Below are positions 1 to 64,000 of a stretch of DNA of 64,000 nt, in pieces. Origin of the DNA: Rhizobium sullae (GTDB taxonomy: Bacteria > Pseudomonadota > Alphaproteobacteria > Rhizobiales > Rhizobiaceae). The DNA lies in assembly GCF_900169785.1 (NCBI RefSeq), contig NZ_FWER01000025.1:1-64000 (forward strand), written 5' to 3'. The notes under the pieces were generated by a model that did no database searches, had not been told where the DNA came from, and saw only the letters and a list, made by a program, of their open reading frames with translations. A program made the position numbers and the translations under genes. Position 1 is the stretch's first letter; the number at the start of each line of letters is the position of its first letter.

Positions 1-30
1 TCATGATAATCCCCTTTCCTGAGGGCTGTC
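1..30 (-). other. Possible start of a leftward gene cut by the window edge
   Basis: On the minus strand an AGGAAAGGGG stretch (a good ribosome binding site) lies about six bases before an ATG at positions 4-2. Only one codon is inside the window, so neither a product nor the reality of the gene can be judged. Confidence 0.3.
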
Positions 31-355
31 TGACGTCAGCAACCTTGCTTGGCTCCGGCGTCGTTTCGATGATTGGGATATAGCCGTTTCAATCGGTTTA
101 AAAAAGTGACAATCCCTCACTGCACCTATGCACAAGACGCATAGGCATGTCGGTTTTCGCGGGAAATGATTGTTTGTAGGAACCAGGCTAGGCGATGAGG
201 CTTGCTGAGGCCGAAGGCCTTTTCACCGGTGCCGGGAGGATATGAAGCCAGATGACCTCGTCTTTGCGAAGGCCGGTGGTTCGATATCAACGATTACGGT
301 AAGCGACCGTAAAATTTGAAAATTGGGTTCGATGGCTGGGCTGGAGACCTGATAT
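31..355. other. Left intergenic region with one very short ORF
   Basis: No recognisable gene. A 25-codon ORF at 242-319 on the plus strand (MKPDDLVFAKAGG...) is preceded by a strong CGGGAGGAT ribosome binding site, but it ends at once and resembles nothing I know. It may be a leader peptide, the stump of a lost gene, or chance. Confidence 0.25.
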
Positions 356-862
356 TTAGGGTTCCTTTTGGCGATGCTTGGTCCCAAGTTCATACCCGCC
401 GACGTCTTCGCTCAGCGACGCCAATCGATCCAGTGCCGACGCGCGCTTGGCATCACGAGTTGTCTTCAAAGCCGCAACATCCGCTGCCCTCAAACGCCGG
501 TGACTGCCAACCTTCTCCGCGGGGAGTTCACCAGTGTCAACCAAACGGACGAGGTACTGCCTGGACACGTTGAGAATATCCGCCGCAGCCTGCGTTGACA
601 GCATCTCCTCGTCCGGTAGCACCGTCACCGGTCGTCCCTCGGCGAGGAGTTCGGCGGCCCGATACATGACCTCGGCCAAGGCAATAGGGAGTTCCTGGCG
701 CTTCCCATCCGCATCAATAACCTGAACGATGCCTTGCCGTTTCTTCGAACTGGCCAGCAATAGCGATGCGACGCGCGCAGCAGCCGACCTCTCGGGTGCC
801 GGAATGGCATTCGAAGTTTTGGTGGAAGTTTTGTCTGACGATGTGCGATGTGATACGGCCAT
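356..862 (-). CDS. Helix-turn-helix (excisionase-type) antitoxin-like protein
   Basis: A 168-residue protein with an excisionase/MerR-like helix-turn-helix in its C-terminal half. The motif reads LSTQAAADILNVSRQYLVRL, followed by a basic wing (KVGSHRRLRAADV). The alanine-rich N-terminus and this domain order match the antitoxin that accompanies PIN-domain toxins in many rhizobia. I chose ATG at 862 because it gives the usual family N-terminus; a TTG at 901 would add 13 residues. The ribosome binding site is weak. The PIN gene lies divergently from 944, whereas such pairs usually form one operon. The antitoxin frame is intact while the toxin is broken, so it now has no local partner. Function is inferred from family and neighbourhood. 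Confidence 0.7.
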   Translation of the reverse strand: MAVSHRTSSDKTSTKTSNAIPAPERSAAARVASLLLASSKKRQGIVQVIDADGKRQELPIALAEVMYRAAELLAEGRPVTVLPDEEMLSTQAAADILNVSRQYLVRLVDTGELPAEKVGSHRRLRAADVAALKTTRDAKRASALDRLASLSEDVGGYELGTKHRQKEP

Positions 863-943
863 GCCGGCAATATGGATCGTAAACGCTACAAGCGCAACCA
901 ATCAATTTCCTTCCGAGCGATCGGAAAATCCGCATGAGTCCCT

Positions 944-1484
944 ATGATAGTCGCCGTTCTTGATGCCAATGTCCTGTTTCCCATGCTGCTCCGCGACACG
1001 CTGCTCCGCATAGCTGCAGCGGATTGCTTCCAGGTTCATTGGTCGTCTCGCATTCTCGACGAAATGACCGCAATCTTGTCAGTGATTACGGCATGGACCC
1101 AACCAGGGCAGAAGCTTTGCGGGCCGTCATTGAAGAGGCATTCCCCGAAGCAACCGCAGAAGGATGGGAAGAGATAGAGCCGGACATGCGAAACGATCCA
1201 AAGGATCGACATGTCGTCGCGGCTGCAGTTGCGGTCAAGGCGACCGTCATCGTGACGTCGAACATCCGCGATTTCGGCACCCTTCTCGATGGCATTGTTG
1301 CCCAGACTCCTGATGAATTCCTTTCGGAGATCTTCGCGAAGAATCCAATTGAGGTCCTTAAGGCGCTTACGATCCAAGCGGCTGTGTATCGGCGACCAGC
1401 GCTGACAACACGCGAGCTGACCGAAAGACTTTCACGTCGCCTGGTTTCGCCGAGAAGGCGCTCGAAGCTCTTGATGACCGCTGA
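944..1484 (+). pseudogene. PIN-domain toxin (VapC-like ribonuclease), frameshifted twice
   Basis: The N-terminus VAVLDANVLFPMLLRDTLLR carries the first PIN aspartate. After the ATG ACC codons at 1064-1069 the sequence needs one extra base to continue as MTRNLVSDYGMDP, so a single-base deletion is inferred near 1070. The second part, in another frame, contains NDPKDRHVVAAAV and VTSNIRDFG, which are conserved PIN acidic blocks. A second shift near 1440 is needed to reach the normal end AEKALEALDDR and a TGA at 1482-1484. PIN toxins cut RNA, but this copy cannot give a full-length product unless the shifts are sequencing errors. Two shifts in one short gene argue for real decay. Confidence 0.75.
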
Positions 1485-1498
1485 CCTTATATCAGTGC

Positions 1499-1516
1499 AT
1501 TCCGACGAGAGGCGCC
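1499..1516 (+). repeat. Direct repeat, copy 1 (ATTCCGAYGAGAGGCGCC)
   Basis: This 18-base sequence recurs at 1906-1923 with one mismatch, and both copies are followed by a C-rich stretch ending in CCTCGC. It lies just after the PIN remnant. It may mark an old duplication or the edge of an inserted segment. Confidence 0.4.
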
Positions 1517-1648
1517 TCCCCTCGCCCGAGGACTGCTAGCGGCGAAGCGCCACATCAAGCTTCTGGCGATATTGGCTTCGCGCATCGCGCGAGCCGCTAC
1601 GACGGATACGATTCCCACCGAAGGCTTTGATGCGGCAGTGACCTGACT

Positions 1649-1732
1649 GACCATCTGGACGATCTGCCCGACAAGAAACGCCGGGAGCTCGCCCGAGTTC
1701 TGCAGATCCACTTTTTCGAGGTCGAGCAGAGC
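1649..1732 (+). pseudogene. Possible fragment of a nucleotidyltransferase/HEPN-type protein
   Basis: In one plus frame the segment reads DHLDDLPDKKRRELARVLQ and then IHFFEVEQ. This resembles the N-terminus of rhizobial proteins that combine a nucleotidyltransferase with a HEPN domain, a class often found in toxin-antitoxin loci. There is no start codon in a sensible place and the frame fails soon afterwards. It fits the decayed character of the region, but the match rests on memory of a short motif. Nothing else was recognised between 1485 and 1973. Confidence 0.3.
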
Positions 1733-1905
1733 TTCATACACCGACCCTACAGCTCAAGAAGGTGCTTGAGCGGTTTTGATGTCGCATGAGCCGACCACAA
1801 AGGAGCCGTGTCGGCGAATCTTGCCGCAGCGCGGCGGGGCGGGGCTCGCTATCCGGCCATGGCATCCCGGCAGGACGGCGATCAATGATGACGTCAAAGT
1901 ATTCG

Positions 1906-1923
1906 ATTCCGATGAGAGGCGCC
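1906..1923 (+). repeat. Direct repeat, copy 2
   Basis: Second copy of the 18-base sequence at 1499-1516, with one mismatch (T for C at the eighth base). The 390 bases between the copies hold only gene debris. Confidence 0.4.
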
Positions 1924-1973
1924 CACGCCCCCTCGCTCGATGATCAGCCGAGGAATTTCGCGGCTGATCCCTT

Positions 1974-3047
1974 TTAATATCCCGTCATTTCCAAATAGCC
2001 ATGCCCCCCTGTACTTCCACTGAAGGTAATTGGGCCTTCCCAATAAGGCGTGGTGGTCGCCATCCATGCCTGGTCGTTCAAAGGGCTGGTCGTGACGTCA
2101 AGGCCGCGCTCGGGGATCCGGACACGCCATGCAACAGGGACGTTCCGGTGGCCGACGCGTGCTGTGCGCACAGGGGATATCTCCAGTGATCCAGGCGGCA
2201 GAGGCGTGGGTTTGCCATCCGGCGCAATCCAGTTCGCCGATCTGTAGCCACCGCTGCCGTCGCGAAGCCGAAACGCCATGACCTTTTCACCGGAATCCAG
2301 ATGGAGCGAAAACCACTCCCATCCGGTCTGGTCCTTGGCGAGAGGCTGTGAAGACCATTCCCGATCAAGCCATGCCTTGCCGCTGACCAGAACGGTCTTT
2401 CCGGCGACGTCGAGAGATCCTGAGACATCATAGAACGGTTGCGAATAATAGTAGCTCGCCTGTCCATTTGCCGATTTCACAGAATAACCCTGCTCGCCCT
2501 GCAGCACGAGAGGACCGTTGGCGGACAGCTGGAGCGTATAGCCAAAATCCTTTCCGGTTGCATGCAGGCTGACCTTGTCCAGCTGGTCGACGCCCGATTT
2601 CAGCAGGCCTTTCATTTCCCAATCGTCAATCCAGGCAAAAAAGGGTACGGCGACGACACCTGCTTGGCCGACCCCGCCGCGGGCGAATTTTTCGGCCACG
2701 AGATGCCGATCCTTCGTGGTGATCGCAGCATGGCCCATCCAGACTTGAGGATCGGACCAACCGCTCTCGGTCTTCGGCGCGAGCGCGGAGCGGAAAAGCG
2801 TCCATTGTACGCCGAACTGCGTCCCGTCCTCACCCTGAAGATTTGCAGTAATGTACCACCATTCGATCCGGAATTCGGGATGGGGGCCGTGATCTGCCGG
2901 AAAGCGGAGTTGCATGCCGGGGCGTGGAACAGCGAAGCCCTCGGCGGTCGAGCCCAGTCCGGCAAATCCTTGCGAAATAGCGGCGGCAGGAACGGAGATT
3001 GCCGTGGCTGCGGCAACAAAGGCAGCCAGAAGAGGTCTAGCGTTCAT
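1974..3047 (-). CDS. Secreted AttH/CrtC-type lipocalin-like protein
   Basis: A 357-residue protein with an N-terminal signal peptide (LLAAFVAAATAISVPAAA) and the conserved EWWYITANL motif of the AttH/carotenoid 1,2-hydratase-like family (a double lipocalin fold). Members that do not make carotenoids are often called predicted secreted hydrolases, and their reaction is unknown. The ATG at 3047 overlaps the end of the upstream permease gene by 11 bases, so the two are translationally coupled. The operon order ATPase, permease, secreted protein is typical of this family, and the protein probably acts in the periplasm on a lipid or lipoprotein handled by the transporter. Family and secretion are clear; the substrate is unknown. 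Confidence 0.8.
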   Translation of the reverse strand: MNARPLLAAFVAAATAISVPAAAISQGFAGLGSTAEGFAVPRPGMQLRFPADHGPHPEFRIEWWYITANLQGEDGTQFGVQWTLFRSALAPKTESGWSDPQVWMGHAAITTKDRHLVAEKFARGGVGQAGVVAVPFFAWIDDWEMKGLLKSGVDQLDKVSLHATGKDFGYTLQLSANGPLVLQGEQGYSVKSANGQASYYYSQPFYDVSGSLDVAGKTVLVSGKAWLDREWSSQPLAKDQTGWEWFSLHLDSGEKVMAFRLRDGSGGYRSANWIAPDGKPTPLPPGSLEISPVRTARVGHRNVPVAWRVRIPERGLDVTTSPLNDQAWMATTTPYWEGPITFSGSTGGHGYLEMTGY

Positions 3048-5451
3048 TGGCAAACACCCTCAGCAAATCCGACGGCCCGATCGTCGCCAGCCGTCGGAGC
3101 GGAATAAAGACAGACACGATCGCCGCAGCTAGCGCCACCGATCCCAGGACGAGCCAGTCCATCGGAAAAATCCGCATCGGCAGCCGCCACCCGAAAGCCT
3201 CGACATTGACGATCGACAGCAGCACCCAGGCAAGCGCAAGGCCGACAGGAACGGCGGCAACGAAGGTCGCGAGCCACAGCGCGAGCGTGCGCAGCACTTC
3301 GAGCAGGGCAAGATCGCGCCGCCTGATCCCCATCGCCCAGACGGGGGCAAGCTGAGGCAGTCGAATGCCTGATAAGGTGAGCAGGCTGGAAAACATCGCA
3401 AAACCTGCGACGCCGAGGGTGAAGAGATTGAGCACTCCGGTCACAGCAAACGTCTGGTCGAAGACTGCCTGCGATTGCCGCTTCAAGGAGGCCTGGTCGA
3501 TGACGTTTTCGGACGGCAGACCGAATTCGGTCGTCAGGCGTTCCTTCAGCGACGGGGCGTCGATCGGAGGAACACGCACGCCATATCTCAGCTTTGGAAC
3601 GTCAGGATAATGTGCCGTCAGGGCATCGATGCCGACGAAGACCTGTCCTTTTGGATTGCCGTAGTCGGAATAGACCCCGACGACGGGGAGTTTCCAATCA
3701 CCGGGTAAGGCCAGACTATCTCCGATGTTAAGCCCGTTGCGACGCCAAAGCTGCTCGTTGACGAGCGCCCCCTGCCCCGCGGCGACCCGGTCCCAGACAT
3801 CGATGGTTCCCGAAAGGAGCGGCCAGTTGTCCCGATAGGTCGGATCGCCTGCTGCCGCGCCGAAGATCTGCAGCCTGTCTCCGAGCACCTCACCCTCGAC
3901 GCTCCAGATGGGAAGAACCGATGTGGAATGAGCCAGCAGCCATCCTCGCAGTCGCGCCGCTTCGTTCTCGTCTCGTGCCGCGACATAAAGCTCGGCCGCC
4001 AGCCGTTGGTCGAGCCAACCGATGAACGTCAGCCGGAAGCTTGAGACCATCGTGCCGACACCGACATTGGCGGCCAAAGCCAGCAACAGCGCCATCAGAG
4101 CCAGGCTGAGCCCAGGCAGCTGCTGCCGCGTATCGGCCCAGAACCACGTGACGAGCACGCGCGACGAGTTTCTTTGCATGACAGCAAGACACGCGGACAG
4201 CACTGCCGGCAGCATCAGGGCCGCTCCGAGTAACAGGCAAGCCAGAACCGCGAAGCCCGCCACCAGCCCATGTCCGACACTTGCCAAAGCGCCCGAGGTG
4301 ATCAGCAGACCCAGTCCGCCTAAAAGCTGCAGTCGGATACCGATTGCCGTCGCACGCGCCCAGGCACGAGGTTGCGCTGCAGCCAGCAACGGCATGCGGT
4401 GGACCCGCCAGAGGCTTTGGGCCGACGAGACGATGGTCCCGGCAATCGCTATTCCAAGCCCTGTTGCCCACCATTCCGGTCGAACGGTCAGCGTGCCCGG
4501 GACACTCGCCGCCCCGTAGAGCCCCTGCAGGGTTGCCGCCACACCCGGCAGCAACAGGGAGGCCACGAAATACCCGATCACGACGCCGACGAGCCCGGAA
4601 AGGAAGGCCAGCGCCAGAAGCTCCGTCATCAGCAGGAAGTTCAGCGACGACATGGAAAGCCCGAGAGAGCGCAAGGTCCGAAAGGTCGCTCTGCGCTGCT
4701 CGAACGCCAGGCCGATCGTGGCATAGACAATGAACAGACCGACGGCAAAAGCGAGAAACCCGAACGCCGTCAGGTTGAGGTGGAAGCTGTCGGTCAGCTG
4801 GGCGACATCCGGTCGGTCGCCCGGCGGCTTTATTGCGATCTCGGGTGCGAGAATGTCGAGCGAAGGCAGGTTCGGCCGCTGTTCCGGCGCAACGACGAGA
4901 CGGCTCAGCTCACCGCGTCTGTCGAGGATGTGCTCAGCTACGGCGATGTCGGTGAACGCGGCACCGTCCGGCAGGTCCGGCGATACCTTGAGCTGCATCT
5001 CGGTATGGCCCTTAAGGTTGAGGGCAGTCGCCTTGGAAACCACGAGGACACCCGGATCCGCCATGAAGGCTGACAGATCATTGGATCCTCCGGTTTCGAA
5101 GCCTCGCGCCTGCGCGGGCATCGTCAGCGGATCACCGCCGATAAGCCGCACACGGACATTCCCAAAGCGATGGTCGCCTTCGATAATGGGCGAGACATTC
5201 CAGCCTGCCCTTCTCAATTTGGCATATGTTGTTAGGGGAATGGAATTGCCCTTATTCGGCACGAGTTGAGTCAGCTCGTTCTGGTCAAGCACTGCGGCTG
5301 CCCGCGCATAACTCGCCCGCGCCTCTGCGTTTATCGCCTGGACACCCGACCAGAGCGCGGTGGCCAACGAAAGGCCGAGGATAAGGGTAACAAGCTGAAG
5401 AGGCCGGCGCCGCCAATGCGAAAGGAGAGCCGTTGCGGCGGTCCAGAGCAT
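3037..5451 (-). CDS. FtsX-like ABC transporter permease (LolC/MacB type)
   Basis: An 804-residue inner-membrane protein. One hydrophobic segment near the N-terminus is followed by a large extracytoplasmic domain. A first FtsX-type membrane block lies near residues 230-350, further membrane segments and a second soluble domain follow, and a final three-helix FtsX block lies near 670-790. Permeases of this duplicated type pair with a LolD-like ATPase and move lipids, lipoproteins or peptides rather than importing solutes. The ATG shares one base with the stop of the upstream ATPase gene, and its 3' end overlaps the secreted AttH-like gene. The family call is firm; the cargo is not known. Confidence 0.88.
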   Translation of the reverse strand: MLWTAATALLSHWRRRPLQLVTLILGLSLATALWSGVQAINAEARASYARAAAVLDQNELTQLVPNKGNSIPLTTYAKLRRAGWNVSPIIEGDHRFGNVRVRLIGGDPLTMPAQARGFETGGSNDLSAFMADPGVLVVSKATALNLKGHTEMQLKVSPDLPDGAAFTDIAVAEHILDRRGELSRLVVAPEQRPNLPSLDILAPEIAIKPPGDRPDVAQLTDSFHLNLTAFGFLAFAVGLFIVYATIGLAFEQRRATFRTLRSLGLSMSSLNFLLMTELLALAFLSGLVGVVIGYFVASLLLPGVAATLQGLYGAASVPGTLTVRPEWWATGLGIAIAGTIVSSAQSLWRVHRMPLLAAAQPRAWARATAIGIRLQLLGGLGLLITSGALASVGHGLVAGFAVLACLLLGAALMLPAVLSACLAVMQRNSSRVLVTWFWADTRQQLPGLSLALMALLLALAANVGVGTMVSSFRLTFIGWLDQRLAAELYVAARDENEAARLRGWLLAHSTSVLPIWSVEGEVLGDRLQIFGAAAGDPTYRDNWPLLSGTIDVWDRVAAGQGALVNEQLWRRNGLNIGDSLALPGDWKLPVVGVYSDYGNPKGQVFVGIDALTAHYPDVPKLRYGVRVPPIDAPSLKERLTTEFGLPSENVIDQASLKRQSQAVFDQTFAVTGVLNLFTLGVAGFAMFSSLLTLSGIRLPQLAPVWAMGIRRRDLALLEVLRTLALWLATFVAAVPVGLALAWVLLSIVNVEAFGWRLPMRIFPMDWLVLGSVALAAAIVSVFIPLRRLATIGPSDLLRVFANER

Positions 5452-6107
5452 CAGGCGATCTTTCCGCCGCTGAGATGAACGTTACGGTTGAGCTTCTGCG
5501 CCAGCCTCGAAGAATGCGTCACCATCAAAAGCGCAGCACCTGCACTCTTCGTCAGCGACAGCATGATGGCGAGCACGGCATCCCCAGTCGCTTCGTCGAG
5601 ATTGCCTGTCGGTTCGTCGGCGAGAACCAGGGGCGGGCGCGCGGCAAGCGTTCTGCCAATCGCCACCCTCTGCTGCTGGCCTCCGGAAAGCTGCTCGGGG
5701 TATCGGGCAAGAAGCGCCTGGATGCCAAGATTTTCCACGAGCTGCCGCTCCCAGGCAGGATTGTGCCGCCCGGCAAGCTTTGCATGAAAGGAAATGTTGG
5801 CCGCGACATCGAGCGACGGAATGAGGTTGAACTGCTGAAACACCAACCCGACCGCCGTACGTCGATACTCGGCCCTTCCCCGATCATCCAGCGCGGCAAT
5901 ATCTCGGCCGGCTGAAAGGACCTGCCCGCCATCGGGATAGTCAAGCCCGCCGACAAGGTGAAGCAGGGTGCTCTTTCCGCTTCCGGACTCTCCCGTCAGT
6001 GCGACGCTTTCGCCTGCGTTGAGATCGAAATCGATGCCTTTCAGGATCTCAAGAGGTCCTTCTGCGGTCACATAGGATTTGCTGACATTGCGGAGCGAGA
6101 GCTGCAT
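5451..6107 (-). CDS. ABC transporter ATP-binding protein (LolD/MacB-like)
   Basis: A 218-residue ATPase with Walker A GESGSGKST (residues 39-47), signature LSGGQ (140-144) and Walker B VLADEP (161-166) followed by TGNLD, the form usual in LolD-type ATPases that pair with FtsX-fold permeases. It is the first gene of a three-gene leftward operon with the FtsX permease and the AttH-like secreted protein. The length is normal for the family. No regulator is adjacent; the sequence upstream (6108-6334) is non-coding and AT-richer, so the promoter should be there. Confidence 0.9.
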   Translation of the reverse strand: MQLSLRNVSKSYVTAEGPLEILKGIDFDLNAGESVALTGESGSGKSTLLHLVGGLDYPDGGQVLSAGRDIAALDDRGRAEYRRTAVGLVFQQFNLIPSLDVAANISFHAKLAGRHNPAWERQLVENLGIQALLARYPEQLSGGQQQRVAIGRTLAARPPLVLADEPTGNLDEATGDAVLAIMLSLTKSAGAALLMVTHSSRLAQKLNRNVHLSGGKIA

Positions 6108-6334
6108 CTGATTTCGGGACCGATGAAGATGTCAGAGTATGTAGGCATGACCTTCGGCTTTGTAACCATTCTTGCATGTCGATTTTGGGCAAGCTGGGTC
6201 GATTCCGTTGATTAACAAAAAGGCAATTTCGTCAATTCATGCGGCATGCTAATTAAGGCTGGGAACATTTGGCCGACTCGGCAGGCTTACATTAGGGAAG
6301 AAGCTGCTTATCGGGATCGATGGTGAGGGTTCGC

Positions 6335-6498
6335 TCAAGGTCTCCCTTCCCTTGTCAGTTCCACCCGTTTGGTCGAGCGGATGAAGAGTTGCACGCCGAG
6401 TTGCCGCTCCAGGCCTTCGCATGGTTACTGAGGGCCCGTTGGGCGGTGCGAAACGCAGTTCCTTGGCCACCGCGGCAAAGTACAGGTGACGTTTCGGC
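6335..6498 (-). pseudogene. LysR-family regulator, relic of the DNA-binding domain
   Basis: On the minus strand one frame reads HLYFAAVAKELRF. A shifted frame then reads LERQLGVQLFIRSTKRVELT, the classic end of a LysR helix-turn-helix and linker. Joining them needs at least one frameshift, and an in-frame TAA lies between. The effector-binding domain is absent. This is a decayed fragment with no expected function. Its target genes, if once adjacent, cannot be named. Confidence 0.6.
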
Positions 6499-7117
6499 CA
6501 CAGAGGATAATCATGACGGGACGACGTTCCAGAGAGACCAGCGCTTGCTGCATTTCGGCAGCGATCTTTTTTTGGTCTTACGCTCCGGTTTCAGCAGACT
6601 GCCGGTCGGCCCTCAATAGCCCAGAGTGGCCGAGCATCGCTAGATCCATTGCTACGTTGCAGTTGTGCGAACAGATTCCGATCGGCCCAAATCAAACTGT
6701 CCGATTTCAGGTGGAGTCGGTCGATTTCTGCCCCGTTTCGAGCGGTGTCTCGTCGGTCACAGCGAGGGCGTTGCTGACTTGCGAGGCAAATTCGGAGGCG
6801 CTTTTCCAGACGCCACCAATCGACAGTCTGGTTGTGGCCACTGTAACGCTTGATACGGTTGCATGCAGGATAAGGGATACAAACCTCGAAATCAGCGGTG
6901 AGATCGGCGTCCTCTTGTCTGGACTGGCAGAAACCCAGCAGATCGCCCGCGATTGGGCTCAATCACAGCTCTCACTCCTATGCCGCATGTACCGGTGAGC
7001 ATCCATAAATACCTGCCAGCCTAGGGGATACTGAAGCAGCAATAGGCAGCAAACGTGACCAGGCTGATCGCTCATTACTATGCGCGGGTGGCGGCGAGTT
7101 GCGGATCACCTGAAATC
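6499..7117. other. Gene-poor stretch between two relics
   Basis: About 620 bases without a recognisable gene. A plus-strand frame stays open over 6486-6998 (170 codons), but its product matches nothing I know and it begins inside the antisense of the LysR relic. I regard it as chance. The region separates the LysR relic from the IS630 relic and probably holds more degraded mobile DNA. Confidence 0.3.
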
Positions 7118-7261
7118 GATACTTTTCTCAAAGACTCCGGTGCATGGTTCCTCTCACTGCCCGCATACAGCCCCTATCTCACTCCGATCGAAATGGCATT
7201 CTCAAAAATTAAAGCCCGCCTGAGGGCCGCAGCGGCCAGGACTTTCGACGCGCTCGCGACA
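7118..7261 (+). mobile_element. IS630-family transposase, C-terminal relic
   Basis: The translated segment contains [16 protein letters not shown], then [15 protein letters not shown] and AAARTFDAL. This is the end of an IS630-type DDE transposase with the conserved P-x-x-L-x-PIE block carrying the catalytic glutamate. Family members normally have aspartate where a tyrosine follows SP here. The rest of the transposase and the terminal repeats are missing. It sits just outside the 3' end of idnD, and the open frame runs on into idnD antisense. Recombination or insertion probably set the left edge of the idn locus here. Confidence 0.7.
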
Positions 7262-7324
7262 CACTCGGCTCAATCTCAAGCTCTTCGCACAGCCGTTCGG
7301 AAAGCACGACGCGCGGGACTGGTG

Positions 7325-8356
7325 TCAACTAAAGGCAATCTGCGTCTTCATCGCCTGGCTCCGGTCAGTCGCCAGTTCGAAAGCCGCCTCAGCGTCCGAT
7401 AGAGGCAGCGTGTGGGTAATCAGCGGCTTCACATCGATCAGGCCCTTTTGCATCAACACGACGCCGGTCGCGAACTCCTCGTGAAAGCGGAAGGAACCGC
7501 GCAGGTCCAGTTCCTTGGCCGTGATCGCCATCATCGGAAGGTTCATGTCTCCACCAAGGCCAAGCTGTATGATCACGGCGCGTGGGCGAAGAGCAGCGAT
7601 GCCGGCGACCAGCGCGGGCGCTGCACCAGAGCATTCGTATAGTATGTCGAATGAACCCTTATGGGCTGTATAGGGGGAAAGCGCATCCGGTTCGCTACGC
7701 ATATTGATCGTCCGGTCCGCGCCGGCCTTGCGTGCCAGCGAGAGGGTGAAATCCGAAAGATCCGTTGCAACGATTTCGGCGGCCCCGGCACGCCGGGCGG
7801 CAATGATCGACAGAAGGCCGATTGGCCCGCAGCCGGTCACCAGAACCCGTTTACCCAATATTTCTCCCGCCCTGCGGGTCGCATGCAGAGTAACAGCCAG
7901 GGGTTCAGCCATCGCCGCCTCGCCTGCGGTAAGACCATCGGCCGGCACGCACTGAACGGCATCGGCGACAAGAACCTCGCGGAAAGCCCCCTGGACATGC
8001 GGGAAGGGCATGGCACTGCCGTAAAACCGCATATTGAGGCATTGGTTATGCAGCCCTTCCTGGCAATAAAGGCAGGATCGGCACGGTCGGGACGGTGAAA
8101 CAGCTACGAGTTGGCCCGGTTTCAATCCGTCGACACCCGCCCCGAGCGCCTCCACATACGCGGAAACCTCGTGCCCCAGGATCATCGGCTCACGCAGCCT
8201 GACGGCACCGAAACCGCCGTGGTTATAATAGTGCAGATCGCTGCCGCAGATGCCGCCGGCCGCAAGGCGCAGGCGCACTTCTCCTGGTCCTGGCGCTTCG
8301 ATCGGGCGCTCCTCGATGCGCAGGTCTTTGGGACCGTGAACGACGATGGCTTTCAT
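7325..8356 (-). CDS. idnD: L-idonate 5-dehydrogenase (zinc-dependent alcohol dehydrogenase family)
   Basis: A 343-residue medium-chain dehydrogenase that would oxidise L-idonate to 5-keto-D-gluconate with NAD(P). Catalytic zinc ligands are Cys37 and His62-Glu63 (ILGHEV). The structural zinc loop has Cys92, 95, 98 and 106 ([16 protein letters not shown]). The nucleotide-binding motif GCGPIG is at 175-180. An AGGAGA ribosome binding site precedes the ATG at 8356. It follows the 2-hydroxyacid dehydrogenase gene by 12 bases and is transcribed away from idnO and gluconokinase, a pairing that supports the idonate call over generic sorbitol dehydrogenase. The substrate is inferred from similarity and neighbours. 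Confidence 0.85.
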
Positions 8357-8368
8357 CGGCGCGTCTCC

Positions 8369-9316
8369 TTAAAGAACCGGGGTCAGCAGGGGCTGCCCGG
8401 CAAAATGCGCCACGAGATTGTCACGCACGAGCTGTCCCATGGCCTTGCGTGTCTCGATGGTTCCAGACGCGTGATGCGGCTGCAGGAGCACGTTGTCCAG
8501 AGCGAGAAACCGTGGATTGAGCGCCGGTTCGCCTTCGAACACGTCAAGGGCGGCGGAGCCGAGCGCACCGCTTTCGAGTGCATCGAGCAGGGCCTCCTCA
8601 TCGATATTGGAGGCGCGGGAGATATTGATCAACATTCCCTCCCCGCCGAGAGCGGCGATCACCTCGCGGCCCACAATGTGGCGGGTTGCGGCGGACGCGG
8701 CCAGCGTGACGAAGAGAAAGTCGGACCGGGTGGCAAGCGCGACGGGATCAGCAATAAACTCCCAATCGGCGGCGAAATCCTTTGGCGCCACATCCGAATA
8801 AGCGATCTGCATGTCGAAGCCTTGGAGGCGTTTGGCAACTTCATAGCCGATCCGGCCAAGACCGAGTACGCCGGCGCGCCGCCCCCAGACGCGGCGCTTC
8901 AGCGGGTAGAGGCCTTTTGCCATCCAACTTCCGTCCTTTACCCAGCTTTCCGCGCCGATCATGCCGCGCGACAGGCACAACATCATCGCCACGCCAAGAT
9001 CCGCGACGTCGCTCGTCAGCACGTCCGGTGTGTTGGTGACGCCGATGCCGCGTTCCCGGCAGGCGGCCAGATCGACGGCGTCAAAACCGACCCCGTAAAC
9101 CGAAATCAGCTCGAGCGCGGGGCAGGCCTCGATCATGGCCCGGCTGGCGCCGAGTTCGCCTCGCGTGGCGATCGCCTGGACTTGCGGACCGACGGCGGCA
9201 AGAAAGCCTGGCTTGTCGGCTGCCTCGAAATAGCGATGAACGGAAAACACAGCATTCAGAGGCGCTTCGTCCCATTCCGGATAGGGCCCGACCTGAAGGA
9301 TCTGGGGTTTGCTCAT
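8369..9316 (-). CDS. D-isomer-specific 2-hydroxyacid dehydrogenase (glyoxylate/hydroxypyruvate or 2-keto-sugar-acid reductase type)
   Basis: A 315-residue NAD(P)-dependent oxidoreductase. The Rossmann motif is GLGRIG, and the catalytic triad of the family is visible as Arg in NISRAS, Glu in FEGEP and His in QPHHAS. Such enzymes reduce 2-keto acids (glyoxylate, hydroxypyruvate, 2-ketogluconate). In an idonate/gluconate locus a 2-keto-sugar-acid reductase is the natural guess. I chose ATG 9316, which has GGAG ten bases upstream; a TTG at 9340 is less likely and overlaps the promoter. It is the first gene of the leftward idn transcript, starting 28 bases from the operator palindrome at 9344-9359. 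Confidence 0.82.
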   Translation of the reverse strand: MSKPQILQVGPYPEWDEAPLNAVFSVHRYFEAADKPGFLAAVGPQVQAIATRGELGASRAMIEACPALELISVYGVGFDAVDLAACRERGIGVTNTPDVLTSDVADLGVAMMLCLSRGMIGAESWVKDGSWMAKGLYPLKRRVWGRRAGVLGLGRIGYEVAKRLQGFDMQIAYSDVAPKDFAADWEFIADPVALATRSDFLFVTLAASAATRHIVGREVIAALGGEGMLINISRASNIDEEALLDALESGALGSAALDVFEGEPALNPRFLALDNVLLQPHHASGTIETRKAMGQLVRDNLVAHFAGQPLLTPVL

Positions 9317-9333
9317 TTCGGTGTCTCCGTCCC

Positions 9334-9362
9334 TTGACAATTAATGTTATCGATAACATAAA
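9334..9362 (+). promoter_or_regulatory. Divergent idn promoter region with LacI-type operator
   Basis: ATGTTATCGATAACAT at 9344-9359 is a perfect 16-base palindrome of the LacI/GntR regulator type. A consensus -35 box TTGACA (9334-9339) lies five bases before its core, and CATAAA at 9357-9362 could be the -10 with 17-base spacing, so the operator would fill the promoter spacer. It stands between the leftward hydroxyacid dehydrogenase/idnD genes and the rightward idnO operon. The same 14-base core recurs at 16118-16131 and 21062-21075. Confidence 0.75.
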
Positions 9363-9404
9363 GACGGACATGAGGAATGTCGAGACAAAAAATAAGGGGG
9401 AACC

Positions 9405-10163
9405 ATGGGGCAGGACTTGTTTGATTTGACGGGCCGCCGAGCTCTCGTCACGGGATCGTCGCAGGGGATCGGCCTTGCTCTTGCGCGCGGCCTTGCGAAT
9501 GCCGGTGCCGAGATCGTGCTCAACGGCCGCGACACCGGAAAGCTTGCGGAAGCCGCGAAAGGCCTTGGTGACGGTACGCATCAATTGGCATTCGACGCGA
9601 CGGATCATGAGGCAGTGCGCGCAGCAGTAGACAGCTTCGAAGCAAAAATCGGCGCGATCGACATCCTCGTGAACAATGCGGGAATGCAGCACCGCTCGCC
9701 GCTCGAGGATTTTCCGGCGGACGCGTTCGAGCAGCTTATGCGAACCAATGTCTCCACTGTTTTCAACGTCGGCCAGGCAGTCGCGCGACACATGATCAAA
9801 CGCGGAGCCGGTAAGATCATCAATATCGCCAGCGTGCAGACGGCACTGGCTCGTCCCGGCATTGCGCCCTACACGGCGACCAAGGGCGCCGTCGGCAATC
9901 TGACCAAGGGAATGGCGACCGACTGGGCCAAATACGGGCTGCAATGCAATGCCATTGCGCCTGGCTATTTCGATACCCCATTGAACGCCGCCCTGGTCGC
10001 TGATTCCACCTTTTCCGCCTGGCTGGAAAAACGCACGCCGGCCGGCCGCTGGGGCAAGGTGGACGAATTGGTCGGCGCCTGCGTGTTCCTCGCCTCCAAT
10101 GCATCCTCATTTGTGAATGGACATGTGCTTTATGTTGACGGTGGCATTACGGCCTCTCTCTGA
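9405..10163 (+). CDS. idnO: Gluconate 5-dehydrogenase (5-keto-D-gluconate reductase), SDR family
   Basis: A 252-residue short-chain dehydrogenase that interconverts 5-ketogluconate and D-gluconate with NADP(H). It shows the glycine motif TGSSQGIG near residue 16, NNAG near residue 88, the catalytic Ser in NIASVQ and the YTATK active site. The GMQHR and GYFDTPLN stretches are typical of gluconate 5-dehydrogenases. It opens the rightward operon behind the 9344 operator and is followed at once by gluconokinase, completing the route idonate, 5-ketogluconate, gluconate, 6-phosphogluconate. Confidence 0.88.
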   Translation: MGQDLFDLTGRRALVTGSSQGIGLALARGLANAGAEIVLNGRDTGKLAEAAKGLGDGTHQLAFDATDHEAVRAAVDSFEAKIGAIDILVNNAGMQHRSPLEDFPADAFEQLMRTNVSTVFNVGQAVARHMIKRGAGKIINIASVQTALARPGIAPYTATKGAVGNLTKGMATDWAKYGLQCNAIAPGYFDTPLNAALVADSTFSAWLEKRTPAGRWGKVDELVGACVFLASNASSFVNGHVLYVDGGITASL

Positions 10164-10176
10164 GGTTCCGCAGCGA

Positions 10177-10668
10177 ATGGTGCTGATGGGCGTTGCGGGA
10201 TGCGGCAAGTCCTCGGTCGGCGCCGCGCTCGCCGACCGATTGGGGGCGGCATATTTGGATGGCGACGAGCTTCATCCGCCATCCAATATCGACAAGATGC
10301 GACGCGGCGTGGCCTTGGACGATGGGGACCGCTGGCCGTGGCTGACACTTGTGGGTCAGACACTGGCCAGAGCCGAAGGGCGACAAATCATTGGCTGTTC
10401 AGCGCTTAAGCGGGCCTACCGCGCTCATATTGCGCAAACCGCGGGAGAGGTGATTACCTTCGTTCATCTCGCCGGGTCGCCCGAGGTCATCAAGGCGCGA
10501 ATGAATGCCCGAACAGGCCATTTCATGCCGGCCGACCTGCTGGCAAGCCAGTTCGCGACGCTGGAGCCACCGGACGCGGACGAGAATGCATTCAGTGTGG
10601 ATATCGACCGGCCGCTCGGCGCGATCGTCGAGGCAGTCGTCACGCAATTAAAGGGAATGGAAACATGA
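10177..10668 (+). CDS. gntK: Gluconokinase (GntK/IdnK family)
   Basis: A 163-residue P-loop kinase that phosphorylates gluconate to 6-phosphogluconate. The N-terminus MVLMGVAGCGKS is the Walker A region, and DGDELHPPSNIDKMRRG and the LKRAYR segment are gluconokinase hallmarks. I chose ATG 10177, 14 bases after idnO, because TGAGG lies about ten bases upstream. In-frame starts at 10117, 10132 and GTG 10141 would overlap idnO and lack a ribosome binding site. The gene overlaps the next one by four bases (ATGA), so the operon is tightly coupled. Confidence 0.88.
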   Translation: MVLMGVAGCGKSSVGAALADRLGAAYLDGDELHPPSNIDKMRRGVALDDGDRWPWLTLVGQTLARAEGRQIIGCSALKRAYRAHIAQTAGEVITFVHLAGSPEVIKARMNARTGHFMPADLLASQFATLEPPDADENAFSVDIDRPLGAIVEAVVTQLKGMET

Positions 10669-11552
10669 CGAACAAGGTTGCATTGATCGGCGCCGGCGCG
10701 ATGGGCGGCGCCATCGGAACACGGCTCGTAGAAGCCGGGAACCACTTGACGGTCTTTGATCTGGACGCAGCCAAGATGCGCGAGCTGGTCGACAGAGGCG
10801 CTACGCCGGCGGCAAGTGCAGCGCAAGCAGCGGCCGGTTCGGACTATGTCATTCTCAGCCTCAACTCGGCAAAAATTGTGCGGCTCGCTGTCTTTGGCGA
10901 GGGCGGCGTTGCTGGCGGCGCCAGGCCCGGAACTCTCATCATAGACATGTCCTCGATCGACCCTGAGGCGACGAAGGCCCTGGCGTCCGACGCGGCGGAA
11001 AAGGGCCTGCGCTGGGTCGACAGTCCCTTGTCGGGAGGCGCACCCAAGGCGCTGATCGGACAGCTCACGCTTATGGCCGGCGGCAAGGCCGAGGATGTCG
11101 CCGATGCACATGAGGTGCTGCGGCACGTCGCCTCGAACTACACACATATGGGGCCGTCCGGCGCTGGCCAGACCACGAAACTGATCAACCAGGTTCTCTG
11201 TGGGCTCAATTTTCTGGCCGTGGCGGAAGCGACGCAATTGGCGCTCGACGCCGGCGTGGATGCAGCGAAGATCCCACAGGCGCTGAAGGGCGGCCGGGCC
11301 GACAGCGCAATTCTGCAGGAATACATGCCGCGCTTTGTCGCCAAAGATTACCGTCGCACCGGCCGGATCGACAACATGGTCAAGGATTTGAATGGGGCGC
11401 AGGATCTCGCCCGCCGCACTAATACCGCCATGCCGCTGACGGCGCTCTGCGCCGAAGTTCATCGCATGCTGACTGCCGCCGGTCTCGGCGGTGAGGACCA
11501 GGCCGCCCTGATGGAATTTTTCAAGGGACCCAACAAGGATATCGTACAATGA
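10665..11552 (+). CDS. NAD(P)-dependent beta-hydroxyacid dehydrogenase (3-hydroxyisobutyrate/tartronate semialdehyde reductase family)
   Basis: A 295-residue protein with an N-terminal Rossmann motif (LIGAGAMGG), the substrate-binding motif SPLSGG near residue 125 and the catalytic lysine region GAGQTTKLINQ. Family members oxidise or reduce 3-hydroxy acids such as 3-hydroxyisobutyrate, tartronate semialdehyde or 6-phosphogluconate-like acids. Four-base ATGA overlaps on both sides tie it to gluconokinase and the next gene. No idonate step in the standard pathway needs it, so it may serve a related sugar acid. The exact substrate cannot be read from sequence. Confidence 0.8.
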   Translation: MTNKVALIGAGAMGGAIGTRLVEAGNHLTVFDLDAAKMRELVDRGATPAASAAQAAAGSDYVILSLNSAKIVRLAVFGEGGVAGGARPGTLIIDMSSIDPEATKALASDAAEKGLRWVDSPLSGGAPKALIGQLTLMAGGKAEDVADAHEVLRHVASNYTHMGPSGAGQTTKLINQVLCGLNFLAVAEATQLALDAGVDAAKIPQALKGGRADSAILQEYMPRFVAKDYRRTGRIDNMVKDLNGAQDLARRTNTAMPLTALCAEVHRMLTAAGLGGEDQAALMEFFKGPNKDIVQ

Positions 11553-11881
11553 TAACACGCTACGCCCTCTTCGAAGGAAAAGTGAAGAACGGTCAAACTG
11601 AGGCGTTTCGGGCCGCCGTTCTCAACGACATCCTGCCGAAATGGAAGGCCTTTCCCGGCGCGCTTGATGTCAGAGTGACATTCGCGGATGCCCGTGATGA
11701 AGGAGCTCCGGAAATCCCCATGATCCTTGCGATCAACTATCCCGATCTCGCAACCGTCGAAGCCGCGCTTGCAAGTCCAGCCCGTTCGGCGGCCAAGGCA
11801 GCAACGGAAGAGGTGTTGGCGCGCTATTTCGACGGCCGAATCCATCATCACGTCACTCAGGCAAACGAGTTCCCGCTTTGA
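11549..11881 (+). CDS. Small EthD/ABM-like protein of unknown function
   Basis: A 110-residue protein beginning MITRYALFEGKVKNGQ and ending in a His-rich segment (GRIHHHV). Size and composition suggest a dimeric alpha+beta barrel of the EthD or antibiotic-monooxygenase type, but the match is weak. It overlaps the upstream dehydrogenase gene by four bases, so it belongs to the idn operon. It may be a small auxiliary enzyme (for example a sugar-acid mutarotase or lactone-handling protein). That is only a guess from context. Confidence 0.55.
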   Translation: MITRYALFEGKVKNGQTEAFRAAVLNDILPKWKAFPGALDVRVTFADARDEGAPEIPMILAINYPDLATVEAALASPARSAAKAATEEVLARYFDGRIHHHVTQANEFPL

Positions 11882-11942
11882 GGCAAGCATCACAGAAATC
11901 ACAACCTGCTTGCAATTAGGCGCAAACATGGTTGTAGTGGTC

Positions 11943-11956
11943 TGGTAACGATAACA
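11943..11956 (+). promoter_or_regulatory. Imperfect copy of the LacI operator
   Basis: TGGTAACGATAACA matches the perfect operator TGTTATCGATAACA at 12 of 14 positions, with the right half intact. It ends three bases before the first possible start codon of the LacI gene at 11960, so binding would block its transcription or elongation, which suggests autoregulation. Confidence 0.5.
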
Positions 11957-11959
11957 TGG

Positions 11960-12985
11960 ATGCAAATGCCCAATATTCGTAAGCCACCAACCATGGCGGA
12001 TGTCGCCCGTATGGCAGGCGTGTCGCCGATGACGGTGTCGCGCGCTTTCAAGCGCGACACCTCCGTCAGCCAGGAGACGCGCGAGGCTGTGCTGCGCGCA
12101 ACCGAGGAACTTGGTTACGTCTTCGACAGTACGGCTTCCAATCTGCGATCGCAGCGCACCGACTTCGTGGCAGTCACGATCCCATCGATCAACAATGCCA
12201 ATTTCGCCGATACGGTTCGGGCACTGTCGGACGGTTTGTCGGATAAGGGTTTGCAGGTCCTCCTCGGCTACACGAACTACGACGTTCGTGAAGAGGAGCG
12301 GCTGATCGAGCAGCTCTTGCGGCGCAAACCGGAAGCAATCGTGGTGACGGGCGGCAAACATACGCCCCGAGCCCGCAAACTGCTGTCGAATGCTGGCATC
12401 CCTGTCATTGAAACCTGGGATCTTCCGGAAGAACCGATTGGACACGTGGTTGGCTTTTCCAATGCCCTGGCTGTACGCAAGATGATCGATCATTTTGTCA
12501 CTGTTGGCTATCGGAAGATCTCCTTCATCGGTGGCGATGCTGACCGCGACACGCGCGGCAGCGATCGGCGGGGCGGCTTCATCACTGCGATGGAGGATCA
12601 CGGGCTGGACGCGACGCGGCTGATTGCCGCCGGGCCGCCACCGATTTCAATGCGCGAGGGCGCGAACGCGATGGGCCGGTTGCTGGAGCATTTTCCAGAT
12701 ACCGAAGCGGTGATCTGCGTCTCTGATCTTTCCGCCTTCGGCGCGCTTACCGAATGTCAAAGGCGCGGCATTGCGGTGCCGGACCAGATCGCCATCGGCG
12801 GCTTCGGCGACTATGAGATCGGCGCAATTTGCGTCCCTAGTCTGACAACGATCAACGCCTTCGCAGCTGAAATCGGAGCGAAAACGGCGCGGCTCATTCT
12901 CGACGTCTTGGACGGGACGCTTTCGGACAGCGCGGGACTGATAACGATCCGGCCGGACTTGATCCTGCGCCAAACAAGCCGCTGA
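11960..12985 (+). CDS. LacI-family transcriptional regulator of the idn locus
   Basis: A 341-residue regulator. The N-terminal helix-turn-helix reads TMADVARMAGVSPMTVSRAF (residues 11-30), followed by the hinge helix region and a periplasmic-binding-protein-like effector domain. The sequence is of the GntR/IdnR sub-type that senses gluconate-like acids and binds AT-flanked palindromes such as ATGTTATCGATAACAT. It lies 78 bases after the small EthD-like gene, with a degenerate operator directly before its start. ATG 11966 is an equally good start. The effector is inferred from the neighbours, and it is the best candidate to bind the 9344 operator. Confidence 0.85.
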   Translation: MQMPNIRKPPTMADVARMAGVSPMTVSRAFKRDTSVSQETREAVLRATEELGYVFDSTASNLRSQRTDFVAVTIPSINNANFADTVRALSDGLSDKGLQVLLGYTNYDVREEERLIEQLLRRKPEAIVVTGGKHTPRARKLLSNAGIPVIETWDLPEEPIGHVVGFSNALAVRKMIDHFVTVGYRKISFIGGDADRDTRGSDRRGGFITAMEDHGLDATRLIAAGPPPISMREGANAMGRLLEHFPDTEAVICVSDLSAFGALTECQRRGIAVPDQIAIGGFGDYEIGAICVPSLTTINAFAAEIGAKTARLILDVLDGTLSDSAGLITIRPDLILRQTSR

Positions 12986-12992
12986 TGGATCT

Positions 12993-13024
12993 GCGGGCCG
13001 GAAGCAGATTTTCTCCAGGCCCGC
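12993..13024. terminator. Hairpin between convergent genes
   Basis: GCGGGCC at 12993-12999 pairs with GGCCCGC at 13018-13024 across an 18-base loop. It lies between the convergent LacI and amino-acid-type ATPase genes and could stop transcription from both sides. There is no clear T run. Confidence 0.4.
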
Positions 13025-13034
13025 TGTGTCAGGA

Positions 13035-13766
13035 CTACTTGACGTCCGATTTCACAAACTGCCTCAACTCCGGCGTCTGTGGATTAGCGAACAACTCCTT
13101 GGATGCCCCCTGCTCCCAGATCGTGCCCTTGTGCATGAAGATCGTCTGCGTGGCCACCCGCCGCGCAAAACCCATCTCATGCGTGACAAGTATCATGGTC
13201 ATGCCGTCGCGGGCCAGTTTTTCCATGACCACCAGCACTTCCTCGGTCAGTTCCGGATCGAGCGCAGAGGTGACTTCGTCGAAGAGCATCACCTTCGGCC
13301 GCATCGCAAGCGAACGGGCAATCGCCACCCGCTGTTGCTGGCCGCCAGAAAGCTGGTCCGGATAGGCATCGAATTTTTCCGATAGGCCTACGAGTTGAAG
13401 GACCTCGCGAGCTATCTCCCGTGTCTCCGCTTTCGCAACGTCTTTGACAATGCGGGGCGCCAGCATGATGTTCTCGCCTACAGTCAAATGCGGAAAGAGG
13501 TTGTAGCTTTGGAAGACGATGCCGACATCGGTGCGCAGGCTTCGCAGCGCCTTTGCGTCTCCTCCAAGCGCATGGCCGGCGATCTCGATGCGGCCGGAAT
13601 TGATCTTTTCCAGGCCGTTCATGCACCGTAGCAGTGTGCTCTTACCAGAACCGGACCGGCCGATCAGAGCGAAGACCTCCCCGCGCCCGACGCTCAGCGA
13701 TACCCCCTTGAGAACTTCGAGCGCACCGAAGCTCTTGTGAACATTTTCAACGATTACTTCCGGCAT
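13035..13766 (-). CDS. Polar amino-acid-type ABC transporter, ATP-binding protein
   Basis: A 243-residue ATPase of the GlnQ/HisP class with Walker A GRSGSGKST, signature [15 protein letters not shown] and Walker B MLFDEVTSALDPE. ATG 13766 (MPEVIVENVHKSFG) gives the standard N-terminus and overlaps the permease gene by 20 bases. It is last in a four-gene leftward operon: solute-binding protein, two permeases, ATPase. Although the family is named for amino acids, the operon sits between two LacI genes and behind a sugar-acid-type operator, so an acidic sugar or sugar-acid derivative is a plausible substrate. Confidence 0.9.
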   Translation of the reverse strand: MPEVIVENVHKSFGALEVLKGVSLSVGRGEVFALIGRSGSGKSTLLRCMNGLEKINSGRIEIAGHALGGDAKALRSLRTDVGIVFQSYNLFPHLTVGENIMLAPRIVKDVAKAETREIAREVLQLVGLSEKFDAYPDQLSGGQQQRVAIARSLAMRPKVMLFDEVTSALDPELTEEVLVVMEKLARDGMTMILVTHEMGFARRVATQTIFMHKGTIWEQGASKELFANPQTPELRQFVKSDVK

Positions 13767-14406
13767 GAAACCTCCTCTCCAGCCAACGCGACAGCTGGGA
13801 CAATGGATAGCAGACGACGAAATAGAGACCGGCCACCGCGATGAAGACGCGGAAGGGCTGGAACGTCGTGTTGTTGACAAGCTGACCTGCTCGGGCCAGT
13901 TCGACGAAGCCAATGATCGAGGTGATCGAAGTATTCTTGACCACCTGCACCGCAAAGCCGACGGTTGGCGGCAGCGAGACGCGGATCGCCTGCGGCAGGA
14001 TGATGTAGCGGTATTGTTGCAACCGGGTCATGGCAAGCGATTGCGACGCTTCCCATTGTTGCTTCGGCACCGCCTGAATGCAGCCGCGCCAGATTTCCGC
14101 GAGATAACCTGACGCGTAAATCGTCATCGATGCGCCCGCGGCAAAGAGCGGCGGCAATTCAAGCCCGGCAAGGCTGAGGCCATAATAGGACAAAAACAGG
14201 ATCATCAGCACCGGAATGCCCTGGATGACCTGGATATAGGAACCTGCGGCAAAGCGCATGGCCTTGACGGGCGAGGTTCGGGCAAGCGCTACGGCAAAGC
14301 CGAGCAGACCTCCGCCGATCAGCGCGATGACCGTCAGGAGAATGGTCCATTGCAGCGCTTGCAGCAGAAAACCGAATTCATTGAAACCGAATGTTCTCAG
14401 CGTCAT
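13747..14406 (-). CDS. Polar amino-acid-type ABC transporter permease (second)
   Basis: A 219-residue inner-membrane permease of the HisM/GlnP type with about five hydrophobic segments. The cytoplasmic EAA-like loop (QWEASQSLAMTRLQQYRYII) docks on the ATPase. It overlaps the upstream permease gene by four bases (ATGA) and the ATPase gene by 20 bases. With the other permease it would form the heterodimeric channel. Confidence 0.9.
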   Translation of the reverse strand: MTLRTFGFNEFGFLLQALQWTILLTVIALIGGGLLGFAVALARTSPVKAMRFAAGSYIQVIQGIPVLMILFLSYYGLSLAGLELPPLFAAGASMTIYASGYLAEIWRGCIQAVPKQQWEASQSLAMTRLQQYRYIILPQAIRVSLPPTVGFAVQVVKNTSITSIIGFVELARAGQLVNNTTFQPFRVFIAVAGLYFVVCYPLSQLSRWLERRFHAGSNR

Positions 14407-15107
14407 GCCGGCACCTCCGGCAGGGCCGTCATCGTACGGCGGGCAACCCGCCGGCCGAAAAGCCGCATGCCGAGGAGCGCCAAGCCTGCGCGCAGCGCCA
14501 GGGCCAGCGCGAGATAAATCAGCGTGACTACAATATAGACTTCGAAAGACCGGTAGGTTTGCGATTCGACGAAGGCGGCCGAGGCGGCAAGTTCATGGGT
14601 CGAAATTGCCGAGCAGATGCTGGAGGCCAGCATCATCAACACGAACTGGCTGCACAGTGCCGGATAAACCTTGGCAACGGCCGGCACCAGGATGACGTGG
14701 CGATAGATCTGGAAGCGCGTGAAACCGAGCGCCTCGCCTGCTTCAATCTGAGATTTATGCACAGCCTCGATGCCGGCGCGGATGATTTCCGTCGAATAGG
14801 CGGCAAGATTGATGGTCATGCCGATCAGTGCCGCCGTATCGGCGCCCACGCGAATACCAAGTCCAGGCAGGCCGAAATAGACAATAAAGAGCTGGACCAG
14901 AAACGGCGTATTGCGGATCACTTCGACATAGGCATCGACAAGATACCGCACCGCGCCGCCCTTTATGGAGCGCAGAGATGCAAGCATGACACCAGCCACT
15001 GAGCCGAGAATGATCGAAAGGACCGACAACTTGATCGTCAGCCAGATGCCACTCAGGATTTCGCCCTGATACTGCGCCAGTACGCCGAATTGAAATGTAT
15101 AGGACAT
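14403..15107 (-). CDS. Polar amino-acid-type ABC transporter permease (first)
   Basis: A 234-residue permease of the same family as its neighbour. ATG 15107 (MSYTFQFGVLAQYQGEIL) is the family-typical start; a longer reading frame runs upstream to 15278 but crosses the intercistronic hairpin and the binding-protein gene. The EAA-like loop QIEAGEALGFTRFQIYRHVI is visible near residue 155. It follows the binding-protein gene by 68 bases that hold a stable hairpin. Confidence 0.9.
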   Translation of the reverse strand: MSYTFQFGVLAQYQGEILSGIWLTIKLSVLSIILGSVAGVMLASLRSIKGGAVRYLVDAYVEVIRNTPFLVQLFIVYFGLPGLGIRVGADTAALIGMTINLAAYSTEIIRAGIEAVHKSQIEAGEALGFTRFQIYRHVILVPAVAKVYPALCSQFVLMMLASSICSAISTHELAASAAFVESQTYRSFEVYIVVTLIYLALALALRAGLALLGMRLFGRRVARRTMTALPEVPA

Positions 15108-15132
15108 AAGTGAGCTCCGTCGAAATTTCGCG

Positions 15133-15159
15133 GCCTGCCGGCCGATGTCACCGGCAGGC
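15133..15159 (-). promoter_or_regulatory. Intercistronic hairpin after the binding-protein gene
   Basis: GCCTGCCGG (15133-15141) pairs with CCGGCAGGC (15151-15159) around a nine-base loop. It lies in the 68-base gap between the solute-binding-protein gene and the first permease. Such hairpins often stabilise the binding-protein mRNA or attenuate the transporter genes. Similar ones occur at 22659-22687 and 41609-41651. Confidence 0.55.
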
Positions 15160-15175
15160 TCGTGTGCAAGCTCAA

Positions 15176-15979
15176 TCAGAAGGACGGAAGGGTCGGCATC
15201 GGACGGCCTGTCCATTTCGTCGCAATCTTGTCGAGATCGCCGGAGATCTTCATCAGATAGATCGACGTATTCAGCCACTGACGCAGTTCGAGGTCCTCCA
15301 GCTTCGTCGCCATCGAATTGCCTTGCTGGAAGAAGGTGAAGCCGACCTGCAGGCCAGCGTCAGGACGCTGCTTGATGATCGCTTCACCCACAGTCGACGG
15401 CAGTGCAACCGCATCCGCCTGACCGGCAATCAGCGCCTGCGCACTGGTGGAGTCGTCCTCGAAAACTACGATTTCCAAGTCCGGGACGGCCGCCTTGCGG
15501 AGCGCGGTTTCCTGTGACGAACCCCGATTGACCGCAACGCGCTTGCCCTGAAGATCGGCAAGGCTCGCAAACTTCTGGTCGGGACCTGATATGATGTCCA
15601 TGTTGAAGGCGCTGTAGGGCTGGGTAAACATGACGGTTTTTGCCCGTTCACCCGTCGGGGCCAGCGTCGCAACGAGGAAATCGACCTTACCGGTCTGGAG
15701 TGCCGGAATGCGGGCCGGCGGCGTCAATGGTACGAGTTCAACAGGCAGCGAGAGATATCCGGCAATCAAGTTGGCGACGTCAACGTCGTAGCCGGTAGGA
15801 TTACCCTTTTCGTCCACCATGCCCATGGGCGGCGCACCGGTCAGGACGCCGATCCGAACCGTGCCGCGTGATATGATGTCATTGAGCGTGACCGCCCTGG
15901 CTTCGGCGGTCATGGCCAGGGCCGTGATGCCGATTGCGACTGCTGTTACAACCGCGCGCATAGAATTGAAAACTTTCAT
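15176..15979 (-). CDS. Periplasmic solute-binding protein of a polar amino-acid-type ABC transporter
   Basis: A 267-residue family 3 solute-binding protein. Residues 1-28 form a signal peptide ending AMTAEARA. The mature part has the usual motifs RGTVRIGVL, GYDVDVANLIA and GKRVAVNRGSSQE. It would capture the substrate in the periplasm for the two permeases downstream. I chose ATG 15979; upstream extension to 16282 would run through the operator region and is not credible. Its promoter lies in the shared region with the divergent LacI gene, where two operators are present. Confidence 0.88.
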   Translation of the reverse strand: MKVFNSMRAVVTAVAIGITALAMTAEARAVTLNDIISRGTVRIGVLTGAPPMGMVDEKGNPTGYDVDVANLIAGYLSLPVELVPLTPPARIPALQTGKVDFLVATLAPTGERAKTVMFTQPYSAFNMDIISGPDQKFASLADLQGKRVAVNRGSSQETALRKAAVPDLEIVVFEDDSTSAQALIAGQADAVALPSTVGEAIIKQRPDAGLQVGFTFFQQGNSMATKLEDLELRQWLNTSIYLMKISGDLDKIATKWTGRPMPTLPSF

Positions 15980-16096
15980 GACTTCCTCCACCTGATTTGA
16001 CTGGGCTCTTGCTGCCGCATGCGAAGCGACAGAACCGCCCCATCGCTCGCCTCCCCGATTCCCCTTGCACCAGGCATTGCATCCCAACAACGCAAA

Positions 16097-16144
16097 GGTT
16101 ATCGTTAACCTCCTTAATGTTATCGATAACAAATGGCATGTCAA
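16097..16144. promoter_or_regulatory. Tandem operators between divergent binding-protein and LacI genes
   Basis: TGTTATCGATAACA at 16118-16131 is a perfect palindrome identical to the core of the idn operator. A near-palindrome GGTTATCGTTAACC at 16097-16110 (six of seven pairs) has its centre exactly 21 bases away, two helical turns, so two dimers could bind on one face. On the minus strand a TTGACA -35 box (16144-16139) sits seven bases from the perfect site and would drive the binding-protein operon. Confidence 0.7.
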
Positions 16145-16169
16145 GCTAGTTTGCTTTTCACGGCACGGG

Positions 16170-17201
16170 ATGGGGCAAATGGCACAGGATAGGGCGAGGA
16201 TCGTCACGCTGCTTGATGTGGCTGCAAAGGCGGGCGTCAGTAGCATGACGGTCTCAAAGGTAATGCGAGGCGTCGGCAACATTTCCGAGGAGACGCGGCA
16301 GAGGGTGAGGCGTGCCGCAGACGAGCTTGGCTATCTGCCGAACAACCTTGCGGGATCATTGAGTTCGCGCAAGAGCCGGATGGTAGCGGTGATCATCCCA
16401 TCGATCAGCGACATCGTTTTTTCCGAAGTGCTGAGCGGGGTAAACGCCATCCTCCGGCCAAGAGGGCTTCATACATTCATTGGGGAATCCCATTTCGATC
16501 CCGGCATCGAAGCAGACCTCATCCGGGAGATGCTGTCGTTCCGTCCGGCAGGGCTCTTGCTGAACGGCGGCATGGCGCGAAGCTCCGCTTCCGATAAATT
16601 GCTGGAAAGACGCAACTGCCCGGCGATTCAATTGTGGGATTGCGACAATGAAGATCTCGATTTCAGCGCTGGCCCTTCGCACGCCGAGGCGGGGCGCCTC
16701 GTTGCGGCGCATTTCCTCGAGCGCCGCCTTAGACGCATTGCCTATGTCGGAGCCGAATTGGAGAAGGATCTGTGCGCCCGCTGGCGCTACCTTGCCTTGC
16801 GGTCATCGCTTGCGAGCGCCAATATCGACGTGATCAGCATGGTTTGTGAAAACCGGCCGAGACAAGCCGAAACAGGACGCGCCCTGACGCAGCAACTGAT
16901 CCGCAAGCATCCCGAGATCCAGGCGATTCACTTCCTGAATGACGCGATGGCGCTTGGTGGCCTCTCCTATCTGCACGAAGCGGGAATAGCGGTCCCGGAG
17001 CAGATGTCGGTGGTGGGATTTAACGGCACGTCCATACCCAACACGGTGCGAACTAGGCTTACAACCATTGATGTGCCGAGGGCCGCGATCGGAGAAGCAG
17101 CGGCTCAGGCGCTCTTGAATATACTTGCAGACGTGCATCTGAACAGGTCGTGGCGGGCTGAGATACAGCTCATCCAGGGCAACACCACGACGAAACCATG
17201 A
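16170..17201 (+). CDS. LacI-family transcriptional regulator
   Basis: A 343-residue regulator with the helix-turn-helix VTLLDVAAKAGVSSMTVSKV near the N-terminus, a hinge (LSSRKSRMVAVIIPS) and a sugar-binding-protein-like effector domain. ATG 16170 or 16179 gives the usual start; upstream sequence in the same frame runs into the operators. It is divergent from the amino-acid-type importer and convergent with the CUT2 operon. It resembles the 11960 regulator in type, so the two may recognise related operators. The effector is unknown. Confidence 0.85.
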   Translation: MGQMAQDRARIVTLLDVAAKAGVSSMTVSKVMRGVGNISEETRQRVRRAADELGYLPNNLAGSLSSRKSRMVAVIIPSISDIVFSEVLSGVNAILRPRGLHTFIGESHFDPGIEADLIREMLSFRPAGLLLNGGMARSSASDKLLERRNCPAIQLWDCDNEDLDFSAGPSHAEAGRLVAAHFLERRLRRIAYVGAELEKDLCARWRYLALRSSLASANIDVISMVCENRPRQAETGRALTQQLIRKHPEIQAIHFLNDAMALGGLSYLHEAGIAVPEQMSVVGFNGTSIPNTVRTRLTTIDVPRAAIGEAAAQALLNILADVHLNRSWRAEIQLIQGNTTTKP

Positions 17202-17251
17202 TCGATCGCGTGCCCATCGCTTCTTTCGATATCGCTTGCGACACAACGTGC

Positions 17252-17279
17252 TAAAAAAATGGCACCATTCGCGGTGCCC
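17252..17279 (-). terminator. Rho-independent terminator of the CUT2 operon
   Basis: On the minus strand GGCACC (17278-17273) and GGTGCC (17266-17261) form a stem with a six-base loop, followed after one base by seven T residues (17259-17253). It begins about 20 bases after the stop codon of the CUT2 binding-protein gene. Confidence 0.8.
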
Positions 17280-17299
17280 AGTTTCCGGGAGGAAGGCCG

Positions 17300-18400
17300 T
17301 TACATCTTGCCCCAGAGCTTTTTATACTCGTCGCGGTAGCCGCTTTCCGGATCGAACGCGTTCTTGGGGCCGCCGTCGAATTCGACATTGTCGGCGGTGA
17401 CGACATGGAGCGGGGAAAGATAACCCGACCATTGTTCGCCGGCGAAGGCGCGGTTCAGCTCGTCGACGAGCTGCCAGCCCTGCAGGTTGAGCGGCTCGGC
17501 GACCGTAACCTTCTGGAATTGCCCGGCGCGGATGCGCTGGTAGGCCGATTCCGAGCCATCACCGGCCGCGACGTTGATCGGCGCGTCTGTGCCGCCCTTG
17601 CCGGCAGCTGCCAGTGACGGGCCCATGAAGTCGAAATAAAGATCGTTGATGGCGAGCGAATGGGTCCACTGGTCGCCGTATTTCTGCAGCAACGATGTCG
17701 TCAGCTGCGGCATGCGCTGGGAGGTTTCGGCAATGGGCGTGTCGACATATTCAAGAACCTTGCCGCCGAGTTTCTCAATCTCCTCTTTCATCCTGTCGGC
17801 CTTGGCGATGGCAATCGCATAGGTCGAATCGGTGAAAATCACGACGCCCGGCTTGCCTTTCGCATCGGCATAGGCCCAATCTGCAGCCGACTTGGAAACC
17901 TCCATGGCGTCGGTGCTGACGTTGGCGAAAAGGCCGGTTTTTTCGTCAGGACCGATCACCGGCCCTGCATGCCAGGCAACCAGCGGAATTCCTGCAGCCT
18001 TCGCCTGCTCAAGAGCCGGCGCCTGCTCGACGGCATCGAAGCCGTTGATGATAATCCCGGCGGGCTTCAGGGCCATGGCCTGGCCGAATGCTGCTGTGCG
18101 GCCGCCGATCGAGCCCGCACCGTCGAGAACCTTGACCTGCCAACCCATGGCGGCTGCGGCTTCCTCGACGCCGGTGGTAACACCCAAGATGCCGCCGTTC
18201 TTCAGATCGCCGGCGAGTACGACGATCGTCTTGCCTTCTTGTGCCTTAGGTCCTGTCTTCGGACCGTCCCAGGTGGTGACGCGGGTCGCATATTTGTCGA
18301 CCACGGCCTTGGCGTCGGACATGGCATCCGCCAGCGCCGGTCCCGCAAGTATCAAGGCCAATACGGTGACGGAACTCTGGATAAGCGTTCTGCGTTTCAT
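17300..18400 (-). CDS. CUT2-type sugar ABC transporter, periplasmic binding protein
   Basis: A 366-residue solute-binding protein of the ribose/autoinducer type. A signal peptide (KRRTLIQSSVTVLALILAG) precedes a long mature domain with a GGILGVTTGVEEAA segment and repeated NGFDAVEQAPAL-type ligand-site motifs. ATG 18400 is preceded by a GGAGGAA ribosome binding site. It is last in the operon ATPase, permease, binding protein, an order also seen in other CUT2 systems, and is followed by a strong terminator. The sugar is not deducible. Co-location with idn genes suggests a pentose, hexose or polyol. Confidence 0.88.
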   Translation of the reverse strand: MKRRTLIQSSVTVLALILAGPALADAMSDAKAVVDKYATRVTTWDGPKTGPKAQEGKTIVVLAGDLKNGGILGVTTGVEEAAAAMGWQVKVLDGAGSIGGRTAAFGQAMALKPAGIIINGFDAVEQAPALEQAKAAGIPLVAWHAGPVIGPDEKTGLFANVSTDAMEVSKSAADWAYADAKGKPGVVIFTDSTYAIAIAKADRMKEEIEKLGGKVLEYVDTPIAETSQRMPQLTTSLLQKYGDQWTHSLAINDLYFDFMGPSLAAAGKGGTDAPINVAAGDGSESAYQRIRAGQFQKVTVAEPLNLQGWQLVDELNRAFAGEQWSGYLSPLHVVTADNVEFDGGPKNAFDPESGYRDEYKKLWGKM

Positions 18401-18440
18401 GGTTCTTCCTCCCTTTGAAGATTGTGCGCGCCGGGCGCGA

Positions 18441-19505
18441 TCAGTTTTTCGATGGCTTTCCAGACACTGGACCTGGGACCGCGGCTTTTCCGACAGCACC
18501 CCGCTTCCTCTGCGCGTAACCGGCGATGCCGATGGCCACGAGCAGAGTGATGCCGTTGAAGAGTGGTTCAACGAAGAACGAGCCACCGATTTGCTGGATG
18601 CCGGAAATGCCGACAGCAAGAATGATGACACCGGTCATGGTGCCCCAGACATTGACCCGTCCAGGCTTGATGGTGGTGGAGCCGAGAAAGGCGCCGACGA
18701 GCGCCGGCAGCAGGTATTCGAGGCCAACACTGGCCTGGCCGATACGCAGCTTCGAGGCGAGCAGGACGCCTGCAAGCGCGGCAAGCGTGCCCGACGAGAC
18801 AAAAGCGCCGATGACAAAACGGCGGACCGGAATGCCGTTCAGCGCCGCCGCTTTCGGATTGGCACCGATCGCATAGACGTAGCGGCCAATCGGCAGATAT
18901 TCGAGAACGAGCCAGAGCACGAGGGCAAGCAGCAGCACATAAAAGCCGGTGATCGGCAGGCCGAACACCATCGTACCGTTCAGTGAATAAAAGCCCTCCG
19001 GCAAGACTCCGACGACCTGGCGTCCGCCGGTGTGCCAAAGTGCTAGCGCGTAGAGAACCGTACCGGTGCCGAGCGTTGCGATGAACGAGTCGATGCGCGC
19101 GACCTCCACCAGAAGACCGTTGAGGAAGCCGGTGACTGCGCCGAGCGCAAGCACGATGACAACTGCAATCGGCCACGGCACGCCGAACACGGTCTGCAGG
19201 CTGATCGCAAGAATGTGCCAGAGCACGATGCCGTAGCCAACAGTGAGATCGATGCGGCCCGCAGCCATCGGGATCATTGCTGCCAGCGACAGGAGGGCGA
19301 TGATCGCCTTGTCGGAAACGATCGAGCGAAGATTGAGGACCGTCGGAAAGGTCTGCGGCAGGAGAAGCGAAAACAGCACGATAAGCAGCAAAGTAAGGAT
19401 GACCAGCCCGTAAACCGGCAGGAACCGCAGCAGTTTCTGCATGAAGCTGAGGCCTGCCAGCTCGGCTCGGGTCGGCTCAAGGGCGGTGGATTCGATCGAC
19501 TGCAT
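18441..19505 (-). CDS. CUT2-type sugar ABC transporter permease (RbsC-like)
   Basis: A 354-residue membrane protein with about nine hydrophobic segments. The characteristic GRIDLTVGYG region near residue 80 and the GTLAALAGVLLASKLRIGQ segment match the RbsC/AraH family. A GGGAGAAAG ribosome binding site supports ATG 19505; a TTG at 19526 is less likely. It lies 17 bases after the ATPase gene and 40 bases before the binding-protein gene. It probably works as a homodimer. Confidence 0.9.
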   Translation of the reverse strand: MQSIESTALEPTRAELAGLSFMQKLLRFLPVYGLVILTLLLIVLFSLLLPQTFPTVLNLRSIVSDKAIIALLSLAAMIPMAAGRIDLTVGYGIVLWHILAISLQTVFGVPWPIAVVIVLALGAVTGFLNGLLVEVARIDSFIATLGTGTVLYALALWHTGGRQVVGVLPEGFYSLNGTMVFGLPITGFYVLLLALVLWLVLEYLPIGRYVYAIGANPKAAALNGIPVRRFVIGAFVSSGTLAALAGVLLASKLRIGQASVGLEYLLPALVGAFLGSTTIKPGRVNVWGTMTGVIILAVGISGIQQIGGSFFVEPLFNGITLLVAIGIAGYAQRKRGAVGKAAVPGPVSGKPSKN

Positions 19506-19522
19506 TATCTTTCTCCCGGAAC

Positions 19523-21019
19523 TCAAGCGGCTTCTGAAGCCGACGCGGCAGCGATCACCGCCGATGTGGTTAAATCCGCACCTTGCAATTCACGCACAAT
19601 CCGTCCGCGCGAAAACACCAGGGCACGATGGCAGATATGTGCAATTTCCTCGAAATCCGTCGACACGACGACGACCGCGAGACCTGCCTCCAGCGCACGG
19701 GCGATCAACCGATAGATGTCGGCCTTGGCACCGACATCGACGCCTGCGGTCGGATCCTCGGCGATCAGAAGCTTGCGGTCGGTTGCAAGCCAGCGGCCGA
19801 CCACCACTTTCTGCTGGTTGCCCCCCGACAGCGCTTCGATCGGCAGGCTCTGGTCATTCGGCCGCAACCCGACACTCTCCCCGATCGCGCGCGCCAGGGA
19901 AGCTTCCTTAAACGGCGAGAGGAAAGAGAAGGGCCTGCGTCCGGAGGCTGCAGGATTGATGAAGGTGTTTTCTCGAAGCGACAGCGACATGGCGATGGAT
20001 TCTTCGGTGCGGTCGCGCGCGATCAGCCCTATGCCGGACTTCATTGCCGCGACCGGGCTCGACAGGTCCGGTACCGCCCCACCGATATTTACTGCGCCGG
20101 AAAAAGCTTCGCAGCCAAAGAGTGCCCGGCCGATCAGTTCTTGACCGGCGCCGCGCAAACCAACCAACCCAAGCAGCTCTCCTTTTCGGATGTCGAAGGA
20201 AACAGGTCCGGCGCTGCGGCAGGCAAGGTCCCGAACACTGACGATCGTCTCGCCCGGGTTGCCAGCTGCTTTGGCGAAAAATTGGTCCGCCTTTCGGCCG
20301 ACGATCATTTCAATCAATTCGTCCGGCGTCGTCTGTGCCACCGGCTTCTCGCCGACCAGGCGACCGTCGCGCAAGACCGCAACCCGATCGGCGATGCGGA
20401 AAATCTCATCGAGCCGATGCGACACGTAGATCATCGCGACCCCTCTCGCTTTCAGCGGACGGATGGCGTTGAAGAGGCGTTCCACCTCATCGGCTGGAAG
20501 GCTGGCGGTCGGCTCGTCGAGAACAAGCACGTCCGCTTCTACGGCGAGCGCGCGGGCGATCGCCACAAGCGATTTTTCGGTGCGGGTGAGGTCCTGGACA
20601 CGCGTCGACGGCTCAAAATCGCAGCCGACGAGGTTCAACGCCTCCCGGGCCCGCTCCTCCGTCCGCCTCCAGTCGATCAGGCGCGAACGCATGGAGAAAC
20701 CCTGCGCCAATCCGACATTTTCGCCGACCGTCATCCATTCGATCAAGCCAAGGTCCTGGTGGATAAAGGCAACCGGCTGACGTTCGTTTGGCTTTGGCGG
20801 CCGATGGACATAAGGCTCACCACGGAACTGAATATCGCCGCCGTCCGGCTTATAGATGCCGGCCAAGGTCTTGATGAGCGTCGATTTGCCTGCGCCGTTT
20901 TCTCCGAGAAGCGCGAGGATCTCGCCTCGGTGCAGATTCAGGGATACCTGAGACAATGCCCGGGTGCCGCCGAACTCCTTGGTGATGGAGCGAAACTCCA
21001 GCAGCTTTTCGCTAGTCAT
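19523..21019 (-). CDS. CUT2-type sugar ABC transporter, duplicated ATP-binding protein
   Basis: A 498-residue protein with two fused ABC domains (RbsA/MglA type). The first has Walker A GENGAGKST, signature LTRTEKSLVAIARAL and Walker B LVLDEPTASL. The second has a degenerate P-loop (GLRGAGQELIG) and signature LSGGNQQKVVVGRWL, the usual asymmetry for CUT2. ATG 21019 is the first gene start after the operator at 21062-21075. It heads the leftward CUT2 operon and is divergent from the CUT1 operon. Confidence 0.92.
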   Translation of the reverse strand: MTSEKLLEFRSITKEFGGTRALSQVSLNLHRGEILALLGENGAGKSTLIKTLAGIYKPDGGDIQFRGEPYVHRPPKPNERQPVAFIHQDLGLIEWMTVGENVGLAQGFSMRSRLIDWRRTEERAREALNLVGCDFEPSTRVQDLTRTEKSLVAIARALAVEADVLVLDEPTASLPADEVERLFNAIRPLKARGVAMIYVSHRLDEIFRIADRVAVLRDGRLVGEKPVAQTTPDELIEMIVGRKADQFFAKAAGNPGETIVSVRDLACRSAGPVSFDIRKGELLGLVGLRGAGQELIGRALFGCEAFSGAVNIGGAVPDLSSPVAAMKSGIGLIARDRTEESIAMSLSLRENTFINPAASGRRPFSFLSPFKEASLARAIGESVGLRPNDQSLPIEALSGGNQQKVVVGRWLATDRKLLIAEDPTAGVDVGAKADIYRLIARALEAGLAVVVVSTDFEEIAHICHRALVFSRGRIVRELQGADLTTSAVIAAASASEAA

Positions 21020-21061
21020 CGGCGCTCCTCCCAAAGCCCAGTGAACCTGCAAGCCATGGTA

Positions 21062-21085
21062 TGTTATCGATAACAATCCTGTCAA
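21062..21085. promoter_or_regulatory. LacI-type operator between divergent CUT2 and CUT1 operons
   Basis: TGTTATCGATAACA at 21062-21075 is a perfect palindrome identical to those at 9345-9358 and 16118-16131. On the minus strand a consensus TTGACA (21085-21080) lies four bases from it, the same arrangement as at the idn promoter. The site would control the CUT2 operon directly. Control of the CUT1 operon starting at 21299 is possible but the distance is larger. Confidence 0.7.
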
Positions 21086-21298
21086 CAGGAATTAAGAAGC
21101 CGGTTGGTTGCGATCAAGGCATCGCAATGGCTTGTGGCCTCGACACCGAACAAAACAAACGGAATTGCAAAGTTCGTCATCCAAGTTTCACGGAAACTAG
21201 CGCTGACTGTCACATTGGGCTGCTAGCTGAAGCAGCGAACGAGCCGTGGCAATCCAAGGGCCAGCGGGTCATCGTTACACTTCCAAGGAGCACTTGCG

Positions 21299-22642
21299 AT
21301 GAGACTCACTGTTCTTCAATCAGCTCTGGCGTCTCTCCTGGCCGCCACCGCATTTGGTGCTGGTCCGGCCTATGCCGAGAAGACCAAGTTCGAATTCTGG
21401 TACGGCCTGTCCGGCGATCTCGGCGAGCGCGTACAGGACGCCTGCAAAAAGTTCAACGACATGCAGGCGGACTACGAAATCATCTGCACCTCGCAGAACG
21501 GCTACGACACGACGCTTCAGAACACGATTGCCGCCTATCGCGCCAAGAAGCAGCCGGCGATCACCCAGATCTACGATGCGGGCACGCTCGACATGATGCT
21601 TTCCGGAGCCTTCGTGCCGGCCAAGAAACTGATGGCCGACAACGGTTATACGATCGACTGGACCAACTATTTCAGCGGCATCGCCAATTACTACGCGACG
21701 GCTGCAGGGGAATTAAACTCCTTCCCGTTCAACTCTTCGACCGCCATGTTCTATTACAATGTCGACGCCTTCCAGAAGGCCGGCATCGACTTCAAGCCGG
21801 AAACCTGGGAACAGGTCGAGGACGCCGCCCGCAAGCTGAAGGCGGCGGGTTTCGAATGCCCGCTCGGCTTTAACTTCGATACATGGCAGATGATGGAGCA
21901 ATTTTCCGCCATCCACAATCAGCCGCTCGCAACCAAGGGCAACGGCTACCAGGGTCTGGACGCCGAACTCGTCTTCAACAAGACCAAGTTCGTCGACCAT
22001 GTGGCGTTCTTCAAGAAAATGGCCGACGAGAAGCTGTTCGTCGTCAAAACGAAGCAGCTCGGCATGGACATCGTCCCCGCGTTCACCTCCCAGACGTGCC
22101 AGATGATCCAGACCTCGATCGCTGACCACGGTACGATCGGCAAGACGCTGCCGGAAGGCGTCAAGTGGGAAGTCGCCATGCTACCGGTCTGGAAAGGCAC
22201 GCAGCGGCAGAACTCGCTGGTCGGCGGTGCCTCGCTATGGGTCATGGCCGGTCGTCCGGAAGCCGAATACAAGGGCGCAGCCGCTTTCCTGAACTTCCTC
22301 GCCACGCCGGAAATGGCCCAATGGTGGTCGACGGTTACTGGCTATATCCCTGTCACCAAGACCGGCTTTGAGGGCATGAAGGCAAACGGTTTCTACGACA
22401 AGGCTCCCTACAAGGGCCGCGAGCTCGCAATCGCCAGCCTGACCTACACGCCGACCTCGGAGAACACGCGCGGCATCCGCCTCGGTGGTTTCACCCAGAT
22501 CCGCAAGGAGGCCTCTACGGCGCTGGAAGCGATTTTCATGCAGAACGCCGACGTGCAGGCTGAACTCGACCAAGCCGCCGAGCGGGGCAACGCCGTGCTG
22601 CGTCGCTTTGAAAAAACCTATGCCGGCCAGAAGCTGAACTGA
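21299..22642 (+). CDS. CUT1-type ABC transporter, periplasmic binding protein (UgpB-like)
   Basis: A 447-residue family 1 binding protein with a signal peptide cut after GPAYA. It has a KFEFWYGLSGDLGE start to the mature domain, SSTAMFYYNVDAFQKAGID in the middle and the NSLVGGASLWVMAG segment. The layout resembles glycerol-3-phosphate binding protein UgpB, but in this setting a sugar or glycerol-linked compound is as likely. AAGGAG precedes ATG 21299. It heads a rightward operon: binding protein, two permeases, ATPase, TIM-barrel isomerase. Confidence 0.87.
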   Translation: MRLTVLQSALASLLAATAFGAGPAYAEKTKFEFWYGLSGDLGERVQDACKKFNDMQADYEIICTSQNGYDTTLQNTIAAYRAKKQPAITQIYDAGTLDMMLSGAFVPAKKLMADNGYTIDWTNYFSGIANYYATAAGELNSFPFNSSTAMFYYNVDAFQKAGIDFKPETWEQVEDAARKLKAAGFECPLGFNFDTWQMMEQFSAIHNQPLATKGNGYQGLDAELVFNKTKFVDHVAFFKKMADEKLFVVKTKQLGMDIVPAFTSQTCQMIQTSIADHGTIGKTLPEGVKWEVAMLPVWKGTQRQNSLVGGASLWVMAGRPEAEYKGAAAFLNFLATPEMAQWWSTVTGYIPVTKTGFEGMKANGFYDKAPYKGRELAIASLTYTPTSENTRGIRLGGFTQIRKEASTALEAIFMQNADVQAELDQAAERGNAVLRRFEKTYAGQKLN

Positions 22643-22658
22643 GTTTCGCAAGCAGTAA

Positions 22659-22687
22659 GAGCCTGCCAGCCGGGTGCAGGCAGGCTC
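22659..22687 (+). promoter_or_regulatory. Intercistronic hairpin after the CUT1 binding-protein gene
   Basis: GAGCCTGCC (22659-22667) pairs with GGCAGGCTC (22679-22687) around an 11-base loop, in the gap between the binding-protein and first permease genes. It has no T run, so mRNA protection or partial attenuation is more likely than full termination. Confidence 0.6.
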
Positions 22688-22719
22688 TCGTCCCCAAAAT
22701 ATATTGGTTTGATTGATCC

Positions 22720-23610
22720 ATGGAAAAGCGGGCCGTTTTCAAAAGCTGGTGGCTGCCAATCCTTTTCGCCCTGCCGCAGATTCTTCTGATCCTTCTTTTC
22801 TTCTATTGGCCGGCACTCGCGGTGATGAAGTGGGCTTTCACGCTGGAGCCCCCCTTTGGCGGGGCAGCGGAATTTGTCGGGCTGACGAATTTCGACGAGG
22901 TGTTTTCCGATCCCTTCTATTGGAATTCTGTCGCCGTCAGCCTCGTTTTCGCACTTTGCGGGACTTGCTTCACCATCCTGGTCGGTCTCATTCTGGCAAT
23001 TGCAGTGGATCGGCGGCTCCCCGGTTCGGGACTATTCCGTTTCCTCTATATCCTTCCCTACGCAATCGCCGGACCGGCCGCCGGCATGGCCTTCCGGTTC
23101 ATTCTTTCGCCCGAACGCGGGCTGATGGCCTCGGTCAACGCCGCATTCCCCGATTTCTGGAACCCGGCAAAATACGGCAGCCACGCGCTCATCCTCGTCA
23201 TCGTCATCTTTGCTTGGAAATGGGCCGGTTACACCTTCATCTTCCTGTTGGCCGGCCTGCAATCCGTGCCACGCTCTCTGACGGAAGCCGCTGCCATGGA
23301 CGGCGCCGGACCGATCCGACGTGCGATCGATATCCAGGTTCCGCTGCTGGCGCCGACACTGTTCTTTCTACTCGTCATCATGATGACGGAGGGGTTCGTC
23401 GGTTCGGACACCTTCGGCATCGTGCACAGCACGACAAGTGGCGGACCCAATCACGGCACGGAGGTCATGGTGTTTCGCATCGTCGATGAGGCTTTCAAGG
23501 GGCTCAATTACTCTGGCGCCTCGGCGCAGAGCATCGTCCTGATCGGCCTGATCATGGTCTTCACATTCATCCAGTTTCGCTTCATCGAGAAGCGCGTGCA
23601 CTACAAGTGA
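22720..23610 (+). CDS. CUT1-type ABC transporter permease (UgpA-like)
   Basis: A 296-residue inner-membrane protein with six predicted membrane spans. Its EAA loop (LTEAAAMDGAGPIRRAI, near residue 190) is the ATPase contact. The length and the N-terminal FALPQILLILLFFYWPA segment match UgpA. It would pair with the next gene product as a heterodimeric channel. Confidence 0.9.
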   Translation: MEKRAVFKSWWLPILFALPQILLILLFFYWPALAVMKWAFTLEPPFGGAAEFVGLTNFDEVFSDPFYWNSVAVSLVFALCGTCFTILVGLILAIAVDRRLPGSGLFRFLYILPYAIAGPAAGMAFRFILSPERGLMASVNAAFPDFWNPAKYGSHALILVIVIFAWKWAGYTFIFLLAGLQSVPRSLTEAAAMDGAGPIRRAIDIQVPLLAPTLFFLLVIMMTEGFVGSDTFGIVHSTTSGGPNHGTEVMVFRIVDEAFKGLNYSGASAQSIVLIGLIMVFTFIQFRFIEKRVHYK

Positions 23611-23617
23611 GCCCATC

Positions 23618-24505
23618 ATGATCCAGCGCACCCCGATCGCCGATGCACTGACCTACGTGTTGATGGTCTTCGGCTTCATCCTGTTGATCGGCCCGTTCCT
23701 CGTCATTCTGGCCGGTGCCAGTCAAACGCTGCAACAGATCAACAGCGTGCCGTTCCACTTCCTGCCGCAAGACCGCTTCCTTGAAAATGCCTCTGCTGCC
23801 TGGTCGCGCGCCAATCTCGGCTCGGCCATGATCAACAGCCTGATCATGGCCTGCCTCGTCACCGTCGGCAAAGTGGCCCTTTCGGCCTGCACAGCCTTTG
23901 CCATCGTGTTCTTTCGCACGCCGCTCAAGCACTTCTTCTTCTGGATCGTGTTCATCACGCTGATGCTGCCGCTCGAAGTTCGCGTGGTCCCGACCTATGC
24001 CGTGGCTGCCGACCTTTTCCAGCCGTTTCGATTGCTGATTTCGGCCCTGACAGGCATTGAGGTCTCGGTCGAATGGAACCTGCTTAATTCCTACGCCGGT
24101 CTCACCCTGCCGCTGATTGCCACCGCAACAGGCACATTTCTCTACCGGCAATTCTTCATGACGCTGCCGGACGAACTTGCCGAAGCCGCCCGCATGGACG
24201 GTTCCGGACCCGTGCGCTTTTTCGTCGACATGCTGGTACCCCTTTCGCGCACCAACATGCTGGCGCTCACCACGATCATGTTCGTTTACGGCTGGAACCA
24301 GTATCTGTGGCCGCTGCTGATGATCACGGACCCGGCCTACAAGACGACAATGATGTCGCTGAGCGCGCTGCTCCCTTCGGAAAACGGCCTGCCCGACTGG
24401 AATGTCACGCTTGCAGGGTCGCTCATCATCATGGCGCCGCCGCTCATCGTCGTTGCGGTGCTGCAACGCTGGTTCGTCCGTGGCCTGGTCGCAACCGAAA
24501 AGTGA
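23618..24505 (+). CDS. CUT1-type ABC transporter permease (UgpE-like)
   Basis: A 295-residue membrane protein with six predicted spans and the EAA loop LAEAARMDGSGPVRFFVDML near residue 190. It starts seven bases after the UgpA-like gene. The TYAVAADLFQPF and GWNQYLWPLLM segments are typical of UgpE. Confidence 0.9.
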   Translation: MIQRTPIADALTYVLMVFGFILLIGPFLVILAGASQTLQQINSVPFHFLPQDRFLENASAAWSRANLGSAMINSLIMACLVTVGKVALSACTAFAIVFFRTPLKHFFFWIVFITLMLPLEVRVVPTYAVAADLFQPFRLLISALTGIEVSVEWNLLNSYAGLTLPLIATATGTFLYRQFFMTLPDELAEAARMDGSGPVRFFVDMLVPLSRTNMLALTTIMFVYGWNQYLWPLLMITDPAYKTTMMSLSALLPSENGLPDWNVTLAGSLIIMAPPLIVVAVLQRWFVRGLVATEK

Positions 24506-24535
24506 TCCGGCGATTTAAAGAAACGAGGTTCAAAC

Positions 24536-25666
24536 ATGGCTGACATCGATATCCGCGCCGTGCGCAAGTCCTACGGCAAGACCCAGACGCTGCATGGCAT
24601 CGACCTCTCTTTTGCCTCAGGCGAGTTTGTCGTCATTCTTGGCCCCTCCGGCTGCGGTAAGTCCACGCTTCTGCGCATGATCGCCGGACTCGAGGAAATT
24701 AGCGCCGGCGAGATCGCAATCAGCGGTCGCGTCGTCAATAGGCTCGAGCCGCGTGAGCGCGGCTGCGCCATGGTGTTCCAGAACTATGCGCTCTATCCGC
24801 ATATGACAGTTGCCCAAAATATCGGCTATGCGCTGAAGGTTGCCGGTGTGTCAAAGTCAGAGCGCGAAACGCGCGTCGAGGAGACGGCAAAGATCGTCGG
24901 CCTTTCCGAATATCTTGCGCGCAAACCAGCAGCATTGTCCGGCGGCCAGCGTCAGCGCGTCGCGATGGCGCGCGCCATCATCCGTGAGCCGCAGGTGTTT
25001 CTGTTCGACGAGCCGCTGTCGAACCTCGACGCGAAGCTGCGGGTCACCATGCGGGCGGAAATCCGCAAGCTGCACCAGCGCCTTTCGGCAACGTCCATCT
25101 TCGTCACCCATGATCAGATCGAGGCGATGACGCTTGCCGACAAGCTGGTAGTCATGAACAAGGGGCATGTCGAGCAGGTCGGTCAGCCGCTCGACATCTA
25201 TCATCGGCCAGCAAGCACATTTGTCGCATCCTTCATCGGCGCCCCCGCGATGAACCTCTTCAATACGCGCGTCGAAGTCGAGGCGGCCTCGGTGCGTTTC
25301 GGCGGCGCGCAGGTGCCCGTCGACCCTGTTCTGGCGGCCAGCTTGCGGGGCAGAGATGTCACGATCGGCATCCGGCCGGAGCAATGCACCGTTTCGGCGG
25401 ACGGCCGCGGCGTCCCGGCGACGATAGATTTCATCGAGGAACTCGGCTCTGGCCGCGTCGTCCATGCTGAGATCGATGGCGTACCTTTTGCAGCAGTCAT
25501 CGGCGAGCACATGAGCGTGCATCCCGGCGATCGAGTAGGTTTGGAATTGCCGCCCTCCCAACTGCATGTCTTCGACCGCGATAGCGGTCGCCGGATAGAC
25601 ATCAAGATCAATTCGAGCTTCCCGCAACAAGTGGCCGGCGTTTCGCAGCTGGCGATTGTTCACTGA
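24536..25666 (+). CDS. CUT1-type ABC transporter, ATP-binding protein (UgpC/MalK-like)
   Basis: A 376-residue ATPase. The N-terminal ABC domain has Walker [10 protein letters not shown], signature [15 protein letters not shown] and Walker [16 protein letters not shown]. The C-terminal TOBE/MalK-type domain (from about residue 240, with GIRPEQCTV) is a regulatory or subunit-contact module. It is preceded by an AAACGAGG ribosome binding site and follows the second permease by 30 bases. Such ATPases can sometimes serve several CUT1 importers. Confidence 0.92.
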
Positions 25667-25696
25667 TTTTCTGAATTCCCTCCAGGAGAAACCCGC

Positions 25697-26611
25697 ATGA
25701 ACAACATCATTTCCGCCGTCGGCTTTTGCAACCGGACCGGCAAGGGCGACTTGAGTGTGCTTGACGCTTCGCTGCGGGAGATCGCCGAAACGGGGGCCGA
25801 TGCCTGCGAGATCGGCGTCTATGCCGAGGAAATCATCAGCGGCGGGCGCATCATCGAGGACAGGATGCTTCGCCTCGCCGATATCGTTCGCCGGTACACT
25901 TTCAAAAAATTATCGCTGCATGGCCAGATCCTCTCCAACTTCATGGATCGCGAGCATCTGCACCTGCAAAAGAAGGTCGTTCGGGCGATGCTCGAACTGT
26001 GCGATCGGCTGGGCGCGGGCATACTCGTCCATCACTCGGGTGCCGGGCAGCTTGCCGGTGGCGAAAATGGCGCAGATCTCGACCGAATGGAGCGCGAGGC
26101 GCTGGCCGAGATGGGCGATGTCGCGAAGGACTATGGCGTACGGATCGCACTTGAAAACATTTTCACCACTGAAAGCGGCCAGTACCGCCAGACGCCGAGC
26201 GAAGTGGCTGCAACCGTCAAGGCGATTGGCTCGGACAACGTCGTCGCGCTGATCGACTTCTCGCATGCCTATATTGAGTCGACCTATCGCAATCTCGATT
26301 TCCTCGAAGAATTGCGCGCAATGGCTCCGGTAACCGGTCACCTGCATGTGCATGACAGCTTCGGCCTGCCCTATTCCATGACGCGTTTCTATCATCCGGC
26401 CGAGGCAACCGCGCTCGGTATCGGCGATCTGCACTTGCCGATCGGTTGGGGCGACATTCCTTGGGAGGACATCTTCAGCACGCTTACGTTCCTTCCGGAC
26501 ACGTCGCTGATCATGGAAATTAACGCAGAACGCTTTGGTGACCAGCATCCGGCGTGTTTGGAAAGGGCGAGACGCCTTGCGGGATTGCTCAAGCAGCAAT
26601 GGGCTGCCTAA
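25697..26611 (+). CDS. Sugar phosphate isomerase/epimerase (AP endonuclease 2-type TIM barrel)
   Basis: A 304-residue TIM-barrel protein. Metal-site residues of the family are visible in LSLHGQ, VHHSGAG, ALENIF, ALIDFSHA, HLHVHDSFG and IMEINAER. These enzymes isomerise or epimerise keto sugars or hydroxypyruvate-like acids in the cytoplasm. AGGAG lies before ATG 25697. It is last in the CUT1 operon and so probably acts on the imported solute. The specific reaction cannot be assigned. Confidence 0.8.
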   Translation: MNNIISAVGFCNRTGKGDLSVLDASLREIAETGADACEIGVYAEEIISGGRIIEDRMLRLADIVRRYTFKKLSLHGQILSNFMDREHLHLQKKVVRAMLELCDRLGAGILVHHSGAGQLAGGENGADLDRMEREALAEMGDVAKDYGVRIALENIFTTESGQYRQTPSEVAATVKAIGSDNVVALIDFSHAYIESTYRNLDFLEELRAMAPVTGHLHVHDSFGLPYSMTRFYHPAEATALGIGDLHLPIGWGDIPWEDIFSTLTFLPDTSLIMEINAERFGDQHPACLERARRLAGLLKQQWAA

Positions 26612-26783
26612 GAACAACGCGCGAAGTTCGTGGCGGCACCTCTGTGTCCGAGGTTGGCGATCGGACCTGATGATGGCGGAGGTCGCCTGACCGCTATAGT
26701 TAGTGGCCCTGGCTTCGACGCCGGAACGCTGAAGACTTAAGGACAGAAGTGGATTCGATGATTCACGAACGAGGAGTGATCTG
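26612..26783. other. Short intergenic region before a decayed antitoxin gene
   Basis: No gene is visible. In other genomes a toxin of the DUF6516/TumE type usually lies directly before an HVO_A0114-type gene, but I find no such reading frame here. Confidence 0.3.
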
Positions 26784-27037
26784 ATGACAGAACGAACGCT
26801 TCGAGTGGGGGTGGCATCGTATGAGCAGATGAAGGCTCGGACTATGACAATCGCGCGGGGAGAGCAGAAGCCTGACAGGGACGATCCAACCATGTGGTTC
26901 ACATCGCTCGAAAGTTTCGCCAAGATTCTCTCGGCGCGGAACCATGCGTTGCTCGACCTGATCGCGCAGCGCAAGCCCGGGTCCCTGGCCGAACTCGAAA
27001 CCCTCTCGGGCCGCCCAAGTCCGACCTCTCGCGAACG

Positions 27038-27532
27038 CTAAAGACAATGGCGCGGTACGGGTTGGTGGAACTTGAAGGCGGAGATCACGGGCGTATCGTA
27101 CCTCGCGTGCCTACGATCATCGGAACCGCGCGCTTCCTCCCCGTCCTTCATTGCGGGGAGGAAGCGGGCGCCCTTTGGGGTCTCGACATACTGCCGGACA
27201 ATGTCCAAGGGCGCGCCGCCGCATGACGCGGCGAAATATGACGGCGACCACAACACACCCTTGAGAGTGTTGACGCGCTTCGACAGCTGGACGGTCGCAG
27301 GATAGTTGACCAGCAGATGGAGGTGATCGTCTTCGCCGTTGCACGACACGCATTCTGCATCGACGTCGGACCATAGCTTCGCGAAGATGCGCGACAGGTC
27401 GGCCACGGCGCGTTCCGACAGCACATCCCGCCTGTACCTGGTGACGAAGACCAAATGAACGTGCAACGCAAAGACACGATGTCGTCCCGTGCGATAATAT
27501 TGCAAATGCCGCCGGCCGATTGCTACAACCAT
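27038..27532 (-). CDS. tnpA: IS200/IS605-family transposase TnpA (Y1 HUH), with internal deletion
   Basis: The protein has the family N-terminus YRTGRHRVFALHVHLVFVTR, the HUH motif in EDDHLHLLVNYP and the nucleophile tyrosine in DIVRQYVE. The usual segment of about 20 residues between LKGV and LWSPSY, which contains a basic SSRMIRK-like stretch, is missing while the frame is kept (NTLKGVLWSPSYFAASCGG). The reading frame continues through the left-end hairpin and stops only in the interrupted target gene at 27038. The start is either ATG 27532 or TTG 27505. Enzyme identity is clear; activity is doubtful. Confidence 0.75.
   Translation of the reverse strand: MVVAIGRRHLQYYRTGRHRVFALHVHLVFVTRYRRDVLSERAVADLSRIFAKLWSDVDAECVSCNGEDDHLHLLVNYPATVQLSKRVNTLKGVLWSPSYFAASCGGAPLDIVRQYVETPKGARFLPAMKDGEEARGSDDRRHARYDTPVISAFKFHQPVPRHCL
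27131..27166. repeat. Left-end hairpin of the IS605 element
   Basis: A perfect 13-base stem (27131-27143 with 27154-27166) and a ten-base loop. In this family the hairpin near each end is the TnpA recognition site. It also falls inside the tnpA reading frame, which runs through it into flanking DNA. Confidence 0.7.
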
Positions 27533-27535
27533 CGC

Positions 27536-28730
27536 ATGCCGAACCGCGCGTACAAGTACAGGATTTACGCTGACCCGCAGACGGCGGAATTCTTCGCCCG
27601 CTGCTGCGGCGTCGTGCGCCTCGTCTACAACATCGCCCTTGAGCAGCGATCCTCCTTCTGGCGGCAGTTCAGGAAGGCCGAGGGAAAGACCATCTCCTAC
27701 CCGTCCCAGGCGCGCGAGCTGACGGCGATCCGCGCCGAGGTGCTGTGGGTGGCGGAATGCCCGATCGACGCGCAGCAACAGGCGCTGCGTGACCTTGACC
27801 AGGCGTTCCGGAATTTCTTTGCCGGACGGGCGGGGTACCCGAAGCCGCGGCGCAAGTTCGTCAACGACGCGTTGCGCTTCCCGTCGAGCCGCGTCGGCGC
27901 AATCGCGGTGCTGAACGCGAAGTGGGCGCGGGTGCGGCTCCCGAAAATCGGCGACGTCAAGTTCCGCTACACCCGCCCGATCAGGGGCGCGGTCGGCAAC
28001 GTCACGGTCGTGCGCGCGGCCAACGGATGGCACATCGTCTTTTCCTGCGCGTTCGAACACGAGACGCCGGCAAACGACAATCCGCCCGTCGGTATCGACC
28101 GCGGCATCGTCAACACCTTCGCGCTCTCCACCGGCGAGATGCACGCGATGCCGCCGTCCAACCTCGACGACCGCCATAAGCAGTGGCAGCGGACAGCCGC
28201 ACGGCGCAAGAGCCGTTCGAAGCGCCAGGCCAAGGCGAGACGCCACGCCGCGCGGATTGCGGCGAAGGCGGCGCGCCAACGGCTGCACTGGCAACACGTG
28301 ACGACGACGCGCATCGCGCGGCGCTTCGGGACGGCCGTCCTCGAGGACCTGAAGATCAGGAACATGAGCGCCTCGGCGAAAGGGACCGTCGAGGAGCCGG
28401 GCAGGAACGTCGCCCAGAAGGCTGGCCTCAATCGCTCGATCCTCGCGGCGGCGTGGTACCGCTTCGAGCTGTTGCTGACCTACAAGCTTGCCTTCCTCGG
28501 CGGAACCGTCGTGAAGGTCGATCCGCGATACACGTCCGTGACCTGCTCAAAGTGTGGGTCGAGGGACAAGGCAAACCGCGAAAACCAAGCGAAGTTCCTC
28601 TGCCTCTCCTGCGGAACACGCAGACCACGCCGACGTCAACGCGGCGGTCAACATACTCCTGGCGGGAACACTGCCATCGGCGGCGTCGGAGACTTCCGGC
28701 GGGAGCCGAGGACTCGAAAGGGCGGCCTAA
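27536..28730 (+). pseudogene. tnpB: RNA-guided nuclease TnpB, frameshifted before the third RuvC motif
   Basis: TnpB uses a guide RNA from the element's right end to cut DNA. Here the first RuvC aspartate (PVGIDRGIVNTF), the glutamate (VLEDLKIRNMS) and the zinc finger (CSKCG, CLSCG) are intact. An extra A at 28615/28616 shifts the frame just after CLSCG. In the correct frame the sequence goes on as HADHADVNAAVNILLAG, containing the essential third aspartate, and ends at TAA 28728-28730. The product therefore lacks RuvC-III and should be catalytically dead. The start ATG 27536 lies three bases from the tnpA start on the other strand. Confidence 0.85.
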
Positions 28731-28809
28731 AGCCGCCCCTGAAAATCCCTTCCTTCGGCGGGGAAGATGTTAAATCACCCTCGATCTGGCGGTGCTTTCG
28801 CGCGCCTCC

Positions 28810-29280
28810 TGATCGTGGCGAAGGCGGCGAGGAAATACTCCATCGTCAGTTAGGTGTACGGCGCTCCGGGCGTCGGGCTGCTTGACCCGGAGGAAACGAA
28901 GCCCGCGCCACGCAGAGTTCGTCGCTGTTGATTTCCTTGCCAAAAATCTTCGACAGCTCGCCACGGGTCATCGGCTGGAGATAGCCCACCAGCACCATCG
29001 CCTCGACTTCGGACAGCGCCGCGGCGGCTGACCGGGTCGGGTGCCGAAGAAGCGCGGAGCGCCTCGGCAAAACGCATGCGGGTGCGATGCTGCCAGCCGC
29101 TGGCGACGGAGACTAGCTCGTAGGGACAATCACGCAGGTCTTCCACGAGGTCGTCGACCAAAAGGTCGCTGCTGCAGGCTCGTCCCACACCCCCGCCGTT
29201 GTCTTCCGCGTCACCGGTTCCGTTGAGGCGAAGATCACCGCCTCGACCGTTCGAGTTTCAACCCCAGCCGGAACGCGCAT
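28810..29280 (-). pseudogene. scpB: ScpB-like segregation/condensation protein gene, multiply frameshifted
   Basis: On the minus strand the pieces, in order but in different frames, read TRTVEAVIFASTEPVTR, then SSDLLVDDLVEDLRDCPYEL, then EAMVLVGYLQPMTRGELSKI, then LRGAGFVSSGSSSPTPGAPY and finally LTMEYFLAAFATI. These are the winged-helix segments of ScpB, a kleisin-associated subunit of SMC condensin, in the accessory-plasmid form seen in rhizobia. At least three frameshifts are needed. The original start, ATG 29280, still has an AGGTGAGA ribosome binding site. It is non-functional as it stands. Confidence 0.7.
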
Positions 29281-29362
29281 TCTCACCTCGCTTTGATGCG
29301 CACCCTTCCATAAGTTCACTCGGGCGTTATGCTGCACCAAGACACCAAGCATGAGGCCTTTC

Positions 29363-29632
29363 ATGACGAAGCAACATCAGAGCGACTTGCGGGAGCGGAT
29401 GACGATCCTTGGCAATCTTGATGCGGCCTCCTTCGTTCCCTGGATCCGACGCCATGCCGCCAAGCTCGGACTCGCACAGGCTATATCTCATACCGGCCCC
29501 AACCGGATCGAACTCGAGGTCGCGGGGCCGGTGGAACTGATCGACATGATGGAGATGGGATGCTCTCTCGGGCCCATCGATGTCTGGGTCGAGACGATAC
29601 ACCGCGCACCGGTTGACCGCGGAACCGACTAG
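29363..29632 (+). CDS. Small acylphosphatase-like protein
   Basis: An 89-residue protein with the size and fold pattern of acylphosphatases (FVPWIRRHAAKLGLAQAISH, then NRIELEVAGPVELIDMMEMG). The standard catalytic arginine loop (G-x-V-Q-G-V-x-F-R) is not recognisable, so it may bind rather than hydrolyse acyl phosphates. I chose ATG 29363 over 29351. It stands alone between the ScpB relic and the Rieske operon, on the same strand as the latter but 167 bases before it. Confidence 0.55.
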   Translation: MTKQHQSDLRERMTILGNLDAASFVPWIRRHAAKLGLAQAISHTGPNRIELEVAGPVELIDMMEMGCSLGPIDVWVETIHRAPVDRGTD

Positions 29633-29635
29633 CCT

Positions 29636-29799
29636 CGACTGGCTCTTTGGGGCTGCTCGCGCGTCTCCTGCCTTTTATTTAATCAATATTGCCAATGCAG
29701 AATAATTATGCAAACGTGAGAGCACTGGGAGGCTACCGTCGACGTCAACGCCGGAGCTTTCGCCACGCAGGCCATTGATTTTATATAGAAAGCCGATTG
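29636..29799 (+). promoter_or_regulatory. AT-rich leader before the purine-type operon
   Basis: A 164-base gap whose centre (29680-29712) is notably AT-rich and contains TTGCCA and TAATTATG elements. It is the only place for the promoter of the nine-gene operon that follows. No palindrome of the LacI kind was found, and no regulator lies next to it on this side. Confidence 0.4.
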
Positions 29800-30453
29800 A
29801 TGCTGTCAGATACGACGGGCTCTTGGACGCCAGTCGCCCTTTCTGCGGATTTGCCAGCAGGAGCCGTTATGCCGGCACGGACGCCAGCCGGGCCGATTGC
29901 CCTCTGGCGAAGTCAGTCGGGGCGCGTGGCAGCCTCGAAAGACCGATGTCCGCATCGCGGCATGCGCTTGTCTTACGGCTTCGTGCGTGGCGAGGCCCTT
30001 TCCTGCATCTATCATGGCTGGAGCTATAGCCGGACCGGAAACTGCCTGCGCATCCCCGCCCATCCGGGCCTCACGCCGCCGGAAACGATCCGCGTAGAAA
30101 CGCAGCAGGCCGAAGAGTCCGACGGGATCATCTGGGTTGCGGCGGGACAACTCACGGCCGAGCCCCCGAGGCTTGAAGGTCTCGCTCCATTGCGCTCCCT
30201 GGTGGCCCATGCCGGCGTCGCGGCGGTCGAGGCCGCGGCAAGCGCGAAGGCAGGTCCCGAGGGACTTGTCTGGCAGCCGCAGAATTCGCGGACAATCCGG
30301 CTGTTGCTCGCTCCGCAAGACGACGACCAGACGCTGATCCATGTTCTGCTCGACAGTGACAGCAGCCTGTCCGCGCGCATCGCCGCGTCACGGACCGCCG
30401 AGACGTTGCGGCGGATGGCCGAGGAGCTTCAGACGAAAAGGATCGCGTCATGA
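29800..30453 (+). CDS. Stand-alone Rieske [2Fe-2S] protein
   Basis: A 217-residue protein whose N-terminal half is a Rieske domain: Cys50-Pro-His52 (CPHRG) and Cys69-x-x-His72 (CIYHGW) bind the cluster. The C-terminal 100 residues have no iron ligands of an oxygenase. It would shuttle electrons to the catalytic subunit encoded next, with which it overlaps by four bases (ATGA). In most ring-hydroxylating oxygenases both domains are in one chain. Here they are separate, as if a Rieske oxygenase had been split. No reductase gene is present nearby. ATG 29800 is preferred over TTG 29797. Confidence 0.85.
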   Translation: MLSDTTGSWTPVALSADLPAGAVMPARTPAGPIALWRSQSGRVAASKDRCPHRGMRLSYGFVRGEALSCIYHGWSYSRTGNCLRIPAHPGLTPPETIRVETQQAEESDGIIWVAAGQLTAEPPRLEGLAPLRSLVAHAGVAAVEAAASAKAGPEGLVWQPQNSRTIRLLLAPQDDDQTLIHVLLDSDSSLSARIAASRTAETLRRMAEELQTKRIAS

Positions 30454-31295
30454 GGCAAAACGCGATGATCGATGAGTGGTATCCGGTCGGTCTCTTCAGT
30501 CAGCTCGACATCAAGGGGCGCAGGACGGCCCTGATGGGAGAGCCCATCGATGTGGGTCTCGACCAGCAAGGCGACGCCAAGGTGACATCCAGCAATGGAC
30601 GCACGCTGCCCGTTTGCGTCCGCTACGACCACGTCTGGTCCTCTCTCGGCAAACCCCGGAAGGATCTTTTTCCGATCCCCGAGGCTGATCAGCCCGGCCG
30701 GCGGTTTGTCGAGGTTGGCGTGGTTCGCGTGCGCTGCTCACCGCTGCGTGCCGTCGAGAACTTTCTCGACATCGCGCATTTTCCCTTTGTACACACCGAC
30801 ATCCTGGGTGCAGAGCCGCACACCGAGGTGCAGAACTACAAGGTCGAAATCCGGGAGGACGAGGATGAGGTATGGGCAACGCAGGTGAAATTCTACCAGC
30901 CGCAGGCTGCCAAGTCGGCAAGCGGCGGCATCACGACGGAATACATGTACCGCGTGCCGGCACCGACCTGCTCCGTTCTTTACAAGACCTGCCCGCCCCG
31001 TCCCGGTGAATGGGACGTCATCACGCTGTTCGTCCAGCCACTTGCCGAAGACTTGTGCGACGTCTGGCCGTGGATGGCACTGTTCGACGATGTCACGCCG
31101 ATGACCGACCTGATCCAGTTTCAGCAGACGATCTTCCTGCAGGACCGGTCGATCCTCGAAAACCAGATTCCGCGGCTCCTGCCGCTTGATCCCGGGATGG
31201 AAATTCCAACGAGAGCCGACCTGACTTCGATCGCCTACCGACGCTGGCTGAAACGCCACAGCTATACATACGGCGCACAGCTGGTGGCGCAATGA
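30450..31295 (+). CDS. Rieske-less oxygenase catalytic subunit (NdmC-like)
   Basis: A 281-residue protein with the mononuclear iron site of Rieske oxygenases: Asn104, Asp107, His110 and His115 (ENFLDIAHFPFVH) and Asp232 in LQDRSILENQ. The N-terminal 70 residues look like a Rieske domain from which the two cluster motifs have been lost (DEWYPVGLFSQL, then VCVRYDHVWSSLGKP). It therefore depends on an external Rieske protein, presumably the one just upstream. From the literature, NdmC of the caffeine N7-demethylase also lacks its own cluster and works with a Rieske-containing partner and a GST-like protein. The substrate is inferred from context to be a purine. Confidence 0.8.
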   Translation: MRQNAMIDEWYPVGLFSQLDIKGRRTALMGEPIDVGLDQQGDAKVTSSNGRTLPVCVRYDHVWSSLGKPRKDLFPIPEADQPGRRFVEVGVVRVRCSPLRAVENFLDIAHFPFVHTDILGAEPHTEVQNYKVEIREDEDEVWATQVKFYQPQAAKSASGGITTEYMYRVPAPTCSVLYKTCPPRPGEWDVITLFVQPLAEDLCDVWPWMALFDDVTPMTDLIQFQQTIFLQDRSILENQIPRLLPLDPGMEIPTRADLTSIAYRRWLKRHSYTYGAQLVAQ

Positions 31296-31951
31296 AGCTC
31301 TACGACTATGTCCTCTCGCCCAGTTGCTACAAAGTCCGTCTGATGGCGGCGCTGACGGGTGTGAAACTGGAATTGCGCCCGGTCGATTTTCACCCAGGCG
31401 CCGAGCATCGCGGCCCCGAACTCATGGCGCTTAATCCGGCGGGTTCCATCCCGATCCTCGAGGATGGGGATCTAATCCTTACCGAATCCGCCGCCATGCT
31501 CGTCTATCTCGCCACCAAGGTAGCGCCGGCGTGGCTCGGCAGCGGCACACCGGCGGAAACGGCCCGTGTCCAGCAGTGGCTTTCGTTCTCGCACCGGCTG
31601 ACCGTCAACCTCGGAGGGGCGCGCCTTCATGAAATGCTACTCCGCCCAGGGGACATAGACGCCCTCCGAACGCAGGGCATCGCGGCACTTCGCGAGCTGG
31701 AAGCCGGGCTGGTCGAACAGCGCCTGCGCGGCATGGGTTTCGTCGCGTCGAACCGGCCGACGGTTGCCGATATCGCCTGCTTTCCGTACGTCGCACTCGC
31801 GCCGGACGGCGGCATCCCGCTCGACCCCTATCCCACCATCAGGCTCTGGTCCCGGGCGATCCGCGGCCTCGAAAACTTCATCGAGATGCCCGGCATCCAC
31901 CGGCTGCACGAGCTGAAGCCCGAACCGCAAATCGAACCGGGCGAGGCGTGA
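31292..31951 (+). CDS. Glutathione S-transferase-like protein (NdmE-like partner)
   Basis: A 219-residue GST-fold protein. The N-terminal thioredoxin-like domain has SPSCYKVRLMAALTG, the NPAGSIPIL cis-proline and the ESAAMLVYLA motif; an all-helical domain follows. It overlaps the oxygenase subunit by four bases. GST-like NdmE is a structural partner in the Pseudomonas N7-demethylase complex, so here too it may be a subunit rather than a detoxifying transferase. Ordinary GST activity remains possible. Confidence 0.8.
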   Translation: MKLYDYVLSPSCYKVRLMAALTGVKLELRPVDFHPGAEHRGPELMALNPAGSIPILEDGDLILTESAAMLVYLATKVAPAWLGSGTPAETARVQQWLSFSHRLTVNLGGARLHEMLLRPGDIDALRTQGIAALRELEAGLVEQRLRGMGFVASNRPTVADIACFPYVALAPDGGIPLDPYPTIRLWSRAIRGLENFIEMPGIHRLHELKPEPQIEPGEA

Positions 31952-31952
31952 C

Positions 31953-33332
31953 GTGGCCGGCTATCTCTTGAAGAACTGCGCGGCGGTCATCGTCGACGAG
32001 GGCAAGGGCCCGAGCGTGCTTCGCAACGTCGACCTCCTGACGAACGGACCTGCAATCGCGACCATCGGCGAGGGCCTTTACAAAGGCGACCTGCCGGCCG
32101 GGACGATCGTAGAGGACGCCAGCGGCTGGTTCGTCTATCCGGGCCTTGTTAACACGCACCACCACTTCTTCCAGTGCTTCGTGCGCAACCGCGCCGATCT
32201 CGACTGGACGAAGCTCTCGGTTATCGAATGGCTCGACCGCATCTATCCGATCTTCTCGCGGCTGACTGAGGACTGCTTCTACCATGCCTCCGTCACAGCG
32301 ATGGCCGAGTTGATCAAGCATGGCTGCACCACGGCCTTCGACCACCAATACTGCTTCCCGCGCCACGCTGGCAAACGGCTGATCGATCGTCAATTCGAGG
32401 CTGCCGACCTTCTGGGCATGCGCTTTCATGCAGGCCGCGGCGGCAACACATTGCCGAAGTCGGAAGGCTCGACCATTCCGGACGTCATGCTGGAAACGAC
32501 GGACGAATTCATCGCCGATTGCGCGCGCCTGATTGACACCTATCACGATACCAACCCCTTCAGCATGCGCCAGGTCGTGGTCGCACCCTGCCAGCCGGTC
32601 AACTGCTACCGCGAGACCTTCGTGGAATCGGTCGCGCTGGCGCGTGATCGCGGCGTGCAGATGCATACCCACGTCGGCGAAGGCGAAAGCCCGGTCATCG
32701 AGAGCCGGCACGGCATGCGGACGGTGGATTACTGCGCGGAGCTCGGGTTTGCAGGCCCCGACACCTTTTACGCCCATTGCTGGGAGCTGACACACGACGA
32801 ACTGCGAAAGATGGCCGCAACCGGCACCGGTGTCGCCCACTGCCCCGAGCCGGTCTACCTGGTAGGCGCCGAGATTACGGACATTCCGGCGATGTCGGCC
32901 TTCGGTCTTCGACTGGGTCTCGGCTGCGACGGTGCTGCCTCGAACGACAATTCCAACCTCATCCACTGCATCCACTCCGCCTACATGCTGCAATGCCTGG
33001 TGGCATCGACGCGCGCCCATCCCATCCCGCCGCCGGTCGATTTCCTCAGCTATGCCACGACGGGCGGCGCGGGCCTCCTCGGCCGCCGCGACATCGGCAG
33101 GCTTGCTTCCGGCATGGCTGCCGACCTTTTTGCGATCGACACGCGACGCATGGACTACGTCGGCACGCGGCACGATCCGCTGAGCCTGATTGCCAAGGTC
33201 GGCATCGGTACGCCGACCGACATGACCATGATCAACGGCCGCATCGTCTGGGCAAAGGGTGAATTCGTCGGGCTCGACGAAGCGCGACTGTTCGCCGAAG
33301 CCGAGGCTGCTCTTACGACAGTGGAATTCTAA
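31953..33332 (+). CDS. 8-oxoguanine deaminase-type amidohydrolase (ATZ/TRZ family)
   Basis: A 459-residue metal-dependent deaminase starting with GTG, one base after the GST stop. Zinc or iron ligands are His69 and His71 (NTHHHF), His in QMHTHVGEG, His in YAHCWELT and Asp in LGCDGAASND. The overall sequence is closest to 8-oxoguanine deaminase, which turns 8-oxoguanine into urate. Related members act on guanine, isoxanthopterin or triazines. In an operon with a purine-type importer and an N-demethylase-like oxygenase, a modified guanine is the likely substrate. Confidence 0.82.
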   Translation: MAGYLLKNCAAVIVDEGKGPSVLRNVDLLTNGPAIATIGEGLYKGDLPAGTIVEDASGWFVYPGLVNTHHHFFQCFVRNRADLDWTKLSVIEWLDRIYPIFSRLTEDCFYHASVTAMAELIKHGCTTAFDHQYCFPRHAGKRLIDRQFEAADLLGMRFHAGRGGNTLPKSEGSTIPDVMLETTDEFIADCARLIDTYHDTNPFSMRQVVVAPCQPVNCYRETFVESVALARDRGVQMHTHVGEGESPVIESRHGMRTVDYCAELGFAGPDTFYAHCWELTHDELRKMAATGTGVAHCPEPVYLVGAEITDIPAMSAFGLRLGLGCDGAASNDNSNLIHCIHSAYMLQCLVASTRAHPIPPPVDFLSYATTGGAGLLGRRDIGRLASGMAADLFAIDTRRMDYVGTRHDPLSLIAKVGIGTPTDMTMINGRIVWAKGEFVGLDEARLFAEAEAALTTVEF

Positions 33333-33354
33333 AACACAAAACAAGGGAACTGAC

Positions 33355-34455
33355 ATGCTGAAAAACCTGACCCGCAGAACACTGATGAAGGGCGTTGCCG
33401 CCTCCGGCCTCGCCGGCGCGCTTGGCGGCCGGTCCGCAATAGCAGCCGACGAGCCGCTCGGTATTTCCCTCGTGATCCCCTCGCCGGTCGGCGACGTCGG
33501 CTGGGGCCACGCGCTGGCCGCCGGCCTCGAACCCGTCAAGGCCGCCTACGGCGACAAAGTGAAGATCACTGTCATCGAGAACATTCCGGAAGGCCCGGAC
33601 GCCGACCGCATCATGAACAAGACGGTCGCCGACGGAAACAAACTCCTGATCGCCGGCTCCTTCGGCTATCAGAACGGCGCCCTGCAGATTGCCCGCCGGA
33701 ATCCGGCGGTCACCGTGCTGCATGCCTCCGGCTTCCAGGTAGCACCGAACTTCTCGCCCTTCGCCGCCAAGTATTTTCAGGGAACCTATCTGCTCGGCAT
33801 GGCTGCCGCCGCGCTCTCCAAGACCGGCAAGCTGGGCTCGGTCTCCGCCTTTGCCATTCCGGAGTTGATCACCTCCGTCAACGCCTTCACACTGGGCGCC
33901 CAGGCGGTGAAACCTGATATCGAGGTGTCGGTCGTCTGGGTGAACTCGTGGTTCGATCCGGCCAAGGAGCAGGAAGCTGCCAAGGCGCTGATCGCCCAGA
34001 AGTGCGACGTGATCTTCTCCAACGCGCAGGATACGCCGTCCGTCATCGCGGCCTGCGAGGAGGCCGGCGTCTATGCGTTCAACCTCAACTCGTCGATGAA
34101 GAAATACGCTCCGAAGACCTATCTCGGTTGCGTGGCGACGGACTGGTCGCCGTTCTTCAAGGCCTCGGTCGATGCCCATGTCGCCGGCACGTTCAAGGGC
34201 GGCAATGCCTTCCTCGGCGTCGCAGACAAGGTCGTCGCTGTTGTCGACTGGAATGCGGATATTCCGGCCGACCTCATGACCAAGATCAAGGAGATCGAGG
34301 TGAAGATCGCTAACGGCAGCTTCTCTCCCTTCACCGGCCCGATCACCAAGGCAGACGGCAGCGAAGGGGCCGCCTCCGGTGCAACGCTCGCCGATAGCGA
34401 GGTCGTCTCCATGGACTGGCACGTCAAGGGCGTCATCACGCCTCTGCCGAAGTGA
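33355..34455 (+). CDS. BMP-family purine/nucleoside-binding protein
   Basis: A 366-residue secreted protein of the basic membrane protein (PnrA/NupN-like) family. The N-terminus has a Tat-like signal (NLTRRTLMKGVAASGLAG). The mature part has VIPSPVGDVGWGHALAAGLE, SFGYQNGALQIARRNP and SNAQDTPSVIAACEE, typical of the family that binds nucleosides or free purines. AAGGGA precedes ATG 33355. It is followed after three bases by its ATPase gene. Confidence 0.88.
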   Translation: MLKNLTRRTLMKGVAASGLAGALGGRSAIAADEPLGISLVIPSPVGDVGWGHALAAGLEPVKAAYGDKVKITVIENIPEGPDADRIMNKTVADGNKLLIAGSFGYQNGALQIARRNPAVTVLHASGFQVAPNFSPFAAKYFQGTYLLGMAAAALSKTGKLGSVSAFAIPELITSVNAFTLGAQAVKPDIEVSVVWVNSWFDPAKEQEAAKALIAQKCDVIFSNAQDTPSVIAACEEAGVYAFNLNSSMKKYAPKTYLGCVATDWSPFFKASVDAHVAGTFKGGNAFLGVADKVVAVVDWNADIPADLMTKIKEIEVKIANGSFSPFTGPITKADGSEGAASGATLADSEVVSMDWHVKGVITPLPK

Positions 34456-34458
34456 GCC

Positions 34459-35982
34459 ATGACCGTCCCGCTCCTGTCCCTCCGCGGCATTTCCAAGAGC
34501 TACGGCCAGATCCGGGCTAATCAGGCCATCGACCTGGACGTGGCGCCACAGTCGATCCATGCGATCCTCGGAGAAAACGGGGCGGGCAAATCGACGCTGA
34601 TGAAGCTGATCTACGGCGTCGAGCAACCGGACGACGGAACCGTCGTCTGGGAAGGAGAACCTTTGAGCTTTGCCTCCCCCGCGGAGGCAAGGCGCAAAGG
34701 CGTCGGCATGGTCTTCCAGCATTTCTCGCTGTTCGAGACCCTGACGGTGGTGGAGAACACGCAACTGGTCGTGCCGGGCCGGAAGGCCGATCTTATTGAG
34801 CGCATCCGAATGCTCGGGCGCGACTTCGGCCTCGAAGTCGATCCCGCCGCTCATGTGCACACGCTTTCCGTCGGCGAGCGGCAGCGGGTGGAGATCATCC
34901 GTTGCCTGCTGACAAACCCGAAGCTGCTGATCCTCGATGAGCCAACCTCCGTCCTGCCGCCGCAATCGGTAAACAAGCTCTTCGACACGTTGCGTCGCTT
35001 GCGCGACGGCGGCGTCTCCATTGTCTTCATCTCCCATAAACTGGAGGAGATCCGCGCGATCTGCGACCGGGCGACCATCCTGCGCGGTGGACGCGTCACG
35101 GGACATGTGGACCCGCGCGAACATGATGCCCATGACCTTGCCCGCATGATGATCGGCCGTGACATGCCGGAACCTATGCCGGCGCTGCCCCTGTCCGGCG
35201 GGGAAAAGCGGCTTGAAATTATCGGCCTCGATTATCAGCCGGACGACCCCTTTGCCGTGCCACTCTCCACCGTAAGCCTTACGGTTCGTTCGGGCGAAAT
35301 CCTCGGCATCGCCGGAATTTCCGGCAACGGGCAAAGCGAGCTTGCCTCGCTGATATCCGGCGAATTGGTCCTGCCGCGAGAACAGCGCGACCGCATCTAC
35401 ATGATGGGAAAGGACGTGGGCACGCTCAACGCGGCTGCCCGCCGGCGGCTTGGATTTGCCTTCGTGCCCGAAGACCGGCTCGGGCGCGGCGCCGTACCGG
35501 AAATGTCACTCGCCCTCAACAGCCTGCTGACAGCGCATCCGCTCGACCTTCTCAGGCATGGTCTGGTCGACGAAACGAAGGCAATGGCATTCGCCCGCGA
35601 GTGCATCCGCCAGTACGATGTGCGCACGTCCGGACCGGAGGCGGAAGCCGGCTCGCTCTCTGGCGGCAATCTGCAGAAGTTCATCGTCGGCCGCGAGATC
35701 ATGCTCTCTCCGAAACTGCTGTTCGTGGCGCAGCCGACCTGGGGCGTCGACATCGGAGCCGCATCCGCCGTGCGCAGGCGGCTCGTCGCGCTGCGCAACC
35801 AAGGCATGGCAATCCTTGTCATTTCCGAGGAGATCGAAGAGCTTTTCGAACTCTGTGATTTTATTCAGGTGTTGCACCACGGCACCCTGAGCCCGGCTCT
35901 CGTCGCGCGGGAGACGCAGCCGGAGGACATCGGCCGATATATGATCGGTGCACATTCTTCGCAAGAGAAGGCCCTGGCATGA
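34459..35982 (+). CDS. Nucleoside/purine-type ABC transporter, duplicated ATP-binding protein
   Basis: A 507-residue protein with two ABC domains, as in RbsA-like and NupO-like ATPases. The first has GENGAGKST, a signature LSVGERQRVEIIRCL and LLILDEPTSVLPP. The second has the degenerate loop GISGNGQSELA and LSGGNLQKFIVGREI. It pairs with BMP-type binding proteins and two unlike permeases. It overlaps the next gene by four bases. Confidence 0.9.
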   Translation: MTVPLLSLRGISKSYGQIRANQAIDLDVAPQSIHAILGENGAGKSTLMKLIYGVEQPDDGTVVWEGEPLSFASPAEARRKGVGMVFQHFSLFETLTVVENTQLVVPGRKADLIERIRMLGRDFGLEVDPAAHVHTLSVGERQRVEIIRCLLTNPKLLILDEPTSVLPPQSVNKLFDTLRRLRDGGVSIVFISHKLEEIRAICDRATILRGGRVTGHVDPREHDAHDLARMMIGRDMPEPMPALPLSGGEKRLEIIGLDYQPDDPFAVPLSTVSLTVRSGEILGIAGISGNGQSELASLISGELVLPREQRDRIYMMGKDVGTLNAAARRRLGFAFVPEDRLGRGAVPEMSLALNSLLTAHPLDLLRHGLVDETKAMAFARECIRQYDVRTSGPEAEAGSLSGGNLQKFIVGREIMLSPKLLFVAQPTWGVDIGAASAVRRRLVALRNQGMAILVISEEIEELFELCDFIQVLHHGTLSPALVARETQPEDIGRYMIGAHSSQEKALA

Positions 35983-37079
35983 GCGCTTCATTTGGGGCTT
36001 TCCTTCCCACCCTTGTCCGTCGCGAACGCGGCTCGCTTGCAGCAACCTTGCTTGCGCCTCCCGTCGCTTTGGCGGTGGCCACCATTCTCAATCTCGGGCT
36101 TTACGTGCTGATGGGCCGCGATCCGGCCGCCGTCGTCTATGCGATGCTTCTCGAACCCTTCCTCTCTTGGGCGTCGTTCTCGGAAGTGCTGCTGAAGGCA
36201 GGGCCCCTTCTCCTCATCGCACAGGGCCTGGCAATTGGCTTTCGCGCGAAGGTCTTCAACATCGGCGCCGAGGGCCAGTTCATTCTGGGCGCGATTTTCG
36301 CCTCGGCCATCCCCGTATGGTTTCCGCAGGCAACAGGTCAGTGGATCTGGCCGGTGATGCTGCTCCTTGGAGCAGCGGGTGGTGCGCTATGGGCTTCACT
36401 TACCGCTTTCTGGCGCGTCAGGCTCAACGCGAACGAGATCCTCGTTTCCCTGATGCTGAGCCTCGTTGCCGCACAGTTGCTCAACTACCTGCTCCTAGGC
36501 CCCTGGAAGGACCCCAACGGCTTCAACTTTCCTCAGTCTGTGATGTTCCAATATGACGCGATGGTGCCGTTGCTGATTCCTGGCACGCGCGTCAATGTCT
36601 CGCTGCTGCTCACGATCGTCCTGTCGATCGCGGCATGGATCTTCATGCAGAAGAGCTTCATCGGCTACAAGCTAAAGGTCGGGGGCCTCGCCCCCCGTGC
36701 TGCCGGCTACGCCGGCTTCAATCAAGGGTGGGCTATCTGGCTTTGCCTTCTCATCGGCGGATGCGCCGCAGGGCTCGCTGGCGCGGCCGAAGTTGCCGGT
36801 CCCCTCGGCCAGCTGCAGCGCTCGATTTCGACCGGCTATGGCTATGCCGCCATTATCGTAGCCTATCTCGGCGGCCTGCATCCGATCGGCATCGTATTCT
36901 CGGCGCTCATCATGGCGGCCCTCTCCATCGGGGGGGACAATGCCATGGTGTCAGCAAACTTGCCGATCGCCGCGGTCCGCGTCTTTCAGGGCAGTCTCCT
37001 TGCCGCCTACCTCATCGCCGTCGCCTTCGTGCGGTACCGTCTCGAATGGCGTCGCTTAGCCTACCGGAGCCAGCCATGA
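35979..37079 (+). CDS. Nucleoside/purine-type ABC transporter permease 1
   Basis: A 366-residue membrane protein of the BPD_transp_2 family with about nine to ten spans. The GFRAKVFNIGAEGQFILGAI segment and VRLNANEILVSLMLS are diagnostic of permeases paired with BMP-type binding proteins. It overlaps both neighbours by four bases (ATGA), so expression is coupled. Confidence 0.9.
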   Translation: MSASFGAFLPTLVRRERGSLAATLLAPPVALAVATILNLGLYVLMGRDPAAVVYAMLLEPFLSWASFSEVLLKAGPLLLIAQGLAIGFRAKVFNIGAEGQFILGAIFASAIPVWFPQATGQWIWPVMLLLGAAGGALWASLTAFWRVRLNANEILVSLMLSLVAAQLLNYLLLGPWKDPNGFNFPQSVMFQYDAMVPLLIPGTRVNVSLLLTIVLSIAAWIFMQKSFIGYKLKVGGLAPRAAGYAGFNQGWAIWLCLLIGGCAAGLAGAAEVAGPLGQLQRSISTGYGYAAIIVAYLGGLHPIGIVFSALIMAALSIGGDNAMVSANLPIAAVRVFQGSLLAAYLIAVAFVRYRLEWRRLAYRSQP

Positions 37080-37987
37080 ACGCCATCGAATTCATTCTTG
37101 CCGGCATGCTCGCGGCCGCGACACCCTTTCTGCTTGCGGCGCTCGGCGAGCTGGTGGTCGAGCGTGCCGGCGTGCTGAACCTCGGGGTAGAGGGATTGAT
37201 GGCGTTCGGCGCGGTGCTTGCCTTCATCATCGTCTATCACGGCGGCGGGCATCTTTTGGGCTTCGTCGCAGCCGGCCTCGGCAGCGCCGCTCTTTCGCTT
37301 GTTTTCGCCGTCATCGCAATCGGGTTTCGGGCGAACCAGGTGGCGACAGGCCTTGCGATCGGCATCCTCGGTCAAGGTCTTTCGGCACTTTTCGGCAAGA
37401 CTTATGAAAGCCTCACGGTCAAGGGGCTTCCAAAGCTTGCCTTTCCATGGCTTTCCGACATCCCGATCTTCGGCCGCCTTTTCATCCAGGACGCCGTCGT
37501 ATGGCTTTCCCTTGCCGCAACCTTCGCCATCTGGGCGATGTTTGCTCATACGAAGACCGGTCTTGTCGTCCGGGCCATCGGCGAGAACCCCAAAGCCGCC
37601 CACGCCATTGGCTATTCGGTCATTGCCGTCCGCTTCGCCGCCGCAGCATTTGGCGGAGCGATGGCAGGCTTTGCCGGCGCCTATGCGGCGGTGGTTTACA
37701 CGCCGCTTTGGGCGGACGGGATGATCGCCGGGCGTGGCTGGATCGCAATCGCACTCGTCGTCTTCGGGACGTGGCTCACGGGCCGGATCTTCTTGGGGGC
37801 GTGCCTCTTCGGCGCCGTCTCCCTGATGGGCCTCGCAGCCCAGGCGACCGGACTGGACGTCCCATCACAACTGCTTGCGAGCCTGCCCTATCTCGTTACG
37901 ATCGTCGTTCTGGGCATCATTTCGGCGGACCGCCGTCTGCTGAAGCTGAACGGCGTCGCCTCGCTTGGCGAACCCTTCGAACACTAA
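37076..37987 (+). CDS. Nucleoside/purine-type ABC transporter permease 2
   Basis: A 303-residue membrane protein, second permease of the pair. The GELVVERAGVLNLGVEGLMA segment near residue 25 and GFRANQVATGLAIGILGQG are typical. ATG 37076 overlaps the first permease by four bases; an open frame reaching back to 36635 is only antiphase coding. It ends the purine-type operon. An IS110-end-like sequence follows directly. Confidence 0.9.
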   Translation: MNAIEFILAGMLAAATPFLLAALGELVVERAGVLNLGVEGLMAFGAVLAFIIVYHGGGHLLGFVAAGLGSAALSLVFAVIAIGFRANQVATGLAIGILGQGLSALFGKTYESLTVKGLPKLAFPWLSDIPIFGRLFIQDAVVWLSLAATFAIWAMFAHTKTGLVVRAIGENPKAAHAIGYSVIAVRFAAAAFGGAMAGFAGAYAAVVYTPLWADGMIAGRGWIAIALVVFGTWLTGRIFLGACLFGAVSLMGLAAQATGLDVPSQLLASLPYLVTIVVLGIISADRRLLKLNGVASLGEPFEH

Positions 37988-38022
37988 GGGGCGGGCCGCT
38001 CACACCACGGTCATAACGTCTA
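37984..38022 (+). repeat. IS110-end-like sequence, copy 1
   Basis: The sequence CTAAGGGGCGGGCCG, then CTCACACCACGGTCATAACG, then TCTA recurs at 50023-50063 with one mismatch and small gaps. The second copy lies directly upstream of an IS110 transposase start. Copy 1 begins at the stop codon of the purine-type permease gene, so it is a footprint of a lost or solo element end. Confidence 0.55.
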
Positions 38023-38075
38023 GCCCCAACGTGACGCGGGTTTACGGCACCGCCTTCAGGTCGCGCATGTCATCT

Positions 38076-39146
38076 TCATCTCCTCGGAGCGGCCATGCTT
38101 TCTCGCAGGATAAGCCTGCTGCGGACCACGGTGCGCGTCTCCGGCTCGTTGTCCGAATCCCCGATGGCGCCAAGTAGTCGAGCCACTGCAGCTTGGCCCA
38201 TCTCTTCCACAGGCTGTTCGATCGTTGAAAGCGGCGGCGAGCAGAATTCGCAGACCGGTGAGCCATCGAACGAAACGACGGACAGATCACCGGGAATGTT
38301 CAGGCCGGTCCGCTGCACGCGACTGATGAACGAAATAGCCATATCGTCGCTCGTCGCAATCACCGCTGTCGGCTTATCCGTCAACCGCGCGAAGTCGGCG
38401 GCCGCCTGAACGCCGATCTCGAAGCCCTCCTGGTAATCGAGACTACCCCCTGATCGCGAAACCGCCTGCTCGGAAAGTCCCGCGCCACGAAGCGCCTCAA
38501 GCGCGCCGCCGTAACGTTCGACGTCGTGGTAGTTGCCTTCCGGGCCGGCAATATAGAGAAAGCGCCTATGGCCCAGTCTGATCAGCTCCGCCGTCACCTC
38601 CCGCACCGCTTCCCGGTCGTTCGTCACGATACTCGGCATTCCGGCATCGCTCATATCGAGCAGCATGGAAACGATCGGCAGGCCGGCATTGGCGAGAGAT
38701 CGCCCGTCGACCTCTGGAAGTTTCGATGACAGGATGATCGCTCCGCGAACGGTGCCGCCGAAGGCAAGATCGAGAATGTGCCTTTCCGACTCCTCGTCGC
38801 GATCCAGGTTTGCGATCATCAGATTGTAACCGTTCTGGATTAGAGCCTTGTTGATGCTTTGCAGAACCTGCGGAATGATTTGGGATGCGCCATAGTAGAG
38901 CGACCCCGGCAGGATGATCATGATAATGTTGGACTTGCCGACCCTCAGGCTGCGGGCCATGGCATTTGGCGTATAGCCCAGCTGCTTGGCGGCGGCATCG
39001 ATTTTGACGCGCGTCTTCTCGTTCACGCGGCCGGGATTTGCAAGCGCGCGGCTGACGGTCGAGATCGCTACCCCTGCCAAGCGAGCGACATCCGCCATCA
39101 AGGGCCCTGATTGCTCCTCCACGAGCACATCTTTGTTTTTTTTCAC
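38076..39146 (-). CDS. LacI-family transcriptional regulator
   Basis: A 356-residue regulator with the helix-turn-helix LMADVARLAGVAISTVSRAL and a full effector-binding domain (SIVTNDREAVREVTAELIRLGHRR region). I chose GTG 39146 because GGAAGGAAG precedes it at good distance; the start at 39233 has no such site. It is divergent from the sugar operon beginning at 39360. Two matching operators lie between them, so it most likely represses that operon and itself. The sensed sugar is not known. Confidence 0.87.
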   Translation of the reverse strand: MKKNKDVLVEEQSGPLMADVARLAGVAISTVSRALANPGRVNEKTRVKIDAAAKQLGYTPNAMARSLRVGKSNIIMIILPGSLYYGASQIIPQVLQSINKALIQNGYNLMIANLDRDEESERHILDLAFGGTVRGAIILSSKLPEVDGRSLANAGLPIVSMLLDMSDAGMPSIVTNDREAVREVTAELIRLGHRRFLYIAGPEGNYHDVERYGGALEALRGAGLSEQAVSRSGGSLDYQEGFEIGVQAAADFARLTDKPTAVIATSDDMAISFISRVQRTGLNIPGDLSVVSFDGSPVCEFCSPPLSTIEQPVEEMGQAAVARLLGAIGDSDNEPETRTVVRSRLILRESMAAPRR

Positions 39147-39203
39147 TTTTCTACTTCCTTCCCGATGGCTGCTGCGCCGGATGCTACGGCAGTCGCGGCC
39201 GCT

Positions 39204-39278
39204 TAGCAAACGATTGCCAAAAATCACTTGCATAAAAAAACGACTTGTCTATTATCTAGGCATGGCAAACGATTGCCA
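39204..39278. promoter_or_regulatory. Promoter flanked by two LacI-type operators
   Basis: TAGCAAACGATTGCCA (39204-39219) and TGGCAAACGATTGCCA (39263-39278) share the core GCAAACGATTGCC. Their centres are 59 bases apart. Between them lies a promoter: TTGCAT (39228-39233), 16 bases, TATTAT (39250-39255), directed to the isomerase operon. The second operator would overlap the transcription start. The layout allows repression by looping or by direct blockage. Confidence 0.7.
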
Positions 39279-39359
39279 ATCGCAGTGCATTGAAATCATT
39301 ATGGTTATTCGTTGCGGATGTCGGCGCCGCAATCGATCCTCTATGCCCGGAGAAGCGTC

Positions 39360-40313
39360 ATGACCTCAACCGAACGGCTTCGCTTTGGCGTCGATCTCGT
39401 CACCTTTTTCCACCCCGATTTCTGGGATGTGAAGGATTATGACGGCATCATCGCTCTGTCCCGCAACGAGCCGCGCGTTTTCTGGGACAAAATTCTCGAC
39501 GCCGTCCAGGCCTCCGGCGTCACGGGCGTCGAACTGACCTTCTCGCCGTTCAACTGGCAGGATGCGACGAAGACCTATGGCTCGGTCGAAGCTTTCGCCG
39601 CGGAGCTTTCGAGACGCGGGCTGACGCTGGCGAGCGGCTTTTTCGCCGAACTCGAAGCGGCTGGTGATTTCACGGAGGCTGACGCACAGGCCGCCATCAT
39701 CGAGAAGGCCGAAAAATACGCCGAATTCCTCAAAGCCTGCGGCAGTGACATCATGGTCATCGGCGCACCGTTGCGCCAGACGCTCGGCGCCCAGCCGGTG
39801 CGATTTTATGATTTCGAACAGGCGCGCAAGATCGCCGATTTCCTCAATCGCCTCGGCGCCACTCTCTACGCAAAGGGCATTCGGCTGGCGCTCCACACCG
39901 AGGCTCACTCGATCTTTGCTGCCGCGCGCGACGTCGACCTGCTGATGCTGCTGACGGACCCGGCCTATGTGCACATGTGCCCGGACACGGCGCACATCAT
40001 TGTTGCCGGTTCCGATCCTCTGCAGGTCGTCGAGCGTCATCATGAGCGCGTCATTATCGCCCATTGGAAGGATGCCCTCGGGCCTATGCCGGCAGACACA
40101 CCGATCGATGAGCATATCCATGATCGCCACCGTCCCTATTTCTGCGGCTTCGGACTCGGTCGCGTCGACTGGCCAGGCTGGACCAGGCTCCTGCGTGATC
40201 GCGGCTACGAAGGCTGGGCCATTCTCGAGCTCGACGCCGCCGCCGATCCGCTCAGTGACATCGCAAATGGGCTCAAGCTCGTACGGCAGGCACTTTTGCC
40301 GATCTATCGCTGA
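39360..40313 (+). CDS. Sugar phosphate isomerase/epimerase-type TIM-barrel protein
   Basis: A 317-residue AP endonuclease 2-type TIM barrel. Metal-site motifs include GVELTFSPF, LALHTEAHS, HMCPDTAHI, IIAHWKDA and ILELDA. CGGAGAAG lies before ATG 39360; the frame is open back to 39312 but has no better start. It is first in an operon with a CUT1 importer and a GMC oxidoreductase. Pairing of such barrels with sugar oxidases is typical of pathways that oxidise and then isomerise or cleave a keto sugar. Precise chemistry is unknown. Confidence 0.8.
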   Translation: MTSTERLRFGVDLVTFFHPDFWDVKDYDGIIALSRNEPRVFWDKILDAVQASGVTGVELTFSPFNWQDATKTYGSVEAFAAELSRRGLTLASGFFAELEAAGDFTEADAQAAIIEKAEKYAEFLKACGSDIMVIGAPLRQTLGAQPVRFYDFEQARKIADFLNRLGATLYAKGIRLALHTEAHSIFAAARDVDLLMLLTDPAYVHMCPDTAHIIVAGSDPLQVVERHHERVIIAHWKDALGPMPADTPIDEHIHDRHRPYFCGFGLGRVDWPGWTRLLRDRGYEGWAILELDAAADPLSDIANGLKLVRQALLPIYR

Positions 40314-40371
40314 TTTCCATGACCCGAAACCAATGGCCCCGCCAAGAGGGCTTTCTTGAAGAGGTGGAACG

Positions 40372-41604
40372 ATGAAGACCGTAATGAAACTGTTACTGGT
40401 GGGAGCCGCGCTCTCAGCAGCCGTCTCCTCGGCCCATGCCGAAGACAAACCGAATGCCGAAGTGATGACCTCCTGGACGTCCGGCGGCGAAGCGGCAGCT
40501 CTGAACGTCATCAAGCAGGAATTCGAAAAGCGCGGCGGGGTCTGGAAGGACTCTTCCATCGCCGGCTTCGGCGCTGCCGATGCCGCCTTCCAGAACCGCC
40601 TGGTCGCCGGCGATCCGCCGACCGCCAAACAGGCAGTGATCGGCCTCGCCAATGCCGATTTCGTCAATCAGGGTCTCCTGAGCCCGATCGACGATGTGGC
40701 AAAAGCCGGCAAATGGACGGACGCTCTGCCAAAATCGATCGCCGATCTCGTCTCCTACAACGGTCAGGTCTATCTCGCACCCACCGGCGCTCACGGCGAA
40801 AGCTGGGTGTTCTATTCCAAGGAGGCCTTCGCCAAGGCGGGCGTGAGCGAGGAGCCCAAGAGCTGGGACGAATTCTTCGCGGCCCTCGACAAGCTCAAGG
40901 CTGCCGGCGTTCAGCCGGTCGCCTGGGGCGGCCAGTCCTGGCAGGAGACCAAAGTCTTCAATATGATCCTGCTCACCCAGGTGGGCATTGACGGCTTCCT
41001 CAAGATCTATGTCGACAAGGACAAGGGCGACGCCTCCACCGAAGGCGTGAAGAAGACACTCGATATTCTCGGCAAGCTGCGTGCCTATGTCGATCAGGGC
41101 GCACCGGGCCGCAACTGGAACGACGCCACCGCCATGGTCATCACCGGCAAGGCCGGCGTACAGTTCATGGGCGACTGGGCCAAGGGCGAGTTCATCGCCG
41201 CCGGCAAGGAGCTTGGTAAAGACTACGGCTGCATGCTCGCGCCGCAGTCGCCGGGCATGGTCTATGTCGCCGACGCTTTCTCCTTCCCGAAGATTGCCGA
41301 CGCGACATCCCAGAAGGGCCAGACTTTGCTTGCCGAGGTAGCCATGGACCCCGCCGTGCAGATTGAGTTCTCGCTCAAGAAGGGTTCCGTGCCGATGCGC
41401 ACCGACGTCGACCAGTCCAAGCTCGACATCTGCGCGAAGAAGGGACTGGAGCTGATGAGCGCCGGCAAGATCGTGCCGGACCAGGCGCTGATCCTCTCGC
41501 CGCAACAGGCCGGCGCGCTCAACGACTTCGTCGATGAGTTCTGGACCAATCCTTCCGAGGATAGCACCTCTGGCGCCGAGAAGTTCTTCGCGATCTTCGA
41601 ATAG
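40372..41604 (+). CDS. CUT1-type sugar ABC transporter, periplasmic binding protein
   Basis: A 410-residue family 1 binding protein with a signal peptide ending SSAHA. Its sequence (VMTSWTSGGEAAALNVIKQE, then GVQFMGDWAKGEF) is of the glucose/mannose-binding type of Alphaproteobacteria. An AAGAGGTGGAACG ribosome binding site precedes the ATG. A hairpin follows its stop codon. Substrate is likely a hexose or small glycoside. Confidence 0.88.
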   Translation: MKTVMKLLLVGAALSAAVSSAHAEDKPNAEVMTSWTSGGEAAALNVIKQEFEKRGGVWKDSSIAGFGAADAAFQNRLVAGDPPTAKQAVIGLANADFVNQGLLSPIDDVAKAGKWTDALPKSIADLVSYNGQVYLAPTGAHGESWVFYSKEAFAKAGVSEEPKSWDEFFAALDKLKAAGVQPVAWGGQSWQETKVFNMILLTQVGIDGFLKIYVDKDKGDASTEGVKKTLDILGKLRAYVDQGAPGRNWNDATAMVITGKAGVQFMGDWAKGEFIAAGKELGKDYGCMLAPQSPGMVYVADAFSFPKIADATSQKGQTLLAEVAMDPAVQIEFSLKKGSVPMRTDVDQSKLDICAKKGLELMSAGKIVPDQALILSPQQAGALNDFVDEFWTNPSEDSTSGAEKFFAIFE

Positions 41605-41608
41605 GCCG

Positions 41609-41651
41609 TGCAGCAGGCCGATTGGAAAGAAGAACGCCGGTCGGCCCTGCA
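41609..41651 (+). promoter_or_regulatory. Intercistronic hairpin after the binding-protein gene
   Basis: TGCAG (41609-41613) and GGCCGA (41616-41621) pair with TCGGCC (41641-41646) and CTGCA (41647-41651), giving an 11-pair stem with a two-base bulge. It sits between the binding-protein and permease genes, as in two other importers of this window. Confidence 0.55.
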
Positions 41652-41675
41652 CATTCCGTTTGAGAAAGTTTGCTC

Positions 41676-42554
41676 ATGCAAGCCAAGCGCAGACGTTCCC
41701 CTGCTGCGACTATCGCGCTCCTGCCGACATGGATCGCAGCGATCTTCATCTATATCGGCACCATGGTCTGGTCCGTGAGGCTGTCGTTCACGGATTCGAC
41801 CATATTTCCTTCGTCCAACTATGTGGGCTTTGCTCAATATGCCAAGCTGTTCCGGACGTCGAGATGGCTCGCATCCCTGGAAAATGTCCTGATATTCGGC
41901 GTGCTCTATGTTGCTGGCTGTCTCGCCCTCGGCTTCGTTCTGGCGGCCTCGCTTGACCGCAAGGTGCGCTTCGAAGCCGTGTTCCGCACCATTTTCCTTT
42001 ACCCCTATGCCATGTCCTTCGTGGTCACCGGCCTCATCTGGCAATGGATACTGAACCCGACCCTCGGCATTCAGGCAAGCGTGCGGGCGTTGGGCTGGCA
42101 GAGTTTCACATTCGACTGGATCGTCAGTCGCGACATGGCGATCTATACCGTCGTCTTCGCTGGCGTCTGGCAGGGGGCAGGCCTCGTCATGGTGATCGCG
42201 CTTTCCGGCATGCGCGGCATCGGCGATGAACAATGGAAGGCCGCACAGATCGACGGCATCCCGATCTGGCGGATCTATCTGTCGATCATCCTGCCGCAGC
42301 TCGGACCAGCACTTGCCGCATCGGGAATGCTGCTCTCCATGGGCGTGATCAAGACCTATGACCTCGTCGTGGCGCTGACCGGCGGCGGACCGGGCACCGC
42401 GACCGAGGTGCCGGCTAAATTCATCATGGACAATCTGTTCGAACGCCAGAATCTCGGCCTGGCGAGCGCGGGCGCCACGGTGCTGGTGCTCTCCGTCGTC
42501 ATGGCCGTCGTCCCGTTTCGTTATGCGCTCTCCATGCGCAGGAGAAGAAGGTGA
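41676..42554 (+). CDS. CUT1-type sugar ABC transporter permease 1
   Basis: A 292-residue permease with six predicted spans. The EAA-type loop is QWKAAQIDGIPIWRIYLSII near residue 190, and GGPGTATEVPAKFIMDNLF is typical of the sugar permeases paired with glucose/mannose-type binding proteins. I chose ATG 41676; a TTG two codons earlier is possible. It overlaps the next gene by four bases (GTGA). Confidence 0.88.
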   Translation: MQAKRRRSPAATIALLPTWIAAIFIYIGTMVWSVRLSFTDSTIFPSSNYVGFAQYAKLFRTSRWLASLENVLIFGVLYVAGCLALGFVLAASLDRKVRFEAVFRTIFLYPYAMSFVVTGLIWQWILNPTLGIQASVRALGWQSFTFDWIVSRDMAIYTVVFAGVWQGAGLVMVIALSGMRGIGDEQWKAAQIDGIPIWRIYLSIILPQLGPALAASGMLLSMGVIKTYDLVVALTGGGPGTATEVPAKFIMDNLFERQNLGLASAGATVLVLSVVMAVVPFRYALSMRRRRR

Positions 42555-43447
42555 GCGCACTGATGGCCACTCTTCACGCCCGCGGCCCGAAACCCTCACG
42601 GCTCACAATCGGCCGCATCGGGCTCTATGCCTTCCTGATCCTTGCGGCGCTGTTTTTCCTTTTGCCGCTCTACACGATGCTCGTCACCTCCTTGAAGACG
42701 ATGGAGGAAATCCGTCAGGGTCGTATCTTCGCACTGCCTGATACGGTCGATTTCGACGCCTGGAAAACCGCCTGGTCAGGGGCCTGCATGGGCACGCAAT
42801 GCCTGGGCGTGCGCGTCGGTTTCTGGAACTCGGTAAAAATCACCGTGCCGGCGGTCGTCATTTCCGTCTTCATCGGCGCGATCAACGGCTATGCTCTTTC
42901 CTTCTGGCGGCCGAAAGGCTCTGGCCTGCTGTTCGGGCTTCTGATGGCCGGCGGCCTGATCCCCTATCAGATCTTCCTCTATCCGCTGGTGCGGCTGCTC
43001 GCCAATGTCAGCCTCTACAATTCGGTGGCCGGAGTCGTCCTGGTCCATGTCATTTTCGGCCTGCCCTTGGTCACGCTGCTCTTCCGCAACTATTTCATGG
43101 CGATCCCCGAAGAGCTCTGCAAAGCGGCTCGCGTCGACGGCGCCGGCTTCTGGCGCATCTTCCTCGAGATCATGCTGCCCATGTCGGCTCCGATGGTCGT
43201 GGTCGCCTCCATCTTCCAGTTCACAGGCATCTGGAACGACTTCCTGATCGGGCTGGTTTTTGCCGGGCGGGACAATCTGCCGATGACGGTTCAGCTCAAC
43301 AACATCGTCAACACGACCATGGGCGAGCGCACCTACAATGTGAACATGGCCGCCACCATCCTCACTGCCTTTGTCCCGCTCGCCATCTATTTTTTCTCCG
43401 GCCGCTGGTTCGTGCGCGGCGTCGCCGCCGGCGCAGTCAAGGGATAA
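42551..43447 (+). CDS. CUT1-type sugar ABC transporter permease 2
   Basis: A 298-residue permease with six predicted spans, starting with GTG inside the stop region of permease 1. The EAA loop ELCKAARVDGAGFWRIFLEI lies near residue 195. Together with permease 1 it makes the channel. The start could also be the ATG four codons later. Confidence 0.88.
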   Translation: MSALMATLHARGPKPSRLTIGRIGLYAFLILAALFFLLPLYTMLVTSLKTMEEIRQGRIFALPDTVDFDAWKTAWSGACMGTQCLGVRVGFWNSVKITVPAVVISVFIGAINGYALSFWRPKGSGLLFGLLMAGGLIPYQIFLYPLVRLLANVSLYNSVAGVVLVHVIFGLPLVTLLFRNYFMAIPEELCKAARVDGAGFWRIFLEIMLPMSAPMVVVASIFQFTGIWNDFLIGLVFAGRDNLPMTVQLNNIVNTTMGERTYNVNMAATILTAFVPLAIYFFSGRWFVRGVAAGAVKG

Positions 43448-43451
43448 TGCC

Positions 43452-44534
43452 ATGCAGCCTGCCGTCTCCATAAAGGATCTCAAGATCGCCTATGGCGATC
43501 ACGCGGTCATCGAAAAGCTGTCCATCGATATCGCGCCACGCGAATTCGTCGTGCTACTGGGGCCGTCCGGCTGCGGAAAATCGACGCTGCTGAACGCCAT
43601 CGCGGGTCTGCAGGACATTGCCGACGGCGAGATGTGGATATCCGGCAAGAACGTTACCTGGGACGAGCCGAAGGACCGCGGCATCGGCATGGTCTTCCAG
43701 TCCTACGCGCTATATCCCCGCATGACGGTCCGCAAGAACCTGTCCTTCGGCCTGCGTGTTGCGGGCTTGCCCAAAGCCGAAATCGAAGCGCGCGTCGCCC
43801 GCACCGCATCGCTTCTGCATCTCGACAAGCTGCTCGACCGAAGACCATCGGAGCTGTCCGGCGGCCAGCGCCAGCGCGTCGCGATTGGCCGCGCCCTGGT
43901 GCGGGAGGTGGACGTCTTCCTGTTTGACGAGCCACTCTCCAACCTTGACGCCAAGCTGCGCAACGAATTGCGCGTCGAGATCAAGAAGCTGCATCAGAGC
44001 CTTGGCAATACGATGATCTATGTGACGCACGACCAGGTCGAGGCGCTCACCCTCGCTGATCGCATCGCGATCATGAAGGACGGCGTGATCCAGCAGCTCG
44101 CCGCTCCATCCGAGATCTACCATCGCCCGGCCAATCTCTTCGTCGCGGGCTTCATCGGCGCGCCGGCGATGAATTTCATCGAGGGCAGGATCGCCCTCGA
44201 GACCGGCATACCCGTCTTCGAAAGCAACGGACTGAGGATCGATCTTTCCGGCTATCCTTTTCTGACCTCCATCAAGGCCGGCCCGACCACGCTCGGCATC
44301 CGGCCGGAACATCTCGCGCCCGACGGAGCGGCAAGGGGTTGGCCCACCATTTTGGGCACCGTCTCCGTTGTCGAGCCAATGGGCGCGGACACGGTGATCT
44401 GGTTCGATTGGGCCGGCGACAGCCTGTCCTGCCGGGTGATGGGCGATGTGGCTTTTGCGCCGAAGACGCGGATCGCGCCTGGTCTCGATATCGCCAAGAT
44501 CTCCCTTTTCGACGCCCATGGCGCCCGCCTTTAA
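43452..44534 (+). CDS. CUT1-type sugar ABC transporter, ATP-binding protein
   Basis: A 360-residue MalK-like ATPase with Walker [10 protein letters not shown], signature [15 protein letters not shown], Walker [16 protein letters not shown] and a C-terminal TOBE region (GIRPEHLAP). ATG 43452 lies four bases after the permease stop. It completes the importer encoded from 40372. Confidence 0.92.
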   Translation: MQPAVSIKDLKIAYGDHAVIEKLSIDIAPREFVVLLGPSGCGKSTLLNAIAGLQDIADGEMWISGKNVTWDEPKDRGIGMVFQSYALYPRMTVRKNLSFGLRVAGLPKAEIEARVARTASLLHLDKLLDRRPSELSGGQRQRVAIGRALVREVDVFLFDEPLSNLDAKLRNELRVEIKKLHQSLGNTMIYVTHDQVEALTLADRIAIMKDGVIQQLAAPSEIYHRPANLFVAGFIGAPAMNFIEGRIALETGIPVFESNGLRIDLSGYPFLTSIKAGPTTLGIRPEHLAPDGAARGWPTILGTVSVVEPMGADTVIWFDWAGDSLSCRVMGDVAFAPKTRIAPGLDIAKISLFDAHGARL

Positions 44535-44564
44535 CACTGCCTTCAGTTCATACGGAAATTGTTC

Positions 44565-46244
44565 ATGTCTCAGACTGTCTACGATGCGTTGGTGATCGGT
44601 TCTGGCGCGGCAGGCTCCTTCGCCGCCAAGGAACTGACAGCACAAGGCCTGTCAGTGCTGCTGCTCGAGGCAGGCCGTGCCGTGACGCAAGATGACTTCG
44701 ATCCCGCCCGCAAGAAGGAGCCGGCCAGTAGCATCAATATCTGGGAGCGGGCGCGCGCCACGATCAAGGGCCAGCCTATTCAGGCCCGTGCGGCCTTCTT
44801 TACGGAACGTTTCAGCCACTTCTTCGTCAACGACCGGAAAAACCCTTATACGACCCCCAAGGATGCGCCGTTCCTGTGGATTCGCGGCCGCCAGGCCGGC
44901 GGCCGTCTGCACAGTTTCGGCCGTGTGTTGCTGCGTTGGACCGACGATGATTTCAAGATCAGGTCCCGGACGGGCAAAGGCGTCGACTGGCCCGTTTCCT
45001 ACGACGAACTCGCACCCTACTACGCCGAAGTCGAATCCTGCCTCGGGCTCTATGGCAATAAGGACGGCGTTGAGACCTTGCCGGACGGCATCTATGCGCA
45101 TCCGGCCGACCTGACGCCTGCCGAAGAGATCTTCAAGAAAGAGGTGGAAGGCCGCTGGCCCGAGCGGCGCGTCGTCTCCTGGCGCTATATCGCCCCGGAC
45201 GCAGAGCGCACGCCGAAGCCCTTGCGCGAGGCGCTTGCAACCGGTCGCCTTACCATACGCCATGACGCCATCGTCCGCCGCATCACGACGGACGACAGGA
45301 ATGGCCGGGCGACCGGCGCGGAATTCATCGACCGGCTAACGGGCGACGTAGAGAATGTGCACGCTACGCTCGTGGTGCTTGCGGCATCGCCCATTGAAAG
45401 CGTCCGGCTGCTTCTCAACTCTGCATCCGCCAGACACCCCGAGGGGCTGGGGAACAGCTCAGGCACGCTCGGGCGCTATCTCATGGACCAGCTTCCCTGC
45501 CTGGCCTTCGGTTCCTTCCCGAAGGCCAGAGGCTGGGCCCACGATGCCTCTGCCCCGACCGATCCATTCTATAATCCCTCCGGTGGCATTTTCATTCCGC
45601 GATTCGGCAGGGGTGACGCCGGCCGTGGCGATTTCGATTATCAGGGCAGCGTCGGGCGCTCACCGACCCCTGGTGATCAGCCCTCCCGGCTTGCTTTCTT
45701 CGGGTTCGGCCGCATGCTGCCCAATGCGGACAATCGCATCACACTCGATGCCCGGCGCAGGGACGCCTGGAATATTCCTGTCCCCCACATACGCTGCGCC
45801 ATGTATGATGAGGAGCGCGCATTGCTGGCCCAGCAGGAAGAAACGATGATCGATCTGGTGCAGGCGGTCGGCGGTGAGCTTGAATTCATCGGCTCGCCCA
45901 CTGGGCTCAAGGAAATGGGGCGCGGCGCCTTCCCCGACGCCGATCCCTTCAGCCGCTTCATGTTCCGCAAGTGGTTCCGCAAGACCATGTGCGTGGGCGC
46001 CGCAATTCATGAAACAGGCGGCGCGCGGATGGGGGATGACCCTGAGAAATCGGTGCTCAATCCCTACAACCAGCTCTGGGATGCACCCAATGTCATCGTC
46101 ACGGACGCCAGCGCTTTTCCCGGCAGCGGCATCGCCGGCACGACACTCACTGTCATGGCATTGACGATCCGCGCCTGTCGGAATCACGGACCAATACTGA
46201 GGGAAACGCGTAGACAATCTACGGCGACCAGCGACGCAAAATGA
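44565..46244 (+). CDS. GMC-family FAD-dependent sugar oxidoreductase
   Basis: A 559-residue flavoprotein. The N-terminal FAD motif is ALVIGSGAAGSFAAKELTAQ, and the C-terminal GMC block has AIHETGGARMGDDP and the histidine-asparagine active-site region near DASAFPGSGIAGTTLT. It matches the glucoside/gluconate/polyol dehydrogenase branch, which uses quinones or cytochromes rather than oxygen. No signal peptide is seen, so it is probably cytoplasmic or carried by a partner. Last gene of the operon with the importer and TIM barrel. It likely oxidises the imported sugar, perhaps at C3. Confidence 0.85.
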   Translation: MSQTVYDALVIGSGAAGSFAAKELTAQGLSVLLLEAGRAVTQDDFDPARKKEPASSINIWERARATIKGQPIQARAAFFTERFSHFFVNDRKNPYTTPKDAPFLWIRGRQAGGRLHSFGRVLLRWTDDDFKIRSRTGKGVDWPVSYDELAPYYAEVESCLGLYGNKDGVETLPDGIYAHPADLTPAEEIFKKEVEGRWPERRVVSWRYIAPDAERTPKPLREALATGRLTIRHDAIVRRITTDDRNGRATGAEFIDRLTGDVENVHATLVVLAASPIESVRLLLNSASARHPEGLGNSSGTLGRYLMDQLPCLAFGSFPKARGWAHDASAPTDPFYNPSGGIFIPRFGRGDAGRGDFDYQGSVGRSPTPGDQPSRLAFFGFGRMLPNADNRITLDARRRDAWNIPVPHIRCAMYDEERALLAQQEETMIDLVQAVGGELEFIGSPTGLKEMGRGAFPDADPFSRFMFRKWFRKTMCVGAAIHETGGARMGDDPEKSVLNPYNQLWDAPNVIVTDASAFPGSGIAGTTLTVMALTIRACRNHGPILRETRRQSTATSDAK

Positions 46245-46608
46245 TAACCCCTTAGGGGGACTAGCGTAGCGATAACTTAAGGCCTTACCGCGGCGAAATA
46301 TTCGGGCCGTCAACGATTGTCCGTTTCTTGCACCCATCCATTGCGGGATGTCCCGTTTGGCATGAAGCTCGCGCCATATGTCAGATATCCTGCCTGGTCA
46401 GTGATCCTGTCGCACCTCGTTCGCAGGCCGCGACCTTGGTGAGGCGCGCAGGTGACGCTGACGCGTTTACGCCCGGCGGGCGAGATCTTTCGCCGCCGGC
46501 TCACGCCAAAGTGGCTCATCGTCCGACCGGTGTGGAGCGGGACGGGCAGCTACGCGCCGCAACTCTTCGTAAGCTTTGGCCTTGGTCCGCGTTGATCGGG
46601 AAAGCCGG
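46245..46608. other. Intergenic region without a recognised gene
   Basis: 364 bases between the GMC gene and the convergent LysR gene. A short CCCCTTAGGGG palindrome lies at about 46247-46257, just after the GMC stop, and may be a weak terminator. Short open frames on both strands show no family resemblance. Confidence 0.3.
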
Positions 46609-47523
46609 CTACGTTTCAGACTTCAGCTTCTGACCGACGGTTCGAACCACCTCCAGGAAGTTCCGCAGGGCTTTTCGTGCGCCTCGCGGTTGCCATCCGA
46701 TAGCCATTTCCCAGGCAACGTCCGCAGGTGTGTCAACCAGTGGGATAAATGCTACGCCAGCGATCCTCATCGTCGTCGCGCCCGTGGGCACCAACGACAC
46801 GCCCAACCCGGCGGCGACCAAACTCAAAATTGTATGCATCTGCCGTGCTTCCTGGACGATGTTTGGTACGAACCCCGCCGCCCTGCAGGCATTTGTAATC
46901 TTCCCGTGAAGCGTCGGGCCTTGCTGGTGGGGAAACATAATGAAATCGTGTCCAGCCAGATCAGCAAGCCGACAGAAGTTCAACGCAGCGAGTGGATGAT
47001 GCGATGGCACTGCGACAATCAGCTTGTCCCGGTGGATCAGTTCCACCGCGAGGCCATCGACGGTCTTGATCGGTGGATGGAAGAAGCCAAGGTCGATATC
47101 ACCGCCCGCAAGGCCGGCCAGTTGCGCCTCCGTGGGACGTTCATCGAGGCGAATTGTCGTATCGGGCCAAATCTCATGGAAGGCGCGAATGGCCTGAGGA
47201 AGCAGACGGTAGAGAGCTGCGGAAACAAAGGCGATGGAAATCTGGGCAAGGTCGTCTGAAGCCGCGCGGCGGGCCAAACGAACGGCGTCTTCAGATTGCG
47301 CGATCGTTCGACGAGCCTCCTCCAGAAACACGCGCCCGGCTGCGGTGAGGCGCACCGCGCGTTGGGTCCGCTCGAATAGCGGAAATCCCAAGCGCTCCTC
47401 AAGCCTCTTGATCGATTGGCTAAGTGGCGGTTGCGCCATGCCGAGTCGGGCGGCGGCGCGTCCGAAATGCAGTTCTTCGGCCACGGCAATGAAATGCCGC
47501 ATATGGAGCAGGCTGGTCATCAT
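46609..47523 (-). CDS. LysR-family transcriptional regulator
   Basis: A 304-residue regulator with the N-terminal winged helix (HMRHFIAVAEELHFGRAAAR, then PPLSQSIKRLEERLGFPLFER) and a type 2 periplasmic-binding effector domain. The start is one of two tandem ATGs at 47523 and 47520. It is divergent from the alpha/beta hydrolase gene at 47643, the classic arrangement of a LysR regulator and its target. Confidence 0.9.
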   Translation of the reverse strand: MMTSLLHMRHFIAVAEELHFGRAAARLGMAQPPLSQSIKRLEERLGFPLFERTQRAVRLTAAGRVFLEEARRTIAQSEDAVRLARRAASDDLAQISIAFVSAALYRLLPQAIRAFHEIWPDTTIRLDERPTEAQLAGLAGGDIDLGFFHPPIKTVDGLAVELIHRDKLIVAVPSHHPLAALNFCRLADLAGHDFIMFPHQQGPTLHGKITNACRAAGFVPNIVQEARQMHTILSLVAAGLGVSLVPTGATTMRIAGVAFIPLVDTPADVAWEMAIGWQPRGARKALRNFLEVVRTVGQKLKSET

Positions 47524-47642
47524 ATCGCAGGAATATCAATAAACACTGTTTTGATATTGGAAACGTCTGCCCGTCGCAACGATTTAGAGTCGATCCAGCC
47601 GAAGCCACCCTTGGCTGGGCCACGATTTTGAAGGAGCAGACC

Positions 47643-48716
47643 ATGCAAAGACTCGCTGTTTACTGCGCTACCATCGCAGCCACCTTCGGTGCTGTGCCTG
47701 CACTCGCAGAAGTCGAACGCAAGGATTTCCGGATAAATGCCGCACCCGATATCGAACTGGCCATCCGCGAAGTCCAAAATACAGGGCCAAAGCGCAATGG
47801 GTCGCCGATCGTCCTTGTCCATGGAGCGCGGGTGCCGGGTATTGCCTCGTTCGATCTGCCGGTCGAAGGAGGATCGCTGGCTGCTGAGTTGGCAACCAGA
47901 GGATATCGAGTGTTCATTGTCGACGCCCGTGGCTACGGAGGATCGGACCGTCCAGGACAGGATGGTCCACAGGAGGGCAGGCCGCTGACCCATTCCAACG
48001 AAGTCGCCCGCGACATCGATGCTGTGGTCGAGGCTATCCGGGATCGGACTGGCAGCCGGCAAGTAAGCTTGCTCGGCTGGGCCACCGGCGGGCACTGGGC
48101 AGGCATGTACGCGTCTCTTTTCCCGGAAAAGGTCAGCCACCTGGTCATCTACAACTCGCTTTACGGTGCCACCTCTGGACATCCCACACTTGGCGCAGAC
48201 AGCGAGAACGCCGACCCGCATGATCGCCGTCGCTTCAATGTTGCGAAATTCGGGGCCTACCGATTGAACACGGCCGCTTCACTCATGCCCTCCTGGGACA
48301 AATCCATTCCTGCCGACGACAAGCAGAGCTGGCGTGGTCCGGCGGTGGTCGAAGCCTATCAACACGCGGCGTTTGCCTCCGATCCGATAGCTGACGATCG
48401 GGAGCCAGCTGCATTCCGCTCCCCTTCCGGTGCGATGGAAGACAGCTTCTATCTTGCCTCCGGCAGGCAGCTTTGGGACGCTGCGTCGATTACCGCACGC
48501 GTGCTGATCATCCGTTCCGAGAACGATTTTTGGAGCCGTCCTGAGGACGTAACGACGCTGGAAGGCCACCTCGTCAATGCTGCCCGCGTCCGTAGCGTGA
48601 CGATTCCTGACGCCACGCATTATGTCCACCTCGATCGTTCGGAGCGTGGCCGTTCGCAATTCATCGCGGAAGTGGTGAGTTTGCTTTCGGAATCCGTCAA
48701 CACCGCTAGCCCGTGA
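47643..48716 (+). CDS. Exported alpha/beta-hydrolase-fold protein lacking the usual serine nucleophile
   Basis: A 357-residue protein with a signal peptide (residues 1-22, cut after ALA) and the alpha/beta hydrolase fold. It has the oxyanion HG (VLVHGAR, residue 60), VDARGYGGSDRP, an acid in RSENDFW and the catalytic-type histidine in ATHYVHLD. The nucleophile elbow reads GWATGG (145-150), with Ala147 where the family has Ser. It may therefore be non-hydrolytic or use another mechanism. AAGGAG precedes ATG 47643. The divergent LysR gene probably controls it. Confidence 0.8.
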   Translation: MQRLAVYCATIAATFGAVPALAEVERKDFRINAAPDIELAIREVQNTGPKRNGSPIVLVHGARVPGIASFDLPVEGGSLAAELATRGYRVFIVDARGYGGSDRPGQDGPQEGRPLTHSNEVARDIDAVVEAIRDRTGSRQVSLLGWATGGHWAGMYASLFPEKVSHLVIYNSLYGATSGHPTLGADSENADPHDRRRFNVAKFGAYRLNTAASLMPSWDKSIPADDKQSWRGPAVVEAYQHAAFASDPIADDREPAAFRSPSGAMEDSFYLASGRQLWDAASITARVLIIRSENDFWSRPEDVTTLEGHLVNAARVRSVTIPDATHYVHLDRSERGRSQFIAEVVSLLSESVNTASP

Positions 48717-49344
48717 GTTCATGCTCAACGGCTGCCCCTGGCTCAGAGAGGCTCTAAGCAACGTCCAAATCCCCGTCAGGTCAGGCCCCGGTGCCAGCGA
48801 CGGTCGCAGCAGACGAGATAAGTAAATCCCGACGGAAAAATTTCGAGTTGGATTGGGATTCGCATATCGAGCTCCCCTTCGTTTGTTCGGTGGCATAGGA
48901 GGGCGAGATTGTTAAGGCCGCAGGCCTGCAAGGGACGTTGGCGCCAAACCACAGAATGATTGGTGGTTTGCGCTGCATACAGCGGTCGATCGGATCCATG
49001 AATGGAACACCCATAGGCAAACACAAGGATGTGCCCATGGATCTTTTCACACCACGTCACTTTGAAGGATCCGGTCGGCACATTATCTAGCGCATGCGCC
49101 TCGACAGACGATATCCCTAGATTCCTCCTCAGAGCCAGCTCGTTTCGGGAGCAGATTTTGAGGATTGATCTAAGAGATCGTTTGAAAACGGGATGGCGGT
49201 TGAGGCGGCCATGATTCAAGCTTCTGATGTGAAAAGCAGCGAATTGGGCGTGGATGGCTGTCGGTCTTGGGCTTCCTCAGTCGTCCTTTGTCAGACGAGG
49301 CGACACCTTGTCGATTGAAAATGACACCTTGGAGATTGGAAAAC
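48717..49344. other. Region with a possible relic of a Tat-exported protein
   Basis: No intact gene is convincing. On the minus strand near 48781-48864 a frame reads SNSKFFRRDLLISSAATVAG and then stops. This looks exactly like a twin-arginine signal peptide, but it has no in-frame start close by and no mature protein follows. The remaining 480 bases towards 49344 show no recognisable coding. Confidence 0.35.
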
Positions 49345-49782
49345 ATGGCGCTCAAGCGAATGGACAACGTAGGAATCGTCGTCGAAGACCTCGGAGTGAC
49401 GATTGATTTCTTTCGCGAACTCGGCCTCGAGCTCGAAGGGCGGGCCACGATCGAAGGAGAATGGGCTGGACGCGTCACAGGACTGGGCGATCAGCATGTC
49501 GAGATTGCCATGATGCGAACACCGGACGGCCACAGCCGCCTCGAGCTCTCCCGCTTCCTCACGCCGCCTGTCGTCGCAGATCACCGCAACGACCCAGTCA
49601 ACGCCCTAGGCTACCTCCGCGTCATGTTCACCGTGGACGACATCGACGAGACGCTTGAAAGGCTCCGCAGGCGCGGTGCGCAGCTCGTAGGCGAAGTAGT
49701 CCAGTATAAAGACGCGTACCGGCTCTGCTATATCCGTGGGCCCGAAGGGCTTCTCATCGGACTCGCCCAAGAACTCAGCTGA
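49345..49782 (+). CDS. VOC-family (glyoxalase/bleomycin resistance-type) protein
   Basis: A 145-residue protein with two beta-alpha-beta-beta-beta modules of the vicinal oxygen chelate fold (MDNVGIVVEDLGVTIDFFRE, then RVMFTVDDIDETLERLRRRG and YIRGPEGLLIGLAQ). Members are metal-dependent lyases, dioxygenases or binding proteins. The first metal position appears to be Asn (DNVGIVV) instead of the common His, while Glu in the last strand is replaced by Gly-Leu, so metal binding is uncertain. GGAGATTGG precedes ATG 49345. It is a single gene. Confidence 0.8.
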   Translation: MALKRMDNVGIVVEDLGVTIDFFRELGLELEGRATIEGEWAGRVTGLGDQHVEIAMMRTPDGHSRLELSRFLTPPVVADHRNDPVNALGYLRVMFTVDDIDETLERLRRRGAQLVGEVVQYKDAYRLCYIRGPEGLLIGLAQELS

Positions 49783-49849
49783 GGGCTATACGAAGGACTA
49801 ATGTCAGCGAGCGCGTCCGAGGCCGACCGCCCAGTTCGAGGTCCATCCC

Positions 49850-50063
49850 TCCACGGTCGGCCCCGTGCCGTCCGCCCTCGGCAATCGCGATCGCGTGCTT
49901 GGCCTTCGACACATCGACACCGACGTAAAAAACGCTATCTTGCTTCATGGCCCATCCTTTCTTTGCTGGGGATAGGCTCGGCACTCCCGAGCAACCCCCG
50001 TTTGCTTCTAAGCCTGCAAAGACTAAGGGCGGGCCGCCGCTCACACCATGGTCATAACGTCTA
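49850..50063 (-). mobile_element. IS110-family element, 5' relic with end sequence
   Basis: On the minus strand a reading frame starting at ATG 49950 encodes MKQDSVFYVGVDVSKAKHAI, the DEDD-type N-terminus of IS110 transposases. It is lost after about 28 residues. Upstream of it, at 50023-50063, lies the putative element end that is also found at 37984-38022. Only about 200 bases of the element remain, so it cannot move. Confidence 0.65.
50023..50063 (+). repeat. IS110-end-like sequence, copy 2
   Basis: Matches 37984-38022: CTAAGGG, CGGGCCG, then CTCACACCATGGTCATAACG and TCTA, differing by one substitution, a missing G and a three-base insertion. It lies 73 bases upstream of the truncated IS110 transposase start. 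Confidence 0.55.
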
Positions 50064-50138
50064 AGGCTTGCCTCCTAACGCAGTGCGGCGGCTCACTATC
50101 CAGCCATGCTCACCACTGACCGGCGTCGAAGAGCAGAC

Positions 50139-50171
50139 GAACGGCCGCTGAAAAGCCCTATCAGGCCGTTC
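50139..50171 (-). terminator. Hairpin after the exonuclease gene
   Basis: GAACGGCC (50139-50146) pairs with GGCCGTTC (50164-50171) around a 17-base loop, a few bases beyond the exonuclease stop at 50177. There is no T run on the minus strand, so it is a possible, not a proven, terminator. Confidence 0.4.
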
Positions 50172-50176
50172 TTCCA

Positions 50177-51154
50177 TCAGGCTCTGAACCGATCGAATGC
50201 CGTCAGGTGTAAAGTTGGCGGGTCCGCCTCGTCCCATTGATAAATATCCGAGCGCAGATAGTGAAGCTCCTCGCTGAGATCATCCTCATCGAGTTCGATC
50301 CACCAGGACTTCGGACGGCCGTCGCTGCCGTCCGACCAACGATAGCCCCTCGCCTTCAACTGATCCTTCATGTCAAACGGGCTGTGCTCCGCAAAGATGC
50401 GAACCCGCGAACGCTGGCTGGCGCGGTAAAGTTCGCTAAACGGTGTCTCTTCAGTGGCTCGCTGCTGATCGAGGACTTCCAGGAGCGCGAAGCAGTCATC
50501 AACGGCGCGGTGGCCTTCGTGGAAATAGCCAGCCTGTCCAACGAGGTAACCGAGCTTCGTTCCCTCGAAGCCGCGGGCGCTCCAATCGATTTCCGAGACG
50601 GAACAGGCCCAGGCTTTACCGGCAAAGATGGTCGAAAAGGCATCGCAGAACGGCCGGTCAAAACCGGCATTATGGGCAATGATCAGATCTGCCGGTTCAA
50701 TCAGCCTGCGCAGGGACTGGATGTCGATGAACTGTCCTTCGACTAACGCGTCCGTGATCCCCGTAAGCCGGGTGATCTCTGGCGGGATGGGTTTGGATGG
50801 CCGCTGCAGGCCGCCATAGACCCCGATGATGTCGCCGACAGCTCCATGATCGTTGAATGTGAAGGCAACAGCGCCGATTTCGATAATCTCGTCGTTACGG
50901 TGGTTGAGCCCCGTTGTCTCCGTGTCGACAATGACGCCAATACGGGAATACTCGGGCCGTCTGACGGCGGCAATAGGGCGAGCGACGTGTCTTCTGAGGA
51001 TGCGATAGTTTCCGGTCTCTTCAAGCTTTCGCGCCATCTCGTCGTCGGAGCGCGCGACAGCGTGTGAGCGTCGAGAACGAGATTGAGCAGGAGCGCTCGC
51101 TATTTCCACCGTCGGAGAAAGCGCATTCGCGAACAAGTCCAGTTGGGAATCCAT
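50177..51154 (-). CDS. DEDDh 3'-5' exonuclease (DNA polymerase III epsilon-like) with extra C-terminal domain
   Basis: A 325-residue protein. The exonuclease core has VDTETTGL (acidic pair), IIAHNAGFDRPF and HRAVDDC, the DEDDh set. The last 100 residues (HSPFDMKDQLKARGYRWSDG and KSWWIEL) form a separate small domain of a kind found fused to such exonucleases in alphaproteobacteria. The role may be DNA repair, proofreading outside the replisome or nucleic-acid scavenging. It is transcribed alone, with a hairpin downstream. Confidence 0.85.
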   Translation of the reverse strand: MDSQLDLFANALSPTVEIASAPAQSRSRRSHAVARSDDEMARKLEETGNYRILRRHVARPIAAVRRPEYSRIGVIVDTETTGLNHRNDEIIEIGAVAFTFNDHGAVGDIIGVYGGLQRPSKPIPPEITRLTGITDALVEGQFIDIQSLRRLIEPADLIIAHNAGFDRPFCDAFSTIFAGKAWACSVSEIDWSARGFEGTKLGYLVGQAGYFHEGHRAVDDCFALLEVLDQQRATEETPFSELYRASQRSRVRIFAEHSPFDMKDQLKARGYRWSDGSDGRPKSWWIELDEDDLSEELHYLRSDIYQWDEADPPTLHLTAFDRFRA

Positions 51155-51415
51155 CTTTTACTCTCACCGCGTGGTCGCAAAGGATAGTGGCGCTCAGCAT
51201 CGCGAGCAACGAAAGATGCGGTTTATGCACCGGTTCTGAACGATCGCCAATACGTGGGACCCTTGACCAGCCCGAGGGCGAAAAGGTCATCAACCGGAAC
51301 ACGTTTGAGGACGCCTTCAACAAAGCAAGCTGAAGGCGTCACGCCTGCCACACTGCTCGTTACTGCTGTCAAGGCCGACCCGACCGAACTGACTTTGCAG
51401 CTCGGCGCAACGAGA
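51155..51415. other. Intergenic region between two leftward genes
   Basis: About 260 bases without a convincing gene. Open frames exist on both strands but have no family resemblance. It must hold the promoter of the exonuclease gene. Confidence 0.3.
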
Positions 51416-51442
51416 TGGGAGGGCAATGCAATTGCCCTCCCA
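51416..51442 (-). terminator. Strong hairpin after the SulP transporter gene
   Basis: TGGGAGGGCAAT (51416-51427) and ATTGCCCTCCCA (51431-51442) form a perfect 12-base stem with a three-base loop. It begins eight bases after the transporter stop codon at 51450. No T run follows on the minus strand, so it may act with Rho or protect the mRNA end. Confidence 0.6.
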
Positions 51443-51449
51443 CAAACGA

Positions 51450-52979
51450 TCAGGCTGCTTCGGCAGAAAACCGCGCAAATAGCGGCTTGAGACGGGGATG
51501 ACGCTCCGCCCGAGGCGGATGAACCTGGATGGTTCGACCAGATTTCGTCTCGCGCCTGAGCCATTCGCTGATAGTCTCTGCACTGGTGTGATCCATGAAA
51601 CGCAGGTGTTTGCCGATGATATTGACTTTGCGGCCTTCGGGCAGCCCTTCGAGCGTGCTGAGTAGCGCCGGCACGTCCTTGCAGGTGAGCGCTCCGCCCA
51701 GTCGGACATGAATTTCATCGTCGACTTCGGAATGCCTGATCGCGAGCTTTCGGCGCAGATAGGGAAGAACTTCGAGGATCGACAGCGCCAGGCCGAGCGC
51801 CACACCGACCAGCAGGTCCTGCAGGACGACCATGGCCACCGTGACGGCCCAAATTCCAACCGGCATGAGACCATGGTGCTCGAACAGGTGGCGTACGTGA
51901 TGAAGGCTGATCAGCCGCCAGCCGGTGACGAGCAGTACGGCGGCGAGCGCCGTCAATGGTACCATTTCCAGCAATCCCGGCAAAAGCGCCACCAGGCCCA
52001 GGATCCATGCCCCATGCAATACTGCCGAGGTCCGCGTGCGAGCCCCGGCCTGGATATTGGCTGACGAACGGACGATGACACCGGTGATAGGCAATCCCCC
52101 GAGTAATCCGCAGAGCCCGTTACCGACGCCTTGGGCGAAGAGCTCCTTGTTGAAGCGCGTGCGCTCCCCGTCATGCATGCGGTCGACGGCGGCCGCCGAA
52201 AGAAGCGTTTCGGCGCTCGCAATGACGGCAATCATCAGAATCGTCAAGATGATGCCGGGCTGCACTAGCTGGGCAAAGCTCTCGGCGGTCGGCATCGATA
52301 TACTCTCTGCCAGTGAGGCAGGCACTTCCACGCGGGCTATCGGGAGGTCAAGTGTGGCAGCCAAGACCGTGGCGGCAGCAACGCCGACAAGGGCCCCAGG
52401 AAGCAGCGCCAGAAATTTCGGGCGGAATTGTTCCCAGCAGACCATCGCGAGGAGAGCGATGAGACCGACCAGAAGCGCGACGGCCTCGTTGGTCACGCTG
52501 GGGCCCCACAACCTACCGACGCTCTCGTCGATCGCGGTGACATTCTCGATGCCGCCTGCGGCAGGCCTGGCATCCATGAGCACATGGATCTGCCCCAGGA
52601 TGATCAAAATGCCAATGCCAGCCAGCATGCCGTGAACGACGGCCGGCGAAATTGCTCTGAACCAGGAACCGATCCTTAGGAAACCCGCCATGATCTGAAG
52701 GAACCCGACAACGAGCAGCACGGGAGCGAGCATGGCAACGCCATACTGTTCGATGAAGCCGAAGACAATGACAGCAAGACCGGCGGCAGGCCCGGAGACC
52801 TGAAGAGGCGAGCCTGCCAGGAGGCCGACGACGAGGCCGCCTATGATACCGGAGATTAGTCCCATAGCCGCGGGCACCCCGGAGGCGATCGCAATTCCCA
52901 GGCAAAGCGGAATGGCGACCAGAAAAACCACCAGAGACGAAGCGAGATCGCGCGAGAAAGCAGAGCCGTTGTTTATCAT
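51450..52979 (-). CDS. SulP-family anion transporter (probable bicarbonate uptake)
   Basis: A 509-residue membrane protein with about ten to twelve spans and a C-terminal STAS-like domain (KDVPALLSTLEGLPEGRKVN region). The LVVFLVAIPLCLGIAIASGV start and GVIVRSSANIQAGARTRTSA segment are typical of SulP transporters genetically linked to carbonic anhydrase. ATG 52979 lies four bases after the carbonic anhydrase stop. Members import sulfate or bicarbonate; the partner gene favours bicarbonate. A longer N-terminus to 53024 would overlap the upstream gene. Confidence 0.85.
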   Translation of the reverse strand: MINNGSAFSRDLASSLVVFLVAIPLCLGIAIASGVPAAMGLISGIIGGLVVGLLAGSPLQVSGPAAGLAVIVFGFIEQYGVAMLAPVLLVVGFLQIMAGFLRIGSWFRAISPAVVHGMLAGIGILIILGQIHVLMDARPAAGGIENVTAIDESVGRLWGPSVTNEAVALLVGLIALLAMVCWEQFRPKFLALLPGALVGVAAATVLAATLDLPIARVEVPASLAESISMPTAESFAQLVQPGIILTILMIAVIASAETLLSAAAVDRMHDGERTRFNKELFAQGVGNGLCGLLGGLPITGVIVRSSANIQAGARTRTSAVLHGAWILGLVALLPGLLEMVPLTALAAVLLVTGWRLISLHHVRHLFEHHGLMPVGIWAVTVAMVVLQDLLVGVALGLALSILEVLPYLRRKLAIRHSEVDDEIHVRLGGALTCKDVPALLSTLEGLPEGRKVNIIGKHLRFMDHTSAETISEWLRRETKSGRTIQVHPPRAERHPRLKPLFARFSAEAA

Positions 52980-52983
52980 GGCG

Positions 52984-53688
52984 TTACTCCCCGGCAAGCG
53001 TTGCAGCGGCCCGCGGCATGACATGCGGGTGATCTCGTCCTATGACGGCGACCGGCAGCGGCTCGCCCTCTTGCACATCGGTAAATGTCGCCAAGACCCC
53101 GTCATAGACCTGGACCTCGCCCGTTCCAATGTCGAAGAACCAGCCGTGCAGCGTGATTTCGTTGGTCGCGAGTTTTGCAGCCACCGCTGGATGGGTCTTC
53201 AAGTGGTCGAGCTGAACGACGACGTTTTCCATCGCTACAGCCCGCACGCGGTCAGCTTCGGAAAGGTCGTCAGGATAGGCCTGGCAAACAATCGAATAGG
53301 CAGCGTGGCTGTGCCGCAGCCAGGCTGCGACATTCGGCATTGGTTCCAGCATTGCTGGGTGGCACAACCCTTTCATCGCCCCGCAATCTGAGTGACCGCA
53401 GACAACAATGTCGCTGACGCCGAGGGCTAGGATGGCATATTCGATTGCGGAAGAGACGCCGCCATTGAGGGTCGAGAAGGGGGGAACAATATTGCCGGCA
53501 TTGCGGCAGACGAAGAGATCGCCGGGACCGGACTGTGTTATCGTTTCCGGCATCACCCGGCTGTCGGCGCAAGATATCATCAGGGCATGTGGCTGCTGGC
53601 CTTCGCGCGCGAGCTTGCGGTAAAGCGCCGAATGACTCGGGAATACGGCGCCGCGGAAGCTGGAGATACCTTTCAGGAGATCACCCAT
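52984..53688 (-). CDS. Beta-class carbonic anhydrase
   Basis: A 234-residue zinc enzyme that interconverts carbon dioxide and bicarbonate. Zinc ligands are Cys40, His99 and Cys102 (SCADSR and CGHSDCGA), with the Asp42-Arg44 dyad. It is directly upstream of the SulP transporter gene. The pair can supply bicarbonate for carboxylation when growing at low carbon dioxide, or balance pH. Whether the enzyme is cytoplasmic is indicated by the absence of a signal peptide. Confidence 0.92.
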   Translation of the reverse strand: MGDLLKGISSFRGAVFPSHSALYRKLAREGQQPHALMISCADSRVMPETITQSGPGDLFVCRNAGNIVPPFSTLNGGVSSAIEYAILALGVSDIVVCGHSDCGAMKGLCHPAMLEPMPNVAAWLRHSHAAYSIVCQAYPDDLSEADRVRAVAMENVVVQLDHLKTHPAVAAKLATNEITLHGWFFDIGTGEVQVYDGVLATFTDVQEGEPLPVAVIGRDHPHVMPRAAATLAGE

Positions 53689-53941
53689 ATTTTCGGATCC
53701 TCTTTCTGGCCGGACGTCGGACTGGGAGGAGCACGTCTCTCATCCGGCGGGTTGCAAAAGCGATCTGTTCGCAGATGCACAATAAAGGGAGAGAAGAGAT
53801 CAAAAACAGAGCCACGCAGCATATTGCGGCGCAACATTTTTCAATAAAACGTGATTTACGCAATCCTAGATGGCATTTATCTCAACGCCGAACCCTTGGA
53901 TCACTGAGAAAACTCGCGTAGGCGGGCCTGAACGAGCATCA

Positions 53942-53955
53942 AGTGACTAGTCACT
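53942..53955. repeat. 14-base palindrome AGTGACTAGTCACT
   Basis: A perfect palindrome directly beyond the stop of the truncated sensor kinase relic. It may be a protein-binding site or simply a short stem. It was not seen elsewhere in the window. Confidence 0.35.
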
Positions 53956-54380
53956 CGTCCGCAGAGATGGCGCGCGCCGCTGTCAGAGCTGGCGGGACGC
54001 CTCCGGCTGTCAGGCGGATTTCGTCGGGCCTGGATTCGGGCAGCTTCTTCACGGTCTCGCCCCTCGCAGCGGCCGGGCAATGCGATTGGTAGTGAAGACA
54101 CCGATGACCAAAAGCACGATGGTTGTTATCCCGAGCGAGAACAGCGATTGCGTGTTCCACTGGCAACCACGACTTCCTGGCGAAGGGGAGCAGGCAGGGA
54201 TTCGAGCAGGCTCGCAAGCAATGCGGTGCGGCTGAAGAACTCGCCCCTGGTGGCCGCCCGCAGGGCCTCGTCGCGCTCTTCCCAGGAGATAAGGAATGCA
54301 AGGGCCTGCGATACGACGAGCGCAAGCAGCATGAATACGATGAACTGGGCGGCGAGGCTCCTTTTCCACCATAGCATCAT
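53951..54380 (-). pseudogene. Sensor histidine kinase, truncated to its sensor/HAMP part and frameshifted
   Basis: The start overlaps the response regulator stop by four bases (ATGA), as expected for a two-component operon. The N-terminus has a membrane helix (QFIVFMLLALVVSQALAFLI). After a frameshift a second helix and HAMP start appear (TIVLLVIGVFTTNRIARPLR), and after another shift RGETVKKLPESRPDEIRLTA follows. The dimerisation/phosphoacceptor and ATPase domains are completely absent. This gene cannot phosphorylate anything. Confidence 0.75.
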
Positions 54381-55099
54381 CCGGATGCCACCTCCGCAGA
54401 AAAGCGGTAGCCGCCGCCCCAGTGGGTCTTGATGATGGCGGGATTTTTCGGATCGAACTCGATCTTCTTGCGCAAGCGGCTGACTTGGTTGTCGATGCTG
54501 CGATCGAAAAAATCTGCGGTGCGGCCGACGGTCAGATCGAGAAGTTGGTCACGGCTGAGGACGAGGCCCGGATGTTCCAGGAAGGTCTTGAGCAGGCGAA
54601 ACTCCGCGATGCTGAGCGCGATGCCGACGCCGTCCTCGCCGATCAGCTCTCGACGCCCGACATCGAGCCGCCATTGATCGAAGGTCACGGTTTTCGACTT
54701 GATCGTCTCGCGCTGCTGCTGCGGCAGGCTGTTGACCCTGCGCAGCACGGCCCTGATGCGCGCCAGAAGCTCACGCGGGTTGAAGGGCTTGGTAAGATAG
54801 TCGTCGGCGCCGAGCTCCAGTCCGATGATGCGGTCGGTATCGTCCGCCATCGCCGTCAGGAAGATGATCGGTATCTCCATCGTGCCGCGCAGCTGGCGAC
54901 AGACTGATAGACCATCCTCCCCCGGCATCATGATATCGAGAACGATCAGGTCCGGGGCGCCACGTTCGACGATGCGCCGAAGAGCCGCGCCGCTTTCGGC
55001 GACGCTGACGTGGTAGCCCTGCTGGGAAAGATATTTGCCGACGAGGTCACGGATGTCCCGGTGATCGTCTACGACGACGATATGGTGTGCCGTTTGCAT
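54377..55099 (-). CDS. OmpR-family response regulator (orphaned)
   Basis: A 240-residue regulator. The receiver domain has Asp11-Asp12, the phospho-acceptor Asp55 (LIVLDIMMPG) and Lys104 (DYLTKPF). The C-terminal winged helix (SIAEFRLLKTFLEHPGLVLS and IDNQVSRLRKKIE) binds DNA. ATG 55099 gives the standard start. The gene is intact, while the overlapping kinase gene is destroyed, so the protein must be phosphorylated by another kinase or small molecule, or act unphosphorylated. It is divergent from the cytochrome c and molybdenum hydroxylase genes, which are possible targets. Confidence 0.9.
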   Translation of the reverse strand: MQTAHHIVVVDDHRDIRDLVGKYLSQQGYHVSVAESGAALRRIVERGAPDLIVLDIMMPGEDGLSVCRQLRGTMEIPIIFLTAMADDTDRIIGLELGADDYLTKPFNPRELLARIRAVLRRVNSLPQQQRETIKSKTVTFDQWRLDVGRRELIGEDGVGIALSIAEFRLLKTFLEHPGLVLSRDQLLDLTVGRTADFFDRSIDNQVSRLRKKIEFDPKNPAIIKTHWGGGYRFSAEVASG

Positions 55100-55463
55100 A
55101 GAGCGCCTCACGCAAGGAATGAAGATATGAACGGCAATATAAAGTGACGGAAAAATCCGGCACCTCCAAAAGTGTATCAAAGTTTGCCGAAACCGGCGAT
55201 CCGGTTACCTGACGAATGCCCGCCATTCCAAGGAATAGCCTGAACTGGCGGGTCCGTCTTCGGTCTCGTCTAAGCTTGAATGAAGACATGTCCGGACGGC
55301 TTGAGACATTTCGCGACAATTCCCTACCCGTCTGGCACATCTCTGCGACAAACCGCCCTTAGCCTGCAAGCGTCGAAACGATCTGCATCGAAGCAGCCGT
55401 TCATTCGCATCCGTGCAGTCCCAAGTCCCAACTATGCAAGACGCAATGACACAAGGACTTTGA
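55100..55463. other. Shared upstream region of the regulator and the cytochrome c gene
   Basis: About 360 bases with no gene. Divergent promoters must lie here. No clear palindromic operator or OmpR-type direct repeats could be identified by eye. Confidence 0.35.
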
Positions 55464-55853
55464 ATGAAACCAATCTGTCTCGGCTCAATGCTGGTGTTCT
55501 CCCTGTCGCTCGCGGCTGGCGGCCGTAGCCTTGCACAGGAGCCGGTCAATCCGGAGGGCGAACGGCTGTTCCGCACCCGTTGCGGCACCTGCCACAGTCT
55601 CAACATCGGCGAAAACCGGATGGGGCCGCATCTTTCCGGCCTTCTCGGTCGGTCGGCGGGAACCATTGAAGGCGCACGCTACTCGAAAGCGCTCGGCGGG
55701 TCCGGCATCGTCTGGGACGAGGAGAGGCTGCAGGCCTTTCTGGCCAATCCGCGGCAAGTCGTTCCCGGCACGACGATGACCGTCACTATTCGTGACGAGG
55801 CGCAGCGATCGGCGATCATCGCCTATCTGCGCAGGCTTTCCTCCGTCGACTAA
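55464..55853 (+). CDS. Periplasmic c-type cytochrome (class I)
   Basis: A 129-residue protein with a signal peptide cut after SLAQ, the haem attachment motif CGTCH (residues 40-44) and the axial methionine Met105 (VPGTTMT). It has the size and MGPHLSGLLGR loop of mitochondrial-type cytochromes c. It precedes the two-subunit molybdenum hydroxylase genes on the same strand and may accept electrons from that enzyme in the periplasm. Confidence 0.9.
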   Translation: MKPICLGSMLVFSLSLAAGGRSLAQEPVNPEGERLFRTRCGTCHSLNIGENRMGPHLSGLLGRSAGTIEGARYSKALGGSGIVWDEERLQAFLANPRQVVPGTTMTVTIRDEAQRSAIIAYLRRLSSVD

Positions 55854-55960
55854 AGCGCATGCGCGGGCGGGGAAAAGACGGAGCGGAAGCTCCAGTAGCA
55901 GCCCGAGATCGGATCGTCCGCTCTCAGGCAATTCAAACTCCAACCAGAAGTGAGGCATTC

Positions 55961-56131
55961 ATGAAGAATTTTCTCATCGCATCGGCAGCCTCCGTCGGCC
56001 TTCTTGTGGCCGCAGGCAATGCCTTGGCCCAAGGGTCCGGTTGCACGCGGCTCCAGTCCGCCAGCTCGCAATCGCAGCCGGCTCCCCCGGCCGACCAGTC
56101 TGGCTCGGACGCGCAGCGCAACGCCAGCTGA
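55961..56131 (+). CDS. Small secreted peptide of unknown function
   Basis: A 56-residue product with a clear signal peptide ([20 protein letters not shown] to ALA) and a mature part of about 32 residues rich in Ser, Gln, Ala and Pro, with a single Cys. GAAGTGAGG precedes ATG 55961. It lies between the cytochrome c gene and the [2Fe-2S] subunit gene. It resembles nothing I recognise, and its place suggests a minor partner of the oxidoreductase or a structural relic. Confidence 0.6.
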
Positions 56132-56226
56132 CCAGGATACCACCCCTGCATCCTGATCAAGCGGCACGCGATGGCGGGAAATCCGCCATCGCATCTGGGA
56201 CTTCTTTCAAGAGATTGGAGCATGTG

Positions 56227-56697
56227 ATGGTTCAACTCACCATTAACGGCGTGGCCCGCGATATCGACGTGGATCCTGAAACGCCTCTTTTATGGGTTTT
56301 GCGTGAACAGGCCGGCCTGACCGGCACCAAGTTCGGCTGTGGCATTGCGCAATGCGGCGCATGCACGGTGCACATCGACGGCGTCGCCACGCGCTCCTGC
56401 GCTATGCCGGTCAGCGCGATCGACGCAGCCCAGGAGATCGTCACGATCGAAGGGCTTTCCCCGGAGGGCTCCCATCCGGTCCAGCAGGCATGGCTCGCGC
56501 TCGACGTGCCGCAATGCGGCTACTGTCAGGCCGGCATGATCATGGCGGCCACTGCCCTGCTGAACACGACTCCGAACCCAACGGATGACGATATCAACGC
56601 GGAAATCACAAATATCTGCCGCTGCGGCACCTATAACCGGGTGCGGGCCGCGATCAAGCTCGCCGCTGCAAACAGCAGTGCCGCGCAGAAAGGCTGA
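56227..56697 (+). CDS. [2Fe-2S] subunit of a molybdenum hydroxylase (isoquinoline 1-oxidoreductase alpha-like)
   Basis: A 156-residue protein with two iron-sulfur domains. The plant-ferredoxin-type cluster ligands are Cys38, Cys43, Cys46 and Cys58 ([17 protein letters not shown]). The second cluster is bound by [10 protein letters not shown] and [10 protein letters not shown]. It passes electrons from the molybdenum subunit encoded next, ten bases downstream. It has no signal peptide, so it should travel through the Tat system with its partner. Confidence 0.9.
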
Positions 56698-56707
56698 GGG
56701 TAGAACG

Positions 56708-58882
56708 ATGAATGTGGTCACGCTATCACGCCGCAAGTTTCTGATTGGTACGGCCGCGGCGGCCGGCGGATTTTCACTCGGCTTTCAGATTGCGCTACCG
56801 GCAAATGCCGAGCAGGCGGCATCGGATATATTGCCGGAAGTCAACGCCTGGGTTCTGATCCATCCGGACGACACCGTCGTCATCCGCATCGCCCGCTCGG
56901 AAATGGGACAAGGCACGCTCACGGGACTGGCGCAGCTCGTCGTCGAAGAGCTCGAATGCGACTGGTCCAAGGTTACGACCGAATATCCGACCCCTGGGGA
57001 GAGCCTTCGACGCGAGCGCGTCTGGGGTAGTTTCTCGACCGGGGGCAGCCAGGGAATTCGCGGCTCGCACGAATACGTCAGGCAAGGCGGAGCTGCCGCA
57101 CGCGAAATGCTTGTTGCAGCCGCCGCCAGCACCTGGAATGTTCCGCGTTCCGAATGTTCCGTTCAGAACGGCATCATCACCCATCCCGCTTCCGGACGTA
57201 CGACGCCTTATGGCGCCGTGGCGACGCTTGCCACGCAGATGCCAGTTCCGAGCGCGATCGCGCTCAAGGACCCGAAGGACTGGAAGATTGCCGGCAAGCC
57301 GCTTCCGCGCCTTGATACCGCCGACAAGCTCACCGGAAGGCAGATCTACGGCGCCGATGTTCAACTTCCCGGAATGCTGAACGCCTCGGTGAAGGCCTGC
57401 CCGGTGTTCGGTGGCAAGATTGCAAGCTTCGATGCCGCCGCCGTCTCGGCGAGGCCGGGCGTGCGCAAGGTCGTGCAGGTCGATGAGGCAACCGTGGCCG
57501 TGGTTGCCGAGACCTGGTGGCAGGCGCAATCGGCGCTCAACGCACTTCCGATCGTCTGGGACGATGGTCCGAACAAAGCCGTTACGAGCGCCTCCATCGC
57601 CGCAATGCTCGCCGAAGGCCTCGATGCAGACGACGCGTTCCTCGGCACTTCGACAGGCGATGCGCCCGCAGCACTTCAGGAAGCAGCACGGGTCGTCACG
57701 GCAACCTATTCCTTCCCCTATCAAGCCCATGCCACGATGGAGCCGATGAATGCGACAGCACGGTATACGCCAGACAGATGCGAGGTGTGGGTGCCGACAC
57801 AAAACGGCGAAAGCAGCCTTGCGAACGTGGCGGAAGCCTCCGGCCTGCCGATCGGACAATGCGAGGTCTACAAGCTGCATCTCGGCGGCGGCTTTGGCCG
57901 GCGCGGCTCCAACGAATCCTACGTCCGCCAAGCGGTTACGATCGCCAAGGAGTTTCCAGGCACGCCGGTGAAGCTGATCTGGTCGCGTGAGGAGGACATG
58001 CTGCACGGCTCCTATCACCCGACGACGCAGTGCAGGATGCGGGCCGCACTCGATGCCGACGGCAATCTGACGGCGCTTCACATGCGCATCAGCGGTCAGT
58101 CTATCCTCTCTTCGCTCCGTCCGCAGATGTTTCGCGAGAACGGTCACGACCCAATCGTGTTCCAGGGGCTGAACGCCAGCGGTAGCGAGGGTGTCTTTGG
58201 CTACACCATCGCCAATCTCCTCATCGACCATGCCATGCGCAATCCTCCCGTACCACCCGGCTTCTGGCGTGGCGTAAACCTCAACCAGAATGCCTTCTAC
58301 GTGGAAAGCTTTTTGGACGAACTTGCCCATGCGGCCGGAACCGATCCCCTCGATTTCCGCCGTAAGCTTATGGCTGACCATCCGAAGCATCTGGCGGTTC
58401 TGGAGGCCGTCGCCGAACGCATCGGCTGGGAAACGCCGGCGCCGCAAGGCATATACCGTGGCCTTGCGCAGATCATGGGTTTTGCCAGCTATGTCGCTGC
58501 AGCCGCGGAAATCTCCATCACCGACGGACAGTTGAAGATCCACCGCATCGTCGCCGCGACGGACCCCGGACATATCGTCAACCCCGCCCAGGCCGAACGC
58601 CAGGTCGAAGGGTCCTTCGTTTACGGTCTCTCCGCCTGCCTCTACGGCGAATGCACCATCAATGGCGGCCGCGTTGAACAGGAGAATTTCGACACCTACG
58701 AGGTGATGCGGATGGAGCAGATGCCGGCGGTCGAGACAATCATCATGCCGTCCGGTGGCTTCTGGGGTGGCGTTGGCGAGCCGACCATCGCCGTCGCCGG
58801 CCCGGCCGTCCTGAACGCCGTCTTCGCCGCTACTGGCAAACGGATCCGGCAACTGCCGCTGAAGAACAATAGCCTTTCATAA
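56708..58882 (+). CDS. Molybdopterin-binding subunit of a molybdenum hydroxylase (isoquinoline 1-oxidoreductase beta-like)
   Basis: A 724-residue protein. The Tat signal is LSRRKFLIGTAAAAGG, and the RSEMGQGTLTGLAQLVVEEL region is a molybdopterin site. KLHLGGGFGRRG and the C-terminal GVGEPTIAV, carrying the catalytic glutamate, follow. Two-subunit members without an FAD subunit hydroxylate N-heterocycles or oxidise aldehydes in the periplasm, giving electrons to a cytochrome c. The cytochrome at 55464 fits. No XdhC/MocA-type maturation gene is visible nearby. Confidence 0.88.
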   Translation: MNVVTLSRRKFLIGTAAAAGGFSLGFQIALPANAEQAASDILPEVNAWVLIHPDDTVVIRIARSEMGQGTLTGLAQLVVEELECDWSKVTTEYPTPGESLRRERVWGSFSTGGSQGIRGSHEYVRQGGAAAREMLVAAAASTWNVPRSECSVQNGIITHPASGRTTPYGAVATLATQMPVPSAIALKDPKDWKIAGKPLPRLDTADKLTGRQIYGADVQLPGMLNASVKACPVFGGKIASFDAAAVSARPGVRKVVQVDEATVAVVAETWWQAQSALNALPIVWDDGPNKAVTSASIAAMLAEGLDADDAFLGTSTGDAPAALQEAARVVTATYSFPYQAHATMEPMNATARYTPDRCEVWVPTQNGESSLANVAEASGLPIGQCEVYKLHLGGGFGRRGSNESYVRQAVTIAKEFPGTPVKLIWSREEDMLHGSYHPTTQCRMRAALDADGNLTALHMRISGQSILSSLRPQMFRENGHDPIVFQGLNASGSEGVFGYTIANLLIDHAMRNPPVPPGFWRGVNLNQNAFYVESFLDELAHAAGTDPLDFRRKLMADHPKHLAVLEAVAERIGWETPAPQGIYRGLAQIMGFASYVAAAAEISITDGQLKIHRIVAATDPGHIVNPAQAERQVEGSFVYGLSACLYGECTINGGRVEQENFDTYEVMRMEQMPAVETIIMPSGGFWGGVGEPTIAVAGPAVLNAVFAATGKRIRQLPLKNNSLS

Positions 58883-58987
58883 ACAAGGGGATATGCAGCC
58901 TTTTACAAGGGAAAAGGGGTTCCACAACGAATGCCGGGAGACCTCTTTGCGGGGCCCAACCTCTAGGATCAACCAAGCGAGTTTGTC

Positions 58988-59329
58988 ATGCGCCACGAAG
59001 ACAGAGATCAAGAACCGGACTATCTGGAAGAGTATCTGCTCCGCCGTCGGCATGCGATATCCGACCAAGTCGTCGGCGTCGCACTTTTCGCATTCTCCAT
59101 TCTGGCGATGGCGATAGGCTTGGACGCCGCGTCGGTGCGCACGGCTCCGGCCCCCGTCCAACCTCTGTCGGCATTGGTGACCGCGAGGCCTCCAACGCCC
59201 TGCATCGACGACAGGATGCCGGCGGGAGGCCGCTCGGAGGCGATGAGATCGCGCCATGTTCTGGACCAGAACATCAATACGACGCTCGCCCTTCGCAAAG
59301 TGTCGTCGAGATCGATCGCAATCCGCTGA
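58988..59329 (+). CDS. Possible small membrane protein
   Basis: A 113-codon frame with a charged N-terminus (MRHEDRDQEPDYLEEYLLRR) and one hydrophobic stretch (VVGVALFAFSILAMAIG) that could be a membrane helix. The C-terminal half is of low quality and may be chance. No family match and only a weak ribosome binding site. It could be a real small protein or part of the debris around the Argonaute relic. Confidence 0.3.
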   Translation: MRHEDRDQEPDYLEEYLLRRRHAISDQVVGVALFAFSILAMAIGLDAASVRTAPAPVQPLSALVTARPPTPCIDDRMPAGGRSEAMRSRHVLDQNINTTLALRKVSSRSIAIR

Positions 59330-59402
59330 CAACTTGGCAGATAGCCGCGTTTGTTTTGGCCGTTTGACCCCAACGTGCGCATTGAACATTGACCCCGACC
59401 TT

Positions 59403-59908
59403 GGCCCCCATGGCCAGGACGTCACCGACCATCTCTGCAAACCGCACCGTAATCGGCAGGCCGTCGTTGAGTTGCACGAATCTAATTGATTTTGGTGAAC
59501 CTCATGATGTCGGCAAGAACGTCATCAATTTTGGGCATATTCTTGATGCCCAAGAGGGTGATGTGAAGCGGGTTTGGTATCTCGGGCCGATATGGGTGTC
59601 GAGCTGCGGCACATAGCCATTGGTCCACAGATAGTCGTCTTTTCGTCGAGGATCGACGCACTGCCGCGCAGGACCGGATAATCGTCGTCGCGAAACACTT
59701 GGTCTCTCCGCCGGTCGTAGGATGCGCACGCCCACGACATTGTCTCCTTGGGCGCCGCTTGCGAAAACGCGTCCCACTCCTCGTCGTTGGAATAGGTCTG
59801 GCCGTGAATGAACTGTTCGCGCAGGGGCTGCGCGTAATTGTCCTGGTAGGTCTCAAGGACCATCGAAAGGAGCGAGCCTCGCCTCCCGTCGAGATGCTTG
59901 TCACGCAC
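59403..59908 (-). pseudogene. Prokaryotic Argonaute, PIWI-domain relic with many frameshifts
   Basis: On the minus strand the following pieces appear in order but in different frames: SLLSMVLETYQDNYAQPLRE and FIHGQTYSNDEEW (to about 59774), VVGVRILRP, DDDYPVLRG, then YLWTNGYVPQLDTHIGP (59633-59585), PEIPNPLHITLL and DVLADIMRFTKIN (to 59482), and QLNDGLPITVRFAEMVGDVL (59477-59403). This is the order of the PIWI C-terminus of long prokaryotic Argonautes of the Rhodobacter type. The N, PAZ and MID parts and the extreme C-terminus are lost. At least five frameshifts are needed. It is not functional. Confidence 0.7.
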
Positions 59909-60016
59909 TCAATCGCGGCCTACATAGTCATCATAGTCATCTCGCACACTCGATCTGTGTTTCGTGCCGCGCTTATAGAGCAGCGGCATCGGTTCAACGA
60001 AGCTATCAGTCGGAGG

Positions 60017-60802
60017 TCAGTGCAGGATCTGGCTGAGGAAGAGCTTTGTCCGCTCGTGCTGCGGGTTGTCAAAGAACTCGGCCGGCGCGTTCTGCTCGAC
60101 GATCTGGCCCTGATCCATGAAGATCACGCGGTTGGCCACCTGGCGGGCGAAGCCCATCTCGTGGGTAACACAGACCATGGTCATGCCCTCTTCGGCAAGC
60201 TGAACCATCGTATCCAGCACTTCCTTGATCATCTCCGGATCGAGCGCTGATGTCGGTTCATCGAACAGCATGATGCGCGGGTTCATGCAGAGTGATCGGG
60301 CAATCGCCACACGCTGCTGCTGGCCGCCGGAGAGCTGACCCGGATACTTGTTGGCCTGCTCGGGAATCTTGACGCGCTCAAGATAGTGCATCGCGATCTC
60401 ATCGGCCTTTTTCTTTGGCATCTTGCGCACCCAGATTGGTGCCAGCGTGCAATTTTCGAGGATTGTCAGATGCGGGAACAGATTGAAGTGCTGGAATACC
60501 ATGCCGACCTCGCGGCGCACTTCGTCGATCTTCTTCAGGTCGTTGGTAAGCTCGATACCGTCAACGATGATCTTGCCGCTCTGATGTTCCTCCAGCCGGT
60601 TGATGCAGCGGATCATGGTCGACTTGCCCGAACCGGATGGCCCGCAAGCGATGATGCGCTCGCCGCGCATCACGTTCAGGTTGATGTCCTTCAAGGCATG
60701 GAAGTCGCCATACCACTTATTTAAGCTCGTCAACTCGATAGCAACTTCCTCATTCGGAGAAACAGGTTGATGGCTGGACTGGCCCACAATGGATAAAGTC
60801 AT
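60017..60802 (-). CDS. aapP: General L-amino-acid ABC transporter ATP-binding protein
   Basis: A 261-residue ATPase with Walker [10 protein letters not shown], signature [15 protein letters not shown] and Walker [15 protein letters not shown]. The [18 protein letters not shown] start and [13 protein letters not shown] segment match AapP/BztD-type ATPases. It powers uptake of many L-amino acids. It is last in the leftward aapJQMP order, nine bases after aapM. Confidence 0.92.
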
Positions 60803-60811
60803 GCAATCCTC

Positions 60812-61924
60812 TCAATGACTGATGCGGCCACGCCGTTCCAAGAAATCGGAAAAACGGGCGAAAGAGAAAGAGAGCGCGAAAAAAATCGCGCCAATGAACA
60901 GAAACGTTTCGGCCGCTGGCGATGGCCATGCTGGGTCGGCCAACGCCGCCTTGCCCGAGCTGATGAGATCAAACAGTCCGACGACAAGCACCAGGCTGGT
61001 GTTCTTGATCATCACAATGATCGTATTTGCAAGAGCGGGGATGGCGATACGAATGGCTTGCGGCAGAATAACGAGTTGTTGCGTGCGCCAGAACGAAAGA
61101 CCGAGAGCTTCAGCGGCCTCGTACTGCCCACTCGGGACGGCCTGCAGGCCGCCGCGGATCACCTCAGCCAAATAGGCCGACGCAAACAGCGTCAGAGCGA
61201 CCAACGCACGTACAAACTTGTCAGGCAAGAGATAGTCCGGCAAGAACAGCGGGAGCATAATCGACGCAACGAACAGGATAGACAGCAGCGGGAGTCCACG
61301 AATCCCCTCTATGAAGGCCACTGCCATAATTCGTACAGTTGGCATCGTCGTAGAGCGTCGTGCGAGTGCCAACAAGACGCCGACGGGAAAAGCGACCCCA
61401 ATGGCCACAACAGTCAAAATAAGGGTTACTGGAAGTCCGCCCCAGGACGATGTGGGAACACTTACCAGTCCGAGACCACCACTCATCAGCCATCCGACGA
61501 GCGCCAGGGCTGCGATCCAAAGTTGTAAAAGTTTCGGCGTCCAACTGGCGGGTCGAACCGACCAGGCGAGAAGGGCAATGATCAGGACGCAAACCAGTGC
61601 CGGACGCCAACGCTCGTCAAAAGGGTAGATCCCAAAAAGCAATTGGCCGGATTTTGCGTAGATAAAGCTCCAGCAAGCGCCGGAAGCCGCACGGCATGCG
61701 TCGGGATCAGGGTCAAACAGAACCGCGTCCAAGAAGAACCACCGAAACATCGGGGGCACCGTAGCAAACAGGCCAGCACCAAAAATGATGCTGAGCGTTG
61801 CATTCAAGGGTGTACCGAAGAGAAGCTTGGCTGTTTCGCGAGCCCTGCCGGCCAAAGCTCCCGATGAAACTGGAGGCATAATTGGCTGCCCTACGAGTTC
61901 TGCGGATATTGGTTTCATAGTCAT
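60812..61924 (-). CDS. aapM: General L-amino-acid ABC transporter permease AapM
   Basis: A 370-residue membrane protein of the HisM family with the long N-terminal region typical of AapM. The core includes PTSSWGGLPVTLILTVVAIG, FIEGIRGLPLLSILF and the EAA-type loop GQYEAAEALGLSFWRTQQLV. ATG 61924 overlaps the aapQ stop by four bases (ATGA). With AapQ it forms the channel. Confidence 0.9.
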   Translation of the reverse strand: MTMKPISAELVGQPIMPPVSSGALAGRARETAKLLFGTPLNATLSIIFGAGLFATVPPMFRWFFLDAVLFDPDPDACRAASGACWSFIYAKSGQLLFGIYPFDERWRPALVCVLIIALLAWSVRPASWTPKLLQLWIAALALVGWLMSGGLGLVSVPTSSWGGLPVTLILTVVAIGVAFPVGVLLALARRSTTMPTVRIMAVAFIEGIRGLPLLSILFVASIMLPLFLPDYLLPDKFVRALVALTLFASAYLAEVIRGGLQAVPSGQYEAAEALGLSFWRTQQLVILPQAIRIAIPALANTIIVMIKNTSLVLVVGLFDLISSGKAALADPAWPSPAAETFLFIGAIFFALSFSFARFSDFLERRGRISH

Positions 61925-63036
61925 CGCTCCACTATTGCGATACGACGGTTGTACCAATTCGCGGCAGCCGACAAAGTCAGGTTCAGCGCAAGGTAGACAC
62001 CGAGGATGATAAACAGCCCTTCGATCGAATGACTCGACTTGCTTATGGTCGTGTTCATAACCGCCAGGAAATCAGGATAGCCAACCGCAATCGCAAGCGT
62101 CGAGTTCTTGACGACGTTGATGTATTGGCTGTTCAGAGGAGGCACGATTATGCGCAACGTCTGCGGGATGACGATCAGTCGCAATATACTGGTTCGGGAC
62201 AGACCGAGTGATCGGCCGGCATCCCATTGGCCCTTTCCAATGGCCAATACGCCGCCCCTAACGATTTCCGCAACGAAGCCGCTGGTGTAGATCGTCAAAC
62301 CGACCAGAATTGTGCTGAGTTCCGGTGTTAGCGTGATCCCTCCCCGGAAACTAAAGCCCGTAAAGACCGGCCAATCTACATTGGCTGGCACATTTGCCAC
62401 CCAGATACCGATTGCCACTGCACCCACCAAGGTGAGGATCGAACGCGAATGAATTTGCGGAAAGAACGTACGGAATGCTCGCGCTCCAAGGAAAAGAATC
62501 GCCAGGCCAAGGAGACCCCATCCAATTGATTGCAAGCTGATGTTGACGGACGGCATCACCATACCACGCATTGACACGTAGGTGCCGGGCGCAAGATTGA
62601 AGGCTTCGGTAATCGGCGGAAGTACCTTCCACCACAACGAATAGAGAAAAATGAGCAGGACAATTGGAGGGGTGTTGCGCGCGACCTCGATCCAGACCTT
62701 GCATGTGCCTGAGGCGAGTGGATTGCTGCTCAGGCGCGTGATTCCCAGGATCAGGCCTATGATCGATGAAAAGCCGATGACCAGTGCCGAAATAAGGATC
62801 GTGTTGGCGATCCCGACAACAATCGCCCAATAGTAGGGGTCTCGCGGTCCGTATGACAGCATCGACTCGGAGATCACGAGCCTTGACGGCATAGTGAGGA
62901 AGTCAAAGCCTATCGGGATGCCACGCGCTTCGAGATTGGTGACCGTCGTGGTGAAGAGGAGAGTCGCAAACCCAATGAGCACCAACAGTAAAACACCCTG
63001 AACGGCAATCGCTCTGGCCTTCACGTCGTTGAACAT
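61921..63036 (-). CDS. aapQ: General L-amino-acid ABC transporter permease AapQ
   Basis: A 371-residue membrane protein. Family markers are FDFLTMPSRLVISE near residue 45, WIEVARNTPPIVLLIFLYSL and the loop GQWDAGRSLGLSRTSILRLI. Its length, longer than ordinary amino-acid permeases, is as expected for AapQ. It follows aapJ by 40 bases. Confidence 0.9.
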   Translation of the reverse strand: MFNDVKARAIAVQGVLLLVLIGFATLLFTTTVTNLEARGIPIGFDFLTMPSRLVISESMLSYGPRDPYYWAIVVGIANTILISALVIGFSSIIGLILGITRLSSNPLASGTCKVWIEVARNTPPIVLLIFLYSLWWKVLPPITEAFNLAPGTYVSMRGMVMPSVNISLQSIGWGLLGLAILFLGARAFRTFFPQIHSRSILTLVGAVAIGIWVANVPANVDWPVFTGFSFRGGITLTPELSTILVGLTIYTSGFVAEIVRGGVLAIGKGQWDAGRSLGLSRTSILRLIVIPQTLRIIVPPLNSQYINVVKNSTLAIAVGYPDFLAVMNTTISKSSHSIEGLFIILGVYLALNLTLSAAANWYNRRIAIVER

Positions 63037-63076
63037 CTGACTCTCCTCACTTCTGCTTGTATGAACGGTAGTAGTG

Positions 63077-64000
63077 TCAGTTCCACGGAAGCGGGTAGTT
63101 CAACCCACCATCCTTGGCCAGGGCGTTCATACCGCGTGCGACTTTAAGTGGGCTCTTCATCCCAAGATTGTTGTCCCAAATTTCCGCGTAGCTGCCCATC
63201 TGTTTGATGACGTTGTAGACCCACTTGTCATCAAGCCCGATTGGCTTGCCGAAACCGGGCTCCTCTCCCAAAACACGCTTCACTTCAACGCTTCCTGTTT
63301 TGAGTTTCTCATCGATGTTTTTCGAGTCGATACCGTTGGCCTCGGCCCAAAGTAGCGCGTTGACGGTCCAGCGGACGATATCGAACAATTGGTCGTCACC
63401 GCGTGCGATTGCGACCCCGTTCGGTTCGACGGTATTTCCGACTCTAATAATGGCGTAGTCGTCCGGGTTCTTGGCGACCGAGGCACGTTGTCCGGCTGCG
63501 GCAGTGCCGTCGGTGACGTAACTGTCGCAACGTCCGCCGAAAAAGGCATCCCGCGCCTGTATCGTAGAATCAAAGTAAACCTTCTGCATCGATATGTTGT
63601 GCTCTTCTTCGGTCTCCTGGATTGCTGTTTCCGTAAGGCTGCCACCACCCTGCAGGCAGACCGTCCTGCCATCCAGTTGTTTGGGGTCTGTGATATTGTC
63701 CGCCTTGCGAACGAGGAGTCCGTCCACGTCGTAGAGGGTTAGCCATACGAAGCGGACCACCATATCGCGCGTGTAGGTCAAGGTTGATGTCCGGGAGAGA
63801 ATGTCGATCTCGCCCGTCTGCAGCGCCGGGAACCGCTGGCCTGCATTAAGTGGCACAAAGCGGATTTTGTCCTTGTCGCCCAGGATGGCGACCGCAAAGG
63901 CCCGGCAAATGTCGGAGTCGAAGCCACGGTAGTAGCCTTTCTCGTCCGGCCGCGAGAGCCCCGGCACGCCTTGGCTAGCACCGCAGCTCACATAACCGCG
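63077..64000 (-). CDS. aapJ: General L-amino-acid-binding periplasmic protein AapJ (5' end outside the window)
   Basis: The visible 307 residues are the C-terminal nine-tenths of a family 3 binding protein of AapJ type: SCGASQGVPGLSRPDEKGYY, DSDICRAFAVAILGD, DILSRTSTLTYTRD and the GSYAEIWDNNLG ending. AapJ binds a wide range of L-amino acids in the periplasm and feeds AapQMP. The signal peptide and start codon lie beyond position 64000. Rhizobia usually keep an aap operon on the chromosome, so this may be an additional copy. Confidence 0.92.
   Translation of the reverse strand, partial: RGYVSCGASQGVPGLSRPDEKGYYRGFDSDICRAFAVAILGDKDKIRFVPLNAGQRFPALQTGEIDILSRTSTLTYTRDMVVRFVWLTLYDVDGLLVRKADNITDPKQLDGRTVCLQGGGSLTETAIQETEEEHNISMQKVYFDSTIQARDAFFGGRCDSYVTDGTAAAGQRASVAKNPDDYAIIRVGNTVEPNGVAIARGDDQLFDIVRWTVNALLWAEANGIDSKNIDEKLKTGSVEVKRVLGEEPGFGKPIGLDDKWVYNVIKQMGSYAEIWDNNLGMKSPLKVARGMNALAKDGGLNYPLPWN

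Follow-up and report, generated by a model that had tools for sequence, protein, structure and literature searches.

Which compound would a bacterium treat with a Rieske oxygenase that is divided over separate proteins and encoded next to an importer and a deaminase? The question is raised by an operon of Rhizobium sullae (GCF_900169785.1, contig NZ_FWER01000025.1, positions 1 to 64,000, forward strand; we refer to this whole stretch of 64,000 nucleotides as the window). An initial annotation had described eight genes in it and placed them in purine metabolism. All the features that it named were found where it had put them, but the gene list was one short, as an acylphosphatase-like gene at 29363-29632 had been overlooked. 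The features are as follows.

29363..29632, + strand: predicted degenerate acylphosphatase-fold protein, ~89 aa (putative start at 29363)
29689..29714, no strand assigned: conserved intergenic box TTGCCAATGC...ATGCAAA, seen when the window is aligned with 9 loci
29800..30453, + strand: Rieske subunit with a predicted vestigial catalytic domain (P0001; PF00355)
30450..31295, + strand: NdmC-like catalytic subunit lacking the part that binds the Rieske cluster (P0002; PF19112)
31292..31951, + strand: NdmE-like GST-fold subunit (P0003; PF02798)
31953..33332, + strand: amidohydrolase related to 8-oxoguanine deaminase (P0004; PRK08203 match)
33355..34455, + strand: BMP-type binding protein, AtzT-like (P0005; PF02608)
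34459..35982, + strand: ABC importer ATPase (domain match)
35979..37079, + strand: ABC importer permease 1 (PF02653)
37076..37987, + strand: ABC importer permease 2 (PF02653, scanned from 37073; ATGA overlap)

Operon layout and distribution

The joints between the Rieske, catalytic, and GST genes (P0001/P0002 and P0002/P0003) are both four-base ATGA overlaps, as annotated, and a 1-base gap separates the GST gene from the deaminase gene. The four-gene BMP-type importer (33355-37987) likewise stands, with its binding protein, ATPase, and two permeases. The intergenic box, which occurs only once in the window when up to 3 mismatches are allowed, is a possible operator or promoter. No known riboswitch was matched in Rfam at the gathering threshold within 26000-42000. 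The LacI gene at 38076-39233 was rejected as the operon's regulator, having 82-83% matches in only 2 of the best 80 related loci.

These 80 loci are the best of at least 529 confirmed ones; some end at a contig edge, and the survey of their neighbor genes covered frames of at least 100 aa. All eight genes occur together in 68 of the best 80, so the grouping is real and not a matter of chance. The free Rieske gene and the GST gene are present in 80/80 each, the BMP protein in 75/80, and a close deaminase in 71/80. Many Alphaproteobacteria are among the listed loci, some with names from marine samples (by record title); the split-oxygenase arrangement is thus widespread, in many soil and marine bacteria. 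On a kombucha plasmid of Komagataeibacter, genes for a free Rieske protein, an NdmC-like subunit, a GST, and an acylphosphatase-like protein stand together with those for an NdmA-type oxygenase (559 bits to NdmA), an NdmB-type one (434 bits to NdmB, 418 to NdmA), and a VanB-type reductase. Published work mentions homologues of ndmCDE, mostly from Sinorhizobium and Mesorhizobium, as being of unknown function (PMC4408171). The literature searched, mostly open-access, yielded nothing relevant on 7-methylguanine catabolism, Rieske enzymes acting on this base, NdmC in Rhizobium, a Komagataeibacter ndmA, NdmA N282, or the S. meliloti transportome.

Two complementary oxygenase subunits

P0001 had been called a Rieske-only protein. 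Its ligands stand: Cys51/His53/Cys70/His73 in P0001 numbering are the 50/52/69/72 of the initial annotation, counted from the ATG at 29800 (a TTG lies one codon earlier, at 29797), and they are invariant in 57/57 aligned sequences. What does not stand is the idea of a free domain alone, which missed a vestigial catalytic domain. In the AF2 model of this free, unfused protein of 218 aa (pLDDT 93.9), residues 2-217 can be superposed on complete oxygenase subunits (Z 19.2 over 215 residues, rmsd 3.0), and the features of a Rieske oxygenase alpha subunit, namely an intact 2Cys-2His site and a two-domain fold, are present. The C-terminal domain lacks the 2-His-1-Asp iron site and has no NxxDxxHxxxxH motif, and the sequence match to NdmA-type oxygenases ends at residue 120. 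The predicted model makes P0001 a complete oxygenase subunit whose Rieske domain is intact and whose catalytic domain has shrunk.

P0002 is, judged by alignment, its complement: the catalytic iron site is kept and the Rieske domain gutted. The annotated loss of the Rieske ligands and retention of His110, His115, and Asp232 both held. Against an NdmA-type profile, hhalign opens a gap over the cluster-binding stretch, and Asp107, His110, His115, and Asp232 are identical in 26/26 aligned sequences as well as in the tree set (58 free, 22 fused, and 6 full-length rows). Gln225 and Phe229 align with two NdmA positions that, we assume, are those altered in the "QL" mutant. The vestigial remnants of the free Rieske proteins match those of the fused ones (hhalign E 1.6e-9, probability 96%), whereas the free-protein remnant alone reaches a probability of only 10% against the catalytic subunit.

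The claimed kinship with NdmC, the NdmD N-terminus, and NdmE is borne out by comparison with homologues encoded on plasmids of P. putida Tik1 and Klebsiella, used in place of the CBB5 sequences. P0002 shares 43.4% identity with the NdmC-type protein from P. putida and 45.8% with its Klebsiella counterpart. P0001 is 32% identical over 211 aa to an NdmD-type homologue (vestigial part included), and P0003 is 39% identical, over 205 aa, to the NdmE-type protein from Pseudomonas. In a phmmer list that held no NdmC entry, P0002 scored 81 bits to SxtDIOX (GxtA) and 76 to SxtT, versus 27 to NdmA.

Quick SH-aLRT trees, whose deep forks are weak, group P0002 with NdmC-type subunits, apart from 6 full-length oxygenases. 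The placement among aromatic-acid demethylases that would have spoken against the annotation was not seen in the first tree, which held 29 of the 80 loci and other panels and no VanA. The second tree was drawn without the long-branch rows L192_0, L039_0, L046_0, and L195_0, without L132, L134, and L135 (no Rieske gene nearby), and without 16 near-duplicate or close rows. An NdmCDE-like architecture of P0001-P0003 is, from these comparisons, highly probable.

That electrons would come from a reductase encoded elsewhere is supported insofar as the cluster holds no reductase gene and the genome's three NAD_binding_1 matches all lie on other contigs. One candidate lies by a Rieske oxygenase, one lies within a fused protein, and one lies by genes that we take to be dimethylamine-monooxygenase-like. 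No dedicated orphan reductase was found among these candidates, and the idea was dropped.

Importer and deaminase

The nearest solved relative of P0005 is AtzT (6pi5; 272 bits), with which it is identical at 118 of the first 306 columns of the alignment. It keeps AtzT's Ser97, Phe98, Glu165, Trp194, and Asn218 and changes Tyr45 to Trp, Asn220 to Asp, and Asn169 to Ser. Glu165 is retained in 75/75 close homologues of P0005, whereas beyond this group it and Asn218 are often replaced. AtzT itself kept guanine through purification and binds it with a KD of 0.11 uM (PMC6834077).

P0004 had been called an 8-oxoguanine-deaminase-type enzyme. The relationship holds, but its score against PRK08203 (368.6 bits) is under the curated cut-off of 532, and it also falls below that of guanine deaminase TIGR02967 (115 bits; cut-off 375.4). 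Its nearest solved structures are 7ww2 and 3hpa, which carry the labels 8-oxoguanine deaminase and amidohydrolase, respectively. Among 10 deaminases scanned from related clusters, five score above the guanine deaminase cut-off (L127, L128, L045, L123, and L155) and two that of 8-oxoguanine deaminase (L128 and L142). The host genome encodes a guanine deaminase and a xanthine dehydrogenase on another contig; therefore, P0004 need not be a housekeeping enzyme. Since nine of the best 80 of at least 529 loci are without a close deaminase (some at contig ends), the enzyme may not be obligatory.

An acylphosphatase-like protein

The ninth gene is found in 78 of those best 80 loci, and in most relatives its product belongs to the oxygenase set. 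Its AF2 model (pLDDT 92.5) finds acylphosphatases as best Foldseek matches (E 6.8e-7) and aligns with VIA at Z 12.7. The Arg and Asn that we take to be the catalytic residues of acylphosphatase are present in 1/63 and 0/63 of these proteins, respectively, versus both in 8/8 ordinary homologues; the protein is thus degenerate and apparently inactive. No acylphosphatase-type subunit of Rieske oxygenases was found in the (mostly open-access) literature searched.

In the order-level survey the gene occurs in 30/31 genomes with a free Rieske protein, 0/15 with a Rieske-reductase fusion, and 0/251 others. For the second tree, L136 was scored by hand as having it, because its copy is on another contig of the genome. 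Strict pairing with the free Rieske protein is broken by L152, L194, and the class-level sample, where 5/7 free-Rieske genomes lack the protein, which makes it a clade trait that is not required everywhere. Repeated independent gain of the pairing was also discarded, the trees showing mainly one clade. Might the gene then be a passenger without a role in the oxygenase? Its patchy occurrence among free-Rieske systems would fit, as would its location in the window, upstream of the conserved intergenic box, and its place on another contig in G010. We nonetheless consider this improbable: the gene is under purifying selection (dN/dS 0.09-0.41 in 9 comparisons), it stays within ~45 bases of the Rieske gene or overlaps it in the shuffled clusters L045, L127, L128, L137, and L189, and an NdmC-like gene is present in 30/30 order-survey genomes that have it.

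Proposed pathway and its alternatives

From these parts we infer complex formation, an electron path, a substrate, and an order of steps. The importer would bring in a guanine-type base, with 7-methylguanine from RNA turnover as the likeliest candidate; this modified base is released on breakdown of RNA caps, tRNA, and rRNA. P0004 would deaminate it to 7-methylxanthine, from which the oxygenase complex would strip the N7-methyl as formaldehyde, leaving xanthine for the housekeeping xanthine dehydrogenase. Electrons would run from an external reductase to the P0001 Rieske cluster and from there, by way of the conserved Asp107, cross between the subunits to the P0002 iron. P0003 and the acylphosphatase-like protein would have no catalytic part and would serve as subunits for assembly or docking. 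In NdmA/NdmB, cluster and iron lie 12.1 A apart between subunits versus 44.7 A within one (PMC10380055).

We give this explanation as a whole, an NdmCDE-like split oxygenase system that imports, deaminates, and N7-demethylates 7-methylguanine, a probability of about 0.5. Several of the results above speak against it: the phmmer scores that put P0002 nearer to SxtDIOX and SxtT than to NdmA, the loci without a close deaminase, the replaced importer residues outside the close group, the failure to find a dedicated reductase, the free-Rieske genomes that lack the acylphosphatase-like protein, and the poor match of the free remnant to the catalytic subunit. Its parts differ in strength. A purine substrate, as first annotated, is very likely, given the AtzT-like importer, the guanine-type deaminases, and the Komagataeibacter plasmid. 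The reaction is probably an N-demethylation, and 7-methylguanine as the specific substrate falls somewhat short of even odds; because of the importer and the deaminase, a guanine-type base is favored over a plain methylxanthine.

The main rival, which we hold to be unlikely, is a molybdenum-independent oxidation of guanine, where C8 hydroxylation would give 8-oxoguanine and P0004 would convert this to urate. P0004 is nearest to 8-oxoguanine deaminase and fits C8 oxidation as naturally, L128 and L142 carry 8-oxoguanine deaminases above the cut-off, and guanine itself is bound by AtzT (PMC6834077). HpxD, annotated as a subunit of a molybdenum-cofactor-independent xanthine hydroxylase, is a relative of P0002, but a distant one (26.7-30.7% over 62% of P0002); NdmC-type proteins are far closer. 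P0004 itself stays under the 8-oxoguanine deaminase cut-off, the genome already has a guanine deaminase and a xanthine dehydrogenase, and guanine deaminases encoded in related clusters would draw on the same substrate.

Another methylated purine, either an imported methylxanthine or another N-methylguanine demethylated before deamination, has a similarly small chance. The NdmA- and NdmB-type oxygenases of the kombucha plasmid point that way, and 7-methylxanthine is the substrate on which NdmCDE acts (PMC4408171); a xanthine, however, would have no use for a deaminase, and Glu172 of P0005, invariant in 75/75 close importers, matches a guanine-contacting residue of AtzT. A non-purine, such as a triazine or N-substituted heterocycle handled by purine-like enzymes, is very improbable. 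Triazine hydrolases are related to P0004, and AtzT also binds 2-hydroxyatrazine and ammeline, yet guanine is bound tightest of the compounds tested (PMC6834077); the spread over many Alphaproteobacteria and the recurring guanine-type deaminases better fit a ubiquitous natural base.

Should the 7-methylguanine reading be right, its natural substrate, importer, and deaminase would make the role of the ndmCDE homologues testable. Reciprocal degeneration of the two subunits would explain why NdmC is unable to work alone and recasts the "extra Rieske domain" of NdmD as a degenerate oxygenase subunit. As a partner of a Rieske oxygenase, a degenerate protein of acylphosphatase fold would represent a new class of accessory protein. 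Somewhat doubtful is the broadest proposal, that the operon is a dedicated 7-methylguanine route and represents the original role of the caffeine N7-demethylase, with a duplicated subunit, opposite halves lost, a borrowed reductase, and a pseudo-acylphosphatase.

Comparison with known systems

The closest counterpart is NdmCDE of Pseudomonas putida CBB5, with a published stoichiometry of 3:3:3 (PMC10380055). Both combine a catalytic subunit that has no Rieske cluster itself, a separate Rieske carrier, and a GST-like subunit, and the vestigial catalytic domain predicted in P0001 is also visible in NdmD-type proteins. In contrast to NdmD, the carrier here is without a reductase fusion, and the operon adds the acylphosphatase-like protein, a deaminase, and an AtzT-like importer. 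The hypoxanthine/xanthine hydroxylase HpxDE is, by annotation, also a purine-catabolism oxygenase, but P0002 is ~31% identical or less, in the catalytic part only. P0004 aligns almost over its full length to 8-oxoguanine deaminase (PRK08203; 7ww2) and keeps the H-rich motifs, whereas the loop HCPCSNMRL reads HCPEPVYLV. The ninth protein shares with acylphosphatase (PF00708) a predicted fold and a weak family match and differs in the loss of Arg and Asn, which a CSLGP-type motif replaces. With AtzT (6pi5), finally, P0005 seems to share the aromatic sandwich and most guanine contacts, while Tyr45, Asn220, and Asn169 are replaced.

Organization and conservation of the operon

The operon occupies the forward strand from 29,800 to 37,987, where the initial annotation had placed eight genes, all of which were found as described. 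It had, however, overlooked a small open reading frame upstream of the Rieske gene, so that the relevant features are as follows.

29363-29632, upstream of the Rieske gene: acylphosphatase-like small open reading frame
29800-30453, forward strand: Rieske subunit
30450-31295, forward strand: NdmC-like catalytic subunit
31292-31951, forward strand: NdmE-like subunit with a GST fold
31953-33332, forward strand: amidohydrolase/deaminase
33355-34455, forward strand: BMP-type binding protein
to 37987, forward strand: importer ATPase and two permeases

Both joints within the three-gene oxygenase set are four-base ATGA overlaps, the deaminase gene starts one base past this set, and the final two joints of the importer are again four-base overlaps. 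Genome contigs were scanned with an alignment of 26 homologs, yielding at least 529 confirmed loci, and the best 80 of these were analyzed further (judging by their record titles, mostly Rhizobiales and Rhodobacterales, marine samples among them). In all 80, the free Rieske gene and the GST gene adjoin the catalytic subunit; the BMP protein is present in 75, a close deaminase in 71, and all eight genes in 68; contig ends truncate some of the loci. The best plasmid match of the catalytic subunit is from Rhizobium sullae (98.6%).

In distant clusters the same parts are rearranged. In Rhizobium tumorigenes, for example, the Rieske and GST genes run in one direction and the importer, catalytic subunit, and guanine deaminase in the opposite one, and in L128/L129 and L189 a single Rieske-GST-acylphosphatase-like module is adjoined by two catalytic subunits.

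Between the acylphosphatase-like and Rieske genes lies a 26-base block, conserved in the window and nine aligned loci and occurring only once in the window at up to three mismatches, which may be the operon's operator. Just upstream of the operon is an IS200/IS605-type element (27148-28885) with a TnpB-like protein (27455-28885; OrfB_IS605 and Cas12f1-like TNB domains) and an apparent TnpA frame on the opposite strand. Besides a LacI-type repressor that is not conserved together with the oxygenase operon, the region 38076-44534 encodes a distinct ABC importer of the sugar type, along with a TIM-barrel protein.

The acylphosphatase-like protein

A homolog of the overlooked frame precedes the Rieske gene in 78 of the best 80 of at least 529 loci (exceptions L060 and L089) and is also found in the clusters L040, L041, L045, and L046. 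Nine comparisons give dN/dS values of 0.09-0.41, which indicates purifying selection on the gene. Pfam gives a weak acylphosphatase match in five of seven members, two of these above the cut-off, and the structural model (pLDDT 92.5) best matches acylphosphatases (Foldseek E 6.8e-7; Z 12.7 over 80 residues), the best rows labeled neither acylphosphatase nor HypF being a designed protein (Z 11.2) and then homoserine dehydrogenase (10.9). The Arg and Asn that we take to be the acylphosphatase catalytic residues occur in 1/63 and 0/63 members, respectively, versus 8/8 and 8/8 ordinary acylphosphatases; a CSLGP-like motif is conserved instead.

Among 297 genomes of the order, with neighborhoods inspected, an NdmC-like gene (E below 1e-59) was called in 46, of which 31 have a free Rieske protein and 15 a fusion. 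The acylphosphatase-like protein reaches at least 74.8 bits in 30 genomes (the next match scores 55), namely 30/31 with a free Rieske protein, 0/15 with a fusion, and 0/251 others; G226 is the sole free-Rieske genome lacking it, and G010 carries it on another contig. In a sample of 385 genomes of the class, eight hold an NdmC-like gene (G000, G741, G803, G823, G824, G910, G932, and G947). Only G000 and G932 of these encode the acylphosphatase-like protein (E 1e-13), G823 is fused, and the other five are free-Rieske genomes without it (the G741 locus being cut by a contig end). No such gene lies near the L152 (G226) or L194 locus, and none was seen with the fusions examined. In the trees it is for the most part confined to a single large clade. 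The protein is thus tied to free-Rieske systems, without being universal among them or having been gained many times.

Two subunits with apparently opposite losses

Compared by profile with an NdmA-type oxygenase, the catalytic subunit covers nearly the full length of that protein, with a gap across the cluster-binding stretch, and its iron ligands and bridging Asp are invariant. The sequence match of the Rieske subunit to these oxygenases ends at residue 120. Its confident model (pLDDT 93.9), however, can be superposed over residues 2-217 on complete oxygenase subunits (GxtA, Z 19.2, 215 residues, rmsd 3.0; dicamba monooxygenase, Z 18.6; NdmA, Z 17.7), and its last 100 residues therefore resemble a catalytic domain that has been reduced in size and has no iron ligands. 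The Rieske subunit is the reverse of the catalytic one: the Rieske part is kept and the catalytic part reduced.

Fused NdmD-type proteins hold a matching remnant (free versus fused, hhalign E 1.6e-9, probability 96%). By sequence, the resemblance to the catalytic subunit is moderate for NdmD remnants (E 3.4e-6, 88%), bare for free ones (E 0.0031, 10%), and intermediate for both pooled (E 0.00022, 45%). Most simply, this would reflect a putative duplication of one subunit, after which the two copies lost opposite halves. Published work gives NdmCDE a 3:3:3 stoichiometry and describes electrons as thought to cross between neighboring subunits in NdmA/NdmB (PMC10380055), both of which would fit a split subunit.

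Unsplit Rieske oxygenases adjoin a related BMP importer in L153, L154, L155 (also with a guanine deaminase), and L156 (importer incomplete), possibly representing the ancestral state. The free-Rieske clusters L295, L297, and L299 are nested amid fused ones in the tree, on long branches of unsure placement, which tentatively suggests that Rieske-reductase fusion or fission occurred more than once.

Electron supply

The cluster contains no reductase, and none above 100 bits on the reductase profile was found in the best 80 of at least 529 loci, one of which has a weak match above 40 bits. Of the genome's three NAD_binding_1 proteins, one lies beside genes that are presumably dimethylamine-monooxygenase-like, one beside a Rieske oxygenase, and one in a fused protein. 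Our working assumption is therefore that electrons come from a shared reductase. Reductases matching the NdmD/VanB profile do accompany four free-Rieske clusters (L046, annotated PDR/VanB, L138, L152, and L195).

Importer, deaminase, and candidate substrate

The substrate is probably a guanine-type base, as suggested by three lines of evidence: the AtzT-like binding protein, the deaminases of related clusters, and the plasmid contexts with NdmA/NdmB-type oxygenases and hpxO.

The closest relative of the binding protein with a known structure is AtzT (272 bits), which co-purified with guanine and has a KD of 0.11 uM for this base (PMC6834077). With the numbering shifted to fit each of the nine residues named, the operon's protein retains Ser97, Phe98, Glu165, Trp194, and Asn218, and Tyr45, Asn220, and Asn169 are replaced by Trp, Asp, and Ser, respectively. 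Glu165 is kept in 75/75 close homologs, 4/10 distant free, 1/7 fused, and 0/3 unsplit systems.

Among ten deaminases from related clusters, scores lie above the cut-off for guanine deaminase in five (L127, L128, L045, L123, and L155), above that for 8-oxoguanine deaminase in two (L128 and L142), and above neither in three. The operon's own deaminase scores below both and, with a guanine deaminase and a xanthine dehydrogenase already encoded away from the operon, may act on a modified guanine. Fragments of a xanthine dehydrogenase-like molybdenum protein also occur at 56843-58372 (58 bits, well under the XdhB cut-off).

As for the plasmids, on one of Komagataeibacter from a kombucha culture the module is joined to two oxygenases, one NdmA-type (559 bits to NdmA) and the other NdmB-type (434 bits to NdmB versus 418 to NdmA), as well as to a VanB-type reductase; on a Pseudomonas plasmid, the fused version lies near hpxO and a nucleobase symporter. 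The conjugative kombucha-culture plasmid L046 (4005-9495) holds two tandem Rieske/catalytic/GST modules, one diverged, with a single acylphosphatase-like gene and a single reductase between them, and on the Klebsiella plasmid L042 (5749-11278) an NdmCDE-type set stands beside an oxygenase that shares 54% identity with the NdmA-type one of Komagataeibacter.

Because NdmC is specific for N7, 7-methylguanine would be the best candidate; if deamination came first, the product would be precisely the substrate known for NdmCDE. The chief though less probable alternative is hydroxylation of guanine at C8, with 8-oxoguanine then deaminated. In the literature searched, outside which most subscription journals fall, no paper was found connecting Rieske oxygenases with 7-methylguanine or with acylphosphatases.

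Comparison with NdmCDE

The observation of the operon in the initial annotation is sound, and its likening to NdmCDE is right in essence. As the Rieske-reductase fusion that defines NdmCDE is absent here, the system is nonetheless a variant rather than a strict member, to which the acylphosphatase-like protein, the reciprocal degeneration of the two subunits, and the AtzT-like importer are additions.
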